A DNA stretch of 64,000 nt, taken from contig NW_026570343.1 in the NCBI RefSeq assembly GCF_019649055.1, forward strand, positions 186,001 to 250,000. The letters are read 5' to 3'. A model generated the notes under the pieces. The model ran no database searches. It was not told the DNA's origin and saw nothing but the letters and a program-made list of their open reading frames with translations. Position 1 is the stretch's first letter; every line of letters starts with the position of its first letter. Position numbers and translations under genes: made by a program. Shown here piece by piece: positions 1-64,000 of this stretch. This DNA comes from Paramacrobiotus metropolitanus (lineage: Eukaryota; Tardigrada; Eutardigrada; Parachela; Macrobiotidae).

Positions 1-154
1 CCGTGCATGTGTGCATTTGGTGGCGGTGACCGACGAACGGACATCCCCAGTTACATGGGATGTGAGTATATACGGCCACCGCGCATTAGTGCATCTCTTC
101 AAAATGCCACCGTGCATGTGTGCATTTGGTGGCGGTGACCGACGAACGGACATC
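1..154. repeat. Minisatellite, about 109-bp period
   Basis: The 45 bases at 1-45 recur exactly at 110-154, giving a 109-bp period. The core GGTGGCGGTGACCGACGAAC also appears in near-identical form, on the opposite strand, in the 102-103 bp tandem repeat at 54201-54450, so this is a dispersed minisatellite family. No coding potential is supported. Confidence 0.8.
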
Positions 155-644
155 ACGCTTCCCATTAATTCTGAACATAGAAGACCTTCGTTACGCTTCG
201 GTCGAAAATTTTGGCATTTTTCAGTTTGTTCATTGGCAAATCCGGTTGAAATTAATGAAAAATAATATTATATAGATAATATATATAAATACAATTCGGA
301 TGTAGTGACGTAGTGGCATGGCAACAGTGGTTGCCATTGTGGCTGTGAGATGTGCTGCGATATTTAGTCTGCGTTTGAGCAGCTCCCTGGCTGCTAATAA
401 ATATGCGCCAGGTCGTGACAGATGTGAAATTTCGGAATTGTTAGGTGTGCTCATTTGTAAATCTGGTTGAAAGAAGTATAAAGGGGTTCTGCTATAAATC
501 CGATAAATTTAATTTGACGGGCATTGCTAACAAGCCGGGAGCCCAGATAAGGGAGAGTGCTATAAGGGGAGCCCACATAAGGCAGCATTCGAAGTATGCA
601 TGTAATGTGCTGGATGCTGTGGTTCAGTGTTTGTATTATGTACT
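155..644. other. Intergenic, nothing recognised
   Basis: AT-rich sequence between the minisatellite and the LINE tail. Only short shadow ORFs are present and I see no domain or RNA gene. Confidence 0.5.
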
Positions 645-665
645 TAAGTTAAGTTAAGTTTATTG
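645..665 (-). repeat. LINE 3' tail microsatellite (TTAAG)n
   Basis: Short tandem TTAAG units sit just beyond the stop codon side of the reverse transcriptase at 778-2364. On the minus strand this is the 3' end of the element. A short tandem-repeat tail rather than poly(A) is typical of CR1/L2-type non-LTR elements. Confidence 0.5.
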
Positions 666-777
666 ATTTAACGTCCGCACACAATCAGGGTTTAGACCCA
701 ATCCGGTGCAGCAGACACGTCATCAGAAACAAAAGAACAAGCATAGAACAGCAGCAGACTAACAGTTTCATAAGTAT

Positions 778-2364
778 TCACATTTCCAACAGGGACACAT
801 GTTTAGGGCGGTAAAACTTTTTCAAGGACACAACGGATTTCCAGTCAACGCGATTCAAAGCTTCTGTAAATCTTCCAAGACTCTGATAAGCTTCTGCTGG
901 AATCTGCAAGTCATTCCAAATTCTCGCCAACCGATAGGCAAACGATCTGTCCGATGGAGGCAGTTTGTGACCGCAGAAGTTTGATCCAGTCGCAACAATC
1001 GGGCAAGGGTGTTTGATAATCCTTTGTCGATGACGCGTAGCACCTGAAACACCAGAACACACAGCGGTATCTTTGCGAAACAACTGGTCCCCATAAGGAA
1101 CTGAGCTGTACACGAATTTGTGCGTCAGCTGAGGATTACGCTTTAAATTTCGAAGTACAATCGGCTCCCACTGAAGCTCTTTTAGCCTGCCAGTATAGTC
1201 ATTTCTGTCACTATTAAGATGCAACGATTTGACAAATCTCTTTTGAACGTTCTCTATGTTATCGACTAGACCTTTCTGTGTAGGAAACGTTACGGACGCA
1301 GAGTAATCGGAGACAGATAGAACAAGACTCGTATACAATATACAACGAGCCGACAAGTTGCGAGCACGAAACAATGTGCTAAGGTACCTCAACCGCTTCA
1401 GCATCCTACCAGACACATTCTCTGACTGTAGCTTCCACTTTAGGCTGCGATCTAAATGAATGCCCAAGTATTTCGCGGAATTAACATTCGGGACACCCTC
1501 CCCGTTAACCTGATAAGACTGAGATAATTTCACGCTGGATGAGAACTTAATGCAAACTGATTTTGTCGCGTTGAAAATCAAATTATGGTTTCGCGCCCAT
1601 TCCGTAACAGCATCAAGATCCTTCTGAAACGCAATCTCATCTGCACCTGACGCAATAATTTTACATACCATCACGTCATCAGCAAATATCATCATATCAC
1701 TACCTTGGCCACAAACAGCAGGCAAGTCATTAAGCATACTAATAAAGGCAGTAGGACCGATACGTGAACCCTGGGGGACTCCGCTTGCAGCCGGTAAGAA
1801 AACCGACTTTTCATTATTGATAACAACCGACTGCGACCGATTAGATAGGTAGCTACTGATAAGATTTACAATGTCTGACGTAACATTTAATGTACATAAT
1901 TTTTCGAGAAAAATCGAGTGGTCAACTTTATCGAAAGCCTTACTGCAGTCTAGCAGCACAACATCGACACGTTTACCGCGAGCTCTTGCATCCGCTAATT
2001 TTTTACAAAACAATATTAACAGCAACTCAGTTGAACGCTTCTCGCGATATGCAAACTGTTTGTCCGTGAAATCGCCGATTTGAGCTGACAAAATTTTACA
2101 GATGCATTTTTCAAAAATTTTCGACAAAGGGTGTAACATCGCTATTGGACGCCAGTCTGCAGGATCGGTCTGATCAGCAGCCTGCTTTCCAACCGGTGTC
2201 ACGAAAAACGTCTTCCAGAACGTAGGGAATTTGCTGTTTGTTAAGCAGTTATCGACCGGAACGCAGCGAAGGTCCTCTAATTCAGACAAAATCAAAAAGG
2301 TGCTGTCTGTCTTTCCGTTATGGAAGTAAGAAATGACGTCATACAAGGAAGTAAACGTCCCCAA
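778..2364 (-). pseudogene. Non-LTR (CR1/Jockey-like) reverse transcriptase, 5'-truncated
   Basis: The 528-residue frame encodes a LINE reverse transcriptase that copies element RNA into a nicked chromosomal site. Visible motifs are LLDCSKAFDKV at about residues 137-147, SGVPQGS at 194-200 and the catalytic FADD at 227-230, followed by thumb and C-terminal regions. The apurinic endonuclease and ORF1 expected upstream are missing, and the first 15 residues are translated from the short repeat at 2336-2430, so the real homology starts only around residue 40. This is a dead 5'-truncated copy, the usual product of incomplete target-primed reverse transcription. The catalytic residues look intact, suggesting moderate age. 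Assignment to the CR1/Jockey side rests on overall motif style; the exact clade is unsure. Confidence 0.8.
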
Positions 2365-2430
2365 ACAAGGAAGTAAAGAAAATTATGTCATATAAGGGAG
2401 CCGGAAATGACGTCATATAAGGAAGTAAAA
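2336..2430. repeat. Short direct repeats with TGACGTCATA motif
   Basis: Variants of GACGTCATAYAAGGAAGTAAA occur at about 2336-2358 and 2409-2430, with a diverged copy between them. The unit contains the palindrome TGACGTCA, which matches the CRE/ATF site consensus; any regulatory role is conjecture. It abuts the truncated 5' end of the LINE. Confidence 0.5.
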
Positions 2431-3523
2431 ATTTTTTTCAGAGAAAGGTCACCCCATAGGCTCAAAGGAGCACCAGCCGTTGTAAGGTCACCGTAAAATC
2501 TGAAATTTGCGACAAACATTTCTTTACTGGTCCTGCTATCTGCCCTTCTGAAAAATTTTACACGGGTCAGGCCCTGGAGTTGCCGAGAAAGGCTTATTTC
2601 AAGGCAAACATAGCTGGTGCTGTTTAACTTTACTTTGGTGGTATGACGTTGGCGAAGCCTTTTGTTTATGTTAAAGTTGATCTGGGAAACCGTTTCAGTC
2701 AGTGAAATAGCAAGCAGATATTTTTTGGAATTCAAAAATCCGTCTTTAGCTCTTGATAATAAGAATAGTTATTGCTACTCCGACACCAATCTCCTTTTTA
2801 TTGTTCAGTGCAACCCCCCTGTATAACTTCTACACCCCACGATTGATGCCCCATCCCTTCTCTGAGTAAATTTTGGAATATCATAAATTTTCATAGGTTT
2901 AAGGGGACCCCTAGCCGCAGTTGGGTGGGTTCGGGAAAACGGGAATAGCTTGGGAACGGTGACCGGATATGTGTCTTTACTCTTCTGAGTGAACGCAGAG
3001 AGAATTTAGCTACACAATGGTGTAGCGCGATCCTCTCTGCCCTGTGTGTAGACCGAGCTATTCATCGTACAAAGAAAAAATTTCAAATTGAAATACTGAA
3101 TGAGAAAGTTTCTTCGTTTTAAACCAAATGCGTATCACTTAACGTGTTTTTGACTGGAAAGGTTATATACCGAAGGTTATATACCGAGATCGGATGTATA
3201 ATGTTATTGAAAATACAGATCACAGCCTGATATTTTGTCGCATAGCCTAATCATATAACACACAAAACTTGTATTAATTTTGACAGCAACTCACTTGTTA
3301 ATAGTAAAACAGAATTATGACATAATTCAGTACATGCGTCGGACCATGGAAGTTATTATGGCAAGAATACAGCCCATACGTAAGCAATCATTAGCAATGT
3401 TACTAACTGTTTCAATTTATGTAAACCGAACGCTATAAAGACGGGGTACAAAGTATGAACATGCGTTGCAGAGTCCTTTTTAGGTGGCTTAAAAACCAGA
3501 AGATAAAGAAAATCCGCACTTAC
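2431..3523. other. Intergenic, no gene recognised
   Basis: No conserved reading frame. A possible last exon of the HSP70-like gene at 3524-5822 could lie at about 3357-3430 (acceptor TTTATAG), ending in a hydrophobic stretch, but this is speculative. Confidence 0.4.
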
Positions 3524-5822
3524 GAACAATTGCCCGACCCGTGACTGCATCGGGAAAGATAATCCGAACACTTTCAGAATTGTGGCGAGTGAACTCGACC
3601 ACCACCGTATCTGGCTCCTCCCGCACTCGGTTCATCTTATTCGGCCGTACAATGGAAAGTGTATGCTTCAGCATGTGCGCAATGTACAGATGGCAGGAGA
3701 CTTCATCGCATACTTGAACGATAATAACCAGACCCTGCACCGGGCAGCGAGTGACGGAGACAATACTGGCGCGTAATTCGGGGGCTTCCTCAGCGTTCTC
3801 AGTGTCCACTTGGTCGGAAACGAGAGCCGCAAACGCACCCAAAGAGGAATAATACGGCTTTTTTAGTAATGTTTCCGCTGAAAATATTCAGTTCATGATT
3901 AATTTGTTTAAATAAAATTATGTCAGCAGGTGCCACATTAGACTGCTGGGCGTAAATTAGCATTACGTTTTGTATGTAAGCACTCACCGTTAGCAGCAAA
4001 AGGAAACGCGATTTGAATGTCGCGTAGTCGCGCCTTATAGTCCTCTATAAACGGCCCATAATCGGCGGGCTTCTTGGCTATAAACCACAGACTGCTCCGG
4101 CCAACGTCGCACCGATACTTAAGGGGCACCTGCAGCCACAAATGGTCTTTTGGGTAGTGCTCTTCCTGCAACTTGATGTGGACATCTACTCCCACCACCA
4201 TATTGATAAGCACAACAGGCTGGTCGTCTTTCTGCGACGGGCATTCCAGTTGGATGCAGTGCACTTTTGCATAAGTTTGCCTCGCGCATGGTCCGGAGAA
4301 GACGACAATCGGAAATAATACAGGTACTCCGTTTCTCATGCCCACCCATGGAGAGTTCGCCAGAAAGTACAGCATCCGGTCGCTCGGTGACGAAAGTATC
4401 CCGCGTCGGTTGAGCCGGATCGTAGGTGACCTTCACCAGCAGACTATCCATCACTTCTCCCATGTCCAGTGCGGTTCCATCCTCCAGTCGACAAACCACA
4501 TTCCTTCGACTGGCATTCGGACAGCTTCCCACCAGTCTACTGGCAATCGCTGCACCGTACGACTCGGCATTGTCCTCATAAGTCGCTGCCCCGGCAAACA
4601 CTGGACTATTAGTTAACTGTTCCAGTGCGCTGCGCAGCCATTCCCACCGAGAATTCTCCCCGACCAGCAACACCTCCACTTTTCCGTTGATGCACTGGGT
4701 GTCTTCGTCCATGATACCTAATTTCATCAACTCCGCAGTGACATGCTGTTGAATGGCGTTAACGCGCGGCTCCAACACCGCATAGCACGCTGCCCGCGTG
4801 TACGTTACAGCGTATGCGGTGTCTGGTGCACACACGACGACCTTCTCAATGTGGGATTTGTTAAACCTGGCCACTTGATCCAGACACTTTTCAGTCAGCT
4901 CCGCTCGGAAATGCTCATCCAACGCTGGCATACCGACGCGCACCAGTTCCGGATATATATCTTCTATTAAATCTTTCCGAAAATCACCAAAACAATTCCA
5001 TAGGACATTCTCTGGGACTTGATTGCAAATTGGCCGGGTATTCCGGCTTCGATTACTCGGGTATTTGACCATATAATTGGTGCTGTACACCCTGAAGGCA
5101 TTGATCTGGAGGTGCACCGTGTCGGCACTGTACACCAGACGAACCCGTGGCGTTTTTGGCGATGGATGGACGGTCCAGTGTCAGAACGGTGTACGTTAGC
5201 GAAATGGCCGTCGTATCCGCGATACAAAGAACATTCAGGACGTCGTTTTTCTTCCCCGCATTAATCACCGCTTGCCGCATCTCGGGAACAGCGTGAAGAC
5301 CATGCGACAACACCATCGCCACGCAGCTGGGACTCTTTCCGCGTTTGACTATTACGATCCTCTTGATGAAGCCGAACATATCGGTTAACGCCGCCGATAC
5401 ACTTACCAACGACTTGTTCTTGCTGAAACCGCACTCCAGCAGTAGATGTTTAACGGGCACGGAGGGTTGATTGCCGGCGTCCGCGTGGTTTTTGGCTGCT
5501 TTAAAATCAAAATGCCAATGGGTGCGGTCAACCTTGCGAGTAGCCATGGCGGAGAAGGTCTTGTGGGACGCCGTCAGCGAACTCCGCCACCGATGTTTGG
5601 TGGAATTTGATATCCACTCCCAAGTGTAGTCCAGTCATTCTCTCCACACACTGTCCTAATAGGAGTCACCGAGCTCCTACACTGGCAATCAGGTGCGCAG
5701 GTACTGTACGTGAAGAAATAAAAGCTGCACTTACTTATGTCGCGTAAACTGTTGAAGGTGAGAACATGCAGATCACTCCGTATACTGTGATTCTCTCCGT
5801 CGGGATTAAATGCTTTCCGCAC
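3524..5822 (-). pseudogene. Divergent HSP70-like gene with several frame breaks
   Basis: Pieces of an HSP70/actin-fold chaperone ATPase can be followed across frames. One segment has the layout of the HSP70 region before NEPTAAAIAY (5547-5170), then a middle part ends in LLVGENSRWEWLRSALEQL and an AESYGAAIAS stretch, resembling the VGGSSRIP..NPDEAVAYGAA region of the nucleotide-binding domain. A substrate-binding-domain-like part ends FPFAANG at a GTGAGT donor (exon end 3988), matching the place of DANGIL in true HSP70s. A further exon 3877-3524 ends at GTAAGT, and an upstream exon ends about 5735 at GTAAGT. Frame changes occur near 5530, 5170 (a run of five A) and 4370 and are not explained by introns. 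The canonical DLGGGT is not visible. It is either a decayed paralogue or a very divergent gene with assembly indels. The 5' end is unresolved. Confidence 0.5.
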
Positions 5823-7753
5823 GTGAACCGATCACGTAAGCAAGGCGTTGAACTGCTTTCAGGAAGTCAATGTTCTACAGTGAGATAAATATCCAAAATT
5901 TCATAATTTATGATCGCAGCTAATTAACTTAGTTATTGTATTACCGCAGTAGCACTAAGCAAGCACGCAACTGAATTAATTTACCTAAAACTATAAAGCG
6001 ACAGATGAAAATTACATAACGCGACTATGCAGCAATGGAACTTGGTGCTGAACGTTGTGTTACTCTGTATTTGTACTCTTTATATGGCTACTATATGGTT
6101 TACATCCAGTTGGCCAACCGAAGCCAGCACAGAGCATGTCAAGAAAAATTGCTCACCGTTTACTCACTCATAAGCGGGCTTGCTTTCACTTCTAGAAAAC
6201 CATCCTGCCGAAAAAAACGACGCTTATCACGTGCGTACTAATGACAACAGAGACCCGTGTTTGCTATCTTAATAATAATTATTAGTATCCACAAACACAC
6301 ACACACACACCGTAATGTTGCTGTACTGGCAACAAACCTGATACACAACTAGATATGTCAACAGTCCGAGTTGTTCTCCGGAAGTAGTTCGAAGTTCCCC
6401 ATGGTTAACTTCATCGGTTGATCGTGACGGAATCACTTTCAAACGAAAATTGAACTTTTTTTCTTCTGGTTTTTTGTAATAGTAGACGGTCCAGTAGACA
6501 ATCGTTCGTGTTCGTAGCAACCAGCAACAATCAGAGAAAATCCTTATTCTGCGCATTGAAGGATGCACCGCTTTTTGGTTTCCAGGAATTAAGATGTCTT
6601 AGAGCATAACATGAGTTACAGCCAAGGTGGCAAACTGTAAACTTCTCAGAAATGCAAAATCTTACTTAAACGTTGCAGTGTTATTGATATATGATGTATG
6701 TTACTACATACTCATAACGCAAAAACACGGATTCCTAATGAGACTTTACCTCCAAGATGTTTCTAACTCGAATGAACCGTCGTGGTTTTGCAAGAACATA
6801 CAAGCTATGAAATATGCATAAGAAATCATCATTGCAAAGATATCAGTTCAAACGTGACATAAACAACAAACTGTTGCATAACCGGCTACATCACTCACAA
6901 GAGTATTTGTAGCACTACAGGTGATTACTCATCACACAGCATTATTGAATAAATTATACGATGTCAAAAGTATGATCTAACAGGGGATGAACGGCTAGTT
7001 CACCCCTGTGCGCGAACAGAAACGGAAACTGAACGCCAACACACTGCACACTTTATCTCTACACATACATCACATCAAAGGCCACCGCAGCACCTTGCTG
7101 CGGGGCAAAATGGAAAAAGCATCCAGCTCAGACGACGAAATCTAGCAACTGAAGAATCTACCAGATTTAGAATCTGGTAGATGGAGAAAAACACGGCAAA
7201 AACAGCAAAACAACCTAGCAGCCGCCTGTGCGCGGGTGAACGGAGAGGCCACTCCTCCTCACAGTATGTTACTACAGGCATAAACATACAACATAGCATG
7301 TTAACTCATACAAATCACGCAATGTACTCTTACTCATTAGTTCAAAAAAATTATGACGTATGCGTTTCGCTTGGTTTTTCACGCGGATTCTCTCTCACTG
7401 AAGGACGATTAGCATGTTAATCGATGTTAAGTTAGGTAGACGCGATCACGTCGCCTCTCTCTATCAGACTGACCATTGTGCTGCACATCCTTGTCTTGAT
7501 CTACTTGCGCATCTTGCTGGCTGCCTATCAGTCGCCTTTTTCATCAAATGCATTGAATAGATGTCACTTTTAGTTGAAAATATTCTGCGACCAGACTACT
7601 GCCTAATCGCTCAATGTTTTTGCACACAGCACTTAAGGTAATAGGATATCAATCAAGTACTCAGTGGCCTTTAGCGCGAGAAACTCCCAATCCCCCTCAG
7701 CCACATCCGATTATCTCGAGTGAACTTGACACTTATTTTCTTCCATCCCGAAA
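5823..7753. other. Gene-poor region
   Basis: Nothing with recognisable coding content. It holds a short (CA)n tract at about 6289-6311 and a perfect hairpin at 7156-7182. The last part probably includes the 5' flank of the DIRS-type element. Confidence 0.5.
7156..7182. repeat. Perfect 12-bp hairpin
   Basis: ATCTACCAGATT at 7156-7167 and its exact reverse complement at 7171-7182 are separated by TAG. It may be a relic of a foldback element; no function is implied. Confidence 0.7.
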
Positions 7754-9067
7754 ATGACTAGACGTGGTAACCGAGGACGGCAGCCAGCGAAAAGCGCACC
7801 CACGACGTCCACCAGGGCGAGACGGACCACCACCGCCGGTAACCCACCCACCACCGCAAGCGACTCTGAAGCCCAGGAGCCGACAGTGCATTCGCTCGCG
7901 CAGCAGCAGAAAAAATATCAGGAACAGCTGGACAAAATTCTTGCAACAATGGAGCATCTGGCACCACCGTCCCCACCGCCGCCACAGCCAGCACCACCAC
8001 CACCGGAACCTGTTTTTTGGCGCCATCAGCACGGGAGAAGGTCCCAAATCCATCAAAACTCCGGCCGCTGTCTCCTTCCTCCATCCTACAGATCCAGCTC
8101 GGAGACGACTTCGGTAGAATCGTGCACCAGACTGGTCACAACGGACACTCCACCACCCGCAAGCGTAAACGCAGTGAAGAAAAAGGTAAGCCTAGCAGCT
8201 CGCAATCATCTGCTAGCAGTGAATCATTGGACACAATGCCAGTACGCTTGCCGGCCCGCGAGCGCGTTGGGAGACGCCCTGACGTCTTCAGCCGACTTGG
8301 GCCGCTGCGAGGAACTGCTGCCGGTAACACCACCATCCCTCCTCTCCCGCAACATTTTCCTTCGCTGGACAAGAAGCTCGTGAAAAAGCTGCTCGACCAC
8401 ACCGAATACACTGATCTGGACTCACTCTTTCTAAAGAACCGCCTTCAAAAACCAAAGAGGCTGGACTCCAAAATGGTGTTCGAAAACGAAAAGGTTACCA
8501 TTACGCCCGAAGACGGGAAAGCTCGAATTACCTGTGTCACATCATGGATGCGCGCCTGCGGCGTCTTCGCCAGTTACCGCTCTCACATCGCACCGGAACT
8601 AAACACGCGATTTTACAAGTACATGGACATAATTGCGTCGTACGTCGAGCGTGGGGTTCCGACCGCCAACTCGCTGGAGTACGATTGGCAGTTCCGCGTG
8701 CACATGACTGGTCACCCGTACGACTTTGACCAGTGGACTCATCAACATGAAGGTACATACATTGAATGCATCCAGAACGCGATGCACTCCGAACGCGAAA
8801 TGTCGCCGCGACCGGAGAACTAAAAACAAAAAGACGAACGCTGCCGAAACTACGGAGGAACAGATCATTACATCAGCGGCTGTCCCACACCACGGAAAGG
8901 TCAACCGGGATATGGGCAGCCCTTTCGCGCCTCTCGCCGCAGACGGGAAAATCTGTCGTAACCATAACTACGCAAACTGCCCAACACCCTGCCGCGCCGG
9001 AAGAGTCCACGCCTGCGCCAGCTGTGGTGACCGAAAGCTCAGGACGGCCTCTGCCCGAAAATGGTAA
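7754..9067 (+). pseudogene. DIRS gag-like ORF, frameshifted
   Basis: It starts at ATG 7754 with a basic N-terminus (MTRRGNRGRQPAK), then a proline-rich linker, and shifts frame near 8020 into the frame that runs to 8823. That part holds the gag core. It parallels the gag of the second DIRS copy: a 'DLDSLFLKNRLQKPKR' stretch corresponds to 'DFDGLLPKNRVERPKH', and 'AYVERGVPTA'-type sequence is shared. A further frame (to 9067) carries a Cys/His cluster, ICRNHNYANCPTPCRAGRVH, like the second zinc motif of the other copy. The first CCHC knuckle seen there is not evident here. Gag would package the element RNA; this copy cannot make an intact product. Confidence 0.6.
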
Positions 9068-9369
9068 GTAAAGAAGTGACAGTGCCGGCAAAAGCAACCA
9101 CACCGCTGCGAATCAGCGCCTTTACAGACTGGTCGCTCAACACCCAGACCCCACCCTAACTTCCTTCGTCATTACCACCCTTACTAACGGCTGCACTATC
9201 TACTACCACGGGCCTCAAAAAACGCGTACAACACCGAACGCAGCCTCCCAACGCAAACACCACGCGGAAGCGGCCTCCAATATATTTAAGGAAGTTATTG
9301 CCGGCCACAATATCGGGCCGTTCTCCACTCCACAACAACCCCATTTCGTTTGCAATGCCCTGGGCGCGC

Positions 9370-10215
9370 GACCAAAGTAAGATGGCAGCATTCGCACCAT
9401 CCTGGATTTATCCCAGCCGCATGACGACAGTGTGAACGACTACATTGACGTGACGCAACTTCCGCTAGTATACTGCACGTAGACCATGCAGTATCAATCT
9501 TGACTAAACTCGGCAGAGGCGCACTCATGGCAAAAATGGACGTGAAATCAGCTTTCCGACTGATACCTGTACGCCCAGGAAAGTGGATTCTCCTCGGCTA
9601 TAGTGGAACGGTGAGTTCTATTTTGATGTTGTGTTGCCCTTTGGGTGTAGGGCGTCGCCGTACGTTTTCAAGCGATTCGCTGGCGCAATCCACTGGATCG
9701 TGTCGAATAGCACCGGTTGGGTCAGCATGCTCCACTATGTCGACGTCTACTTGTTTGTTGGTAGATCCGAAAGTAGTCAGTGTAGCGCACTGATGTCCAC
9801 CATGACTCAGACGTGTAGTAAACTCGGGGTACCTTTGACACACGACAAGACCGAAGCGCCCGCGACTCAGCTCACGCTCCGGGGTATCCGGCTGGACTCT
9901 GTCCGACAAACCCTCAGCCTCCCCGAAAACAAACGTCAGAGCATCGAGGAAGCGCTAAAAGAATGGAGCAACCGTGACCGCTGCATCAAACAACAGCTCC
10001 AAAGCCTTTTCGCAACACTCCCGTTTGCCACCAAATGTCTACCAGCGAGCGGCCTATTTACACGAGGCATTATTGCCCTGCTCACCGACAACCGTCACGA
10101 AAAGGTCACCACTCTCAACGGCGAATTTTGTAAGGACCCGGAATGATGGAAAGAATTTCTTCCAGCTTGGAACGACACAGCGTCTTTCATCCAACCGGAT
10201 TGGAGAAGACCCGAT
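9370..10215 (+). pseudogene. DIRS reverse transcriptase fragment
   Basis: The remnants ILDLSQP, AKMDVKSAFRLIPVRPGKW, LPFGCRASPYVFKRF and LHYVDVYLFVG match, segment by segment, the reverse transcriptase at 39449-41250. The catalytic YVDD has become YVDV. Frame changes occur near 9600-9640 and a stop lies at 10144-10146. Just after a 'RRPDVLDLFT'-like segment, where RNase H should begin, the sequence jumps directly into tyrosine recombinase sequence, so an internal deletion has removed RNase H and the recombinase N-terminus. Confidence 0.7.
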
Positions 10216-10229
10216 GTCCTGGACCTTTT

Positions 10230-10660
10230 TACGGTCAGGCCAACCGGTCAGGCCACTCCGTAGGGCTGACGGCGACCGGTCGTTCCGTGTGTCCCGTGCA
10301 GGCCTACCGGAAGTACATGGCTTATGCTCAGTTCAACCCGACAGCTGAAGCACGGCCGCTCTTCATCCATCAGGACGGCAGTTACTTGACTAGGCGTTCG
10401 GTGGAAGCTGCCTCCATCGTCTCCTGGAGGAACATCCGGACCAGCCCGCGTCAACACTCACAGCTCCCGCATCGGTGCGGCAACCACCGCCGCGGTCAAC
10501 AAAGTGCCAGACCGTGTGATTCAACGCGCAGGGCGATGGAAGAGCAACTGCTACACGCGCTACATCCGGACGCCGCCATCTGCCAGGCTGAATCCTACTC
10601 CAATGGGTAACAGTTTGTTTGGGGCAGTCGGGCAGAAATGGGATATCGGAAACTCGCCGG
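10230..10660 (+). pseudogene. DIRS tyrosine recombinase fragment
   Basis: LTATGRSVCPVQAYRKYM matches LTATNRSICPVRAI of the intact recombinase at 38544-39452. After a frame change near 10440, RVIQRAGRWKSNCYTRYIR matches its C-terminal GRWKSDCVERYIR with the catalytic tyrosine. The catalytic His-x-x-Arg region survives only in degenerate form. The N-terminal half is deleted. Confidence 0.7.
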
Positions 10661-11846
10661 CGGGAGGTCCGCCTGTACCGACTCCGATTTTGCGTATGCC
10701 CAGTTCCGCCGACCTGTTCTCTCTCAGAAACCGCAACGCCGCAGTCGTTTCCGCCTACTCGCACCTGTCCACAAACGAACAAAGATACCGCGGCTAACCC
10801 AGTTTAACGGCTGTAATTCTCCAGTTCAGATGCAATAGCCGATAGCCACTTATTTCAATTTACCTCATGCTTTAATTGATAAAGCACCGTGGAAATATTT
10901 ATACACTACCCGTAAAATTTGCGACTGAAACATAAACTATCACATGCACGGACAACACCGTTTTAACTAGCATGTGTGCCAGAATGCCAACACAGAAGAG
11001 CAGCATGCAACGAGAAAAGCGTATAACTCGTTTCGATGCCACCGTCCTTTGAAGGATGACCCTTTCGCCGAGGCAGATAATGACGCGGCATCTTACTTAA
11101 ATTACTTTCGCATTAGAGTCATTGCCACGATCCTGGTACAAAAATAATAAATTATTATTATCTGGTACATTAATATATGATTTATATAACAAGAAACGCC
11201 GAAATCTTCGGACAATAAAGCCGTTAAATAATTCTTCAGACGTGATAGTGTGCCACAGCACTGCTTTAATAAAAAACTATTTACGTATTTATTACCACTG
11301 GGCACTTTTGTTGAAATCGGTTAGAAATTAATTCCAAACTGTTGTTTACGAGCCTGCCCACTATTTTCGTACGTTAAGGCACAGTATACATTCATACCCA
11401 CATGCTGGTACACTTGTTTATTGAGTGTCAAAAACGTCATATTCTGCTTGTATCTGCACAGTTCTTTAGTGTTTGTTTCATTACAAACAAATACAAGTGA
11501 AAAAGTACAAGATTGCTTTATTGCAGTATTATATGTTTGGAACTCATAAAGAATTTCTTGCCGATGAATTGTGGTTATACAGTTAGTATGTTACTGTATG
11601 TATACAGTATCAGGAAATGCTAGAAGAAAAAGGAGAAAAGCAGGTAAACAGTGCTACAGCAAAACTGATGCAAAATTATAGCATTAGGAAAAAGACTACA
11701 ATGTTAATTTCATTAAACCAGAAACTTTTTTACGACACTGCAAGGATGTTCCTACGCTTAACACTCGTGATACGTTAGTTCTAGTAAATTACAGTACACA
11801 ACAGCATTCAAAAAGTTTTATGCATGTATTCCTAAACCGACAGCGA
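10661..11846. other. Intergenic, AT-rich, no gene recognised
   Basis: It includes the 3' flank of the decayed DIRS element and the downstream region of the HSP70 gene. No conserved frame was found. Confidence 0.5.
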
Positions 11847-13745
11847 CTACACACGGTTAGATAACGTTATTTCAATATTCTTTTTGTAGTGCTCCAGATC
11901 GTCCTTTCCCTGCACCGCTGCATGCAGCGTCGTACTTTCGTCGATCCGGTACGTGATAGTGAATTTGCATTCTCCTGCCTTTCGTGCTGGCAAATCCCAG
12001 ATTTCGAAGTAACCGATTTGATACTTGTCAACTCTGAAACCCAGCTTACTTTGAAACACCGTAAATCTTACAGCAGTCTGGTTGTCGTATGCGGTTTCTA
12101 CGTTCTCCGTAATACTGCAAGGGACACTTATCCCACGAGGAATTAATTCCATTATGTTCTGCCCAGGATCGTCGAGCTCCAGTCCGTAGTGGTATGCGGT
12201 GATTTCCACGAAATTGCTTGGCAAATTATTATTGAGGCGGTAAGACAGTAGTGCCGCGCCCTTGGCGATGGCTTCATCCGGATTAGCATCGGTGCAAATA
12301 ACTTCATTGCGCTCAAAAAACCTCTGCAGAGTCCGCTTAACAGCTGGCAACCTGGTGCTGCCGCCCACCAAAACCACCTTGTCGATATCATTCTTTGTCA
12401 AGCCGGCTGACGTGAGAGCGCTTGTCACCGGCTCAAGGAGCTTCTTCAGAATTGCCAGGAACATCCCGTCAAACGCGCTTCGCGGTAGCACCGCGACGTG
12501 CTTTATTTTTCCATCTTGCAAAAATACTGATTTACGAAATTTGTCGATGTTGGAGCTCGATAAGCATATCTTTGCCTTTTCCGCTACGAGTTTGAGGCTT
12601 GAATAATCACTGCTGCCTGGTTCTATACTGAAATTGTATTTCTCATGGATGTCTTGCAGAAAATATTCGACGATTTCCTTGTCAAAATCCTCTCCACCCA
12701 GATACGAATTGCCATCGGTTGTCAGGACTTTGAATTCATCCGTACTGTCCACTTTCATGATGGTGACATCCAGGGTGCCTCCGCCGAAATCGATGACCAT
12801 AATGATACCTTGGCTGTGCATCGTGCTGGCATAAGCAATAGCTGCGGCTGTTGGCTCGTTAAGCAGCGTGACATTCCCGAAGCGTGCCCACTTGGCGGCC
12901 ATCATCGTAGCCGATCGCTGGTTATCGGTGAAATTAGCCGGTACTGTAATCACGGCCGCCGGTAGCTCGCCCAAAAATTCCTCCGACATTTTTCTGAGAT
13001 GCTCCAGCAATGTAGCACTGACTTTCTCAGGGCGCAGTGCTTCTTGGTAGATCTCTTCTCCAGCCGAATCGCACTCTTTCACCTATTACAGCGCACTCCG
13101 TCATTTGCTTACCGCCATGAGCGGACAGTTTAGAAAGATGAGCCTAAGTAATTGCGGAAACAAAGCGTCAAACCCAGATTGTGCTTAAACGCCGTGTTAT
13201 CATTCTGAGTCCCACTCGGTTTTACGTGCCCAGCCCGAAATAAAGACCCCACTACCTATCGGCTATCGTTATAAATCCATAGCTATCCATCCCGAAATAG
13301 ACAACAGGTTTAGTGAAGGCAGCAAAAAAAGCAACACTTAATGCGTTTAAAAACAAAAATTCTGCCACCCAGAAAAAGCTCCGATAAGGCCCAAAAGATT
13401 TTTAATAACAAGACATAAACTTCGTACCCGTATAATAGGTGAACCGTTATCATTATCGATGACAAACGGCACACGTTTGCATTCGTTTTGTACCGCATCA
13501 TCCTCAAACTTCCGTCCGATAATGCGCTTCGCATTGTATACAGTGCTTGTAGCGTTTTCCGGGCTTTGCTCCTTAGCGTTTGACCCCACCTCGTGGCCGA
13601 TTTGCTCATAGCGTACCCAACTGGGAATTGTGTTCCCTCCCATACTGTTTGGCACAGGCTCTGGTTGGCAGCCGTATTTGACGACATACACGCAACAGTG
13701 GGTGGTTCCCAAATCGATGCCTAATCCGCCTCCGCGGCCCGACAT
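11847..13745 (-). CDS. Divergent HSP70 chaperone lacking the lid (two exons)
   Basis: Exon 1 runs 13745-13428 (106 codons), ending CGG before a GTACGA donor. The intron is 13427-13083 and exon 2 runs 13082-11847, for a 517-residue product. The phosphate-1 motif GIDLGTTHCCVYVV is near residue 8, IDFGGGTLDVTI is in exon 2, NEPTAAAIAYA and the adenosine motif VGGSTRLPAVKRTL are present, and then comes a substrate-binding beta domain ending ITLSNRV. Canonical cytosolic HSP70s are about 640 residues with an alpha-helical lid and an EEVD tail; both are absent, so substrate trapping and TPR co-chaperone binding should differ. The splice phase joins the two halves of the ATPase domain exactly where homology demands. 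The frame is otherwise intact and the gene looks functional. No heat-shock element was assessed. Confidence 0.85.
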
Positions 13746-15786
13746 GGAAGATGAGTATGCCTAAGAAGACAACACAAATGTCAAATTGGAGTAATAGTGA
13801 GGAGCAATTAAGCCGAGAGCTTCTGAGTCTACCAATATGTACAGAAAGCACAAGCAGGGCTAAGAGTGCCAATATTGCAACTAATTCTGCCGTAAATTAC
13901 CGCCGGCGGTTCCCTGGTGTCTGACACATACTTACATACAATACATAATAACGGCCAGATACGGTACAATTCAGATGTCGGAATTATCAGCCGAAATGAT
14001 AGCATATGCATCGATAATGAATGTTGTAGCATTGTTCATTTCCAACACTCGGCTAATTGTTACGTGATCAAAGTTGGGAAGTTAGTACCCGGCAGTCGAA
14101 AGCCTTGTAACGCGCGATAACAGCTTCTTGTATGGAAGCTGTTATCGCGCGGAAGGAAGAATGTATAGAAGAATTCCGCAGTGCGTTTGTTTTGCTTGAA
14201 ATACTGGTGACTAGAGAAGAAGAAAGCCTGGTTGCCTTCTTACAATGTGCGCTGCCAGCTGGTTTAAGAATGAAAATAAAAAGGACGATACAGTTCTGGA
14301 TTTCTTTTAGGTATTGTACAGATAGACGTTAACACACAAATGAATTCGGTTTTATGAGTAACGGAGGGCAGTTCAAGTTTTACGTCACCGGCTACTCGTA
14401 GAAATTCAGACATTGCATTTTTCGTTTGAAGATCGAGTAAGATTAGGTAAAGCATTAAAAATATTTCCAGCTGCTGTCTGTCGTCTGCTGCTGTTGTTGT
14501 CCAGGGCGTGGCCAAAATAAAATAAAAATGTAAATTCTACGCTATGCTGGATCCCGAAGCCAATAGGCTATATACCACATCGGGCACAGCATGCGTTGCA
14601 GCTTTACTGAACAATCTCTAAGAACTACGAAGCCAATCTTGCTCGTTCAAAAGTTTTATCTCCGGTGCTCACTTGTGGTAGTACGTTGTTGTTTCACCGT
14701 TCCTGGAGATGGTCAGGTTTACACTTTGGATCTGCCTGGATGAATTCTTTGGATAACTACCAGTTTGTAAACTGGGTTAGCAATTTTTTAACTGTTACAA
14801 AGTGAAACGCGGCTGCGATCTATCTCGCCAGAAACAAAGTTTACTACACAAACCCGTTTCAGTTACTATAAGCGAGCAGCACAGATAAAAATTTTGAACA
14901 AGTAAACCGACCTCGTACAGTTGTCAGATTGTTCAGTAATGCTAGAGCGTTTATTCAGGCATTGCCTACATATAGACCTACAGCACATCGTAGAATTTAA
15001 TTTCAGATTTTGTTTTGGCCACGCCCTGTTGATGGCGCAAGCTGAAAATATCTCTTTATGTCTATCTTAATTTTACTCTATCTTTAAACAAAAGATGAAT
15101 TTTTTTTAAATTAATAGCCGGTGACGAGGCCCTGGTTAGTAGGGTTCTTGTTAAAACGTGCTCCATAAGGCACTTTGGATTTGTTGATTTTGCGCTAAAA
15201 CGTAATATTAAACATTTAAATATTTTTAGCAGATTTGTGTCAGACAGCATACTAACGAAAAATAATGCGGTGAAACAAACCTACAGTCTTAAGCAGCCAA
15301 AGGCGATTAACGGTCACAGTACACATAACCAAGCATAGGTGACCAGTGGTCCAGTACCACTGAGAACTCTATTTAAAGTACGTATGTAGTTTTGGGTCGC
15401 TGTTTTGTGTTTTCATTGTACTATCGTAGCACGTTTTGCAAGTATACTGTGTCCAAGCAACCACTGCGACCGAATTGTCTCTCGCATTGGCCTGGACCGC
15501 AGCGTTATTTGAGCTTAAATTTCCGCAAATTTTGAAGCAATTTAGCAGACGAGCAGCTCGCAGATGTTCACTATCGATAAGCAAAATGATAATGTCAACA
15601 ACAGTATCTGCCATAATTATGAGTGCTTTACTCAGTATTTTACAAAAGGCAAAGCCTGCTAAGACATCATCTAATGAAATAAATGTCATTATTTCCATCG
15701 TAATATCCGGTTTACTATCCAGCGGGTGGTCTGTTAAAAGTAAAATGTCATACGGACCCTACCAAAAATTATGGTACAGAGTAATT
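13746..15786. other. Gene-poor region
   Basis: No gene recognised. It contains a perfect 16-bp hairpin at 14112-14150. Short frames at 15369-15698 (-) and 15436-15792 (+) have no recognisable domain. Confidence 0.4.
14112..14150. repeat. Perfect 16-bp stem-loop
   Basis: GCGCGATAACAGCTTC at 14112-14127 pairs exactly with 14135-14150 across a 7-base loop. Such a long perfect stem is unlikely by chance in this composition. It could be a miniature foldback element or a hairpin RNA; there are no flanking features to decide. Confidence 0.75.
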
Positions 15787-16619
15787 CTATAACCCATCCG
15801 CACCGGGATTATCGCGCCAGAATCGAAAATTCCCGGCTGCAGCTAGTGTCAGCCAACCCAGATACGGAACCATCAGATATGCCGCAGTCTCGCTGATTGG
15901 ATAGAAGCTGCCAATACAGGCCGCCACGTTAATCCATAGCGCCGAAATCGTCGCAAATGCCTACACAAGCCACGACATCATAAAAAACGCAAATTTATTC
16001 GGTCGAAGTTATGTATAAGAGGTTCTTACCAGACCAAGGCGATGATATTTAAAAAACACCGGCGACCACGCCCAGTTAAGTGCCAACTGCGTTGCGTACA
16101 AAACGAGAGGAATCCGAGCTGTTCCAGTCGAACCACCACCCTGTCGCCACACTAACCACGATGCGGCTCCCATGCCGCCGTACAAGACCGTCCACACTGG
16201 CGACAAAACAGCAAAAGTGATACTAATACCACAGAAATCCTGAGTTTGATTCAGCGTATCGCACCCGATAAAAAGAGAATTTGCGTGAAATCCTTATTTA
16301 TAAAATTAATGCGAACTAATTAAGGTGTTATAATTACTGGCGGAAAATCAAAATAGTCAATAGTGGCTTTTCTCTTTTTACCTGGACCGAACACCCAGTT
16401 TGGCGGTGTCCAAGATGGTTTTCGGAGGCGCTGCGTGACAGGAGAACGTTGGTTAACCAATTTCAGCAGATGGCTTTGAAATGTAGCGAGTGCATGAATC
16501 TGCGTAACAGTATCTTTGTTGCATCAAGTTTGCATTACCTCGTACCACGTAGAAGGCCCCTCAAATTCACGGCTGAGCAAGTACCCCCATATCCACCCGC
16601 CCACGTTGGGAATCACCAT
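15787..16619 (-). CDS. TSPO: Translocator protein TSPO (peripheral benzodiazepine receptor)
   Basis: This is an outer-mitochondrial-membrane five-helix protein that binds cholesterol and porphyrins. Four exons can be assembled with canonical sites: 16619-16539 (27 codons, [17 protein letters not shown]), 16430-16382 ([16 protein letters not shown]), 16196-16030 ([29 protein letters not shown]) and 15960-15787 (..[21 protein letters not shown], stop). Donors and acceptors are GTAATG/CGCAG, GTAAAA/GCCAG and GTAAGA/TGTAG. The product is 156 residues, close to the usual 157-170. The signature GGW near the N-terminus, WxPPNWVFxPVWxxLY and [13 protein letters not shown] are all present, and phases agree throughout. 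An out-of-frame ATG lies just upstream. I see no lesion and consider this a functional host gene. Confidence 0.93.
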
Positions 16620-18794
16620 CCTGCAACATCGGCATTCTAACTACAGGTCTTTAGTATGATTGTATTACTGATATTTGCACGCGGCGTTTTAATTTTGTGT
16701 TCTCACGCTGGTATCAGCTCCCGAGCAAATATGGACGTGGTTATTTGAGGAAGGGGATACAAATGCTGCATCTGAGCTTGGCTCAATGTGTCTCCGCCCA
16801 CCGGTACCAGCGGTCGCAAAGTCGACATCTGTGATCCCATTTTCGTGAACAGCGATCACATGCAAATCAAATTTCGTGAATTAACAGCCTGATTTAAATG
16901 AACATAAAATTATAAATAGAGAGTGCCACCTATGCATGCCCCATGTGGTAGGCACACCAAGTAATTCTACGTGAAAATTCGGTACATGCTTCTGTAATCT
17001 TATCGGACAAAGTTCAGGTCTAAGATGTTGTAAAATCAGTGCTAAAAGCATCAACAAAACGGCGCTTTCATAAAAGCGCTAAGTCTAACAGGTAAGCATG
17101 CAACGGCAGCTTCTCGGACAGGAAAATGTATGTTTTTGAGCACTGGCGATAACGCCTCTGTGAACCGGCTTGGGTACTGGTATTTACCAATTAAATGCCG
17201 ATTGTTCGTTGTGGAGACCATAAAGAACTCGGTAAACTACCGCTGCCATTGCCGTTGCTTACAATTTGATTAATGCCAAAGAGATGCCACAGAAACCGCC
17301 GCGCGGCCTTTTTTATTCTTGTTTCGGCTGCTTTAGAACCACCTTTACTGTTCTAATACCTGCGCACTTTCAAAGCCACCTGTTTTGCCGGTAGTATTAG
17401 CCGGAATATTTGGCGAGCTGGAAAAAATGTTGTTGGTGGTAATAAGTAACTTTAAATTGAATTAATGCTAACTGAACGGCTGGCCATCTGCACATTGTCA
17501 TGTTATTACCGTTTCATATGTCTTAGCAAATGCATTCTGATGGCTGACCGGAAGAAAGAATGCCGACAACCTCATTGCCAAAGTAATTTCCTGGATGCTG
17601 ATGCCGCACCATAAGCTCAATTACGGAGTATCGCTCAAAATTTTCAAAATTTTCAAGGCTTAGTTTTCGAAGTTGTTGTTGTTGTTTTTAAAGTGGTTGA
17701 AGGTGAAATGCTTTTCAACGAGGGGAAAATTCAGGGATGACGAAAGAACCCAAAATTTCTTTCTGTACGCAGTACAACTAACTATACTGTACGTACTATA
17801 CTGTATTCTGTACGCAGTACTTACTTAACTATAAAAGCAAGACTTTGTAACATTCATCAGGCATCTGAGGCACGTACGCACTTAAAACCGTCCGCACTTA
17901 AAAGGTTTACCACAGGCCAGCAGATTTTTGTTGGATGAACAGCGCAGCCTGAGAAAAATATCAGTTTCCACTACAAAGTTACTATTACAAAACGCTTATT
18001 AAATGAAGAAATAGTTAAGAGCTATCGAAAAAATTGCTAGCATGCTAGCAACACTGCGCGCTAATGTTAGCACAAAGACTTGAAGAACCATTCTGCTGCT
18101 GACGTACATGCTCAGAAAAAGGTAAAGTAATTCACAAGCAGAAATATAACGTTGGGCAGTAGAAAAACCGCATGTAAAATTCGTGAACCTCTGCAAACAA
18201 CATGCTGGATGTTGGTCTTTGATGTTGCAATCTTTGCCACATTGACTGTCATTATTCTTCGGTGTTGGACTTGTGTATTGTAATTCGTGACCGGTGATCG
18301 ACAAGGTCAGCCCCATAGTGTCCACTCCATAAAACTCGTTGAATCTAGATTAAAAAAGTCATTAGCAAAAATGCAATGTGTGGCTGTTGGTACAATCCCT
18401 GTGATTTGACGTGAATACCGTATATTAAGCGTAATATCTTTTCAGAAGGATTAAAACATCGCGCTGTGGATCGTTATGCATCAGCAGTTCAGCAGAATCT
18501 CAGCATATATATTAGCGAAATGTACGGTGAAATCATTGAAATGGGAGCATTTTACCGTTGCTTCTAAGGCTCCATGGAATATACGGATGGTCGGCGCTTT
18601 CATCTGAATCGTACGGTTCCCCAGTGCAAGAATCATCTTCAGAAACAACAGAGATTAACTAACTTGTACTGTTAGTTAATTTCCGTTCGGAGTTCTTCAA
18701 ATACCTGATCGATTATTGGTGAAACTGTACAACTGCGTGGTACACTGTTAGATTTTTCAACAAAATTGTACATTGTACCCGTATCTTGAAACTG
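16620..18794. other. Mostly unassigned region
   Basis: Apart from a weak cysteine-containing frame at 17999-18325 (-), nothing recognisable. There are short imperfect direct repeats of TACTGTACGTACTATACTG type near 17765-17830. Confidence 0.4.
17999..18325 (-). CDS. Possible cysteine-rich small protein or exon
   Basis: A 108-residue frame contains C-x3-C-x9-CC-x8-C (from CGKDC to FTCGF), followed by a long hydrophobic C-terminal stretch. The double cysteine is reminiscent of the secreted family next door, but no specific motif is shared and no clear splice context was found. It may be chance. Confidence 0.2.
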   Translation of the reverse strand: MDTMGLTLSITGHELQYTSPTPKNNDSQCGKDCNIKDQHPACCLQRFTNFTCGFSTAQRYISACELLYLFLSMYVSSRMVLQVFVLTLARSVASMLAIFSIALNYFFI

Positions 18795-19313
18795 TTACTC
18801 TGCAACAGCTATCTTGCATTTGTCTACAGTATGCTTACGATCATTTAAAGAAGCCAACATGGCGGGAGGGAATTGTGGTGCCGGGAAAATCTCCCTTAAG
18901 CCATTCAAGTACTCTTTGAACTCCAGTAAGTTAAGCCGAGCGGCGTAGGCCCGGTAATGCGCATCGCAGCACATCTCAGCCGGATCGTTCAGACTAGCTT
19001 CTCTAGTGGAAAAACAGTTGTCGCAGTTTGGGTAACCGTCCAATGGACACAACGGCTTCTTTGGATGGGCCAGCAACTGATGATGCGCGCCATCCCCACT
19101 TTCCGTCATGTCCCTTGCTATAAGGTGGACGACTTCTTCACTGCTCAGGACCGATGGCCCTTGTTTCAAAATGCCGGCCAATTCCGAGCGGTCTTTAACA
19201 CTCAAGTCGCTATCACGGTCTGGAATTACCATCCCACGGGCCGTCCACGGCGCCAACATGCAAGCAAATACCGCAATTTGAACAGACATTTTACCGTCGC
19301 ACAGAAACGACAA
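18795..19313 (-). CDS. Secreted cysteine-rich family protein, divergent member
   Basis: The 172-residue product begins with a hydrophobic segment (AVFACMLAPWTARG) that looks like a signal peptide. It carries the family core LCPLDGYPNCDNC..EMCCDAHYRAY, which aligns with LCPxDGxPxCxxC..CCxxHxAW in the copies at 43436, 52949 and 62993. The usual DPCTGEP exon is not seen; the frame ends in KCKIAVAE. The spacing between the core and CC is longer than in the other copies. A TATAAA-type box lies about 85 bp upstream. The shared upstream box of the family is displaced: the Polinton is inserted about 332 bp upstream of the ATG, and the box resumes only on the far side at 36946. Function unknown; not a family I recognise by name. 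Confidence 0.6.
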   Translation of the reverse strand: MSFLCDGKMSVQIAVFACMLAPWTARGMVIPDRDSDLSVKDRSELAGILKQGPSVLSSEEVVHLIARDMTESGDGAHHQLLAHPKKPLCPLDGYPNCDNCFSTREASLNDPAEMCCDAHYRAYAARLNLLEFKEYLNGLREIFPAPQFPPAMLASLNDRKHTVDKCKIAVAE

Positions 19314-19394
19314 AACTATTATTCAAAGTGCGTACACTGTGCGAGTGTAGTTCGTATAGAAATGGATTTTGTACTCCCTTTACCCTCCTTGAAA

Positions 19395-19402
19395 TTCCGT
19401 TT
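19395..19402 (-). promoter_or_regulatory. TATA box of the 18795-19313 gene
   Basis: On the minus strand CTTTATAAAC lies about 85 bp upstream of the ATG at 19313, a normal core-promoter position allowing for a short 5' UTR. Confidence 0.5.
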
Positions 19403-19639
19403 ATAAAGGTCTCCAGTTAGTGTTGAGACAGCACAGTCACACTTGACGACTTCGTGTCAGCGCTAGATTCCCGTGAAATATCTCTATACATTTCGGTCGT
19501 GCCATCTGTCGGCAGTACTTTTGTCACTCCGCTTTTCTTTCTCAAGTGGCATCAAACGAAATTGCGTGCAATTTTACAGTCGAGTCAGCGATCATCACAA
19601 CCAACTAAGCTGGATTTTCTGCGCGATTTATTGCGGAAA

Positions 19640-19645
19640 TTGCAC
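19640..19645. repeat. Target-site duplication, left copy
   Basis: TTGCAC directly precedes the left terminus AGTAGTAC and is repeated exactly at 36930-36935. Six bases is the known target duplication length of Polinton/Maverick integrases. Confidence 0.88.
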
Positions 19646-19670
19646 AGTAGTACGTTTGTTTAACTCACGC

Positions 19671-19790
19671 CAATTCTGCGCATGTGCATTTGCATTTGCA
19701 CGGATGCGCAAGTGTGTATGAGCATCTGCACACATGCGCACAAGTATACGCACCACCTGTGCATATGCATCTGCACGGATATGTGGATAA
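19671..19790. repeat. Subterminal imperfect repeats of the Polinton left end
   Basis: Variants of GCATCTGCACGGATATG and TGCACACATGCGCA recur several times between 19671 and 19790. Iterated subterminal motifs are common where element-encoded integrases or replication proteins bind; that role is inferred. Confidence 0.4.
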
Positions 19791-19849
19791 ATGGAAATAA
19801 TTTTGTAAATTTGATTTGTATACTAACCACAACACAGTATGCCGTGATT

Positions 19850-19935
19850 GAATGTACCATGTACCATGGTACATGGCCGAGGTACATGGTACAGGTACCG
19901 TTACCATGGTAACGCGTACCTGGTGCCAAGTACCG
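19850..19935 (+). promoter_or_regulatory. Palindromic GGTACC promoter cluster upstream of PolB
   Basis: It contains GTACCTGGTGCCAAGTACC at 19916-19934 and, just upstream, several GTACCATGGTAC and GGTACATGG half-sites. The same composite motif occurs at 25457-25495, 34502-34560 and 36121-36172, always shortly upstream of element genes. The PolB ATG is 171 bp downstream. It is proposed as the element's early-type promoter element. Confidence 0.6.
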
Positions 19936-20105
19936 GTCGTGCTCACAACCATGCAGTTACCTTCTGGATTATGAAAACCTTATTAGTTCCAGCCTATCGT
20001 TTTCACTAAACGCTGTGGTAGATTTCGTACACAGCGCTATTTCTAACGCTTTTTAATGTACTGTTTGCCATACGGAGTACGTCCTTTCGATATCTGTTTT
20101 TCAAA

Positions 20106-23100
20106 ATGGACCAGTTATCCCAACACGAACTAGATGATTGTGCACTTTTAGCAAGTTTGGACGATTGGGTGTGTGAAGACACATTGTCTTCAGCTGAATT
20201 ATCGGACTGTAACACCTCACCGGCATTGGCGGACCGGATTGACGACACCAAAAATGTTACCAATCAAACAGGTGGACGGAAGCCGGTGCAGCAAGACCTT
20301 GAAACTCAAAACCAACCGTTCGACATCGATGATCACGTTACTATCGAGAGCAAAGGCGAAAAGTTTTCCAGAAAATACAAGCTCCATTTCAAGTGTTTTA
20401 CCGTAAAAGTAAGTTTTTTTGCAAACTTATTATTCTTATAAATATTATCATTATTGCTTATTATTATATTACCACTATAGCCACTACAGTTTTCAGATGC
20501 TAATAACAAAGACTTCGAAATGCTGTTTGAAAGTTATTTTCAATTTTAAAATTTCATAATTTTTTGGTTTGCTTTTATAACATAATTATTACGCAGCCTT
20601 GATTGTAACCAGGGACCTACAATCTTGAAGACAAAAGAACGACCACAAGGCTTTACGAAATGATTTGATTAATAATGTTGCAACTACAGTAGCCCGATTC
20701 CATTCATCACTTGAGGTACCGTTGTAGGTTTCCCAACTGGATCATGTCCCCTTTGTGGAAATTCCAGTAGTACTTACCTTTATTTTGGAACATATCCTTC
20801 AGTCAGTTTTACGTGATGTCGGGGACAAAGATTTAGTTCGCCTGCGGATTGATTCCCATTCGTTAGAGCGACCAATTTGGACGCCACCTATTCAACGCTC
20901 GCAACTGGATGTCAGACGATGGATGGACGAAGTTGAAAAGGTACTGCAGTCAAACGACAATTTTGTTCTTGACAACACTTTTGAAATATCTGTACAATAC
21001 ACGGAGTTGCCAAATGGGGGGTGTCGGCGGTTGGTTCCGCAACTGTTATATCGGAAATTGAAAAAGATGAAGTCTGTAGTGCAGATAAAGAACACCGATA
21101 ATATCTGTATGGCTAGAGCATTAGTGTTTGGCAAAGCGTATGCTGACAAGGACAAGAAGCTGATTCGCCGACTTCATCGGGGCAAAAAAATGCTAACTAA
21201 TGAAGCCAAAAAGCTCATAAAACGAGCGAAGCTGACAGAGAAATCCTTCGATCTCATGGATATCCCGTTGTTTGAAGCTGTGCTCCCAGAATATCAGATT
21301 ATCGTGGTCAGTTTAGACCAAGGAAGCAGCATTGTTTACAATGGGAAGTTCAAGGAGCGTCATATAGTATTGCTGCTTTATGGTCACCATTACGATTTAC
21401 TGTTGTCGCTACCGGCTTTCTTTAAAAGATCGTATTGGTGTTACCAGTGCGGCAAAGGTTATTCGGATCGTCGCACTCATCGGTGCAGCAATATTTGTCA
21501 CCAATGCTTGCGAACGAATTGCGAGCGGGATACAACAAATCCTCTACACTGCACTGACTGTAATCGTATATTTTATGGGCAAGGATGTTTCGATCGCCAC
21601 AAAACGGTTCCTAGAAAAGTCGAGGGAAATCGTTGTGCAGCACAGTCAAAGTTTGTTTGGAATGCCAGTGTGTGGTGTCAATGCGGAACCGGAAAGGATC
21701 AAACAACCACCAGTGCGGAGAAATATACTGTAAGAATTGCAACATTCATGTATTACCGGAAAACCATCAGTGTTTCATGAAACCGCACACTGTTACCCCG
21801 GAAGAGCGTGAAAAGAATGAAAATGCTAAGTTTCTTTACTTTGATTTCGAGACCTACATCCAAGATGATGGCCAGTTGGTTCCGAATTTAGCCGTCGTGC
21901 AAGATGATACAGGAACTCAGTGGACTTTTCCTTCTACTGACGAACCATTAGAAAAATGCATAACGGACCCACTGTGCGAATTTTTGATTAGCGAACATCA
22001 CAAAGGGCATTACATCATCGCGCACAATTTTAAAGCGTTTGATGGATATTTTATACTACAGTGGCTTTTAAAAAATGGTGTGACCCCTAAAGTTATCATG
22101 AACGGTGGAAAGATTTTGCAACTGCATGTCCCGGGTTACGATATTCACTTTCGTGACAGCATAAATTACAACCCACAAAGCCTTGCCAAATGGCCCGCGA
22201 CATTCGGATTACCGGACATCAGCAAAGGAACTTTCCCTCATAAATTTAATCGTCGCGAAAATTGGGACCGTGTTGCGCCGTATCCCAGCATGGATGAATA
22301 TGGGTTCCGAACAATGGACAAGAAAGCGCAAGCCTCTTTCAAAGAATGGTACGATGCCGATGTCAAAGCCAAAAGCGGTCTTTTTGATTTTCGTAAGGAA
22401 TTTGTCGCCTACTGCGAAAATGACGTCACTGTCTTACGGACCTGTTGCCAACAGTTTCGCAAACTGTTCATGGAAATCAGCAACGGACTTTGTCCTTTCA
22501 CCTCTGCTCTAACAATCGCTGGACTGTGCAACTTGTACTGGCGCTCCTTCATTCTGAAAGCAAATCAGATCGGTCTGGTTCCGCAACAACGGTTTGCCCG
22601 CAATCGCTTGCAATCGGTCAAGGCTATGAAATGGATTTCATGGATGGAAAACGAAGAAAATTGCGTTATTCAATCTGTGGTCTCCGGCACCGAACAGAAA
22701 ATCGGTCCTTATTACGTGGATGGATACCAGGAGGACACTGGTCACATTTACGAGTTTTATGGATGTTGGTACCATGGCTGCCCTACATGTATGGACCCGG
22801 AGACAGTGCATCCGTTTCGAAACCTACCGATGCGTGACATCTACAAAGAGACGATGGACCGTGAACAGTACTTACGCTCATTGGGTCACCCAGTAACCAC
22901 TGTTTGGGAACATGACTTTGACGCAGACCTTCGCATTGATTCCGAAATGCGCAAGTTCATTAACGATATAAAGATTACCGAACCGTTAAACCCTCGGAAC
23001 GCTTTCTATGGTGGCCGGACAAATGCCGTGCGACTGTTGCATACGGTGGCTGCCGATGAAAAGATCAAGTATTTCGATGTCAACAGCGAATACCCGTTCG

Positions 23101-24432
23101 TCAACAAAAACCGCCGGTATCCGTTAGGGCATCCTATTATTTTAACCAAGAGCTTCCAAAACGTTCGGGAATATTTTGGTTTAGTCCACTGCACAGTGCT
23201 ACCACCGGCAGATTTGTGGCTACCTATTTTACCTTACCGTTGCAACGGCAAGCTGACTTTCCCGTTATGTGCAACATGTGTCAAAGAACAGAACAGCAAG
23301 AAATGTGACCACACGGATTCGGAAAGGAACTGACGGGAACGTGGTGCACACCAGAGATACATGCTGCTATGGATCGGGGATATACCGTCACGAAGATGTA
23401 CGAAGTGTGGCATTACGAAACGTTTGATGATCACCTTTTCAAGGAATATATCGACCGCTTTTTAAAAATCAAGACGGAAGCCAGTGGATGGCCATCAGAT
23501 GTTACCGCGGAAAATGAAAAACGAAAATACATTGCTGATTTTGAAGAACGGGAAGGGGTCAAGTTGGATTATGATAAGGTCAAAGAAAATCCCGGACTAC
23601 GTGCTTTAGCCAAACTATGCCTCAACAGTTTTTGGGGCCGACTGGGAATGCAGGATAACAAACTGAATACCATGTACATTCATGACCCCAAAAAATTTTA
23701 TGAAATGTTATTTTCCGGCAAACACCATGTGCATTCGTGGGATCTTTTTGATGACAACGTCATGCAGATCACATACACCAAAGAAGATGGATTTATCGAG
23801 CAGAATCCGAACACCAATGTTGTCCTGGCCGCGTAAGTTTTGTAAAAACTTTATTCAGCATGGTGAATTTAAGACGATTTTTGCATTAGGTTCACCACAT
23901 GTTGGGCACGACTGCATCTATACCAGTTTATGGATATGGCTCAAGAGCGCCTTTTGTATTTCGACACAGGTGTTTAACTGTAACACAATGTTTTCACGGC
24001 AATTATTTTTATTTTATTTGCTCTGAAGATTCCATTTTCTTTGTGTCGAAACCGGGATGGCCTGACCCTCCTACTGGCCGATTTTTGGGCGATTTAACCG
24101 ATGAACTAAAACCTGGACAACACATTACGCAATTCGTCAGCTTGGGCGCCAAGACCTATGCCTACACGACAAACGATGGACATTCGGTAGTCAAAATCAA
24201 AGGATTCACCATCAATAATCGGGTTAAAGAGAAAGTTAACATGGAGTCCATGATGAATATTCTGCACAAGTCTTGTTGTATTGATGTGCACTATGATGAT
24301 GTTATTAAACGCATCAAGTCTCAGCTTATTCTATGCAATAGTGATGTAACTAAGCGTCTGCAAGTGACGTATGATAAGCGGCGCATTACGCAAGACTGGA
24401 ATACTGTTCCATACGGATATACCGTTGAATAG
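20106..24432 (+). CDS. Protein-primed family B DNA polymerase (Polinton PolB), with introns and two frame breaks
   Basis: This replicative polymerase copies the linear element by protein priming. Exon 1 is 20106-20408 and exon 2 starts at 20728. Short introns lie at 23833-23889 and 23970-24028, the last splitting the catalytic YFDTDS motif between its D-T and D-S codons; exon 4 is 24029-24432. Paired-cysteine zinc motifs lie near 21440-21780, the exonuclease signature YFDFET at about 21838, a second exonuclease region IIAHNFKAFDGYF near 22020, KLCLNSFWGRLG near 23610 and a C-terminal DKRRITQDWNTVPYGY. Frame breaks occur near 21635 and 23320 with no intron to explain them, so either the gene is dead or the assembly has indels. 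The start was chosen because exon 1 splices in phase 0 into the polymerase frame and follows the palindromic promoter. Confidence 0.85.
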
Positions 24433-24434
24433 AT

Positions 24435-25019
24435 TTATTGAGTAGCAGGAAACTGCTGTATCATTCGACCAACAAAATTTACTGATATTTGTATGTCATG
24501 CATTTCTTTCAATCCCAAAAAGTTGCATTTTCCCGATGGAAAGAGCACAGCAGTACACCCAGGCAATTTTATACGTAAACCGCTAAACAGTTCAGGAGTA
24601 TATTCCAACTTGTAATGTTGGCTGAATTTCTCAATATGTATACGCGCACCAAAATCATGAGTGACAACAATATTAACAATTCGAAATCCTGAAACGATAC
24701 AACGGTACCCAATTGATTGAAGAATGCTGGTAAACTTGTCGACCAATTCTCTGGCAGCAGATTCCGAACGAGCTCCATTGACCGTGATTTTTCCATTGGA
24801 ATATAGTTGGCAATGTGCTTTATAGGGAGAGAGAATACGAAGGAGTAAGCCGGAAAATTTGCGGGGAATATACTGCGCCATCGGTACTTTCTTTTCAATC
24901 TCCTTCAGATTGAGGATAGTGTTTAAATCCGCAACGGCAACGACATTCATGATTTTTGGCATGGCAGTAGAACCACAAACCGAACCGAATAGCTTTGCGC
25001 AGTGTTGTTTGGGGCACAT
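24435..25019 (-). CDS. TATA-binding protein (TBP) homologue encoded by the Polinton
   Basis: The 194-residue protein consists almost entirely of two TBP repeats. Repeat 1, about residues 24-104, includes NVVAVADLNTILNLKEIEKK, YIPRKFSGLLLRI and the SNGKITVNGARSE turn. Repeat 2, about 112-190, includes FRIVNIVVTHDF, YTPELFSGLRIKL and FPSGKCNFLG. The positions of the four DNA-kinking phenylalanines are F55, Y73, F145 and F160, so three are kept and one is tyrosine. There is no long N-terminal tail. TBP nucleates transcription pre-initiation complexes on promoter DNA. The gene is convergent with PolB (3 bp between stops) and 27 bp downstream of the 25047-25397 gene, so it is firmly inside the element. 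Origin by capture from a host or a large DNA virus is inferred. The frame is intact. Confidence 0.85.
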   Translation of the reverse strand: MCPKQHCAKLFGSVCGSTAMPKIMNVVAVADLNTILNLKEIEKKVPMAQYIPRKFSGLLLRILSPYKAHCQLYSNGKITVNGARSESAARELVDKFTSILQSIGYRCIVSGFRIVNIVVTHDFGARIHIEKFSQHYKLEYTPELFSGLRIKLPGCTAVLFPSGKCNFLGLKEMHDIQISVNFVGRMIQQFPATQ

Positions 25020-25046
25020 CTGTTAGACGGTGATAGACGGGGCAAC

Positions 25047-25397
25047 CTAGTCCTCAAGATTGACCACTTGGGGAACATAACGCTCCAGTAAACGGCACTT
25101 CTCCAAACCCTTGGCATAGAAAGTTAGCTTACTAGGACGGCCAATACGGTTAAACATGTCTTCCAAGGCAACCGTCACTTGATTGTGTCGATAATCACCA
25201 AAGGTGCTCCAGAGAAGTCCATGGGAATGCTTGGCCTGTTTCTGCAACTCGCGAGCGTGTTTACCGGCTGATCGTGGTAAGCTGAAGGTGTACTGCCCAC
25301 TGTCATGTTTTTCTGGGCACGAGAAGGCCAGCTGTTTGATATATGGTACCTTTTCAATTATAAACCAATCAGCATCTAAAACACATGGCAGAGCCAT
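25047..25397 (-). CDS. Polinton accessory protein of unknown function
   Basis: From the ATG at 25397 the product is 116 residues; the frame is open further upstream but runs through the palindromic promoter, so the internal ATG is preferred. The C-terminus reads FYAKGLEKCRLLERYVP followed by QVVNLED. I have an impression, which I cannot verify, that short proteins with a KGxEK...NLE ending accompany PolB in other animal Polintons. No signal peptide or membrane segment. It is 27 bp upstream of the TBP-like gene and shares a bidirectional promoter region with the PC4-like gene at 25574. Confidence 0.55.
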   Translation of the reverse strand: MALPCVLDADWFIIEKVPYIKQLAFSCPEKHDSGQYTFSLPRSAGKHARELQKQAKHSHGLLWSTFGDYRHNQVTVALEDMFNRIGRPSKLTFYAKGLEKCRLLERYVPQVVNLED

Positions 25398-25456
25398 GGT
25401 CAAGACTAGACTGAAATACACAACTCGTTTATCACTTGGCAACAGCGTTGGTTTAT

Positions 25457-25495
25457 GGTACCTGGTGCCAGGTACTTTACCTGGCACCATGTACC
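25457..25495. promoter_or_regulatory. Inverted pair of GGTACC-type palindromes between divergent genes
   Basis: GGTACCTGGTGCCAGGTAC at 25457-25475 is followed after TTT by ACCTGGCACCATGTACC (25479-25495), the same motif in inverse orientation. It is about 60 bp from the ATG at 25397 (-) and 79 bp from the ATG at 25574 (+). The two half-sites fit a bidirectional promoter or dimeric operator. Confidence 0.65.
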
Positions 25496-25573
25496 ACAGT
25501 TGACCTTCAAACATTTGTTTTACAACTTGCGTGCGCTCAACATACACTTCATTTGAGTTCAGTTCTGACAAAA

Positions 25574-26400
25574 ATGGAACCGTCTCTAAAACGCCGCCGT
25601 TCAGACTCGAAGCCTAAAATGCCACTAGTCAACAAGACTAAGTGCAGTGTCGAGAAGACTCATCCTCGTTTAGCCTTCACAGAGAACGGTCGTCCTGTGT
25701 ATCGTCTGGGCAACGAGAAATTTGTGCATGTCGATTATCAGTGGGAAGAAACTCGAATTTTTATTGGTGAATGGAAGGAAGGACCGCCCGGGAAATGGAA
25801 GCAGACGTGGGCGAAAACGATAAGCCTTACCAAAAGAGGATTCATGCGCTTGGTATCGTTACTGCTGACGGAAAAAGCCGATCTGGATCATTCCAATGGA
25901 AATTTACCTCCTTTATTCTTACTGGACCGAGGGGTGTACTTCAACTGGAGCCGTCCTAACGTGGCCAGCTTTCGCCGCTATCAGCGGTCTCAGGAAGGTG
26001 ATTTGATGCCCACGAGAAACGAGATATCATTGAACGAGAAGTGCTACGAAGCATACGGGATTTTACTCTCTTCAAACATATTGTCAGTGTGGACGAAATC
26101 GTTGAGGATGTGGATGATGACAAAAAAGGTCTTTGTCATGAGAAGTTGTGCGACGCTATTATTGATGCTATGGTGAAACTAGTTCATGAAAGATGCCCTG
26201 ATTTCCGGGACGTGTTAACGTATACGGAATGGAAAGATGCTGTGCAACGTCTGTTGGATGCTCGTTTTGTGCATGGCATTTTGTTTGGTTTTGAAGAACT
26301 GAGCTTTAAGCAAGCCTTAAGTTTGGATGTGGTGAAGTATTTGGATACACATGAAAATCAAATCCGTATGCAAGTAAACTGCTCTCTGAACCAAGTTTAA
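25574..26400 (+). CDS. PC4-like transcription coactivator / ssDNA-binding protein, with one frame break
   Basis: The N-terminus is basic (MEPSLKRRRSDSKPK). Then, at about residues 40-105, come RPVYRLGNEKFVHVDY, TRIFIGEW, PPGKWKQTWAKTISLTKRGF and RLVSLL, in the order of the PC4/SUB1 fold: a beta strand with a glycine turn, a strand, a 'GKxGISLT'-like segment and a helix. PC4 binds single-stranded DNA and bridges activators to the TBP/TFIIA complex, so its company with a TBP homologue is suggestive. The frame shifts near 26020; the following frame (to 26400) gives a helical, acidic domain with SVDEIVEDVDDDKKG. A tiny intron is a less likely alternative. The start ATG lies just 3' of the palindromic promoter. 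The PC4 assignment is motif-based and needs a profile search. Confidence 0.5.
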
Positions 26401-26494
26401 CTTAGGATTTCTGTAATGCATTTTATGGTTGTCACTACAGTATAACACGGCATTTGTTCTATTTATTTCTTTGAACAGATCGTTTTTGCATGGT

Positions 26495-28333
26495 TCATTT
26501 CATTAATCGTTGACATATCTGACGGAGAAAAGATCCGTCAACTATTGCTGTGTTGATATCAAAAAAAGAATTTACATACTGACACACCATCTTGTCGTTG
26601 CTTGTTCGATTATCGGTAAATAAATGTACAATATTAGTGAAAGATTCGCCGCTAGCGCGTCTCAAAACAAAAAATAAGCAATATTGACCACACACGGTAC
26701 TATATTCGGACTGAAACTGTTCGTCTTGACAGACAATAGTATTATTCTGAGCAAGCATAGAGAAGTGCTGAGAATACGTTTCCAACGCTTTACCATACGA
26801 ATCAAACACTTCCAAGATTCCCGCTTGGGTTTGTAGCAAAGCAATCCAGTGTGCGCCATTTTGGTCAGAGGGGTCCGTGTTAACTACACATGCTCCAGGG
26901 TACGGGGCTAAACATGGCGGAACTTGGTCACTGGCAAACACACCGCGGAACAGCTGGGTGGTAACAGGATTTCCTGCAGACAGTGGTGAATTTGCTCCGT
27001 GTTCATGTTGAAAATCCGCAATCAACTGGCGATGTTGATTAATTTCGATGATGCTGTCATAAATCAGCATGCACACCATCATGATTGTTGTCGTCAATGG
27101 TTTAGCAAAGGAAACTGATACACTCAGATTTCCTTGTTTTATCAAGGTCAAAGGTCCGCGGCCAGTATGTCCTGGTGTAAGGTCAAAACCAAATACGGTA
27201 TATCCTTGATTATATTCGGTGCGGTTGAACGGTAGTCCGCCTTGCAAACTCGGTCGGTATCCCAGAGTATCAAGCAAACCATCGTAGCACTCCAAGGATA
27301 AGTTGTGTTCAAAATCACTTATATAGGGTTTGCTAGGGAAGCTCTGACCATCCACTTCCACACTAAGTTGTGTAATGTTGAAATGTTGAAAGTTAAACGG
27401 ATTCTTTTTGATGGATCCGTGAAAATCTTCGCTATCGACAAATCCAACGAACACGACTTTGGGTATTTGCCCAATCTGTAGATTGCTGACCACGGTGCTT
27501 TGCGTCTTTTGCGGAATGTCCGACACGCGCATAACTATCCGCTCAACATGATATTTGACGGTTTTCTTTAACAATTCACCAGCAACAGCTGTCAGAAAAT
27601 CCGGTGAGGGAATGTAGCGTCGGATAGACAACCGAGCATTGCGAATGAAGGGCTTAAACGTTTTCGTGGCATCTTTATCCCACACACGCAGGGCAAATTC
27701 AGGGCGGCTGACTACCAGACGGATGTTCACAGGAACCCCTGTGCACAGTGGTTTGCTTTGGTCAAACAAGTCCGAAAATAGTCTTCCAGAAAGTTGAACA
27801 TATTGTCCGGTTTGAAATAAAGCCTTACGGCTCTTTTCTCCTTGATTAGACGTCTCATCGTTATGTTTGGCGGGCGTGTCCAAATAGAATGCAGCCGAAG
27901 TCAACTGGCTACTTTGAGCCTCTTTGCTATGCGATAGCAATGACTCAAAGTATGCTCGGTACGGATAGAACGTGGCGGCATCCGAGATCAGTCGATTGGC
28001 TACCGTTACATGACAGGATGAGAAGAGCGAGTGCAAGAAATTATTGACCGGTGCCACCCCATCATCCGCGGTTACCAATTCCCAGTCACCGGTAGTTTTA
28101 CGCACTTTGATGCCCACTTCCAACTCCAATATCATATCTGCCAAACTGAGCAGACCAGCCGTACTAGGTGGTATAAAGAAATTAATGTCACCAGCGGATC
28201 CATTGTCGGTCAAAATAGTTGTAGGGTTCAGTTTCTCGTGTTCGGTACGCCAGCGGTCGGTCAATGTAGCCGGCAAGGCAAACAACTGATTTTCCAGCTG
28301 CATGGCCGGTTCGGAATGTTCCATCATGAGCAT
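26495..28333 (-). CDS. Major capsid protein continuous with adenain-like protease
   Basis: The single 612-residue frame has two parts. Residues about 1-435 look like the double-jelly-roll major capsid protein of Polintons (opening with FFIPPSTAGLLSLADMILEL and ending near IYDSIIEIN). Residues about 455-612 are a C5 (adenovirus-type) cysteine protease: FRGVFASDQVP at the start, catalytic His in GAHW (495), Asp in FDSYG (511), a Gln region near 541 and Cys in VCGQYC (548). These are normally separate neighbouring genes. An ATG at 27006 in another frame, about where a separate protease start would lie, hints that small indels may have merged two overlapping genes. The protease would mature capsid proteins. 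It is the last gene of the minus-strand virion cluster, 9 bp after the minor capsid gene. Confidence 0.8.
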   Translation of the reverse strand: MLMMEHSEPAMQLENQLFALPATLTDRWRTEHEKLNPTTILTDNGSAGDINFFIPPSTAGLLSLADMILELEVGIKVRKTTGDWELVTADDGVAPVNNFLHSLFSSCHVTVANRLISDAATFYPYRAYFESLLSHSKEAQSSQLTSAAFYLDTPAKHNDETSNQGEKSRKALFQTGQYVQLSGRLFSDLFDQSKPLCTGVPVNIRLVVSRPEFALRVWDKDATKTFKPFIRNARLSIRRYIPSPDFLTAVAGELLKKTVKYHVERIVMRVSDIPQKTQSTVVSNLQIGQIPKVVFVGFVDSEDFHGSIKKNPFNFQHFNITQLSVEVDGQSFPSKPYISDFEHNLSLECYDGLLDTLGYRPSLQGGLPFNRTEYNQGYTVFGFDLTPGHTGRGPLTLIKQGNLSVSVSFAKPLTTTIMMVCMLIYDSIIEINQHRQLIADFQHEHGANSPLSAGNPVTTQLFRGVFASDQVPPCLAPYPGACVVNTDPSDQNGAHWIALLQTQAGILEVFDSYGKALETYSQHFSMLAQNNTIVCQDEQFQSEYSTVCGQYCLFFVLRRASGESFTNIVHLFTDNRTSNDKMVCQYVNSFFDINTAIVDGSFLRQICQRLMK

Positions 28334-28342
28334 TGCTATTGT

Positions 28343-28729
28343 TTAGAAAAAGTCCGGAATGCTGGTTGGCGGAATACGTTTAATGCGATGTACTTTACGT
28401 TTAACACGTTGTTTCTTCCGAACGCCTTCTCCTTCTTGCGAAACTAGGCGTTTACCAATCGCCGCTCCTGCTTCTTTAATAACCCCGGTTGCCGCATCTT
28501 GCAAGTGAGGGGTGGCGGCTTCTAAGGCTGCTTTGGCATGAGGCGCGGCTTTGCGTAAGATCGGTTTAGCAAAACCAGTAATCTTTGCCAATAAATTTTT
28601 CAAAATTTGAGGAAATCCAGAACCGTTTTGCAGTGTTCCTCGATACCGAATAAGGGCACTTCCACCCGTTTGATTCACAAACACGTTGTCATACCGCCGA
28701 GGGTCGGGTACATAAGCTACTAGTGGCAT
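28343..28729 (-). CDS. Minor capsid protein, pVI/pX-like
   Basis: The 128-residue protein has a glycine-containing N-terminal part (RGTLQNGSGFPQILKNLL), an alanine/lysine-rich amphipathic middle and a strongly basic C-terminus (RKKQRVKRKVHRIKRIP) with nuclear-localisation character. That composition and its place between penton and major capsid match the small pVI/pX-type proteins of adenoviruses and Polintons, which are processed by the protease and disrupt membranes or bind DNA. It is tightly packed: 2 bp after penton, 9 bp before the capsid gene. Assignment by context and composition. Confidence 0.6.
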   Translation of the reverse strand: MPLVAYVPDPRRYDNVFVNQTGGSALIRYRGTLQNGSGFPQILKNLLAKITGFAKPILRKAAPHAKAALEAATPHLQDAATGVIKEAGAAIGKRLVSQEGEGVRKKQRVKRKVHRIKRIPPTSIPDFF

Positions 28730-28731
28730 CT

Positions 28732-29697
28732 TCAGTACAGTCGTTGAGGACGGAAGTGCAGCTTGACCAATGACTTTCCCGTTTGGAATTTAGCGTCGTC
28801 ACCTAGGTCATTAGCAATAGTCAGATGAATGGTCTCAAAATGTTGGCGCAATACTGGAACGTAATGGGGAATATCGAAGCGTGCTTCCACGATCTGGTTG
28901 ACCTCCCCTCTAATAGGTACAGCACGCAGAAACTGCGCCGCGGTATCGCCAATCAAGCTATAGTCCGCAACGTCGCTGTACAGGAACAAGCTTTGATTTC
29001 CCAGTAAAGTGTTAACGGGGCGTTCCGAAAGAAAAGTCGTCAGTTTAGGGGGAGGTGCTTTAGTGAAAAATGATAGGTACTTACTACGACTTGTTTTCGA
29101 TTCAAATGGAAACGGGCCGCGTGCATTAGAATGAATTTCCTCTGGGACGTCCGGTTTGTATTCACTTTGCTCAAATCCTAATATTTTTTGCAATGTAACG
29201 GATCCTGGGGGGAAGGAAATTGAAACACGATCGTTACCGATTGAAAGTTTAACGCGATGATTAGTAGCCGTCAGGAACTGCAAACTGAAGGCCTTGTTGT
29301 CATGTAAAGCACTCTTGTCTTGATGAACCACATCGTCCACCATGTACGGCCCAATTACCGGTACAAGATTATTGATAGTTTCCAATAATAAATCGGCATT
29401 TTTATAGTTTCCTGGCGGAATGACCAAAATCTCTTGGTGAACTACATAGTCCGCGCTGGTGATAAAGTCGTCCTCTTTCTTCACACGAAATTCTTTAACT
29501 ATATCCAAGTGTATTTTCTGTTCAGTTGGAAGAGTGTAGAATGAATTTAGATACTGCAGTTCCACCAGCGCCATTTCCCACTTTCCCTTGAGGGTAATGG
29601 GGTGTTTTAGTTTTGTGGTCCAGTTTGATGGAGTGTTTGTCGTGTCAGTAGCGAAATCGCTTGGTAGCGTTATGTAGAATGGGGCTCCCTCAAACAT
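28732..29697 (-). CDS. Penton (minor capsid, single jelly roll)
   Basis: The 321-residue protein opens FYITLPSDFATDTTNTPSNW, then TTKLKHPITLKGKWEMALVE, the recognisable N-terminus of Polinton penton/minor capsid proteins, which form the fivefold vertices. It continues with beta-rich sequence and ends LVKLHFRPQRLY. The start overlaps the integrase 3' end by 28 bp. No lesion seen. Confidence 0.8.
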   Translation of the reverse strand: MFEGAPFYITLPSDFATDTTNTPSNWTTKLKHPITLKGKWEMALVELQYLNSFYTLPTEQKIHLDIVKEFRVKKEDDFITSADYVVHQEILVIPPGNYKNADLLLETINNLVPVIGPYMVDDVVHQDKSALHDNKAFSLQFLTATNHRVKLSIGNDRVSISFPPGSVTLQKILGFEQSEYKPDVPEEIHSNARGPFPFESKTSRSKYLSFFTKAPPPKLTTFLSERPVNTLLGNQSLFLYSDVADYSLIGDTAAQFLRAVPIRGEVNQIVEARFDIPHYVPVLRQHFETIHLTIANDLGDDAKFQTGKSLVKLHFRPQRLY

Positions 29698-30722
29698 GAT
29701 GTTAACACCCAGGAATCGTGTTCGGGTCCGTATCCTAACCAGCGCACCAGAGCTTTCTTTCCTCGTCGTTTAATAACAAAATCAATCGCGTATTTTTTGT
29801 CTTTTGGGTTTGAAACAAGGGACAGTTCGTGTTCGTAAAATGTCCCTTTAATAGATTCGCCTTGATAATCTCGCACCCGGTACACAGGAACTTTATGCGG
29901 AATAACTTGATGAACGTAGAACACTTCTTCCTTAAACCGGTAAGTGTAACCCTTTTCTACTTTTGTCTTGTGCACCGCAATGCGTACAGCGTCACCAACC
30001 TTGAAACGAGGTTGTCTTAACTTTTGATTTTTGTACAAAGCATTGTACACGCGCAAAGAGTTGTCCTGGCTTACATCTACTGGCCGCAGACCGTGAGCAC
30101 GATGTGCAGAATGATTGTACGAGTACACAAGATCTTGCAACTTGTCAATATAACGTGCAGATAAACGTGATCGGAACAGTCGAAACATTCGTGTCTTGAT
30201 AGTACGGATCACCCGCTCCGCCATTGCACATTTTACATCTTCGTTTTCCGAAGTAAAAATCATGATATTCTTTTCCTTCAGAAATTTCTTTACGGTTGTG
30301 TTCAACATCTCCGTTCCTTTGTCGTACTGCAACTTTTCAGGCTCGCCCAGATCAATAAATGCCTTGCTTAACGCTTCCTTCGTGTCAGTTCCAGTCTTGG
30401 TTTTTAACGGTTGCACACTCAATTTCTTGGAGAAACAATCAATGACGAAAAGTAAGTACTTATATCCATCGTTTTCTTTTGCATATTTAGCCAAGTCAGC
30501 CAGATCAGCTTGGAACTGCTGTTGCAGGTTGGTGACAACTATGCGGTTGCGCGGAAAGCGCTTCCGCGACTCCTTGTTGACAGTGTACGCATCGATTTCC
30601 TGCAGTATTTCCTGTGCTTTCCGTTTGTTGGCTCTTGTCTTTAAGCTGTTTCGAAATCTTTGGACGCCGCCAAGACCGCCGGGGTCCCGCGGGTTGAGAT
30701 ATTTCTTCATTAGCTTCTCCAT
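29670..30722 (-). CDS. Retroviral-type integrase with C-terminal chromodomain
   Basis: The 350-residue enzyme inserts the element DNA. The catalytic core has D73 (FQADLADL), D134 (QYDKGTEM) and E169 (MAERVIRT), a DD35E spacing. A beta-rich DNA-binding region with FKVGDAVRI follows, and the C-terminus YAIDFVIKRRGKKALVRWLG then YGPEHDSWV is a chromodomain with the expected aromatic residues. In retrotransposons such domains steer integration to methylated histone marks. The start at ATG 30722 has a basic leader. The 6-bp duplication around the element is what this enzyme class makes. The frame is intact. Confidence 0.88.
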   Translation of the reverse strand: MEKLMKKYLNPRDPGGLGGVQRFRNSLKTRANKRKAQEILQEIDAYTVNKESRKRFPRNRIVVTNLQQQFQADLADLAKYAKENDGYKYLLFVIDCFSKKLSVQPLKTKTGTDTKEALSKAFIDLGEPEKLQYDKGTEMLNTTVKKFLKEKNIMIFTSENEDVKCAMAERVIRTIKTRMFRLFRSRLSARYIDKLQDLVYSYNHSAHRAHGLRPVDVSQDNSLRVYNALYKNQKLRQPRFKVGDAVRIAVHKTKVEKGYTYRFKEEVFYVHQVIPHKVPVYRVRDYQGESIKGTFYEHELSLVSNPKDKKYAIDFVIKRRGKKALVRWLGYGPEHDSWVLTSCLREPHST

Positions 30723-30834
30723 TGTTACAACAAGTTGATACGCAGTTGATCTTAAATATTCGACACAAGCGTAAGACTGTTGGAATAAAGCCAGACATTA
30801 TGGTAAAGTAATCCACCGAATTCTGTGAGCACCG

Positions 30835-31491
30835 CTACCTTTCTGGACCGTACGAGAACGTAATTTTCGGTTTGGGTCGTCTACAGATATATCGGATTGT
30901 CGCTTTTGTCCTTTTAAGGGGGTAGAGAGAGGAAACAATGGAATTCGTTTTTGCTTGCGCGGTTTTGGATGCTCTTCTTTGCCTTTGCGTTTTTTTCCTT
31001 GGTAGGAAAACTCGCTGGAAAAAAGTGCTAAACGCTGACTTTTGCCGGCGATTGTTGATCCGTATCGTCTGAGAGGTTTCGTTTTGACCTTTCACAGGTA
31101 ATGACTCTGGAAACAATGGCAGGCGTGGTAGCTTCTGGGATGTGTCGCTGACTTCCTCGTCAGTCCTTTTTCTTTTCCGGCCTTGACTTCTGTTAAATTC
31201 TTGAGGGTCTGCTAACGGTGTTGGTTGTGTAACAGGATCAGTGGACAGCTCCAGAGGATTTTCGTCCGGTAAGGCTTTCTGCTTAAGTGCCAGGAAACGC
31301 TCTAGAATGCTTGTTAGTTGGTCGGCCTTTTGGTATTCGTTTAGATCGTTTCGGTGAAGCGTTTTGGCAATAAGCTCATCTAAGGATACAACTGGTCTAT
31401 CTTCAGGCGGTTCTTTGTTGATTTGCAATTTTTCATGCATTCGGTCTTCCATGATACGTCGAGGAACAATGTAGTACTCATCCATTTCCAA
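30835..31491 (-). CDS. Polinton accessory protein, basic C-terminus
   Basis: The 218-residue protein has an acidic/helical N-terminal third (MDEYYIVPRRIMEDRMHEKL, then YQKADQLTSILERFL) and a long Arg/Lys-rich C-terminus. It overlaps the next upstream gene by 14 bp, which suggests co-expression. I associate a pair of small ORFs of this kind upstream of integrase with animal Polintons/adintoviruses, where they are thought to be virion components; this is from general memory and unverified. Confidence 0.55.
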   Translation of the reverse strand: MEMDEYYIVPRRIMEDRMHEKLQINKEPPEDRPVVSLDELIAKTLHRNDLNEYQKADQLTSILERFLALKQKALPDENPLELSTDPVTQPTPLADPQEFNRSQGRKRKRTDEEVSDTSQKLPRLPLFPESLPVKGQNETSQTIRINNRRQKSAFSTFFQRVFLPRKKTQRQRRASKTAQAKTNSIVSSLYPLKRTKATIRYICRRPKPKITFSYGPER

Positions 31492-31804
31492 TTAACGAGG
31501 TCAGGACTCCCGCGAGAACTGGTAAAATTGCTCCAATAAATCCTCCCTGCTGCAATATCTTACGCTTCTCTTTCAACGGGTATCGTCGTAAAGCAATTAG
31601 CTTTAATGCTTTTCGATGGCGTTTGCACTTGTCCATCTGTGATGGGGAAAGGGCGACTGTATTTTTGACTATATTGACAGCAATCTCTTCCAGAGCTTTC
31701 ATCTGGGGTTTGCTCATATAGCTCATCAAAACACGTCGCTGCCGTGGCTTCAGTTTCTGCAGTGTTATTATAAATGGCGCCAAAGATTTTACGCGTTCAG
31801 ACAT
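31478..31804 (-). CDS. Small Polinton protein with C-terminal hydrophobic segment
   Basis: The 108-residue protein is helical and basic over most of its length (RKALKLIALRRYPLKEKRK), then ends QQGGFIGAILPVLAGVLTSL, a glycine-started hydrophobic tail that could insert into a membrane. It overlaps the ATPase 3' end by 16 bp and the following gene by 14 bp, in the middle of the virion cluster. A minor virion or membrane-active role is inferred. Confidence 0.6.
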   Translation of the reverse strand: MSERVKSLAPFIITLQKLKPRQRRVLMSYMSKPQMKALEEIAVNIVKNTVALSPSQMDKCKRHRKALKLIALRRYPLKEKRKILQQGGFIGAILPVLAGVLTSLIGNG

Positions 31805-32506
31805 TTTGGAAGTGCTGAAGAACCGCGATGCAAATAAATCCTCATCTGTTCGTGTGGAAGCACATGGGAGCGTATCCGTAAATAGTCTGGGCAGGTTGAC
31901 CTTAAGTCCAATATAAGCGGTTGGTAGGATTGCGAAGTAACTTTATTATAGGCATCCACAAGGTGTTTTAATCCCGTTTGCCTAGCCAAAAGTGCTATCT
32001 GATTAACATCTCTGACATTTTTAAAAAGTACCAAATATTGCAAATTCAGGGTTATATCCCGCATGCTTTTCCTTGCTTAAATAGGTTTTGCAGTAGAACA
32101 ATAACTGAAACATTTTTATGGTGAATGCCACGTGTGAAAAGGTCAGCGCATCGCACATCCTGGCAAATGTCGGTAGCCAGGTCGTCGATGACCACCAACG
32201 TCTGCCGATTTGTATCAAGCAATTCCAAAGTGCTGAAAAGTTCGTCCAAACCCTTAATGAATTCAATAATAGGGATTGTAGATTGGAGAGTCTCAAAGCT
32301 TTTTTGCCAGGCCCCATAACAGTAAATAATTTTTCTGGTACTTTATCAAAAACATGATCTCGTTGTTCGATTAAAGAGAAAACAAATTGTGACTTTCCCG
32401 ACATTGTAGGACCGCAGACGGACATACCAAACGGTGCGCAAAAGCGCGGATACTCTTTTAATGTGTTATACATCTTACAGGCAATGGACTGCACTGCTTC
32501 ATGCAC
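31789..32506 (-). pseudogene. FtsK/HerA-type genome-packaging ATPase, broken in three frames
   Basis: The first frame holds the Walker A motif in SVCGPTMSGKSQFVFSL. A second frame (32249-32052) holds the Walker B segment TLVVIDDLATDI and continues to VLLQNLFKQGK. A third (32064-31789) holds the conserved tail beginning MRDITLNLQYLVLFKNVRD. The order is correct and only two frame breaks, near 32300 and 32060, separate the parts; the second lies in an A-rich run. The family pumps DNA into capsids. As read, no functional protein can be made, so the element is either defective or the assembly has indels here. Confidence 0.8.
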
Positions 32507-32524
32507 AAACTTGAATATTCACTT

Positions 32525-33418
32525 TTATGAAAAAAACAGCTTGATGACCTTTCTAATTCCAGTTCGACATATGGGACAATTTTGAACTTTTACTGCACAA
32601 GACAGACAACATACTGCATGACCGCATGGATCGAATACCGCTGTTATATTCTGTGCAATACATATTCGACACTCTTTGTACAGATCACTTTCTTCATTAT
32701 TCTCCGCTTTTTTCTTCACCGAATCCTTGATTTGCTGTATGGCCTCTCTTAATTCCTCGACGGTTTGAAAACGTTTGACAGGTTGTTGACGCTTTTCTTT
32801 TAGGGCTTGCACAATATGCGTGTAATGGCACCCACTGTTCAACGCTGACATAACAATGTACTCGTCATGATCGTCTTCGTCTTCTTCAAAAATCCACCTG
32901 TTACGCTCCAAACCATGCAGGCGTTGAACGTCGGAGATAAAAGCTTGACCTTTCTGCTCTATTAGGTGCGGACACTCTGGTGAAAACTTTGCATGCTTGG
33001 TCCACGGATCGTCATCAGTCTCCCAACGTTCGATGCGTTGCCCACATGAAAAGCATTGCGCACAGTCACCCATTTCCAGAGAAAAAAAACCAGCACTGGC
33101 AAAATCTTTAGGGTGCTGAGCTAAATGATCAGGCCAACTGGCAAATGTACTAAACCGGTCCCGGTACTGTCGCATTCGAGGCACATAAACATCCTCTTCC
33201 TTAATACCCGCCACGAACGTACAGCCAGGGCTAACTCGCCTGTGTTCGAACAAGGGATTGTCGCCGATAGCCCACTGGGCGAGACAGCATTTACAGGATA
33301 CACATTTAACTCGATCGTCAATTCCTGTGTATACGAAGCCAGCCTCAGCTAATGAATACGGTGAAACAATTGCTAGAGGCCAGTGATTAAACGTTCGTAG
33401 ACGCTTTTCCAAATTCAT
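32525..33418 (-). CDS. Inhibitor of apoptosis (two BIR domains plus RING)
   Basis: The 297-residue protein has BIR1 at about residues 5-70 (zinc ligands C39, C42, H59, C66), BIR2 at about 88-155 (C122, C125, H142, C149), a helical linker and a C-terminal RING at 250-284 (ECRICIAQ..DPCGHAVCC..CPICRTG). IAPs of this layout bind caspases or their antagonists and ubiquitinate them; insect baculoviruses use such proteins to keep cells alive. It is the most upstream gene of the minus-strand cluster, 18 bp before the ATPase, and divergent from the membrane ORF at 33495 with a 76-bp AT-rich spacer. The frame is intact. Confidence 0.9.
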   Translation of the reverse strand: MNLEKRLRTFNHWPLAIVSPYSLAEAGFVYTGIDDRVKCVSCKCCLAQWAIGDNPLFEHRRVSPGCTFVAGIKEEDVYVPRMRQYRDRFSTFASWPDHLAQHPKDFASAGFFSLEMGDCAQCFSCGQRIERWETDDDPWTKHAKFSPECPHLIEQKGQAFISDVQRLHGLERNRWIFEEDEDDHDEYIVMSALNSGCHYTHIVQALKEKRQQPVKRFQTVEELREAIQQIKDSVKKKAENNEESDLYKECRICIAQNITAVFDPCGHAVCCLSCAVKVQNCPICRTGIRKVIKLFFS

Positions 33419-33494
33419 GACGGTTTCTGCAATAAAAGTTAAAATCCTTTATGAATCTATTAAAGGTTAACGATAAACATTAAGCATACACAAC

Positions 33495-33680
33495 ATGGCG
33501 GGTATACAACACATGCTTCCGGACACCTCAGGTGTCCAGAAAAAGTGTGAAAAAGTTTTGCTAATTATTTTGTATGTAGTATTCTTCATAGTTTTTGCCG
33601 CTTTAATAGTGATTGAAGGAATCGGAAAAGTATTACAAAGCGACCATTGGAATCAAACGATACGAAATAACTCGCTATAA
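33495..33680 (+). CDS. Small single-pass membrane protein
   Basis: The 61-residue frame has a short hydrophilic N-terminus and one clear transmembrane helix (VLLIILYVVFFIVFAALIVI), then a short polar tail. It is divergent from the IAP gene. Codons 9-14 contain the palindrome GGACACCTCAGGTGTCC (33521-33537). Small membrane ORFs are common in viruses; no specific family is recognised. Confidence 0.45.
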   Translation: MAGIQHMLPDTSGVQKKCEKVLLIILYVVFFIVFAALIVIEGIGKVLQSDHWNQTIRNNSL

Positions 33681-34049
33681 CTCACATCTTCATTCAGCAG
33701 CAGAAACCGCGGGAATTTGTAAATTGGGATAGCTCGGTCTGGTAGGCAATATGTCACTCATCATCTTAACCTTGAAGGTATGTTTTTTGTCCGCAAATTA
33801 CAGTTGCTGGGAGCTTTTTGTGTTGAGGTCCGCAACAACGACCATTCCGTTAAAATAAACTAGCCACCTGTGGTAAAAATCTCGAAAGCTAAATCTGTCC
33901 GCTGATCCCGAACACCACCGCATCAAAGCCATCCACACAACGTGCACAACAGCGGACATTCGCGTTTTCGGAGCTCTTCGACATTAGGGTGGGTGGGTAT
34001 TGTAGTACTTAAATAAAAAGGATTACTTATTTTCAATTTTTCTTACCTT
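33681..34049. other. Polinton intergenic stretch
   Basis: No coding frame or promoter palindrome seen between the small membrane ORF and the solitary BIR gene. Confidence 0.4.
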
Positions 34050-34439
34050 TCACAAATATGGAAACCAAAATCCACCCCACTCAAGCTCATTGGTCGGTTG
34101 CGATAGTTGATTCAATCGAGCCACATTTTGCATGTAACCGGTACCACGCACATCGCAAATATACGCGCATTTTCTGCTTCTCAGAGCGTGCTCATACCAC
34201 ACATCGAGACTACGTTCCCAAAACACCAGCTCCAGCCCACAAGAAAAACACTTTGCGTAATGAACGGCATTAGGTGTGTAAAAAAAACCAGCCTCAGCTA
34301 AAAGAACTGCACCTGCTCGATGATGTGGGTGACGATTACGCCACACCTCAAAACTTTGCAGGCGCGAGGCAAATGTTCGGTATTCTGGACGTGAAACTGG
34401 GGTATCTGATGAGAAATCTTGTATGAAACTCATGCTCAT
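34050..34439 (-). CDS. Solitary BIR-domain protein
   Basis: The 129-residue protein has one BIR at about residues 20-95: RLQSFEVWRN.., AEAGFFYTPN, then CFSCGLELVFW, a histidine in WYEHALRSRKC and the final cysteine, the C-x2-C-x16-H-x6-C zinc pattern. There is no RING, so it cannot act as a ubiquitin ligase by itself and might work by sequestering caspases or IAP antagonists. It is divergent from the leucine-rich-repeat gene at 34645 across a palindromic promoter. A second in-frame ATG at 34433 is also possible. Confidence 0.8.
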   Translation of the reverse strand: MSMSFIQDFSSDTPVSRPEYRTFASRLQSFEVWRNRHPHHRAGAVLLAEAGFFYTPNAVHYAKCFSCGLELVFWERSLDVWYEHALRSRKCAYICDVRGTGYMQNVARLNQLSQPTNELEWGGFWFPYL

Positions 34440-34501
34440 ACTTTGGTTTTATGGACAACTAAAAGCAGTAACGTTAACGGAAATGTTACGTGCTGCCAAA
34501 G

Positions 34502-34560
34502 GGTACATGGTGCCAGGTACCGGTGTTTAACACAAAGCAACGTGCTTGGTGTCAGGTACC
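34502..34560. promoter_or_regulatory. GGTACC-type palindromes between BIR and LRR genes
   Basis: The best copy of the motif, GGTACATGGTGCCAGGTACC, is at 34502-34521, and a second, TTGGTGTCAGGTACC, is at 34546-34560. They lie 63 bp from the BIR start codon and 85 bp from the LRR start codon. Confidence 0.65.
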
Positions 34561-34644
34561 AAATATTTGCGAAAGTACAACTATTATGCAGTAGCTACTT
34601 TCAGTGCGTTTTCGTTTGTCTCCTACACTTTTCTAAAAACAATC

Positions 34645-35130
34645 ATGCCTAGCTTGTCAAAAATGCTTAACGGTTTAGATTATCTCCGAACTCTGAATTC
34701 CGACGTTACTGAAATTATACTAGACGGTCGTTGTGTACAGGAAGATGCCTGGGTCGAATTGTCTCGGTTTCAAGAACTGGAAAAGTTCAGCGCTATTGAC
34801 TGTGGCATTCGCAGCCTCCTGGGTTTTCCGCTACTGCCGAAATTGCGTGTCCTTGTCTTGCATGATAACCAGCTGGATGAATTTACCGTACTGCAGCACA
34901 CATGTCCTGAACTGCAACGTCTGGGAATTGCCAACAACTTTGTGTTTTTCCCATCCCAGCTGGAGCCGCTGCGCCACCTACCAAAGCTGGTATCCCTAGA
35001 TGTTGAGGATAATGACGTATGCAACATCCTACGTTTTGAAGTCTACATGAGCCGTAACTTCCGAAATGTCAAGAGACACGTGGTAGATTTCTACGACTCG
35101 GACAGCGATGACGACACCGGCGCTAACTGA
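34645..35130 (+). CDS. ANP32-like leucine-rich-repeat protein with acidic tail
   Basis: The start at ATG 34645 was chosen because upstream codons run into the promoter. The 161-residue product has four or five LRRs (ELEKFSAIDCGIRSLLGFPL, LPKLRVLVLHDNQL, CPELQRLGIANN, LPKLVSLDVEDNDV), an LRR cap region and the acidic C-terminus FYDSDSDDD. That architecture, a short LRR solenoid capped by acidic residues with 'LxKLxxLxLxDN' and 'CPxLxxLxIxxN' repeats, resembles the ANP32 (pp32) family of nuclear regulators of chromatin, RNA export and apoptosome activity. The acidic tail is much shorter than in animal ANP32. It is a paralogue of the LRR gene at 35507. The function inside the element is inferred only. 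Confidence 0.65.
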   Translation: MPSLSKMLNGLDYLRTLNSDVTEIILDGRCVQEDAWVELSRFQELEKFSAIDCGIRSLLGFPLLPKLRVLVLHDNQLDEFTVLQHTCPELQRLGIANNFVFFPSQLEPLRHLPKLVSLDVEDNDVCNILRFEVYMSRNFRNVKRHVVDFYDSDSDDDTGAN

Positions 35131-35506
35131 TGTTTTGTGCAAGTACTGTAAGCCATGTAACGCTGTATACTGCTATCTGTTTTTTTCCTACAAATACCTC
35201 AAGTTTTTCTGCCATTTCCAACGTAGTTGTAAGCGAGATATCGAATTACTTAAGCTATAATTCATTAACCTGTTTCCTGTTGTTTTTGTTGTTTTCACCC
35301 TCAAGATTTTTTTGTATAGAGTAACTAAGCGTTGCTAATTCATTAAATATCACTTGTTCGGTTGTTGCAGTTTGTTCTCACTTTTTTTTAATACTTAACT
35401 CGGCACATACCAGCTAGAAATATACGCAGCACAAAATAATAATGTCAAAAAAACACATATTTGAATATGGTGATCTTCAGAATATTATTACAGCAACCCA
35501 TATAAA
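35131..35506. other. Polinton intergenic stretch between convergent LRR genes
   Basis: AT-rich spacer with no gene, between two convergent genes; it probably contains both polyadenylation regions. Confidence 0.4.
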
Positions 35507-36010
35507 CTAGTACGTGTCTACAATATCGTCATCAACACTGTACGATTCCAAACGTTTACAAAAATAGTCCATCAAGAAAAGCTGCGGTGTGTACCGTGGC
35601 CAGTAGCGTTCCCAGACCGGGTTTCCAAACAAGTCCAGGTGTTTCAGGTTCTGCAGGTCCATCAGCGGTAGGAACGCATGCTTCTCACCAAACCAATTGT
35701 CTGCCAGGGAGAGCTTTTCCAGATTGGGGCACATTTCGGATAAACGGGACAGGCAGCCGTGCATTAGCAAGTAGTTGTCATTCAACACCAGGGTACGAAG
35801 ATTCGGGAGGTATGGTAAGGCACTCAAGTTATATAACTCACAGTTCCTCATGCTAAGCGTATGTAAGTTTGGAAACCAAGGCAACGTCTCGAAGTCACGA
35901 CTTCCATTAACAACTTCAATACGCCGGCCGTCCAGGTTAATAGCTGTGGCTGTTAACGGTAGTGAACACAAATGCTCATAAGCACTATTAACTTTGGAGG
36001 AAAACGACAT
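35507..36010 (-). CDS. ANP32-like leucine-rich-repeat protein, second copy
   Basis: The 167-residue protein has the same organisation as the one at 34645: an N-terminal helix (YEHLCSLPLTATAINLDGRR), LRRs LHTLSMRNCELYNLSALPYL, LPNLRTLVLNDNYL, MCPNLEKLSLADNWF and LQNLKHLDLFGNPV, then a cap and an acidic end (SVDDDIVDTY). 'CPNLEKLSLADN' and 'NLKHLDLFGNPV' are close in style to ANP32 repeats 3 and 4. It is divergent from the zinc-finger gene across a palindromic promoter. The two copies are very different from each other, so duplication is old or capture was independent. Confidence 0.65.
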   Translation of the reverse strand: MSFSSKVNSAYEHLCSLPLTATAINLDGRRIEVVNGSRDFETLPWFPNLHTLSMRNCELYNLSALPYLPNLRTLVLNDNYLLMHGCLSRLSEMCPNLEKLSLADNWFGEKHAFLPLMDLQNLKHLDLFGNPVWERYWPRYTPQLFLMDYFCKRLESYSVDDDIVDTY

Positions 36011-36120
36011 GGTTTTAACGTTAAATAAGACGAAAAACTAAGTGTTGCTGAATACCGACTTTATTTTCACAAAAACACGAAGGTGTCAGAGTTACTACTG
36101 GCTGTTTATATTAACCTGGT

Positions 36121-36172
36121 GGTACATGGTGCGCGGTTTCCTTTCGACAACCATTGGTACATGGCACCAAGC
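36121..36172. promoter_or_regulatory. GGTACATGG-type palindromes between LRR and zinc-finger genes
   Basis: GGTACATGGTGCGCG is at 36121-36135 and TTGGTACATGGCACCAAG at 36155-36172, with a further CGTACTTGG half-site at about 36191. They lie between start codons at 36010 (-) and 36311 (+). This is the fourth occurrence of the motif inside the element. Confidence 0.6.
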
Positions 36173-36310
36173 AACCATTCGCATAGCAACCGTACTTGGT
36201 TTTTCGTGCACGGCACTGATGGAATAGTCCAGGTTATTTAAAAGCATGCGCAGCGCAAATTACCTTTACTTTGATTTTTGTAAGTTACCTCGTCTGTACT
36301 TTCTACAAAC

Positions 36311-36685
36311 ATGGAGTCTAAGAAGTTTCCATGTAGTAAGTGCTCAAAGTCCTATACATATTACCATGACATGAAGCGCCACCATAAAGAAAAACATGTC
36401 CAGTCCAGTGTTATGCCTTGCCCATTTTGCCAACGCCGCGTGCAGAGTCGTTGGCTGCTACGTCATCAAATGTCCACCTCTTGCCATACCGTACGCTCGA
36501 TTCCCAATGAGACTTCTATGGTAGCTGCGCCCATCGTAACCACGCATGAAATACATACTGACACAGCTTTCTTTCCTGATTCTGATACATGTTTCGTATG
36601 TCCGATTTGTAGCGTTGGTTTTGGTAATGCACGTGCGCTTAACGACCATTTACTGATTGCTCAGTGTCGCTATAATGGATATTAA
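36311..36685 (+). CDS. C2H2 zinc-finger protein
   Basis: The 124-residue protein has a classical finger CSKCSKSYTYYHDMKRHHKEKH, a second, CPFCQRRVQSRWLLRHQ, ending in a distal histidine, and a C-terminal third, CPICSVGFGNARALNDH. Spacing is C-x2-C-x12-H-x3/4-H in the first. It is probably a DNA-binding regulator and is a candidate to recognise the element's own promoter palindrome. It is the last gene before the right terminus. Confidence 0.8.
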   Translation: MESKKFPCSKCSKSYTYYHDMKRHHKEKHVQSSVMPCPFCQRRVQSRWLLRHQMSTSCHTVRSIPNETSMVAAPIVTTHEIHTDTAFFPDSDTCFVCPICSVGFGNARALNDHLLIAQCRYNGY

Positions 36686-36742
36686 GATAGTGTATTCACG
36701 CAATAAATGTTGGCCGTGTTTATATTTCTCGGTTACCTTCCG

Positions 36743-36777
36743 ACCAGTTGGGCTGGACTCGAACCCGCCCAACTGGT
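36743..36777 (-). other. 11-bp perfect hairpin with Pol III B-box in its loop
   Basis: ACCAGTTGGGC (36743-36753) and its inverse (36767-36777) enclose a 13-base loop. On the minus strand the loop reads GGGTTCGAGTCCA, which contains a perfect B-box GGTTCGAGTCC. The stem plus T-loop resembles an acceptor/T-arm minihelix of a tRNA. No complete tRNA is present. Confidence 0.5.
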
Positions 36778-36929
36778 GCCGCCGCGTACTTACACATATA
36801 CACCGCACTGAATATCGTTATTCGATATTCATTACAAATATATGGCTAATGACCGCACACGTATACAAAACGCGGCTCTCGACCGCATACATTTACAAAG
36901 GGTGGTTTTCCAACAATACATGTACTACT

Positions 36930-36935
36930 TTGCAC
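36930..36935. repeat. Target-site duplication, right copy
   Basis: TTGCAC directly follows the right terminus GTACTACT, identical to 19640-19645. Confidence 0.88.
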
Positions 36936-36945
36936 CATAGAATTT

Positions 36946-36966
36946 AAGTGGTCGACTCGGAAAAAG
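36946..36966 (-). promoter_or_regulatory. Shared upstream box of the secreted-protein family (separated by the Polinton)
   Basis: AAGTGGTCGACTCGGAAAAA matches boxes upstream of other family copies at 45374, 53267, 60772 and 63304. If the Polinton and one target duplication are removed it sits about 343 bp from the ATG at 19313, close to its position in the other copies. Confidence 0.55.
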
Positions 36967-37689
36967 TAAAACTATTCATATTTATTATTTAGTTTAATTT
37001 CCGCAACAGTTTATTGTTCGACATTCTGCTCTTGCGATTCTGTAGTCACCGCGTGCCACTGCTGTAGCGTTAAGAATTCGGAGCGCTTTTTATCGCTCTG
37101 GAAGACTCCCACCACTCTGTTTCGTGACAGCTATCCTGTTGCTTTTTTGTGATAAATTTGGTCCATTAGCTAGCTATTACAAGACTTTGCATGTCGGCAA
37201 ACGAATAAATTTTTGGAGTTTTATTTCGCCAGTTTCAGAGAGGGGGTGCGCTCAAAGGCGGTTCTCACAACTACTTGCATAGTACAGATACTGATACTTG
37301 GATAGTACAGAATCTGATATGTAGTTACTAGAGTACCAAAAACTTCGGCCATAAAATGTTGCCAATAGTTGAGAAATTACTTGTATACAGGTATTATTCA
37401 GGAGGACGCGCAGATGGGTGGCCATGTAGAAGTGTAAGATTATGAATTCCTGGGCTTGCTGCCGGCTCCCATCTGGAGAATAACGTTGCGGAAATACATG
37501 CATATCCATACATGGTCGCATCATTCTGCTCTATATAGCCGGACGACGGCAGAGCGTACGAGGATTTATTGTCTGACCATGAGTCAATTCCAGTCAGCCA
37601 GAGAATACCGATGCCTTAACCGCACAGCGGTAGTGGGTGGTACCGGAAATTCCTGCTCAAATTGAGCAAAAAATCTGGGCTCACTATTA
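36967..37689. other. Unassigned, probable insertion relative to paralogous locus
   Basis: In the paralogous locus the upstream box (45374) is followed within about 40 bp by sequence matching 37690 onward, so these roughly 700 bp are extra here. No ORF or termini identified. Confidence 0.4.
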
Positions 37690-38187
37690 CAAATGATCAA
37701 ATATCAAGAAATAAGATCTAGGCTCAGTTCTCAAACTTCTTTGGATCCTTAGAATTCTTAGTTCTACAGTATTTGTATATCTTGTTATTCTTAGTTTCTT
37801 ACCATTAGCTTATCATAGTTTCTATCGCTTTTACTTAGCTTTCCTTTTATTTTGTCTCAAGTTTGCTTAATCTTTCTTTTTCCTGTATGTTGACTTAGGG
37901 CATGAAGTGAAAACGTTAGCTCCAAAATGAAAAAAAGGAACAAATCACAAGGCATACAAGTAATGAAGTGTCAATAGCGATGGCAGAATACAGGCTTCAG
38001 ACATTATGTAAGATTACGATGATCAAAGTTTCTGTAACAGAGTGGTTGGCCGCACATGCACAAAGTCTCGATGACATTAAATTTTGTAAGCCGTTGCATT
38101 AACAGCTAAAATAACAACAAGCAACGCTGGACTGTGTTTGAAAACAAGTAATCTGTCCGAAACCCTCCCGTTTTATCTAGTTTATGC
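37690..38187. repeat. Segmental duplicate of 45410-45883
   Basis: Stretches such as GATCAAATATCAAGAAATAAG, the run of CTTACCATTAGCTTATC type and AAGTAATGAAGTGTC recur in diverged form, in the same order, at 45410-45883. It is the 3' flank of two paralogous secreted-protein genes. Confidence 0.6.
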
Positions 38188-41100
38188 CTAGGAAATATCC
38201 GCCCATATATTTCCACCTGGATTGGCCACGACACGACATTGCTTATATTCTGGTTCAGTATGACAGCAGTCGCACATTGCTCCTTGACCAGCGTCACATC
38301 TCGAGGTGGGAAACGTAGGACATGACAGCTCCTTGTCTTTCCTCCAGGCAAACGGGTCGGGAGTGGCTGCAAATGCGTAGCATACTTGACTTTAATGTTA
38401 ACTGTATGTTAAATTATCCGCGAATTCTGAAGTGGTATCGGTGTGTGAGGCGACTCGGCGTGCGGTTTGTGGAGTTGAAAGTCACCGGCATGGCCGGAGG
38501 TGCGCAATTCCAGCTGAGGGTCTTACCTGCCGGTACAGACAGCTCACTGCCGGCACCCTCCGCCACTGCACGATTTCTTCGCCCCCAAACAAACCCTCTT
38601 TGCGTAGAAATTCGGTCCGGATAGGGTAGCAGGTCGGATGTAACGCTCGACGCAGTCGCTCTTCCATCTCCCGGCGCGCTGAATCATCTCCTTCGGTAGC
38701 CGTTGTGACGCAGCCTCGGTTGCCGCCCCGATGCGGAAGCTGTGTGTGCTGATCCGCGCGCGGTCCGGGTGATCGTACAGCAGGGTCTTCAGGATCCGGT
38801 CGACAGTCGCACGTGTTAGGAACTTCCCGTTCTGGTAACGGAAGAAGGGAGTGGTGATGCCGCCCTGCTTGATCCGAAGGCGGTGGAAGTCCGCAATGGC
38901 GCGTACTGGACAGATGGACCGATTGGTGGCGGTTAGCGTTATTTTTGTCCCTGTAGCGCTCTGATCGGTTTTGGTGCGTTTCAAGGAGACGACAGCAGTG
39001 TTGCCTGCAATCGTCACGTCTCGGAGGAGAAGGGTGGAGGTGGCGTCGAACGTGCAGCTAGACTTCGAAGCAATCTCGCTGACACGTAGGAATCCGAAAA
39101 ACGCCACACAGAAGGCACACCAGATCATGATGGCTTCTTCGGCGTTGTCATGCGTCGTAAGGCGAGATTTCAGCGTGCGCATCGTGTCCAGCGTAATGGG
39201 CAGCCGACGGTCGGGGTTCGGTCCGCGCAGTCTCTTGAAGCCGCTCACCGCGCGCACGACCAAGTCGTCGGCGGTGGGGTTAAGCAGACCGGCTTCCCGA
39301 TGACTGTTGTGTATCTCTGCGAGGTATACTTTCATGGTTCGGTAGGCTGCGTTCTCCTCGTACAGGGAGGCTATATACGCGGCAACAGTAGACGGGATGG
39401 CTGGCAGTGATGCAAAGCCATTTGCGGCGCAGAACTGTACGAAGCGGGTCATCGAGGCCTTATATGTGGCTCTGGAGGATCCGGAGATGTGGGCGCTGAG
39501 GAGCTGCTGCAGGGTACCGCTGCGCGATATGTTTCCTGCGGGCTGGGAAAGATGTCCGGATGGGGCGTAGGCGTGTTGAGTGCTGTCGGCGCGAGTGTTC
39601 TGAACCGAGACATCTGAAACCGAGATAGCGCGTCAGCGATACCGTTATCAACGCCCGGTACGTGCTTGAGCGTCAACGTTAGGTTATTAGTGGCCGCCGC
39701 CCACGTCATTCTCCGCATTAGATCGAGAACACCCGGGCTGCTGGAGCGCAAGCGTGCCCATGCCTCCACAGCGCCGGCGTTGTCGGTGTGGAAGATGACT
39801 TTCTTCCGGCGCAACTTTTGCCCCCAAACAATAACGGCGAGCAGGATGGGAACCATTTCCATGTACTCAATTGAAGGGGAGACTCGCAACAGCCACTCCG
39901 GCCACCTGGACTGGAACCACTCGCCGTTGAGGTAGGCTCCCAAGCCCAGCGTGGCGGACGCGTCTGTGTAGAGGTGCAGCACATCGGAAGTTGTCCAATC
40001 TGGCTGCAGGAAGGAGGCCGTTCCGTTCCATTGGGGCAGGAAGTCCCTCCACCAGTCGAGATCGAGCCGGAAGTCCGTGTTGATGGACACACGCGGCCGC
40101 CCGTGGGATTCTGCCAGTAAGCGTATCATTCTGCGGGTGAACAGCCGGCTGGAAGGTACGCATTTGGACGCGAACGTCAGGGAGCCAATGAGGCTCTGTA
40201 GCTCCACGAGTGTGCAGATGGTCTTGTCACGCCAGCTCTTGAGGGTGGTCAGGATCTCCGCCAGCTTGCCGGCTGGTAGGCTCAGCGTCTGCTCGCATGA
40301 GTCAAGTTCAATGCCCAGGAATGTCAGCCGGGTCGCGGGCCCTACGGTCTTGTCGACTGCTAGGGGAACCCCGAGCTCGCTGCACACTTCCTGCATGGAG
40401 ACCATCAGTAACTCGCACTCACCGCTCCCGGGTTTGCCAACAAACAGAAAGTCGTCGACGTAGTGGAGTAGCGAGCTGAGGAGGGCTCGTCTTTGTACAC
40501 ACCAATGCACCGCCGTTGAAAAGAACTTGAAAATATAAGGGGCTGAGCGGCAGCCAAACGGTAATACTACGTCAAAGTAGTACTTACCGTCGAGCTGATA
40601 TCCGAGGAGATTCCAGTCTGCTTTCCTGACAGGTATCAGTCGGAACGCGGACTTGATGTCCATCTTGCCCATTGGTGCTCCCTTACCAGCGATCGTCAGC
40701 AGTTTCACTGCATCGTCGACAGAGCAGTACTAAAGAGGCATTTCCCGGCCGTCTATGTGGTCGTTCACGCTTAGTCCGACTGGTTGCGACAAATCCAGGA
40801 TCATGCGGTGGCCTCCGTCTTTCTTTGGTCGGCATCCGAGTGCGTTTACCACGAAGAACGGCAGCGGAGGTCTTGGAGACGGTCCTACAGAGTGTCCTGC
40901 GGCAACTTCCTTCTGTATGCTACGCTGCAGGGCGTCGTGGTGGATCCGTGCGGATAATGAATTCTTTGTATGACGTGCGAACTGAGGTCCTCTGTACCGG
41001 ATATCGGCGCCAGTCCGTATGGTTGTGGTGATGAAGCGACACAAACTGGCGTCGGGATGATCGGCAAGCAGTTTCGCAAACGCATCAGCACGCAGAGGCG

Positions 41101-43436
41101 TCTGAGCGTTTGCAGGCACTGCTATACTTTCAGCGAGACTCGGACTTGCACTGCGGTGCCCGATGGTCCTTGTCGCGGCACTTTCCGCAAGCGTGCAGGC
41201 GTCCTTGACTGCATGGGTCGCTACACCGGAACTGGTTCCAGTTGCGGCAGACTTCGCCCCCCACTGCTGGGGCAGGTCGAAAGGGCTGATTGTATCCGGC
41301 CTGTCCTTTCCGGGGATGAGGGCAGTGTGCGATGAAATGCCCCATCTCCCCGCAGTTGCGACATTTATCCGTCGGGGCGGCATTCTTCTTGGACCGTTGA
41401 TCGCCGCCGCCGTCACTTACGCCCTCCTCCGGAGCGGCGTTCTGGATGTAATCTGCGTAAGTGTCGTCGTGCTGGCGGGCCCACATGTCATATTCACGCG
41501 GATGGCTCGTCATAAGGGACCGAAACTGCCGGTCGTATTCGAGCCAGTGGGCGGTCGGAACCCCCCGCTCGACATACGCCGCAATCAGGTCCTGATACTT
41601 GGCCAGGGCGGTTGCTACTTGTGGAGCTACCGTGGCGCGGTAGGCCAGGAAGACGGAGAATGCGCGAATCCATGAAGGAAATAAAAAACCACTGATCTGG
41701 TCTCGTTGGGCTTTAGAAGTACATTGCCCTTTGAGTAAACCAGTTTAGAACCGCCGTGCTTGGGCCTTTCCACGCGGTTTTTGGGGAGCAGCCCGTCAAA
41801 GTCGACGTAGCGCGACGGGTCGAGCAGCCGTCTGCGGACGCGGCTGGGAACGGCTGGCAGGTGCTTCGTTTGAGCGCTGGGCGTTTTTCCAGCTGACGTA
41901 GACGCTGCTTGGCTGTCTCCCAGTCGCAGCCGATGAGGATGCGGGCCTAGGCGCTCGTAAACGGGGCGGCGGACCGGAGATCGACTGCGAGAAGACGATG
42001 AGCGGCTACGGCTGCTGCTGCTGTGCTTACCTCTTCGGTGACGGCGTTCGCGAGTTGAGCTGTCTTCCCGGTAACGAACATTTCGTTTTCCATCTGCCAG
42101 ACATTCAATTTCCAGGCCAGCGTCTTCGGATGCGGGTGAAATTGTTCGAGGTTCCCCAGGTTTCTTAGCTGCTATCGGCGTCACGATGTCGATCAGCTGT
42201 TGTATCTGCTGGCTCTGGCGATCCACCAGCGTCTTCCAGTCGGGCTGTACTTGGTCCACGACGACCACTTCAGACCGGACGGTGGGAATGGGTGGTTGTA
42301 ATCGACGGCGCTTTCGACCGGGTCTCGTTTTTGGCTGCTCCACGGTACTGCTGCTGGCGATATCCCGGGCAGAACGTGTTCTCCGTGGGCTTGCAGCGCG
42401 GCTGCGTGGCGCGGTTTTCTTTTTCCCAGCCATAATTTTACCGGTGAGAGGATTCAATAGTCACTTCAACTCACTATACTTGAGAAAAGGGGGAGAAAAT
42501 TGCGAAGAGCTCGAAATTAGCAAACAATTCTCGAGCTAGCAATAGGTAAAAGCCGTTATGAGAAATGAACAGCAAGAAGCGTTGCGCGCAGGCAACTGCA
42601 CACGGCGCGAAACGATGCCGGAAAGTACAGGGATGAGGGTACAGGGAGGCAACCGAATTCAGCGGTAATTTAACTACCGCTAATTCTTAACTGTTATTTA
42701 ACTGTATCTGACATTGGTCTTTTCACTCACTGGGTTTCCGGTGGCTCCACGGAGTGTATTCTCCTTCCGGAACGCTCTGCCACGGTTCTCCGGTGCAAGG
42801 GTCGCCTGCAAAACAGTGAACCGAACTAGGTTCTGTTGGCGCAAATCTTCAAGCCATCTATTTGGTAATCAGGGTCAAACTACATAGCTCCGAGTAAAAT
42901 GCACCAATATACAGATATGTTGTAACAAAGTTCAGTTTTTTTATTTGGTCACGAATACTAAAACGCAAAAGCGTTAAAAGTAAATGAGAAAACATTCGGG
43001 GAGGCCACTAACTTAACCACTTGTCGGTATTGAGTGACGGATTGTCGGTGTCCCATGCATCCCTCAGTTTGAAGTAATAGTAAGCCACTTTACGCAGAGG
43101 CATCTTATTTTTCCATGCCCAATAGTGGGAATAGCAGCACTGCGTATGGACCAGGTCAGCGTCCGGTTCTCCCGGCCGGCAGTTCACACATTCCTCACTG
43201 CCATCCGTTTTGCATAAAGGCAGACTCGTATTAAGAACGCTACTTTCGAATTCTTTTGAATAAACCACGTTGCGAATTGCCTTCATAGACATCATGCCAT
43301 AATTGGAAGACCAGTCGGGACCGTGGATGTTGTAGTACAAAACGTATTCTCCGTTCCTTTCTCCTTCCCCGGCCGTAACTTCGAATGCACTGGTCACGGC
43401 CAGACCGAAAAAGAATATAATTAACGTCACTAGCAT
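38188..43436 (-). CDS. Secreted cysteine-rich family protein, three exons, DIRS in intron 2
   Basis: Exon 1 is 43436-43013, exon 2 42805-42731 and exon 3 38366-38188 (225 residues in all, phases consistent). Exon 1 encodes a signal peptide (TLIIFFFGLAVTSA) and the family core LCKTDGSEECVNCRPGEP with QCCYSHYWAWKNK. Exon 2 encodes SDPCTGEPWQSVPEGEYTPW. Exon 3 encodes DPFAWRKDKELSC and a second cysteine cluster, CDAGQGAMCDCCHTEPEYKQC. Donors GTTAGT and GTGAGT; acceptors TTGCAG. Intron 2 would be about 60 bp without the DIRS element (38408-42699) inside it; the paralogue at 45884-47043 shows the empty state. A TATA box lies about 65-75 bp upstream. The many cysteines and signal peptide suggest an extracellular protein; the family is not one I can name. 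Confidence 0.65.
38544..39452 (-). CDS. DIRS tyrosine recombinase
   Basis: The 302-residue frame has the lambda-integrase-type layout: a helical N-terminal SAM-like domain, the first catalytic Arg in GFLRVSEIA, the H-x-x-R box in STHSFRIGAAT, and the C-terminal GRWKSDCVERYIRP with the nucleophilic tyrosine. DIRS elements use it instead of a DDE integrase to insert circular cDNA. Its ATG overlaps the RT stop (ATGA, 39449-39452), typical of coupled translation. No lesion is visible in this gene. Confidence 0.85.
   Translation of the reverse strand: MTRFVQFCAANGFASLPAIPSTVAAYIASLYEENAAYRTMKVYLAEIHNSHREAGLLNPTADDLVVRAVSGFKRLRGPNPDRRLPITLDTMRTLKSRLTTHDNAEEAIMIWCAFCVAFFGFLRVSEIASKSSCTFDATSTLLLRDVTIAGNTAVVSLKRTKTDQSATGTKITLTATNRSICPVRAIADFHRLRIKQGGITTPFFRYQNGKFLTRATVDRILKTLLYDHPDRARISTHSFRIGAATEAASQRLPKEMIQRAGRWKSDCVERYIRPATLSGPNFYAKRVCLGAKKSCSGGGCRQ
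39449..41416 (-). pseudogene. DIRS reverse transcriptase / RNase H with one nonsense codon
   Basis: One frame runs from about 41416 to 39449 but is interrupted by TAG at 40730-40732, directly after REMPL. Upstream of it are the RT fingers (FFVVNALGCRPKKDGGHRMI, LDLSQP). Downstream are MGKMDIKSAFRLIPV, LPFGCRSAPYIFKFF, the catalytic LHYVDDFLFVG, then RNase H with HLYTDASATLGLGAY, IFHTDNAGAVEAW and GIADALSRFQ. The N-terminal part overlaps the gag zinc-knuckle region in another frame, as is common in DIRS elements. Apart from the single stop, all catalytic residues are present. Confidence 0.8.
41130..42433 (-). pseudogene. DIRS gag-like protein, frameshifted
   Basis: It starts at about ATG 42433 (MAGKKKTAPRSRAA), with a basic N-terminus, an RS-rich stretch (HSSSSRSRSSSSRSRSP) and a core VPSRVRRRLLDPSRYVDFDG..LLPKNRVERPKHG. 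The frame breaks near 41680 next to an A/T run. The other frame continues AYVERGVPTAHWLEYDRQF and then a CCHC knuckle CRNCGEMGHFIAHC and a second cluster VCRNWNQFRCSDPCSQGRLH..CGKCRDKDHRAPQC. It would be the RNA-binding structural protein of the element. Confidence 0.65.
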
Positions 43437-43499
43437 TCTTGTGAGCTTCGATTACTTAAATTGACTTGCCATCGGATATGCTAAACATACCGATTATTG

Positions 43500-43511
43500 A
43501 CTCTTTTATAC
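43500..43511 (-). promoter_or_regulatory. TATA box of the 43436 gene
   Basis: AGTATAAAAGAG on the minus strand, about 65-75 bp upstream of the ATG. The paralogue at 47043 has GTTATAAAGG at the same distance (47110-47119). Confidence 0.6.
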
Positions 43512-44640
43512 TTTTGCCGGTAAATGCAAGTGGTAGTTTCTTGAGTGTTTTTGATGCTGAACTATTTGCAAACACAACATTCTTCTATCGGATTATGTTT
43601 CTTAACCACCACTGTAACCAGTTTTCGCGGAAATATTCTCCAGATTTTGTGTGCATAGCATTCCCGCCTTCTTATCGCTTCGCCGAACATCAAGTGCTGC
43701 CCACTCGAGTTACCCGCTTGGGCGCTAAGAATTCTCTGTGGTGGTGGAGACCGGTTGATATTCTTCCACGTGGAATTCTGCATGGGGATTTCCAAGAATC
43801 CAGAATTCCATTTATTAACAAAGCGAAAACGCTAACTGTCACCCTAATTTTGTTGATTGCGTTTCGTTCACAAGGACTAAGATCATTAACGGGCGTCGCG
43901 TCCACGTGAACCCATGTTCTTCGGGATTGTAGCTGAATATTTAAAAAAGCTTTGGAGTTGCAATTAACGGAAATTTTTAAATTTGCGAGTTTTTGTTAAC
44001 GGATTCAAATTCTTCAAAATTTTTATTCAACTTGTACTTTATCCCGTAAAACAAATACCGTAACCGGGTTGAATATTAAATTAATTTATCATATTTTCTC
44101 TGCGTTAGATTTTTGGTGACAGCTAACGTTGGTGAACGTTTGTTGCATGTAGACGAGTTATGTAACCGGATAGGCTCCGAGTCACAAAGCCGAAACGCTT
44201 TTTATTACTACAAGTATCTTTGTTGCTATTCTAGAACTCTGGTAATATGTATAATTGTATTCATGATTACTAATACAAAGCACACTCTTTAGCGCCAAAA
44301 ACGGGCAACCGACCGATCGATCTTGTGACATGCAAATCGGTATGAGAAACATATAGGTAACCGCAAAAAGGAGCGCGATGAGGAATCAGCTCGCCATGTA
44401 AAGGAAGAAAACTCGTAGATACGAATTGCCATCTTTATTTTTGCTAACTAACGCCTGCTCTATGGAGTGTAGGGGCCATTGGGAACGGTTGCCGCCGGCT
44501 CCCACATGCAAGGCTACCTTACAAAACACCATAAACTCGCTAGATTGGTAGGTCTGTAACAATTTAGCCCTGTAATATTAGAATGTTGAAGATGTAGGAA
44601 TGGTTAAGATGTTGCTTTCTCTGCCATTTTGTCAAAGGCT
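43512..44640. other. Intergenic of the family array
   Basis: The first 250 bp match the upstream region of the paralogue at 47043 (for example GAATTCTCTGTGGTGG near 43729 versus 47336). Nothing recognised from there to 44640. Confidence 0.45.
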
Positions 44641-45081
44641 CTATCGTTTTCGCCGGATGGTGGGCACCGACATCGCCGACCACTGGCACTGAATGGAAAA
44701 ATGGTGCCGGCACACGTCACGGAGATTGCGTTTTCCTAGTCCCCTTTCCAAGCCAAGCGAACAAAACTGCGTCAGCACGATGTCGGTGGCATTAACCGGT
44801 TGGCAGTTGCGACAGTCGGGATTACCGTCCGTGGGACACAACGGCAGCTGCTAATCCAGCATTGTACTCACGGAATTGCCGTGGATAGTTCGTGGCTGTA
44901 ATAGCAGTTCACTAAATAGCGGCACCATTTCAGCGTTGCTTTTTCCGTCCATCCAGAGTTCCTCGACATGGATATAATGAGACCGATGGAATGAGGATTT
45001 CGGGCGGTTATGGCGACGCAGTCGCCGTGAACTGTCCACAATGACGTCAAGCCAGTAAAGCAAAGCAAAAAATGTGAACAT
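44641..45081 (-). pseudogene. Secreted cysteine-rich family pseudogene
   Basis: It starts MFTFFALLYWLDVIVDSS. An in-frame TAG after STMLD (at about 44851) precedes the core LCPTDGNPDCRNCQPVN. The conserved CCFxHHWAW block has degenerated into FCSLGLERGLGKR, although NLRDVC follows at the right distance. No DPCTGEP exon was found downstream. The shared upstream box lies at 45374-45394, 293 bp from the ATG. Confidence 0.65.
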
Positions 45082-45373
45082 TTTCTATGGAAAAATTATG
45101 GATTCCGCCACAAAAGAAATGACGCAACTCTCTGTTCAGCGTCTCACGGTTGTGGATATGCAAATTTCGCGGCCGCAGCTCAAGTGTCCCGAGCTCGCTG
45201 CACCGTTCCCAAGTACGCTGCGAATATCGTGTGTCGCACGGAATCCAGGGTGCTTTCGAGCAACCCACTCCGATTCCAGTGTTTTACTACAGTAATTTCC
45301 ATGAAAATTCACAGCACATCTGGAATTGTGCAGTTGTTTGCAAGTTTTCAGGTGGAATCATGAGACCGATTTG

Positions 45374-45394
45374 AAGTGGACGACCCGGAAAAAG
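45374..45394 (-). promoter_or_regulatory. Shared upstream box of the secreted-protein family
   Basis: AAGTGGACGACCCGGAAAAA, 293 bp upstream of the pseudogene start at 45081. It is conserved more than its surroundings across copies. Confidence 0.5.
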
Positions 45395-45883
45395 CTTCTA
45401 ACGATGGACGATGATCAAATAACGAGAAACAAGATCGAGCAAGCAAGGGTCGATCTCAAACTTTTTAGTCTACTTAAGTACTATTCTTAATTTTTCTTGT
45501 ATTTTTTGTTCTACTTGTTTCTTAGGTTTTCTTACCAGTTTCTATCAATTTTATAGCTTTTTTCTATTTTGTAGTTCGGTGCCTGCTGTTTGTTTAATTT
45601 TCCCTTATCACCTGATGTTGACATAAACAGCGAAAACGCTAAATCCAGAATGAGAAAAGCAAAGAATCACGAAAGATACAACTTGCAAGTAATAAAGTGC
45701 GGAAAGTGAGGGCGCGCTTCAAACATTATGTAAGATTTAGCATGCTCAAAGTAATGACAATGATTAGCCGCACACTGCAGAAGTTTTGCGCAGATTTGTA
45801 GACCGTTACGTTGTTTGCTATAAAAACCATCAAGCAGCACTGGACTTTGCTCAAAAGCAAGTAATTGTCTCATCTTATCATAT

Positions 45884-47043
45884 TCATTCCACGGGAATAT
45901 CCCCCGATGGGCTTAGACGAAGAGCGGCAGAAGTACAATTATTATATTCTGGTTCGTTATGACAGCACTCGCATCTTATTCCATGATTAACGTCACATGT
46001 CATGGCGGCCAACATGGTACAAGAGAGCCCCGTGTCTTTCCTCCAGGCGAGCGGGTCTGGAGTCGTTGGCGGTGTTGCAGATGCATCGGATGCTTGACTT
46101 CAATGTTGAAATATTTGATCATGATCTTTTTACTCACCGGGCTTCCGGTGGTTCCACGGAGTGTACGGTCCTTCCGGAACGCTTTGCCACGGTCCCCCGG
46201 TGCAAGGATCGCCTGCAAAACAGGGATTTATTTGACGCAAATCTTCAGACATCTACTTAGTACCCATGAGCAAAGTACTTAGAGCTAAAGTACTTAGAGT
46301 ACCAGAATATCTAGCGAAAAAGTTTTGTTTGTTTGCATTGGAGTAGACTACTCTAGCCGCCCATACCGCCGCCTACCTGGTTGACTCAAGCTCAAGCACA
46401 AATATCTTGATCTTCGCCAACAGCGGCGATGGCACAGTGGCTGTGCTACGTGGATCTCACTCGGTAGCCAGCGGTTCGATTCCGCTCCATCGCCATTTTT
46501 GCGAATGCTTCACGGAACCGCCCTCTTAGCTGAGATCCCCACGGACAGCCGACTGAGGGCTGACTCTGTAACATTTGTCTGGTAAGGAATACCTTGAAAA
46601 TGCAAAACGTTAAAAACGAACAAAAGAACAGCGGCTAGGCCACTTACTCAACCACGTGGCTGTATCATCGTTGTTCGCTCCCTTCGTCATTTTGATGTAA
46701 TAGTCGGCCACCTTGCGTAGAGGCATTTTATTTTTCCACGCCCAAAAGTGGGAATAGCAGCACTGCGTAAGGACAATGTTGGCGTTCGGTTCTCCCAGCC
46801 GACAGTTTCACATTCCTCGCTGCCATCCGTGGCACACAAAGGGAGACCTTTGACGCCTTCTGAATCAATTGCTTTGCGAATTTCTTTCATAGACATAACA
46901 CTGTAAGAATTCGAAACATACCATGGCCCGTTGATGAGATAGTACGCAATGCGGCCGTCGATCCCATATTCTGCCGTGGCCGTGACATCGAACGAACTGA
47001 CCAATGCCAGACCGGAAAAGCAGATAATTAACGTTATTACCAT
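45884..47043 (-). pseudogene. Secreted cysteine-rich family gene, three exons, one frameshift
   Basis: Exon 1 is 47043-46648, exon 2 46212-46138 and exon 3 46056-45884. Signal peptide TLIICFSGLALVSS, then the core LCATDGSEECE, where a one-base shift near 46805 scrambles the rest of exon 1 (a CCxSHFWAW-type block is visible in another frame). Exon 2 encodes DPCTGGPWQSVPEGPYTPW and ends at GTGAGT. Exon 3 encodes DPLAWRKDTGLSC and CDVNHGIRCECCHNEPEYNNC. Exon lengths of 75 and 173 bp parallel the gene at 38188-43436 (75 and 179), of which it is the closest paralogue. The single shift could be a sequencing error. Confidence 0.65.
46425..46500 (+). tRNA. tRNA-like Pol III unit, probably tRNA pseudogene or SINE head
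   Basis: A-box TGGCACAGTGG (46430-46440) and B-box GGTTCGATTCC (46473-46483) both fit the consensus. GGCGATGG and CCATCGCC form an 8-bp acceptor-like stem, AGCGG/CCGCT a T-arm, and TTTTT follows at once as a terminator. A proper anticodon arm cannot be drawn and positions 8-9 are missing, so I do not call a functional tRNA. Confidence 0.4.
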
Positions 47044-47360
47044 TCTTGTGAACTTCGGTAAGCATAAATGAATTGCCAACGGATACTGCAACCATACCAG
47101 TTACCGGCTCCTTTATAACTTTGCCGGTAAACAGAAGTGGTAGTCCCTTGAGTGTTTCTGTTGCTGATTTAGCTGCAAGTATAACATTCTTCTACCTGAT
47201 TGTGATCATTAACCGCCACAATACCCAGTTTTCATGGAAGCATTCTCGCAATGTTGTGTGCCTAGCGAATTAGCTTTCCAGTCTCTTCGCCGAGCATCAT
47301 GTGTTACCCACTTCAGTTACCCGCTTTGACACGACGAGTTCTCTGCGGTGGTTGGCACTA

Positions 47361-47520
47361 CAGTAAAACCTTTGACTTTGAACACTCGCGTAAATTGAAC
47401 ACTGGTGTACATTGAACGGCCATTACGGAACCGGCGCGTCTCGTAGACTATAACACGGGGGGGACCCCGCGTATATTGAACACTTCTCTAAAGTGAACTT
47501 TGAACAAATTTGCTGGAACG
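47361..47520. repeat. Pogo/Tc1-mariner-like terminal sequence, partial
   Basis: After TA, CAGTAAAACCTTTGAC resembles the terminal repeat of pogo/Tigger elements. An internal segment, GGCGCGTCTCGTAGACTATA, is close to GGTGCGTCCCGTAGACTGTA in the complete MITE at 54461-54637. No opposite terminus was found. Confidence 0.4.
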
Positions 47521-49562
47521 GATCTAATTATTTACTAATGTTTAGCCCTTTTGAAAATGAACGAAGCGCCGGAATCTGATTTCGGGAGCGAAAAAGTACA
47601 AAAAAATGTGCTTAACGGACCAAAGTTCACAAGCCATTCGCTTGTTACAACTTCAACACCACACGATTTTTGATTTGTTATGCGCGAAAATAGCGTATAA
47701 AAGCTCGCTAACGGGGCTACCCCCCTTTAGTCGGCGCACGTTCGCCCTCAAGAGCAGTTTTAGTGCACAGAACCACTGCCCCCTGGGCGGCCCCCTGGCG
47801 GCAGCTGTTTTGTATATTGAACAGGCGTCTACATTGAATTTCTCCTATGTAGAATGCTGCAAAGCGTATTCAAAGAATTCAGAATACCACTTATTGGTTC
47901 ATTTACAGTGTTACACCGACACATTAAGCATTGATTAAACAATCGAAACTTTTCGATACTAACAGTAACCATAATAATCTTGTTAATTGACAACCGACAC
48001 ATGGCTAATGAGGTGTGATTTGGTCTGGATAGAGATTTGCACCGTTGGTGGATTTTGGCCATGACGCATAGCATGGCAGTCTACGGGAAATACCTTATAC
48101 ACGTCGGGTTTTATAGCTTTCTTCAGCGAACGGTTAATTTTTTTCTTTGGATACAGAGAAAATATCTGTTCTACGTTAAATTTCCTATAAAACCGTATGT
48201 CAATCATAATTTAAGTGCCTATCTTTAAATTTTGGCAATTTAAACTTTGTGCACGATGGCCGAATTAAAATGTCCCACATTAAGTATCCTGCCGAAACGC
48301 GACTTTCACACTGCGCAGGTTCCGGTATGACACTTGCCTTTTGCAATGACACTTACAGATATTTTCCCATATGAGCAATATTTAGTTAATAGACAAGCGT
48401 ATTACAGTACAACTTTGCGAGATCCCCAACCAGCTAAATACTTGTACAGTACTGCTATGAAAATTTGAATCTCTAGTTTTTGTCGTTTTAAGAATGCTTA
48501 GGTTTGCTTAGTTTTCTGTTGTGCGATTGTTACTGTCAGACCTCAGTGTTGTGAATTTACAAATGTTGGTCGCGCTAACGCGCGCCTGGTTGCGTTTGAA
48601 AATGTAATCAAGAAATTTGGAGAGCATAAATGTTGTTCAGTTTGTGGAAATACTGTACTTTCTATAATGGAAAAAGTGGAAATGCTAAATTACAGGTATC
48701 AACTGGTCACAGTTATAAATGAATCTTTTATCAGATTTTATTTGCACCATTTTTTCAAACGTTTTGCTGGATGTGATGCCCTTGCCATTAATTTATAAAG
48801 TCCCGCACTTATAACTTATAAGCAAGTACTTAATAATTATTGTCATATTTTGTTGTTGACCTGTTGCGAAGTACTTTGGATTCGTAACGAAAAAAAAAGA
48901 GAAATTTACTGCTATTGTTGACCTTCCTAGAACTTTCTGAAGCATTCTACAATATCACAGTACTAACTTCACAATTTTTTTCTGAATTTTAGACTTCTCA
49001 GATTTTTCAAAACCACTCATGGCCAACCTACATGTTTGGAACTATTTTTAAAAAATGATAATCGCTACTAAAGATGAATCTTGAATTAAGAGTTAATTGT
49101 CTAAGAATAAAGACGTAGCGATTTATAACTCAAATAGATGCCGGCCGCAGTTTATCCATAAAGTTATTTCTGGTACGAAACCTTAAGTCAAGCAAAACGA
49201 TGTTACACACGAAACGCAATAAGGATCTTGTTGGCTGGGATACGTTCAGAATATCTTCCGCAGTGTAAACCGCAAGGCTACTGAAGCAGATCTATCGGGT
49301 TGACTCGTGTAAGTTTAAATTTAGGTTACAACTGTTTGGCTTGCTACTAGTGTATTAAAGTTCACTTAATGATATTTACTTACTTCGTAATTGATCTTTT
49401 TTAATCAGTAACTGATAAATTAACCGAATAAACTCAGAAAAAATAACAGAAAGAAATGTTTTCCGTGTTATAGTAAATACCTTTAATAAGTATCACATGA
49501 GAGCACTAACTAAGTACTAAAAAGAAAATACAAGTTTCATGATGCATACGAGACTGCGGTAA
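47521..49562. other. Gene-poor AT-rich region
   Basis: Several 60-110 codon shadow frames, none with recognisable features. No RNA gene or repeat seen. Confidence 0.45.
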
Positions 49563-50595
49563 CTACTGCTCCTTAGGGGTGAACTGCCATTCACGCACCC
49601 CAATGTTAGGGGGCCAGTTATCTGCCGTGAACATTTTCTCAGACTCACTGGCGTAAGAACCAACACGTGCGAATAAACTATTCTTACGACCATTTTTAGC
49701 AGAATAAAGCGATACAAATCTCACAGCTATCCCCATAGATTCAATGGTTTTCTTGAGATCTTGGCTGTATTCGTCGTTTGATTGGTGTTCCGTTTGCTCC
49801 CGCGGGGGGATGCCATGTAAGCAGTAGTCTTTCTTCTCTTTCTCTTTCTCGACTTTCCCAACGCGCTTGAGAAGCAGTGTCGTCATCACAATGTCTTCAC
49901 TGGCGTTAGAAGCTTTCTCTCGTGTACCACGGACCACCTTTCCTTTTTTGGCAACGGTCGCCCATGTTTCTTTGGCACTGGTCTCGACAGGGGGGCTGTC
50001 ATCAAAGCAGGGGCGGGCAATCTTGGTGTCAGGGGTTTTCGTGGGCGCGTTGTGACTGCTAGTGGCGGGAGTATTTTCGGCGGGCGTCGGCGCGGTCGAT
50101 CGAAAACCAAATGGTTGAGGAGCTAATCGACCAGCATCGGCGGTTTTCGGGGTGGGGGGTTGCCTGCGTTACTTTCATTGCCTCGACGTCGTTCCGGAGA
50201 ACCTGCAGTGCCGCTGTGATATCATCGTACCTTTTCTGGCTTTCTCGTAGCTCTTTCATATGGGCTTCCATCGAAGATATCTCGGCCTTCAAGCGCTGGT
50301 TCTCTTCCACGACCGAGGCAACGATGGTGGGAACTTGCTCTGCGATCGCCTTGATAATCATAGCTGGCACGACTTCGTTAATCAGATCCAAGGCTGGATT
50401 CAGTGCAGTGTTAGGGTTCTCCTGTACCTCGATAAGATCGTGGACTAAGGCAGGAATCATTTTTCGCATTATCGGTAGTAGTCGGCTGAAGGACCATTGG
50501 TTAGCTGCTGTGGCATCAGGAAACTGACTGGCAAACGCTTCGATGTGAAATGGGGGGTCTGGTTCGTCGGGGGCTTTGGCTGCCATGTTTGTCAA
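49563..50595 (-). pseudogene. Coiled-coil ORF1/gag-like protein with one homopolymer frameshift
   Basis: From ATG 50595 the product has a helical N-terminus, then a coiled coil (VVEENQRLKAEISSMEAHMK, ELRESQKRYDDI). A frame break near 50150, in a run of G, shifts into the frame that continues through a Pro/Thr-rich linker to TWATVAKKGKVV and a C-terminal domain with YCLHGIPPREQTEHQSNDEY, KKTIESMGIAVRFVSLYSAK and FTPKEQ at the end. A coiled coil, basic linker and a compact 'HGIPxxxx..SMGI' domain are the plan of non-LTR retrotransposon ORF1 proteins. No reverse transcriptase lies downstream. It could also be a host gene. Confidence 0.45.
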
Positions 50596-51757
50596 ATCTG
50601 AACCCCGCAGGCCTTACTTATCTCATGCACAACGATTACTAGTATTCCCAAACAATAATCCAAATATCAGAGAAAGTACTGGAGAAAAATGTCCTTAAAT
50701 TAATTTTGAAGATCAGAACATCTTGTTATAGTTATTTGTTCTACAGTACATGTACTTGCTCGCTGTGAACATTCTGCGTTTGCTTGTTTTCCGTAGAGTA
50801 TGCTGCATGAATACGGGTATGGCAATACATGTATCGCGTGAACAATACACCAAAGGAACATGGGCGTGGTAACTGTCAAGCCCGCCCCCGCAGCTAATGA
50901 CCATGTGCCGCTTGTCAATTGCACTTCATCCACAAGAACCAAAATCATTAATGGCGTACAGTCCAAGCGAATTAGTTTTACGTCCCTACTTACGTACTGC
51001 CCAGTTATTCCTGTATGTATTGCACCTTGTTGGCAAATTGCTGAGCAGCTACTATATCTTTAAGCCCATCATTTTTCTGAAGTTTACTAAACATGCTGAA
51101 TACTTTATATACTGTCTCAAGCAATCGCGGTTGTAAAGCTGTATTTCCTTGTGAAATAATGTAATCGTACACAAGTACTACCGTGCTTTCGGTGGAGCAT
51201 ACCGGACAGCCGGAGATTACATATACGTGCTGGTTCCGCATCAACGATCGCTTGGACAGACGAATTGTGCATAAAGCGTTTTTGAGTTAAGCGTAACCAG
51301 AAAATAATTTCAATACGTAGTAACTGCTGGTGAATCTTCTTTCTTTCTTTGATAATAAATATTTTATTCGCTAAATCGTTTGCTAATTACGCTCGGTCTG
51401 CCAATAAGTGTGTGCTTTTTTTGCTGTTGTGTTCAGTTGACCATGGGATCACAGCACGCAAAGGTAATAAAATTTATGTAAGAAAAATCAGCTACTGACT
51501 AAATCGATGCGTTGTTTTATTGAAAGGATGATAAATGATAGACCCTAAATAAAGTATGTTAGATTATGGCCACCGTGTGTGGTGGATTCTGAAAGCGCGA
51601 ATGGAAATTTATTTATACCATCATTATTGCCAAATTATATGATTATAGCTCGTACCAAGCGAACAAAAATCAAAAGAACAGTCGCTAGTAATTTTAACAT
51701 CTAGCCGCAATCCAGTTGACTTTATAGAATGGCGAATTCCATACCACAGGCACAGGT
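50596..51757. other. Intergenic, no gene recognised
   Basis: No supported gene or repeat up to the last exon of the 52949 gene. Confidence 0.45.
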
Positions 51758-52949
51758 TCACTTTGGCTTGCGTTGGCGCCACGGTGTATAGGGCTCATTT
51801 GTAATGGACTCCGCTGGCTCACCGGTGCACGGATCCGCTATAATACAACAGGCTATCATCTGCGGTGTTCGCTTTCGCGCGCATCAAACAGGTTTCAGTT
51901 TTTTTTCCGGTATACAATTTATAAGTACCGGAAAAAAAAACAAAGATTGTTCTAAAGTGCGCGAAAGTGAACGCCACCTATTAAATTCATAATGCGTGAA
52001 ATTTGATTATTTAATCATTTTAACGCTGGAAACCGCAACTTTCGGCCTTTCGCAAGAACTATTGAGGTAATAATAAATTCTATGAAGCTTCGAAATTAGC
52101 TGTAATGAAACGAAACTAGCTGTAATGAAACAAAAATAGCTCCGAAACTAGCTGTAAGTTTACTCCATTTCCTTTCCAATAAAATTTTTGTATCAAAATA
52201 ATTCAAAAAGAATGTAACAGTGCGTAAATTTCACCCCTACAGTGTGGTGTATCAAAAGTCAGGACCTTGTTATTCGATTTTACCGAAGCATTGCTGACAG
52301 AGCCTAAAGCTACAGTTCAAGTATACTTAGTGGCGATTTAGAACTGCATCCACGTTCATCACAGCGAGTTTCTTGGATGTCCTTAATGCAGTAAAAACTT
52401 TTGAAATTCATTTTTAAATTTGAAAAATGGATCCGACTAAATTATAATTTAGTATTACTCTGCAGACTTTATACTGTGCTTACAGTGCCATATGCCGTAC
52501 GGCCCATCGATATCCCGATAAGGTTCCCAACCTGTCTCGTTCACCGGGTCCAGATGGAAGCGATACGGCAGGACGTCTCGCAGTGTGCGGTTATTCTGCC
52601 AGGCCCAGTGGTGTGCGAAGCAGCACTGCGTCATTACCCGGGTATCATCTCTATCACCGGGACGGCAGTTTCGGCAGTCGGGATAACCATCCTGAGGACA
52701 TAATGGCTGCGGGTTGAAAAAGACTTTCTCGCCATACTGGTTCACCAAGTCGATATCCCAACTGGTTATCATAACACTCTGGGTCTTCCACAAGAGGTCG
52801 TTGTTGCTGATGGGACCACCGTATGGTTCTTCGATCAGGACGTACTGAGGACGATCCGATGGTTGCCCTGACGGGATTGAGAAGTTGACGTGATCGCCGT
52901 TGATGGTCCGCAACAACGCGAAACCGGTGACGCCAAGAAAGAGGAACAT
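51758..52949 (-). CDS. Secreted cysteine-rich family protein, two exons
   Basis: Exon 1 is 52949-52484 and exon 2 51837-51758, for 181 residues. A signal peptide (MFLFLGVTGFALLRTINGD) is followed by DRPQYVLIEEPYGGP, the core LCPQDGYPDCRNCRPGDRDD, MTQCCFAHHWAWQNNRTL, RDVLPYRFHLDPV, and exon 2 DPCTGEPAESITNEPYTPW. The donor is GTAAGC and the acceptor TATAG. The third, cysteine-rich exon of the 43436 gene is not found, so this is a shorter subfamily with the copies at 58-59 and 62-63 kb. Intron 1 contains a palindromic MITE (51864-51975) and short tandem repeats. TATATAAG occurs about 80 bp upstream of the ATG. The frame is intact. Confidence 0.65.
51864..51975. mobile_element. Palindromic MITE in an intron
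   Basis: GGTGTTCGCTTTCGCGC at the left and GCGCGAAAGTGAACGCC at the right are near-perfect inverted ends. A second inverted pair, TTTTTTTTCCGGTA with TACCGGAAAAAAAA, lies inside, so the whole 112 bp can fold back. Confidence 0.65.
52088..52160. repeat. Short tandem repeat, about 20-bp unit
   Basis: Three to four imperfect copies of GAAACTAGCTGTAATGAAAC. Confidence 0.6.
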
Positions 52950-53023
52950 GTCGCTTAAGAAAAGCTAGACGTTACTATTATGAGTAATATTTTAACTTGA
53001 ACTAATTGTTGAGGACAGCACGT

Positions 53024-53035
53024 TCTTATATACTG
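53024..53035 (-). promoter_or_regulatory. TATA box of the 52949 gene
   Basis: AGTATATAAGAA on the minus strand, about 80 bp upstream of the ATG. Confidence 0.55.
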
Positions 53036-53266
53036 TCGCGTTCAGCCAACCTCGTCAGTATCTACCTTGGCTTGCCAGGCCATTTGCTGACGCTTTTCAA
53101 GTGGGTGTCTTGGGCCGCACTAAATCCAGGGAGTCTTCGGGGTACTTCACGAAGCCTCAAGTGTTTTGCTGTTGTAGTTTTCCCAGTATTGCGTATTGCG
53201 ACTGCCGGATAATTTTGCAAATTTGCAGCTACAGCAGCTTGCAAGTGGAATCATGAGACTAATTCT

Positions 53267-53287
53267 AAGTGGACGCTCCGGAAAAAG
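53267..53287 (-). promoter_or_regulatory. Shared upstream box of the secreted-protein family
   Basis: AAGTGGACGCTCCGGAAAAA, 318 bp upstream of the ATG at 52949. Confidence 0.5.
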
Positions 53288-54200
53288 TAAAACTTTAGCG
53301 GATCGACTGATGTCGCTTAGAAGAAAACATGAGCAGCATTCACCGGCAATTAACTTTCAGATTACTGAAATTCATTCCGGGTTCCCTACATACGGCGAAG
53401 AAGTTTTTGAGCCTGAAAGCTGCTTTATTTCTTGACTCGGTAACGGGCGGCATTCATTGTACTCTAAATGCAACGGTCAGTTCTTTTTATAGTGACTTTA
53501 TACTTCTGATGCGATAAATGTTTGACAATATTCTGAATAATTTGCTAACAAGCTCTGTACTTTTAGACGAAGCTGAAGTTCAGAACACTGCTAGATGACT
53601 TCGGGCATTGCTTTATTTCGTAGTTAATGTGAACTCTGCGTAGACTGTGCATACGAAAATTTTCAGTACAGCTTGCAAAATTTGTTGCCGAGAAAATGTC
53701 TGATGGTTACTAAAACTTGATTAAGCTTTCTTGTATACCGATTTTCCTGGATTTTCAATATATTACGCTGACATCTGCTTGGATTATGGGCTTCTTCGGC
53801 CTAATGCCAGCTGGCGCATTTGCTTCGCTATCATGTATTGCTTTGCTTCATTTGTAGTCTTGATGGTTCGCTCGCTTTGTGGATCCGACTTCACTTGGTT
53901 TTGTAATCGTTACGCGTTCGCCGTAAGTAGTCTGCTGTGCAATATTATGCCTTGCTTTTATCTGCACACAATTCATTTATGTACCTTTACAACGTCAAAA
54001 TTTTCGATAACTTCGGGAAAATCACGACAGCTGAGTACCTATGAAGGCTATGATTGCTATTTGGCATTACGAAGCAGCCTTGTGATCCGATACTTAGCTG
54101 CTATTTTACCCATTCCACTGCGCAAAACCAATCAAATCAAGTTTATGTTTTATCGACCGAAGCGTAGCGAAGGTCCTCTATGTTCAGCGTTCATGAAAAA
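53288..54200. other. Intergenic, no gene recognised
   Basis: The plus-strand frame 53731-54492 is long but its second half is minisatellite and its first half shows no domain. Confidence 0.4.
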
Positions 54201-54450
54201 TGTGGTGTCTGTCGGTCACCGCCATCAAATGCACACATGCGCGGCTTTCCTCAGTCAAATGCACATGCGCGCTGGCCGTGTATGCTCAAGGCGTGTGGAA
54301 AATGTGGTGTCTGTCGGTCACCGCCATCAAATGCACATATGCGCAGCCCTTCCTCAGTTAAATGCACATGCGCGCTGGCCGTATATACTCAAGGCGCGTG
54401 GAAACTGTGGTGTCTGTCGGTCACCGCCATCAAATGCACATATGCGCGGC
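54201..54450. repeat. Minisatellite, 102-103 bp unit
   Basis: TGTGGTGTCTGTCGGTCACC starts at 54201, 54303 and 54406. Each unit contains CACCGCCATCAAATGCACA, the reverse complement of the repeat core at 1-154. A related GAAATGCACACATGCACGG occurs at about 54729. Confidence 0.85.
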
Positions 54451-54460
54451 ATTCCTACTA

Positions 54461-54637
54461 CAGTGAAACCTGTCTTTTACATACACCGGTAAATACATAC
54501 ACCTGGAAATTACATACGCGGAAATTTTAACCGGTGCGTCCCGTAGACTGTAATATAACTCTGTGTAATACATACACCTGGATAGTACATACAGTTTTGC
54601 TTTAACCGAAGGTGTATTTGGTAAACAGGTTTCACTG
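54461..54637. mobile_element. Pogo/Tc1-mariner-type MITE
   Basis: 177 bp with perfect 13-bp inverted ends CAGTGAAACCTGT and TA target duplications (54459-54460 and 54638-54639). It has no coding capacity and is inserted into the minisatellite. The internal GGTGCGTCCCGTAGACTGTA relates it to the partial element at 47361. Confidence 0.88.
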
Positions 54638-54879
54638 TATTGAAATGCATACATACACGGTTTCCGCCATCTATGCATATCTGCAGTACGGTCACCACAT
54701 ACACAAACTATCACATAGGCACATACTATGAAATGCACACATGCACGGTCTCCATACTGTCAAAACAAAAATGCTGACTTTTTTTTTAAAATCATAAATT
54801 TTTAATCCATTGGTTCAACTACATCACTTCAACACATAATACACTGTAATCTTTCATAATAAAGATGTAATCTACAGTC

Positions 54880-57175
54880 TCAACCGACAACAGAGATAGA
54901 CGGTCTGATTATACTGAACATCTCATCTAAATTAGCCGATGCTGGTGCTGTTCCCATGACGGAGGCCGCATTCCCGCGTTGAATTTCAATGCTGAACCTC
55001 TGGCGCAGATACTCAATCGCCCGTATCTCGCCCGTTTCTGCGCGTATCATCTGTCCGAGTTCGGTGACCATGCGAGAAGCGTCTGGTCCCAAAGGTCCGA
55101 GTGTTTCGACGCCTACTGCACGGAACATGTAGTCCGGTGTGATGTCACGATACTTCGCCACTTTATCCTGCTCTGCGCGCCGCGGCTGCTCCCGCTTGTT
55201 TCGATGTTGCCACGATGTGCGACAAGGCTACTGTGCACACACATGTAGCATCCCAGGTCAACATCTTTCCTCTTTCCCACGGGACCAACGTCACTCCCTC
55301 GGGACGCATACCATTGGTTAGGCAGATACCGGGTGGTTCCAGTTCCGTTTCAATACCTGCTGAAGCGAAGGCGCGCTTTAAGGTGGCATTAAGGCAGCTG
55401 TGTCTGGACATCCGGCCCCGGCTTTTTTTGCAACTTAGGCCATCATATCCTCGTGAGTCTACCCATTCACCGCAGATGCAACGGTGTGGTGTGGTGATCG
55501 GTACTCCGAGGCGCAGGCCGACTGCGATTCTGAGTGTGGTATCGTTCAGGAAATTTCCCAGTGATGCTGCTGGGAGCGCTTCCAGCCATGCCCCGTTTTC
55601 TTTGCTGCTCACGCCTCGGAGACGGGCTTCACTGGACATGTCTGACTGTGCGGCCGCCAACAAAGCTTCCGTTGAACCCTGGATGACTGGTTCGTCCCAT
55701 GTTTTCTGGTGCTTTCGGGTTTCGAGAGTCGGGAGATCAGCCCCGCTCATTCGCTGCCACTCTTCTACGGCGCCACGACAGTACCTTTCCGGGTCGAAAT
55801 CAACTATCTCGCAGGTAAGTTGAGCCACTGAGTAAGCCGAGGCCAAAAAGGCCGGCAGAGCTAGCTTCTCAATGCTCCGAATTCCGAGACCACCCTGTGC
55901 GACCGGCAAGGACGCTTGCATCCATATGGCGTCGGTAATTTCCACATTGGTAACTGCGCACAGGCAGCCGATTATCATTCTGTCGAACTGTCGCAACAAA
56001 TCTGGTTGAAGATAACAACGTGCAGTGCGTAATCTGTAAATCATTCTTACAGGTCCCATACTACATTTCAGAAGGTACAAAGCATGGTGAGCAGGCAAGA
56101 GAGTCAAACGCTGAGTCATCCTCGCGATCTTTTCAGTTTCGGCGACGAGAGTGCCCGCAACTGCGTCGCTGTGTAATGGTGCACCAAGGTAGGTCAACTC
56201 ATCCAGGTGTGGGAACTGCAAATCAGGAAAGGACTGGACAAAGGCGTCAGTTACTCGTTGGCGTTCTGTTTCTGACCCTCCGATCACCACTAGTTCGCAT
56301 TTCGCAATGTTTAAATGCAAACCAGACTTTTTCAGCTCTTCTTGTAGTGTGTACAGGTCATCGTACACGTCTTCAGGGTCACCTCCCAGTGCATCGTCAT
56401 CCAAAAAGCTCTCACTGAATTTGGATTTCAGGTGACGGTGTGGTTTTATGGTCGCTAGGCAATACAGCAGTGGACCAAGGGGATCACCCTGTTGTATCCC
56501 AGCTTGTGAAGAGACGCGGTAGGTACCGTGTAGTAGAACTGATGGTGAACCATAACACTGCCACACGTACCGGTAGTACTGTGGCAAAAATTCTTCAGCT
56601 GCTTCCAAGATCTTATTCCGATCGAGAGAATTGAAGGCATTTCGGACATCCAATTTCAGGAATGCTTGAACTTTGTCGCTTTCAGCAGCGTTCTCGATAA
56701 AGCAGCGTGCACCATGAACTGCTGCTTCCACGCCGCCTTTTGTGGCAAAACCTAGTTGGAGAGGCTGCAGTTCACTTTTCAAATGACGCAATCTGTAGGA
56801 TACAATACGGGATACAAGCCGGCGTATAGTTAAACCAACTGCAATGGGCCGTACTCCATTGTCCTTCTTCTTGAAGGCAAATAAATTGGCACCGTATAAT
56901 ATGGCGGTGATTTCGGGGTGCACTTCCCCCCGTAGCATAATGTTTGCTACGTCTGCCAAGGCGATGCACAGATTCTTCGCCACTTCACGATTTTTCCAAA
57001 ATGCTGACTGGTCGTATAAACTCGAGCGGCGTGTAAGATGTGGTGTACCCTGTTCACCATCTCTCTCTCTAAAGTGTCCAGAGGCGTGGTAGCCGTATGA
57101 AAACCCTGTGGTGCCTATTTGCGTTACGGGTACGCTCAGCGACAGCATTTTGGATACCGATGAGCTGCAGAACAC
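54880..57175 (-). pseudogene. R2-type non-LTR reverse transcriptase with restriction-like endonuclease, frameshifted
   Basis: The main frame (57175-55163, 670 residues) has RT motifs KKKDNGVRPIAVG at about 102-114, LQLGFATKGGVEAAVHGA, FLKLDVRNAFNS (172-183), IQQGDPLGPLLY (227-238) and the catalytic FLDDDALGG (257-265). The C-terminus has the cysteine/histidine signature CICGEWVDSRG..SCKK..GRMSRH and the endonuclease segment ending MLTWDATC. A one-base shift near 55180 moves the end of the protein into 55161-54880 (KYRDITPDYMFRAVGVETLG). N-terminal zinc finger and Myb domains of the R2 superclade are missing. It is a 5'-truncated copy of an element that probably targets a specific site; clade not determined. 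Confidence 0.75.
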
Positions 57176-58565
57176 TTCGAGCTCTCAGCTGCACAAATTT
57201 TTTCTAAAGCGAATTACAGAGAGACTCGGTTAATTAAGCACATTCCACAGATGCGTTCATCTAATTATCAGGCAAGCATTACTTTGTTGCCGTGCATTTT
57301 GCCCGGTTAGAGTGGGTATACAGAATACACGTTTTTTCCTTACACCAACTCTGTTGCTCAAGATGTGCCAGGCAATACAGTAACCGATACGACGATGCCC
57401 TTCTACCGTTGCACTATTTGTTGCTAAAATCAATATTTTTAAATACTGTAACCCGCTCCATGAAACTGGAACACAAAGCCTGGAAGTCCGGAAATAGTCA
57501 TACCTTCTTGGTATGACCAGCGCGCTCCCGGCATGCCAGAGCTGCGTCCTGATCTGACCGTAGGTAGTGCAGTTTCGTGGAGGGCAACAGTAGTTAACGT
57601 GAAAATATTCGCAAACCGCATTTAACAGTCAGCTCATGTGGAATATATTTTGGTATTTCGCTGGGAAAGTTACCGCCATTTACTCGAATCGCGATTGAGT
57701 AAAACAAACAAGACTTGACGTTACCTGATTCTTCCAAAAAAATTGGGAACTGCAATACTGTCGAAAAACACGTCTATAGACGGTAAAACCATGCATCCGG
57801 CAGCCAGGCAGGTCATCCACCGTAACTGAGACCGTAAATACATGTCCCTCCGAGAAGACTTTAGTTTTACACAATGTTTTTCAATATGACCGGCAAAAAT
57901 GTCCGATTCAAAACTTTTGCTATACGTATTCCGAGAACAGCGGAATATTGATCTACCTGGGAGGGGATCTGCTCCACTATCCAGTAGCTCAAAGCACTGG
58001 CCTCCACCCCCTTACGCGTCACCGGTTACATGGCTGTACTCTACAGACACTGTACATACTTCAACATAGTCACAATAATTCTACAAATTTTTGCTAATAA
58101 GTTGATGAAAAATATTTAGGAATTTACTGCTACGCTTCGGTCATACAGTGCCCGCCAGAAGCGAGTGCACTTTCCTAGTTATACAATATCTCAACTTCGT
58201 GTGGTCGCTTTATGTTGGTTGTGGAATCGGTTCAGAACGACGCAGTGTCGAAACCACTGTATCATACTGTTCTACTGTTTTATCATACTGTACTAGCAAT
58301 CACGAAACAACATATCGAAGAAAAATCGAGGTAAAATTAAAACTAGATAGAACACGACTGATTATTAAGAACGTCCAGTGGATATCACAGTGCCCTTACA
58401 GTTTTTGCACTTTTGAAAGTTAGCGCATGGAATTAATCCTGCTAGAGAAGAAGATGCGAAAATAACACGCTTTCAACAGAATACGGCACAACGTTTGTTT
58501 TTATTTGGTTTTTTGTTCCAGGCTTAAAGTGATATACGAACCAATAGTAATGGACATGACGGATA
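57176..58565. other. Intergenic, no gene recognised
   Basis: No supported gene. From about 58440 the sequence begins to match the 3' flank of the copy at 62 kb. Confidence 0.45.
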
Positions 58566-59005
58566 TTAGTCCGTCGCTGGCTCCCCGTACATGGATTCGC
58601 TAAGAAATGCAAAGTCCAGTTAACAACAGTACACCGACTAACGCTTATGCTACTTGGTAAACGGATATTTATTTGAACGGGCAAAGGTTTTCAAGCAAAA
58701 CGGCCATTTATAAAATAATTGGTTGGCCTAGGTACTATGCCATACGCCACCGGGCCCGCCGTTCCAGCTGTAATTCGGCTGTGTACTGGGTCAACGGCCA
58801 CGGGGTCTAAATGGAAACGGTAAGGGAGGATATCGCGAAGGGTGCGGTTATTCTTCCAGGCCCAGTGATGTGAAAAGCAGCACTGCGTCATCACTAAATA
58901 GTCGTCCGGCTTCCCCGGGCTGCAGTCGCGGCAATGTGGATTACCATCCTTGGGGCACAGCGGCAGTTCGTAATTGACCCGCACGTTGTACTCAGTGACT
59001 TGTTG
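58566..59005 (-). pseudogene. Secreted cysteine-rich family pseudogene, 5'-truncated
   Basis: It keeps YNVRVNYELPLCPKDGNPHC, RDCSPGKPDDYLVMTQCCFS and HHWAWKNNRTLRDILPYRFH, very close to the 62-kb copy. The signal-peptide part is replaced by unrelated short repeats (GTGAAGGTGAATGCACG) with an upstream in-frame stop. The expected GTAAG donor after the core is changed to GGCCA. The downstream exon (about 58605-58510) has lost one base in the PCTGE segment. Clearly dead. Confidence 0.65.
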
Positions 59006-59194
59006 CATTTGCTATACCAGCGCAAACGCCAAGAATATGTGTGAAGGTGAATGCACGTTGTGTGAAGGTGGATGCACGGAAGACAACCATTTAAAGAAGC
59101 GGACAGTAGCAAATCAAAATTAACTAACCCGGACCTGGAAGGTAGGATAAGTAAGGTAACATTAGTAAGGTAGGTGCATTTCTTCACAGTAGTC

Positions 59195-60225
59195 TACGTA
59201 TTCCTACGTATTCCCCCTGTACTCTTGCTGTATTCGCCCCGTATTCCTCCCTATGCCGACCGTATGATTTCTGTATTCGCTAAGTGGGCTACCGTATTCC
59301 TACGTATTCCGCCTGTATTCTGCCCAAATTCAAGGCGTATTCTAAATTTTCTAATTCGGAAACCAAAGAATACATGGGGAATACAGGCAAAATACGGTAG
59401 AATACGGGGACACACTAAAGAAGACAGCAGTCATGTTAAATTAAAGATATATAATGGAAAATCCCTCGCGAATACAGTAGGAATACAGGCAGAATACGGA
59501 TGGAATATGTGGGAATACAGCTAAAGAGTAAAGGTAAGAGTATCTTGATCATAGTGGCAAGATTAATATATCTGTGGAGTGTGTCCGTATTCCGACGTAT
59601 TCTACCTGTATTCTGCTGTATACCGTAATTATCGAATTAGAGCCCCAGGGTTACAAATATTTCAAACGCCTCACGGGGTGGGCTCCAATTACGGGCATGG
59701 GCTTGTATTTCGGTGGGGGCTTCAATTTTTCTAACTAAGTTTTTTGACATTCGCTAACATGGGCTATATAGCATTTAATTAAGCCCATGGGCTTATATTT
59801 CGGGGGGAGCTTATAATTTTCAAATGACCTTGAGGGTGGGCTCTAATTACGGGGGGAGCTTCTGTTTCGGGGGGAGCTTTTAATTCGATAATTACGGTAC
59901 CTAAAGTATTCCCTAACTGGCTTATCTAACCTCTGTGGCTACTGTCTACTTGCAGCATAGCAGCGCATTCCCACGTATTCAGTCCGTATTCACCACGTAT
60001 TCCCTGCTGTTCTAGTTAAAAACCTAAGAAACCTAAGAAACCGAAGAATACATTGTCAACACGGACAGCATACGGGTAGAATACGTGGGAATACGGTAGT
60101 ATCCAGCAGAGGAAACGTAGTCAGACGTACTTGCATAAGCTAAATAATAGAGAACATAACGTGAATACAGACAGAATACGTGTGGGATACATAGGAATAC
60201 GTGGAATACAATCAACAAAAAAAGG
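59195..60225. repeat. Foldback arrays of GTATTC/GAATAC motifs
   Basis: Left arms rich in CGTATTCC and CCTGTATTCTGCC (59195-59345 and 59585-59620 plus 59960-60005) face right arms rich in GGAATACAGG and GAATACGTGGGAATACGG (59385-59520 and 60045-60210). Two diverged copies of one foldback element seem to lie in tandem, the second split by the MITE at 59623-59897. Confidence 0.65.
59623..59897. mobile_element. Tc1/mariner-type MITE nested in a foldback repeat
   Basis: 275 bp with perfect 17-bp inverted ends CCGTAATTATCGAATTA and TA duplications at 59621-59622 and 59898-59899. The inside repeats CGGGGGGAGCTT-type units. No ORF. Confidence 0.88.
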
Positions 60226-60277
60226 GGCCGATTTTATAGAGTGGTACGAAATGGGCCATAGGTGAGGTAGGACCCGG

Positions 60278-60457
60278 AATGAGGACTATCCCCAGAATAT
60301 CGCAGTTGCCGACACCGCCTTCCCACGGCTCCTCGATCAGGACTTATGGAGGGCGATCGGTAGGCTGACCTTCTGGGGTGCTGACGCGGCCATAATCTCC
60401 GTTCGCAGTACAAAATACTACGAAGCCGGTCCCGAACAGCAACAGAGTATTGAACAT
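60278..60457 (-). pseudogene. Secreted cysteine-rich family pseudogene, 5' fragment
   Basis: It starts MFNTLLLFGTGFVVFCTANG and continues STPEGQPTDRPP, stop, VLIEEPWEGG, matching the N-terminus of the 62993 gene with a nonsense codon where that gene has tyrosine. Homology ends after a 'NCDILG' segment; the cysteine core is missing. Confidence 0.75.
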
Positions 60458-60771
60458 CTTCCTTAAAAAGGCTACAGTTTCTTGCTAAACGGAATATTAA
60501 ACTGTATTCGGTTGTGCCTGCTGGTGAAACGCATTTACCTAATACTGCCGAAGTAGGCTCAGCAGAAGCCCCGTCAGCACATGTCCCGAGCTAGCCGCAC
60601 CATTTCCCGGCGCCAGGTAGCAAGTGTCGCGTAAAACTCCGAGAATGTTTGTATCAAACACTCACCATTCTCGGAATTTGCTGGCGTTGTTTGCCACGAG
60701 AACCAAGTACATATCACGACTGGAATTTGGTAACTGTCTGAGGTTTTAGGGGAAATCATGCGACCGATTTC

Positions 60772-60791
60772 AAGTGGACGAATGGGAAAAG
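60772..60791 (-). promoter_or_regulatory. Shared upstream box of the secreted-protein family
   Basis: AAGTGGACGAATGGGAAAAG, about 315 bp upstream of the pseudogene start at 60457. Confidence 0.45.
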
Positions 60792-61330
60792 TGAAATTTT
60801 CTAACCGATAAAGCTTTTCCGCTAACGAAGAAGAACTCAAGTGCTCCGTGACAATCGGCATGGAAATTTGCTGTATGCAGTTCCTGCAGACGGGGATTCA
60901 GTACAGAGAAAAAGCGCTGTGCGTAAAGTTAACTCAAAACAGGCCAATCAAGGGGGTGGTGGAATGTCATGACTCGTGGATCAACGAACTCTCTTTCTTA
61001 GTAAATCAAACGTGTCGGAACCTTCCTGTTCTCTAATTTGTCTACTCGATCAAGTTTTTAAGCGTGAATTTACCGAAGACAAAATAAAACCTCCGAGTAC
61101 AATAATTATAAAAGCTGGGGTTATGCGTCCATTTAGTCCTAGACTGAACATTTATCTATAATAGTATTGTAAAACGTATCACAGAAAATGACTAGTAGTT
61201 TTCAAAATCCGATTCAGTATATAGTCGCCGGTCTTCTTGGATTTTCACCCTAGCAAAAATATGTTCGCGACAATGTTGATTTTTGTCAACGACAACACAT
61301 CTTTACGTACAGATACATAAACCCAGCGAC

Positions 61331-61607
61331 ATACAAGCCCGTTTTCAAACCTGTAGACCGCTGTAAGTGGGATATTTGAAAAACGTGGGCTTGAGCCATT
61401 CAAGGCAAGGTGCTTCGGCACGTCACGGCGTATTGGTCATTAACGCCACTGCGGTGTGAGGGGTGTGTGAGAGAGACAAGTATGAGATAGACTGAGTGCT
61501 CTACGCCAATGCATCCAGTGTAGAGTAGATAAAATCTAGCCTTTAACTGTGCGCTTATTCACTGCGTCGCGCTTACAGCGGTCTACAGGTTTGAAAACGG
61601 GCTTGTA
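61331..61607. mobile_element. MITE with 36-bp perfect inverted ends
   Basis: 61331-61366 (starting TACAAGCCCGTTTTCAAACC) and 61572-61607 are exact reverse complements, enclosing about 205 bp of non-coding sequence. The target duplication is unclear. Confidence 0.8.
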
Positions 61608-61635
61608 CATACAATGTCATACAGGTACAGATACA

Positions 61636-61805
61636 TACTGTAGCGGCTCGATCAAGTGGCACCACAGAGTCTGTGTACGGGAAATCAGCACTTGCAAAGT
61701 GTGCATTACTCGTGCTTGCAAAGCGCATGAGCATGCACACGCTGCGTGTGTGCGGTTTCCCCGTACACCAACTCTGTGGTGCCACTTGATCGAACCGCTA
61801 CAGTA
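61636..61805. mobile_element. Foldback element with about 46-bp inverted arms
   Basis: The left arm starts TACTGTAGCGGCTCGATCAA and the right arm (61760-61805) is its reverse complement with about three mismatches. The centre contains iterated CTTGCAAAG/GCATGAGCATG motifs. It lies only 28 bp from the preceding MITE. Confidence 0.75.
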
Positions 61806-62289
61806 CATGATACATGTACCCAGAAAACCAAAAAAAGTGATTAAAACACCGGCATAGCATTTACAACTTGATACATTTCGTGCTAAAATTTGAGAAGCCT
61901 TACAAAAGTTCCTAAATAGATGAAAAATTTTAGAACGACCTTAACAACCTGACTTCGTTTTCGTTAAACCTCATTCCGTGTAGACGTCTGAAGTTGCGGC
62001 GTCGGTTCGAAACGGCCCAAATCGGAATGCGAATTTTATTATTTTGTGGTCACGCTGATAAACTCGTACGAAATCACTCAGCCACAAGGTGAAAAAAAAC
62101 TGAGATATTACAAAACGTCAAAAATTACACAAGACAAGGGTGAATTTCAAGAACAGCCATTGGACATAGCAGTGCCCTTGCAGTACTGCGATTTTTAAAG
62201 TGATTATGACGGATAAACCCCATGACGGTAGAAAATGGGGAAGAGCACTCTGAGAGTGTTGACAGAATATGCCACCTCCATGTTCGTAT

Positions 62290-62993
62290 TTACTGGGTGT
62301 TCTGTCGCAGGCTTAAGGGAGTATATGCACCATTGGTAATGTCGGCCGCTGGCTCACCCGTACACGGATCCGCTAAAAACAGACCACACTCCCGTTAACA
62401 ACAGTAAACCAAGTGACGCTTATGCTGCATGAAAAACGGATGTCTATTTAAACTGGCAAATTTTCAAACAGAACTATTTTTTACATTTAATTGATTTGCT
62501 TACTTAGCCATGTGCCAACTGCCCCGCTTCTTTCCTTGTCGTACTTTGCTGAGTTCTCTCTGCTGATGTCATCGGTAACAGGGTCCAGATGGAAACGGTA
62601 CGGGAGCACATCGCGGAGGGAGCGGTTATTCTTCCAGGCCCAGTGATGCGAGAAGCAGCACTGCGTCATCACTAAATAGTCGCTATACTCTCCCGGTTCG
62701 CAGTCGCGACAATGGGGATTACCATCCTTGGGACACAACGGCAGACCGTAACGGAAACGCATATTATAGTCATCGATTATTTTCCACTGGTCCGCAGTCG
62801 GAGTGTGATCCGAATAGCCCTGCAGCCAGAGGATTTCCCAGTTGCTGATACCACCTGGCCACGGCTCTTCGATCTGGACATAGGAAGGCCGATCGGTAGG
62901 CTGGCCTTCTGGGGTGCTGAAACAGACGTAATCGCCGCCAGCGGTCCACAACGCTACAATGCCGCTCCCAAATAGCAGTAGAGTTTTAAACAT
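62290..62993 (-). CDS. Secreted cysteine-rich family protein, two exons
   Basis: Exon 1 is 62993-62504 and exon 2 62372-62290, for 190 residues. A signal peptide (MFKTLLLFGSGIVALWTAGG) is followed by STPEGQPTDRPSYVQIEEPW, PGGISNWEILWL, the core LCPKDGNPHCRDCEPGEYSD, MTQCCFSHHWAWKNNRSL, RDVLPYRFHLDPV, and exon 2 DPCTGEPAADITNGAYTP. The donor is GTAAGC and the acceptor TTTAG. Exon 2 has the same length (83 bp) as the exon-2 frame to its stop in the 43436 gene. No lesion; this is the best-preserved two-exon copy. The upstream box is at 63304. Role unknown, presumably extracellular. Confidence 0.68.
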
Positions 62994-63303
62994 CTTCCTT
63001 AAAGATGCTACAGTCTCTTTTTTCCGGTTATGAGATTGTATTCGGTTGTTTATGCCGGTGAAGCGTATCTTATGCCGCCCGTGGTCGGCCGAAAAAATGC
63101 CTCGTCAGAACTTGTCCAGAACTGGCCGCACCATTTCCGGGTCTTGAGTACCACTGCCGCGCATGATCTAGGGAATACTTGGAGAAAACACTTAACATTC
63201 TGGTGAATTTGCTGGCGGTGTTTTTCACGAGAACTGAGTACGTATCACGATGGAATGTGGTAAGTGTCTGCATGTATTTATGTGAAACAACGCGGCCGGT
63301 CTC

Positions 63304-63323
63304 AAGTGGACGGTTCGAAAAAA
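63304..63323 (-). promoter_or_regulatory. Shared upstream box of the secreted-protein family
   Basis: AAGTGGACGGTTCGAAAAAA, 311 bp upstream of the ATG at 62993. Confidence 0.5.
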
Positions 63324-64000
63324 CTAAAGCTTTCTAAGTAATTAAGCTGTTCCGCTAGCGAAGAAGAACTCAAGTGCTTGGTAATTATGGACATGGAAAT
63401 GCACAATGTACAGCTTTAGCAAACGGGAATTCATTACAACAAAGAATACTTCGCTTTGACCATTACTTCGAACGGTTGCACTGTGCGAGTCAATATTTCT
63501 AACACCCAACACACATTTTGTTTTTACATTCTGTAGCCACCACCGCCGTGTGAGCAGGAACGCTCCGCGGAAATCCGCATCCACATTCCTGCAGACGGTA
63601 TATTCCAATCCCATCACCGATCGCCGGTTCCGGCTGGATAAGGACCAACTGGATAAACTATGGGAATGTTTGGCCGTGTAATTGAAGTTAATTGATGAGT
63701 TGTCGTTGTGGCTCGGACAGGTAATTATCTTGATTAATTTAGAGTTTCAGTAACCGTTAGAACATCGAGCTAATGAAATAGGTAATTTTGAAAACTGGAA
63801 AACAATTGTGGACTTACTGCTTATGCAGCGAACTAATCGCATTAATTAAATTATTCAAATGAAAAATGAATGTGCGTTTGTTCTTAACAAAACACACATT
63901 TATTTTTCATGTGAATCAATTATAGTAAGTAATACTAGTGTAGTAATACTTTAATGATAATTTAGTTTTTGAAATAATGATATTTTAGTTTCATCTTGCT
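63324..64000. other. Intergenic, no gene recognised
   Basis: The first part continues similarity to the flank of the 60-kb copy (GCTTTCTAAG..AAGAAGAACTCAAGTGCT). The rest is AT-rich with nothing supported. Confidence 0.4.

Follow-up and report, generated by a model that had tools for sequence, protein, structure and literature searches.

Few proteins of archaea and eukaryotes are as conserved as TATA-binding protein (TBP). The locus described here lies in a 64,000-nucleotide stretch of the genome of the tardigrade Paramacrobiotus metropolitanus (the window), and it raises the question of why a gene for such a protein should sit within a Polinton-type mobile element, and whether it gives the element promoter-recognition machinery of its own.

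A TBP gene within a Polinton-type element

The 194-codon open reading frame (ORF) at 24435–25019 matched the TBP family PF00352 in two stretches (E = 8.5e-35; 118.9 bits, cut-off 22.9). The match rules out a chance ORF and confirms a genuine two-repeat TBP; no other family reached E ≤ 0.1 in the Pfam scan. Among PDB chains, 35 of the 37 matches at E ≤ 1 were TBPs or chains containing one (best 1.2e-22), the two non-TBP matches ranking last (E = 0.88 and 0.91), and a structure model predicted the TBP saddle fold with confidence. Three of the DNA-kinking positions are phenylalanine (F55, F145, F160) and the fourth is tyrosine (Y73); we take these to be the equivalents of yeast F99, F190, F207 and F116, respectively. 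The sequence-only reading had described a 194-residue frame of two TBP repeats with this same set of kinking residues, and profile search, structure model and residue assignment all bear it out. It had also placed the gene 3 bp from the polymerase stop. The adjacency holds, the distance does not, as the gap between the stop at 24432 and the TBP ORF is 2 bases and the two genes are convergent. The gene is intronless. Its true start is probably at 24962 (M20) rather than at the start of the ORF, since residues 1–17 have a pLDDT below 50 in the structure model and in many relatives the first residue is the Met that corresponds to M20.

Judged by its polymerase and integrase, the element that hosts this gene is a degraded Polinton/Maverick-type element, with the following features in the window.

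20923–24432, (+): DNA polymerase B (PolB) of organellar/viral type, broken into four frames
24435–25019, (−): element-encoded TBP, two TBP repeats
25047–25514, (−): the “HGLLW” gene, directly upstream of TBP, likely start 25397
25457–25495, no strand assigned: two GGTACMTGGYRCCAKGTACC-type palindromic repeats between the HGLLW start at 25397 and the PC4 gene (inverted repeat I3)
25574–26176, (+): PC4-like transcription coactivator gene with a broken frame; its two halves look alike by eye
26495–28333, (−): probable major capsid protein (by position only) with a C-terminal adenain-like cysteine protease
28343–28729, (−): small protein, ORF only, no family; by its position we assume a possible virion core protein
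28732–29697, (−): ORF only, no family; by its position presumably a possible penton or minor capsid protein
29670–30722, (−): retroviral-type (rve) integrase
30835–31485, (−): predicted ORF without a known family
32021–32473, (−): packaging-ATPase-like fragment, Walker A motif by eye, without a Pfam match
32525–33418, (−): IAP-type protein, two BIR domains and a RING domain
34050–34439, (−): single-BIR protein
34645–35130 and 35507–36010: two small LRR_9-type genes (Pfam), one of them acidic-tailed
36311–36685, (+): C2H2 zinc-finger protein, with two palindrome copies upstream of it

The PolB assignment comes from matches to PF03175 in frames 2 and 3 (4.6e-39 and 7.4e-8), with frames 1 and 4 unmatched by this family in the Pfam scan, and that of the integrase from PF00665 (4.7e-11, 43.3 bits against a cut-off of 32.6); a chromodomain match within the integrase (PF00385, 0.015) fell below the cut-off. 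For the protease part of the capsid/protease ORF, the Pfam match was likewise below the cut-off (PF00770, E = 0.0037), and the S273R protease structure 6lj9 matched at 0.0041. The capsid part had no sequence match, and its single-sequence AF2 model was unusable (pLDDT 32.8). Searches of IMG/VR confirmed no relatives of the capsid/protease ORF or of the integrase. The packaging-ATPase-like fragment is 38% identical over 34 residues to an ATPase-like ORF found beside a divergent TBP copy elsewhere in the genome (locus L010). The IAP-type (PF00653, 3.9e-40; PF13920, 1.8e-11) and single-BIR (PF00653, 8.1e-15) proteins are possible apoptosis blockers, and the zinc-finger protein (PF13894, 1.9e-9) is a candidate regulator.

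The window copy has open frames for TBP, integrase and capsid/protease and broken ones for PolB and PC4; of the ATPase-like gene it has a fragment. Some of the frame breaks may be assembly or sequencing errors, as the host's own TBP gene also carries a frame slip, inside its first repeat, in this assembly. No terminal-type inverted repeat was recognised within 14000–46000, and the window copy may have lost its ends.

Elsewhere in the window, frames at 38544–42433 and 7754–10610 look DIRS-like by eye, with a tyrosine-recombinase match just below the cut-off at 38544–39452 (PF00589, 2.8e-5). Four small cysteine-rich, possibly secreted proteins at 18795–19289, 43008–43436, 52455–52949 and 62487–62993 resemble one another by eye; a Pfam scan of the first gave no match.

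Recurrence, neighbours and selection

The genome (170 Mb in 533 contigs) holds at least 152 merged TBP loci, host gene included, in two combined searches, and at least 114 merged integrase-related loci, the window's own included. Of the 152 TBP loci listed, 86 have a related integrase within 12 kb, against approximately 2.6 expected by chance, and these pairs fall into three fixed layouts. In group A (66 loci), TBP is downstream of the integrase on the same strand, 60 of the loci having a gap of 4.5–5.6 kb; in group B (14 loci), TBP is on the opposite strand, always 1.6–2.2 kb from the integrase; in group C (6 loci), TBP is upstream on the same strand, always at 2.5–3.1 kb. For groups B and C, the Polinton assignment is by integrase proximity. 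Among the matches listed, the other 66 TBP loci, which include the host gene, have no integrase nearby, 28 of the 114 integrase loci have no TBP within 12 kb, and 6 of the 27 integrase loci in the 37–40% identity class do have one. TBP is thus a recurring cargo, carried by many but not demonstrably all related elements, a recurrence that the sequence-only reading had not seen. The view that the gene lies inside the element, rather than being a host pseudogene inserted into a single element, is upheld by this pairing; recurrence beside integrases, together with purifying selection, rules out a single-copy host pseudogene.

Selection was measured on 30 loci with an open TBP frame: L003, L010 and 28 of the 30 best TBP matches (L013–L042), from which L019 and L042 were excluded for internal stops. 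Of 435 pairs, 357 were used, and 78 were set aside as dS was not computable or ≤0.02. Median dN/dS was 0.226 at dS 0.02–0.2, 0.142 at 0.2–0.5, 0.143 at 1–2 and 0.115 above 2, where dS is near saturation; the single pair falling between the 0.2–0.5 and 1–2 classes gave 0.114, and the closest pairs reached up to 0.7. Open TBP copies are therefore under purifying selection, in a set made up of frame-keeping copies only, and the pattern fits selection while the elements move and decay after insertion.

The genes around TBP recur with it. In L013–L042, the 30 best of 150 listed TBP matches, which include the window (L013) and describe its nearer relatives, the HGLLW gene adjoins TBP in 30 of 30, the PC4 gene is present in 29 and a convergent PolB in 28. 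The more divergent L010 retains a C-terminal HGLLW piece just upstream of TBP, with the ATPase-like ORF as its other neighbour and no PolB within the 3.2 kb examined.

HGLLW relatives are 167–229 residues long and begin at a Met equivalent to residue 40 of the window ORF, hence the likely start at 25397; the C-terminus of the window copy is shortened by comparison with these relatives, the longer of which have a Cys/His-rich C-terminus. Neither the window ORF nor its relatives gave a Pfam match over the cut-off or a convincing PDB match. An Rpb6-like subunit was considered for 25047–25514 and rejected, its match (PF01192, 0.056) being below the cut-off and absent in the three relatives scanned. 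In L020 and L023, HGLLW and TBP read as one frame of 355 and 321 residues, respectively, and L016 is among the copies in which the two frames overlap.

The gene two away from TBP is, by profile comparison, a PC4 homologue. Eleven of 12 aligned members matched PF02229 at E ≤ 0.01 (best 1.3e-8), three of five relatives scanned passed the curated cut-off, and a profile of the gene found a human PC4 chain (1.7e-5). The broken ORF in the window, 200 residues against 279–298 in its longest relatives, had no Pfam match, and a weak PDB match of this ORF was discarded.

The intergenic DNA holds repeats of its own. Seven copies of the palindromic 20-mer GGTACMTGGYRCCAKGTACC occur in the window at ≤4 mismatches, against none in five shuffles, at 19915, 25457, 25476, 34502, 34541, 36121 and 36156. 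All are in the element region, between 19915 and 36175, and all are intergenic if HGLLW starts at 25397; the pair at 25457–25495 overlaps the 5′ end of the mechanically called HGLLW ORF. These repeats are possible regulator or origin sites. In several other element families, the gap ahead of HGLLW holds palindromic repeats of another kind, as judged by eye.

The sequences upstream of 15 element genes did not yield an established common promoter motif. TATTTAA lies upstream of three of the 15 (integrase, the second LRR gene and the zinc-finger gene) against 0.19 expected; having been picked post hoc, the motif is not accepted as promoter evidence and serves only as a lead.

Origin and DNA-facing surface of the element TBP

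Phylogenetic analysis used 63 rows: 10 tardigrade element loci, 30 of 38 listed homologues (7 shorter than 150 residues were excluded, plus P0017), 10 cellular TBPs (7 of the best 120, with those of the host, human and Encephalitozoon), 4 of 5 IMG/VR sequences and 9 of 80 archaeal loci. The element TBPs and the 30 homologues formed one clade of 40 rows with 100/100 support, apart from the sampled cellular, archaeal and IMG/VR viral TBPs. Joining the clade to the host TBP was rejected by the AU test, marginally (p = 0.034), and joining it to the IMG/VR viral TBPs was not (p = 0.102). Monophyly of the 10 tardigrade element TBPs alone was also rejected (p = 0.011), as other homologues lie among them. 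A long branch leads to the element clade, and the tree software flagged possible long-branch attraction. Single-sequence and alignment queries of IMG/VR confirmed no relatives of the element TBP, and viral matches in a structure search were 8–19% identical among the 50 matches listed.

The host's own TBP gene (C4:406165–406662; L001 and L002) is canonical and apparently intron-split. An annotated gene of the species, a “TATA-box-binding protein-like” record, matched the genome at 97% identity over 117 of its 131 residues; of its two top-scoring places one was an element copy on contig C60, and the gene is probably element cargo. This record bears on a possible but somewhat doubtful account of the origin, which is compatible with any of the functional readings below: that the elements long ago took up a cellular protein outside the present sample, either a divergent TBP such as that of a protist or a TBP-related factor such as metazoan TLF/TRF2. 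Divergent cellular TBPs do exist, in Giardia for example according to the literature text available, and the tree was sampled without TLF/TRF2 and divergent protist TBPs; yet the one Paramacrobiotus record among the 38 homologues matches an element copy.

The DNA-facing floor of the saddle separates the element clade from other TBPs. In yeast numbering, six positions taken as DNA contacts were changed in the alignment rows of the clade: F116 to Tyr (39 of 40 rows), S118 to Asn (40 of 40), V122 to Thr (39 of 40), T124 to Asn (40 of 40), V213 to Asn (38 of 39) and T215 to Leu (37 of 39). At these positions the 23 rows of cellular, archaeal and viral TBPs never have the clade residue, and across them the floor positions are invariant with one exception. 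F99, F190, F207 and the two central Asn, N69 and N159, are kept in the clade. At positions that contact TFIIB, the E186 equivalent is Glu in 6 of 39 clade rows, while those of E188 and L189 are kept in 37 and 28 of 39, respectively. A change made in concert and then frozen would be expected of a new, conserved DNA target but not of drift.

Proposed promoter recognition and its alternatives

We propose, with a probability of roughly 60%, that this is a Polinton-type element in which TBP is a standing promoter-recognition gene for the element's own, probably late, genes, acting through host RNA polymerase II. The protein would be made early from a host-type promoter, and would then bind and kink a core-promoter sequence unlike the host TATA box. 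With E188 kept, L189 mostly kept and E186 usually lost, it could recruit host TFIIB and RNA polymerase II, assisted by the PC4-like coactivator and perhaps also by the linked HGLLW protein. Element genes such as those for capsid and integrase would then be transcribed selectively and probably late, and host regulators of TBP would be bypassed. That the element brings part of its own promoter-recognition machinery had been suggested from the TBP gene; the suggestion is strengthened by a PC4 homologue two genes away, missed by the sequence-only reading and present in 29 of the 30 best loci, and by the clade-specific DNA-facing surface, from which a promoter action may be surmised. A more far-reaching version, in which an old and widely spread element lineage has a private RNA polymerase II promoter code, its TBP floor re-set once and then frozen, and the TBP accompanied by a tandem PC4 and by HGLLW, is tentative, and we would give it a little less than an even chance.

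Known viral systems offer precedents of varying closeness. Late genes of beta- and gamma-herpesviruses are transcribed by host RNA polymerase II from a TATT box bound by a viral TBP (BcRF1/ORF24/UL87), according to the available text of PMC4893493. An own TBP, an altered core promoter, host polymerase and late genes together make up the principle proposed here, and by analogy with these and other viral TBPs the element TBP probably selects element promoters. The herpesvirus protein is only ~10% identical to TBP (PMC4893493, same text) and is one of six viral proteins needed (PMC7498053, in the part available), whereas the element TBP is compact, near-canonical and accompanied by PC4. A UL87-named model ranked 48th in the viral structure search with the element TBP.

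The TBPs of giant viruses (Nucleocytoviricota) are likewise virus-encoded, with a divergent TFIIB contact, and the accessible text of PMC7221094 reports that almost all TBP-bearing viruses in one study also had TFIIB, and that TBP and TFIIB of other dsDNA viruses are thought to be an orthogonal pair. The window element differs in that a Pfam scan of 18 of its ORFs found no TFIIB; it has PC4 instead. Mirusviruses are a further case of large DNA viruses with TBP as a common gene, present in 59% of genomes in the text available of PMC10132985. The four IMG/VR TBPs in our tree (L043–L046), probably of the mirusvirus kind, keep the cellular floor and group with cellular TBPs, unlike those of the elements. 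Cellular eukaryotic TBPs (PF00352; human, yeast, Encephalitozoon) were ~27–32% identical to the element TBP in structure matches, from which the element clade is set apart by its six DNA-facing changes, the usual loss of the E186 equivalent, and its intronless, element-borne genes.

With Polintons/Mavericks and adintoviruses, the element shares PolB, an rve integrase and a protease-like domain. The open-access literature searched, as far as its text was available, yielded no TBP or PC4 as Polinton cargo: of the papers pairing Polintons with “TATA-binding protein”, some (including PMC10132985) placed such proteins in mirusvirus-type elements rather than Polintons and another concerns vertebrate transposable elements, and those pairing them with “TBP” concern algal or giant viruses. 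For two surveys of such viruses (PMC11071308, PMC11071296), a term search of the main text found neither TATA nor TBP, and the main text of a tardigrade transposon survey has Maverick once, and TATA and virus never (PMC11071193). What appears to be new here is that a virus-type element bearing a TBP of its own is an animal Polinton, and that this TBP has a re-set floor and PC4 as a partner.

TBP and PC4 might instead serve replication or packaging and have no role in transcription: the TBP fold would bend the element's DNA at its ends or origins, and single strands would be coated during replication by the PC4-like protein. PC4 binds single-stranded DNA and has been implicated in repair, replication and transcription according to the literature text available, TBP is convergent to PolB in 28 of the 30 best loci, and palindromic repeats lie between the genes. 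We nevertheless consider this unlikely: the duplex-kinking aromatic positions are retained (three Phe and one Tyr), the sole confident relatives of the element TBP are transcription factors, and the L010 TBP keeps its HGLLW piece and ATPase-like neighbour with no PolB in the 3.2 kb examined. Host shut-off, where the protein would block the TATA boxes of host genes or act as a decoy titrating host TFIIA, Mot1, NC2 or TFIIB, is a quite improbable account. A TBP with an altered floor could still hold such partners, given the retention of E188 in 37 and L189 in 28 of 39 rows, but a pure decoy would not need a floor that was re-set and then stayed almost invariant over 40 sequences, and the linked PC4 gene points towards activation. 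That one element lineage recently captured the host TBP or carries a pseudogene of it, although such captures are generally known from large DNA viruses, is scarcely credible given an apparently intron-split host gene that is 86–90% identical to the best 120 of 7932 cellular TBPs and 27% identical to the window TBP in alignment, the 100/100 separation in the tree, the AU result (p = 0.034) and the many open copies under selection.

Promoter recognition by the element TBP thus being our preferred reading, the clade is a natural set of TBPs, changed in concert at six floor positions and housed in selfish elements at many sites of one animal genome, in which the acquisition of a new promoter specificity by a TBP becomes testable. 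A small element would encode its own core-promoter recognition, which in the literature found has so far come from large DNA viruses, and it may represent an orthogonal RNA polymerase II promoter system. If the more far-reaching version is true, a small element using host RNA polymerase II would run an orthogonal promoter set inside animal nuclei.
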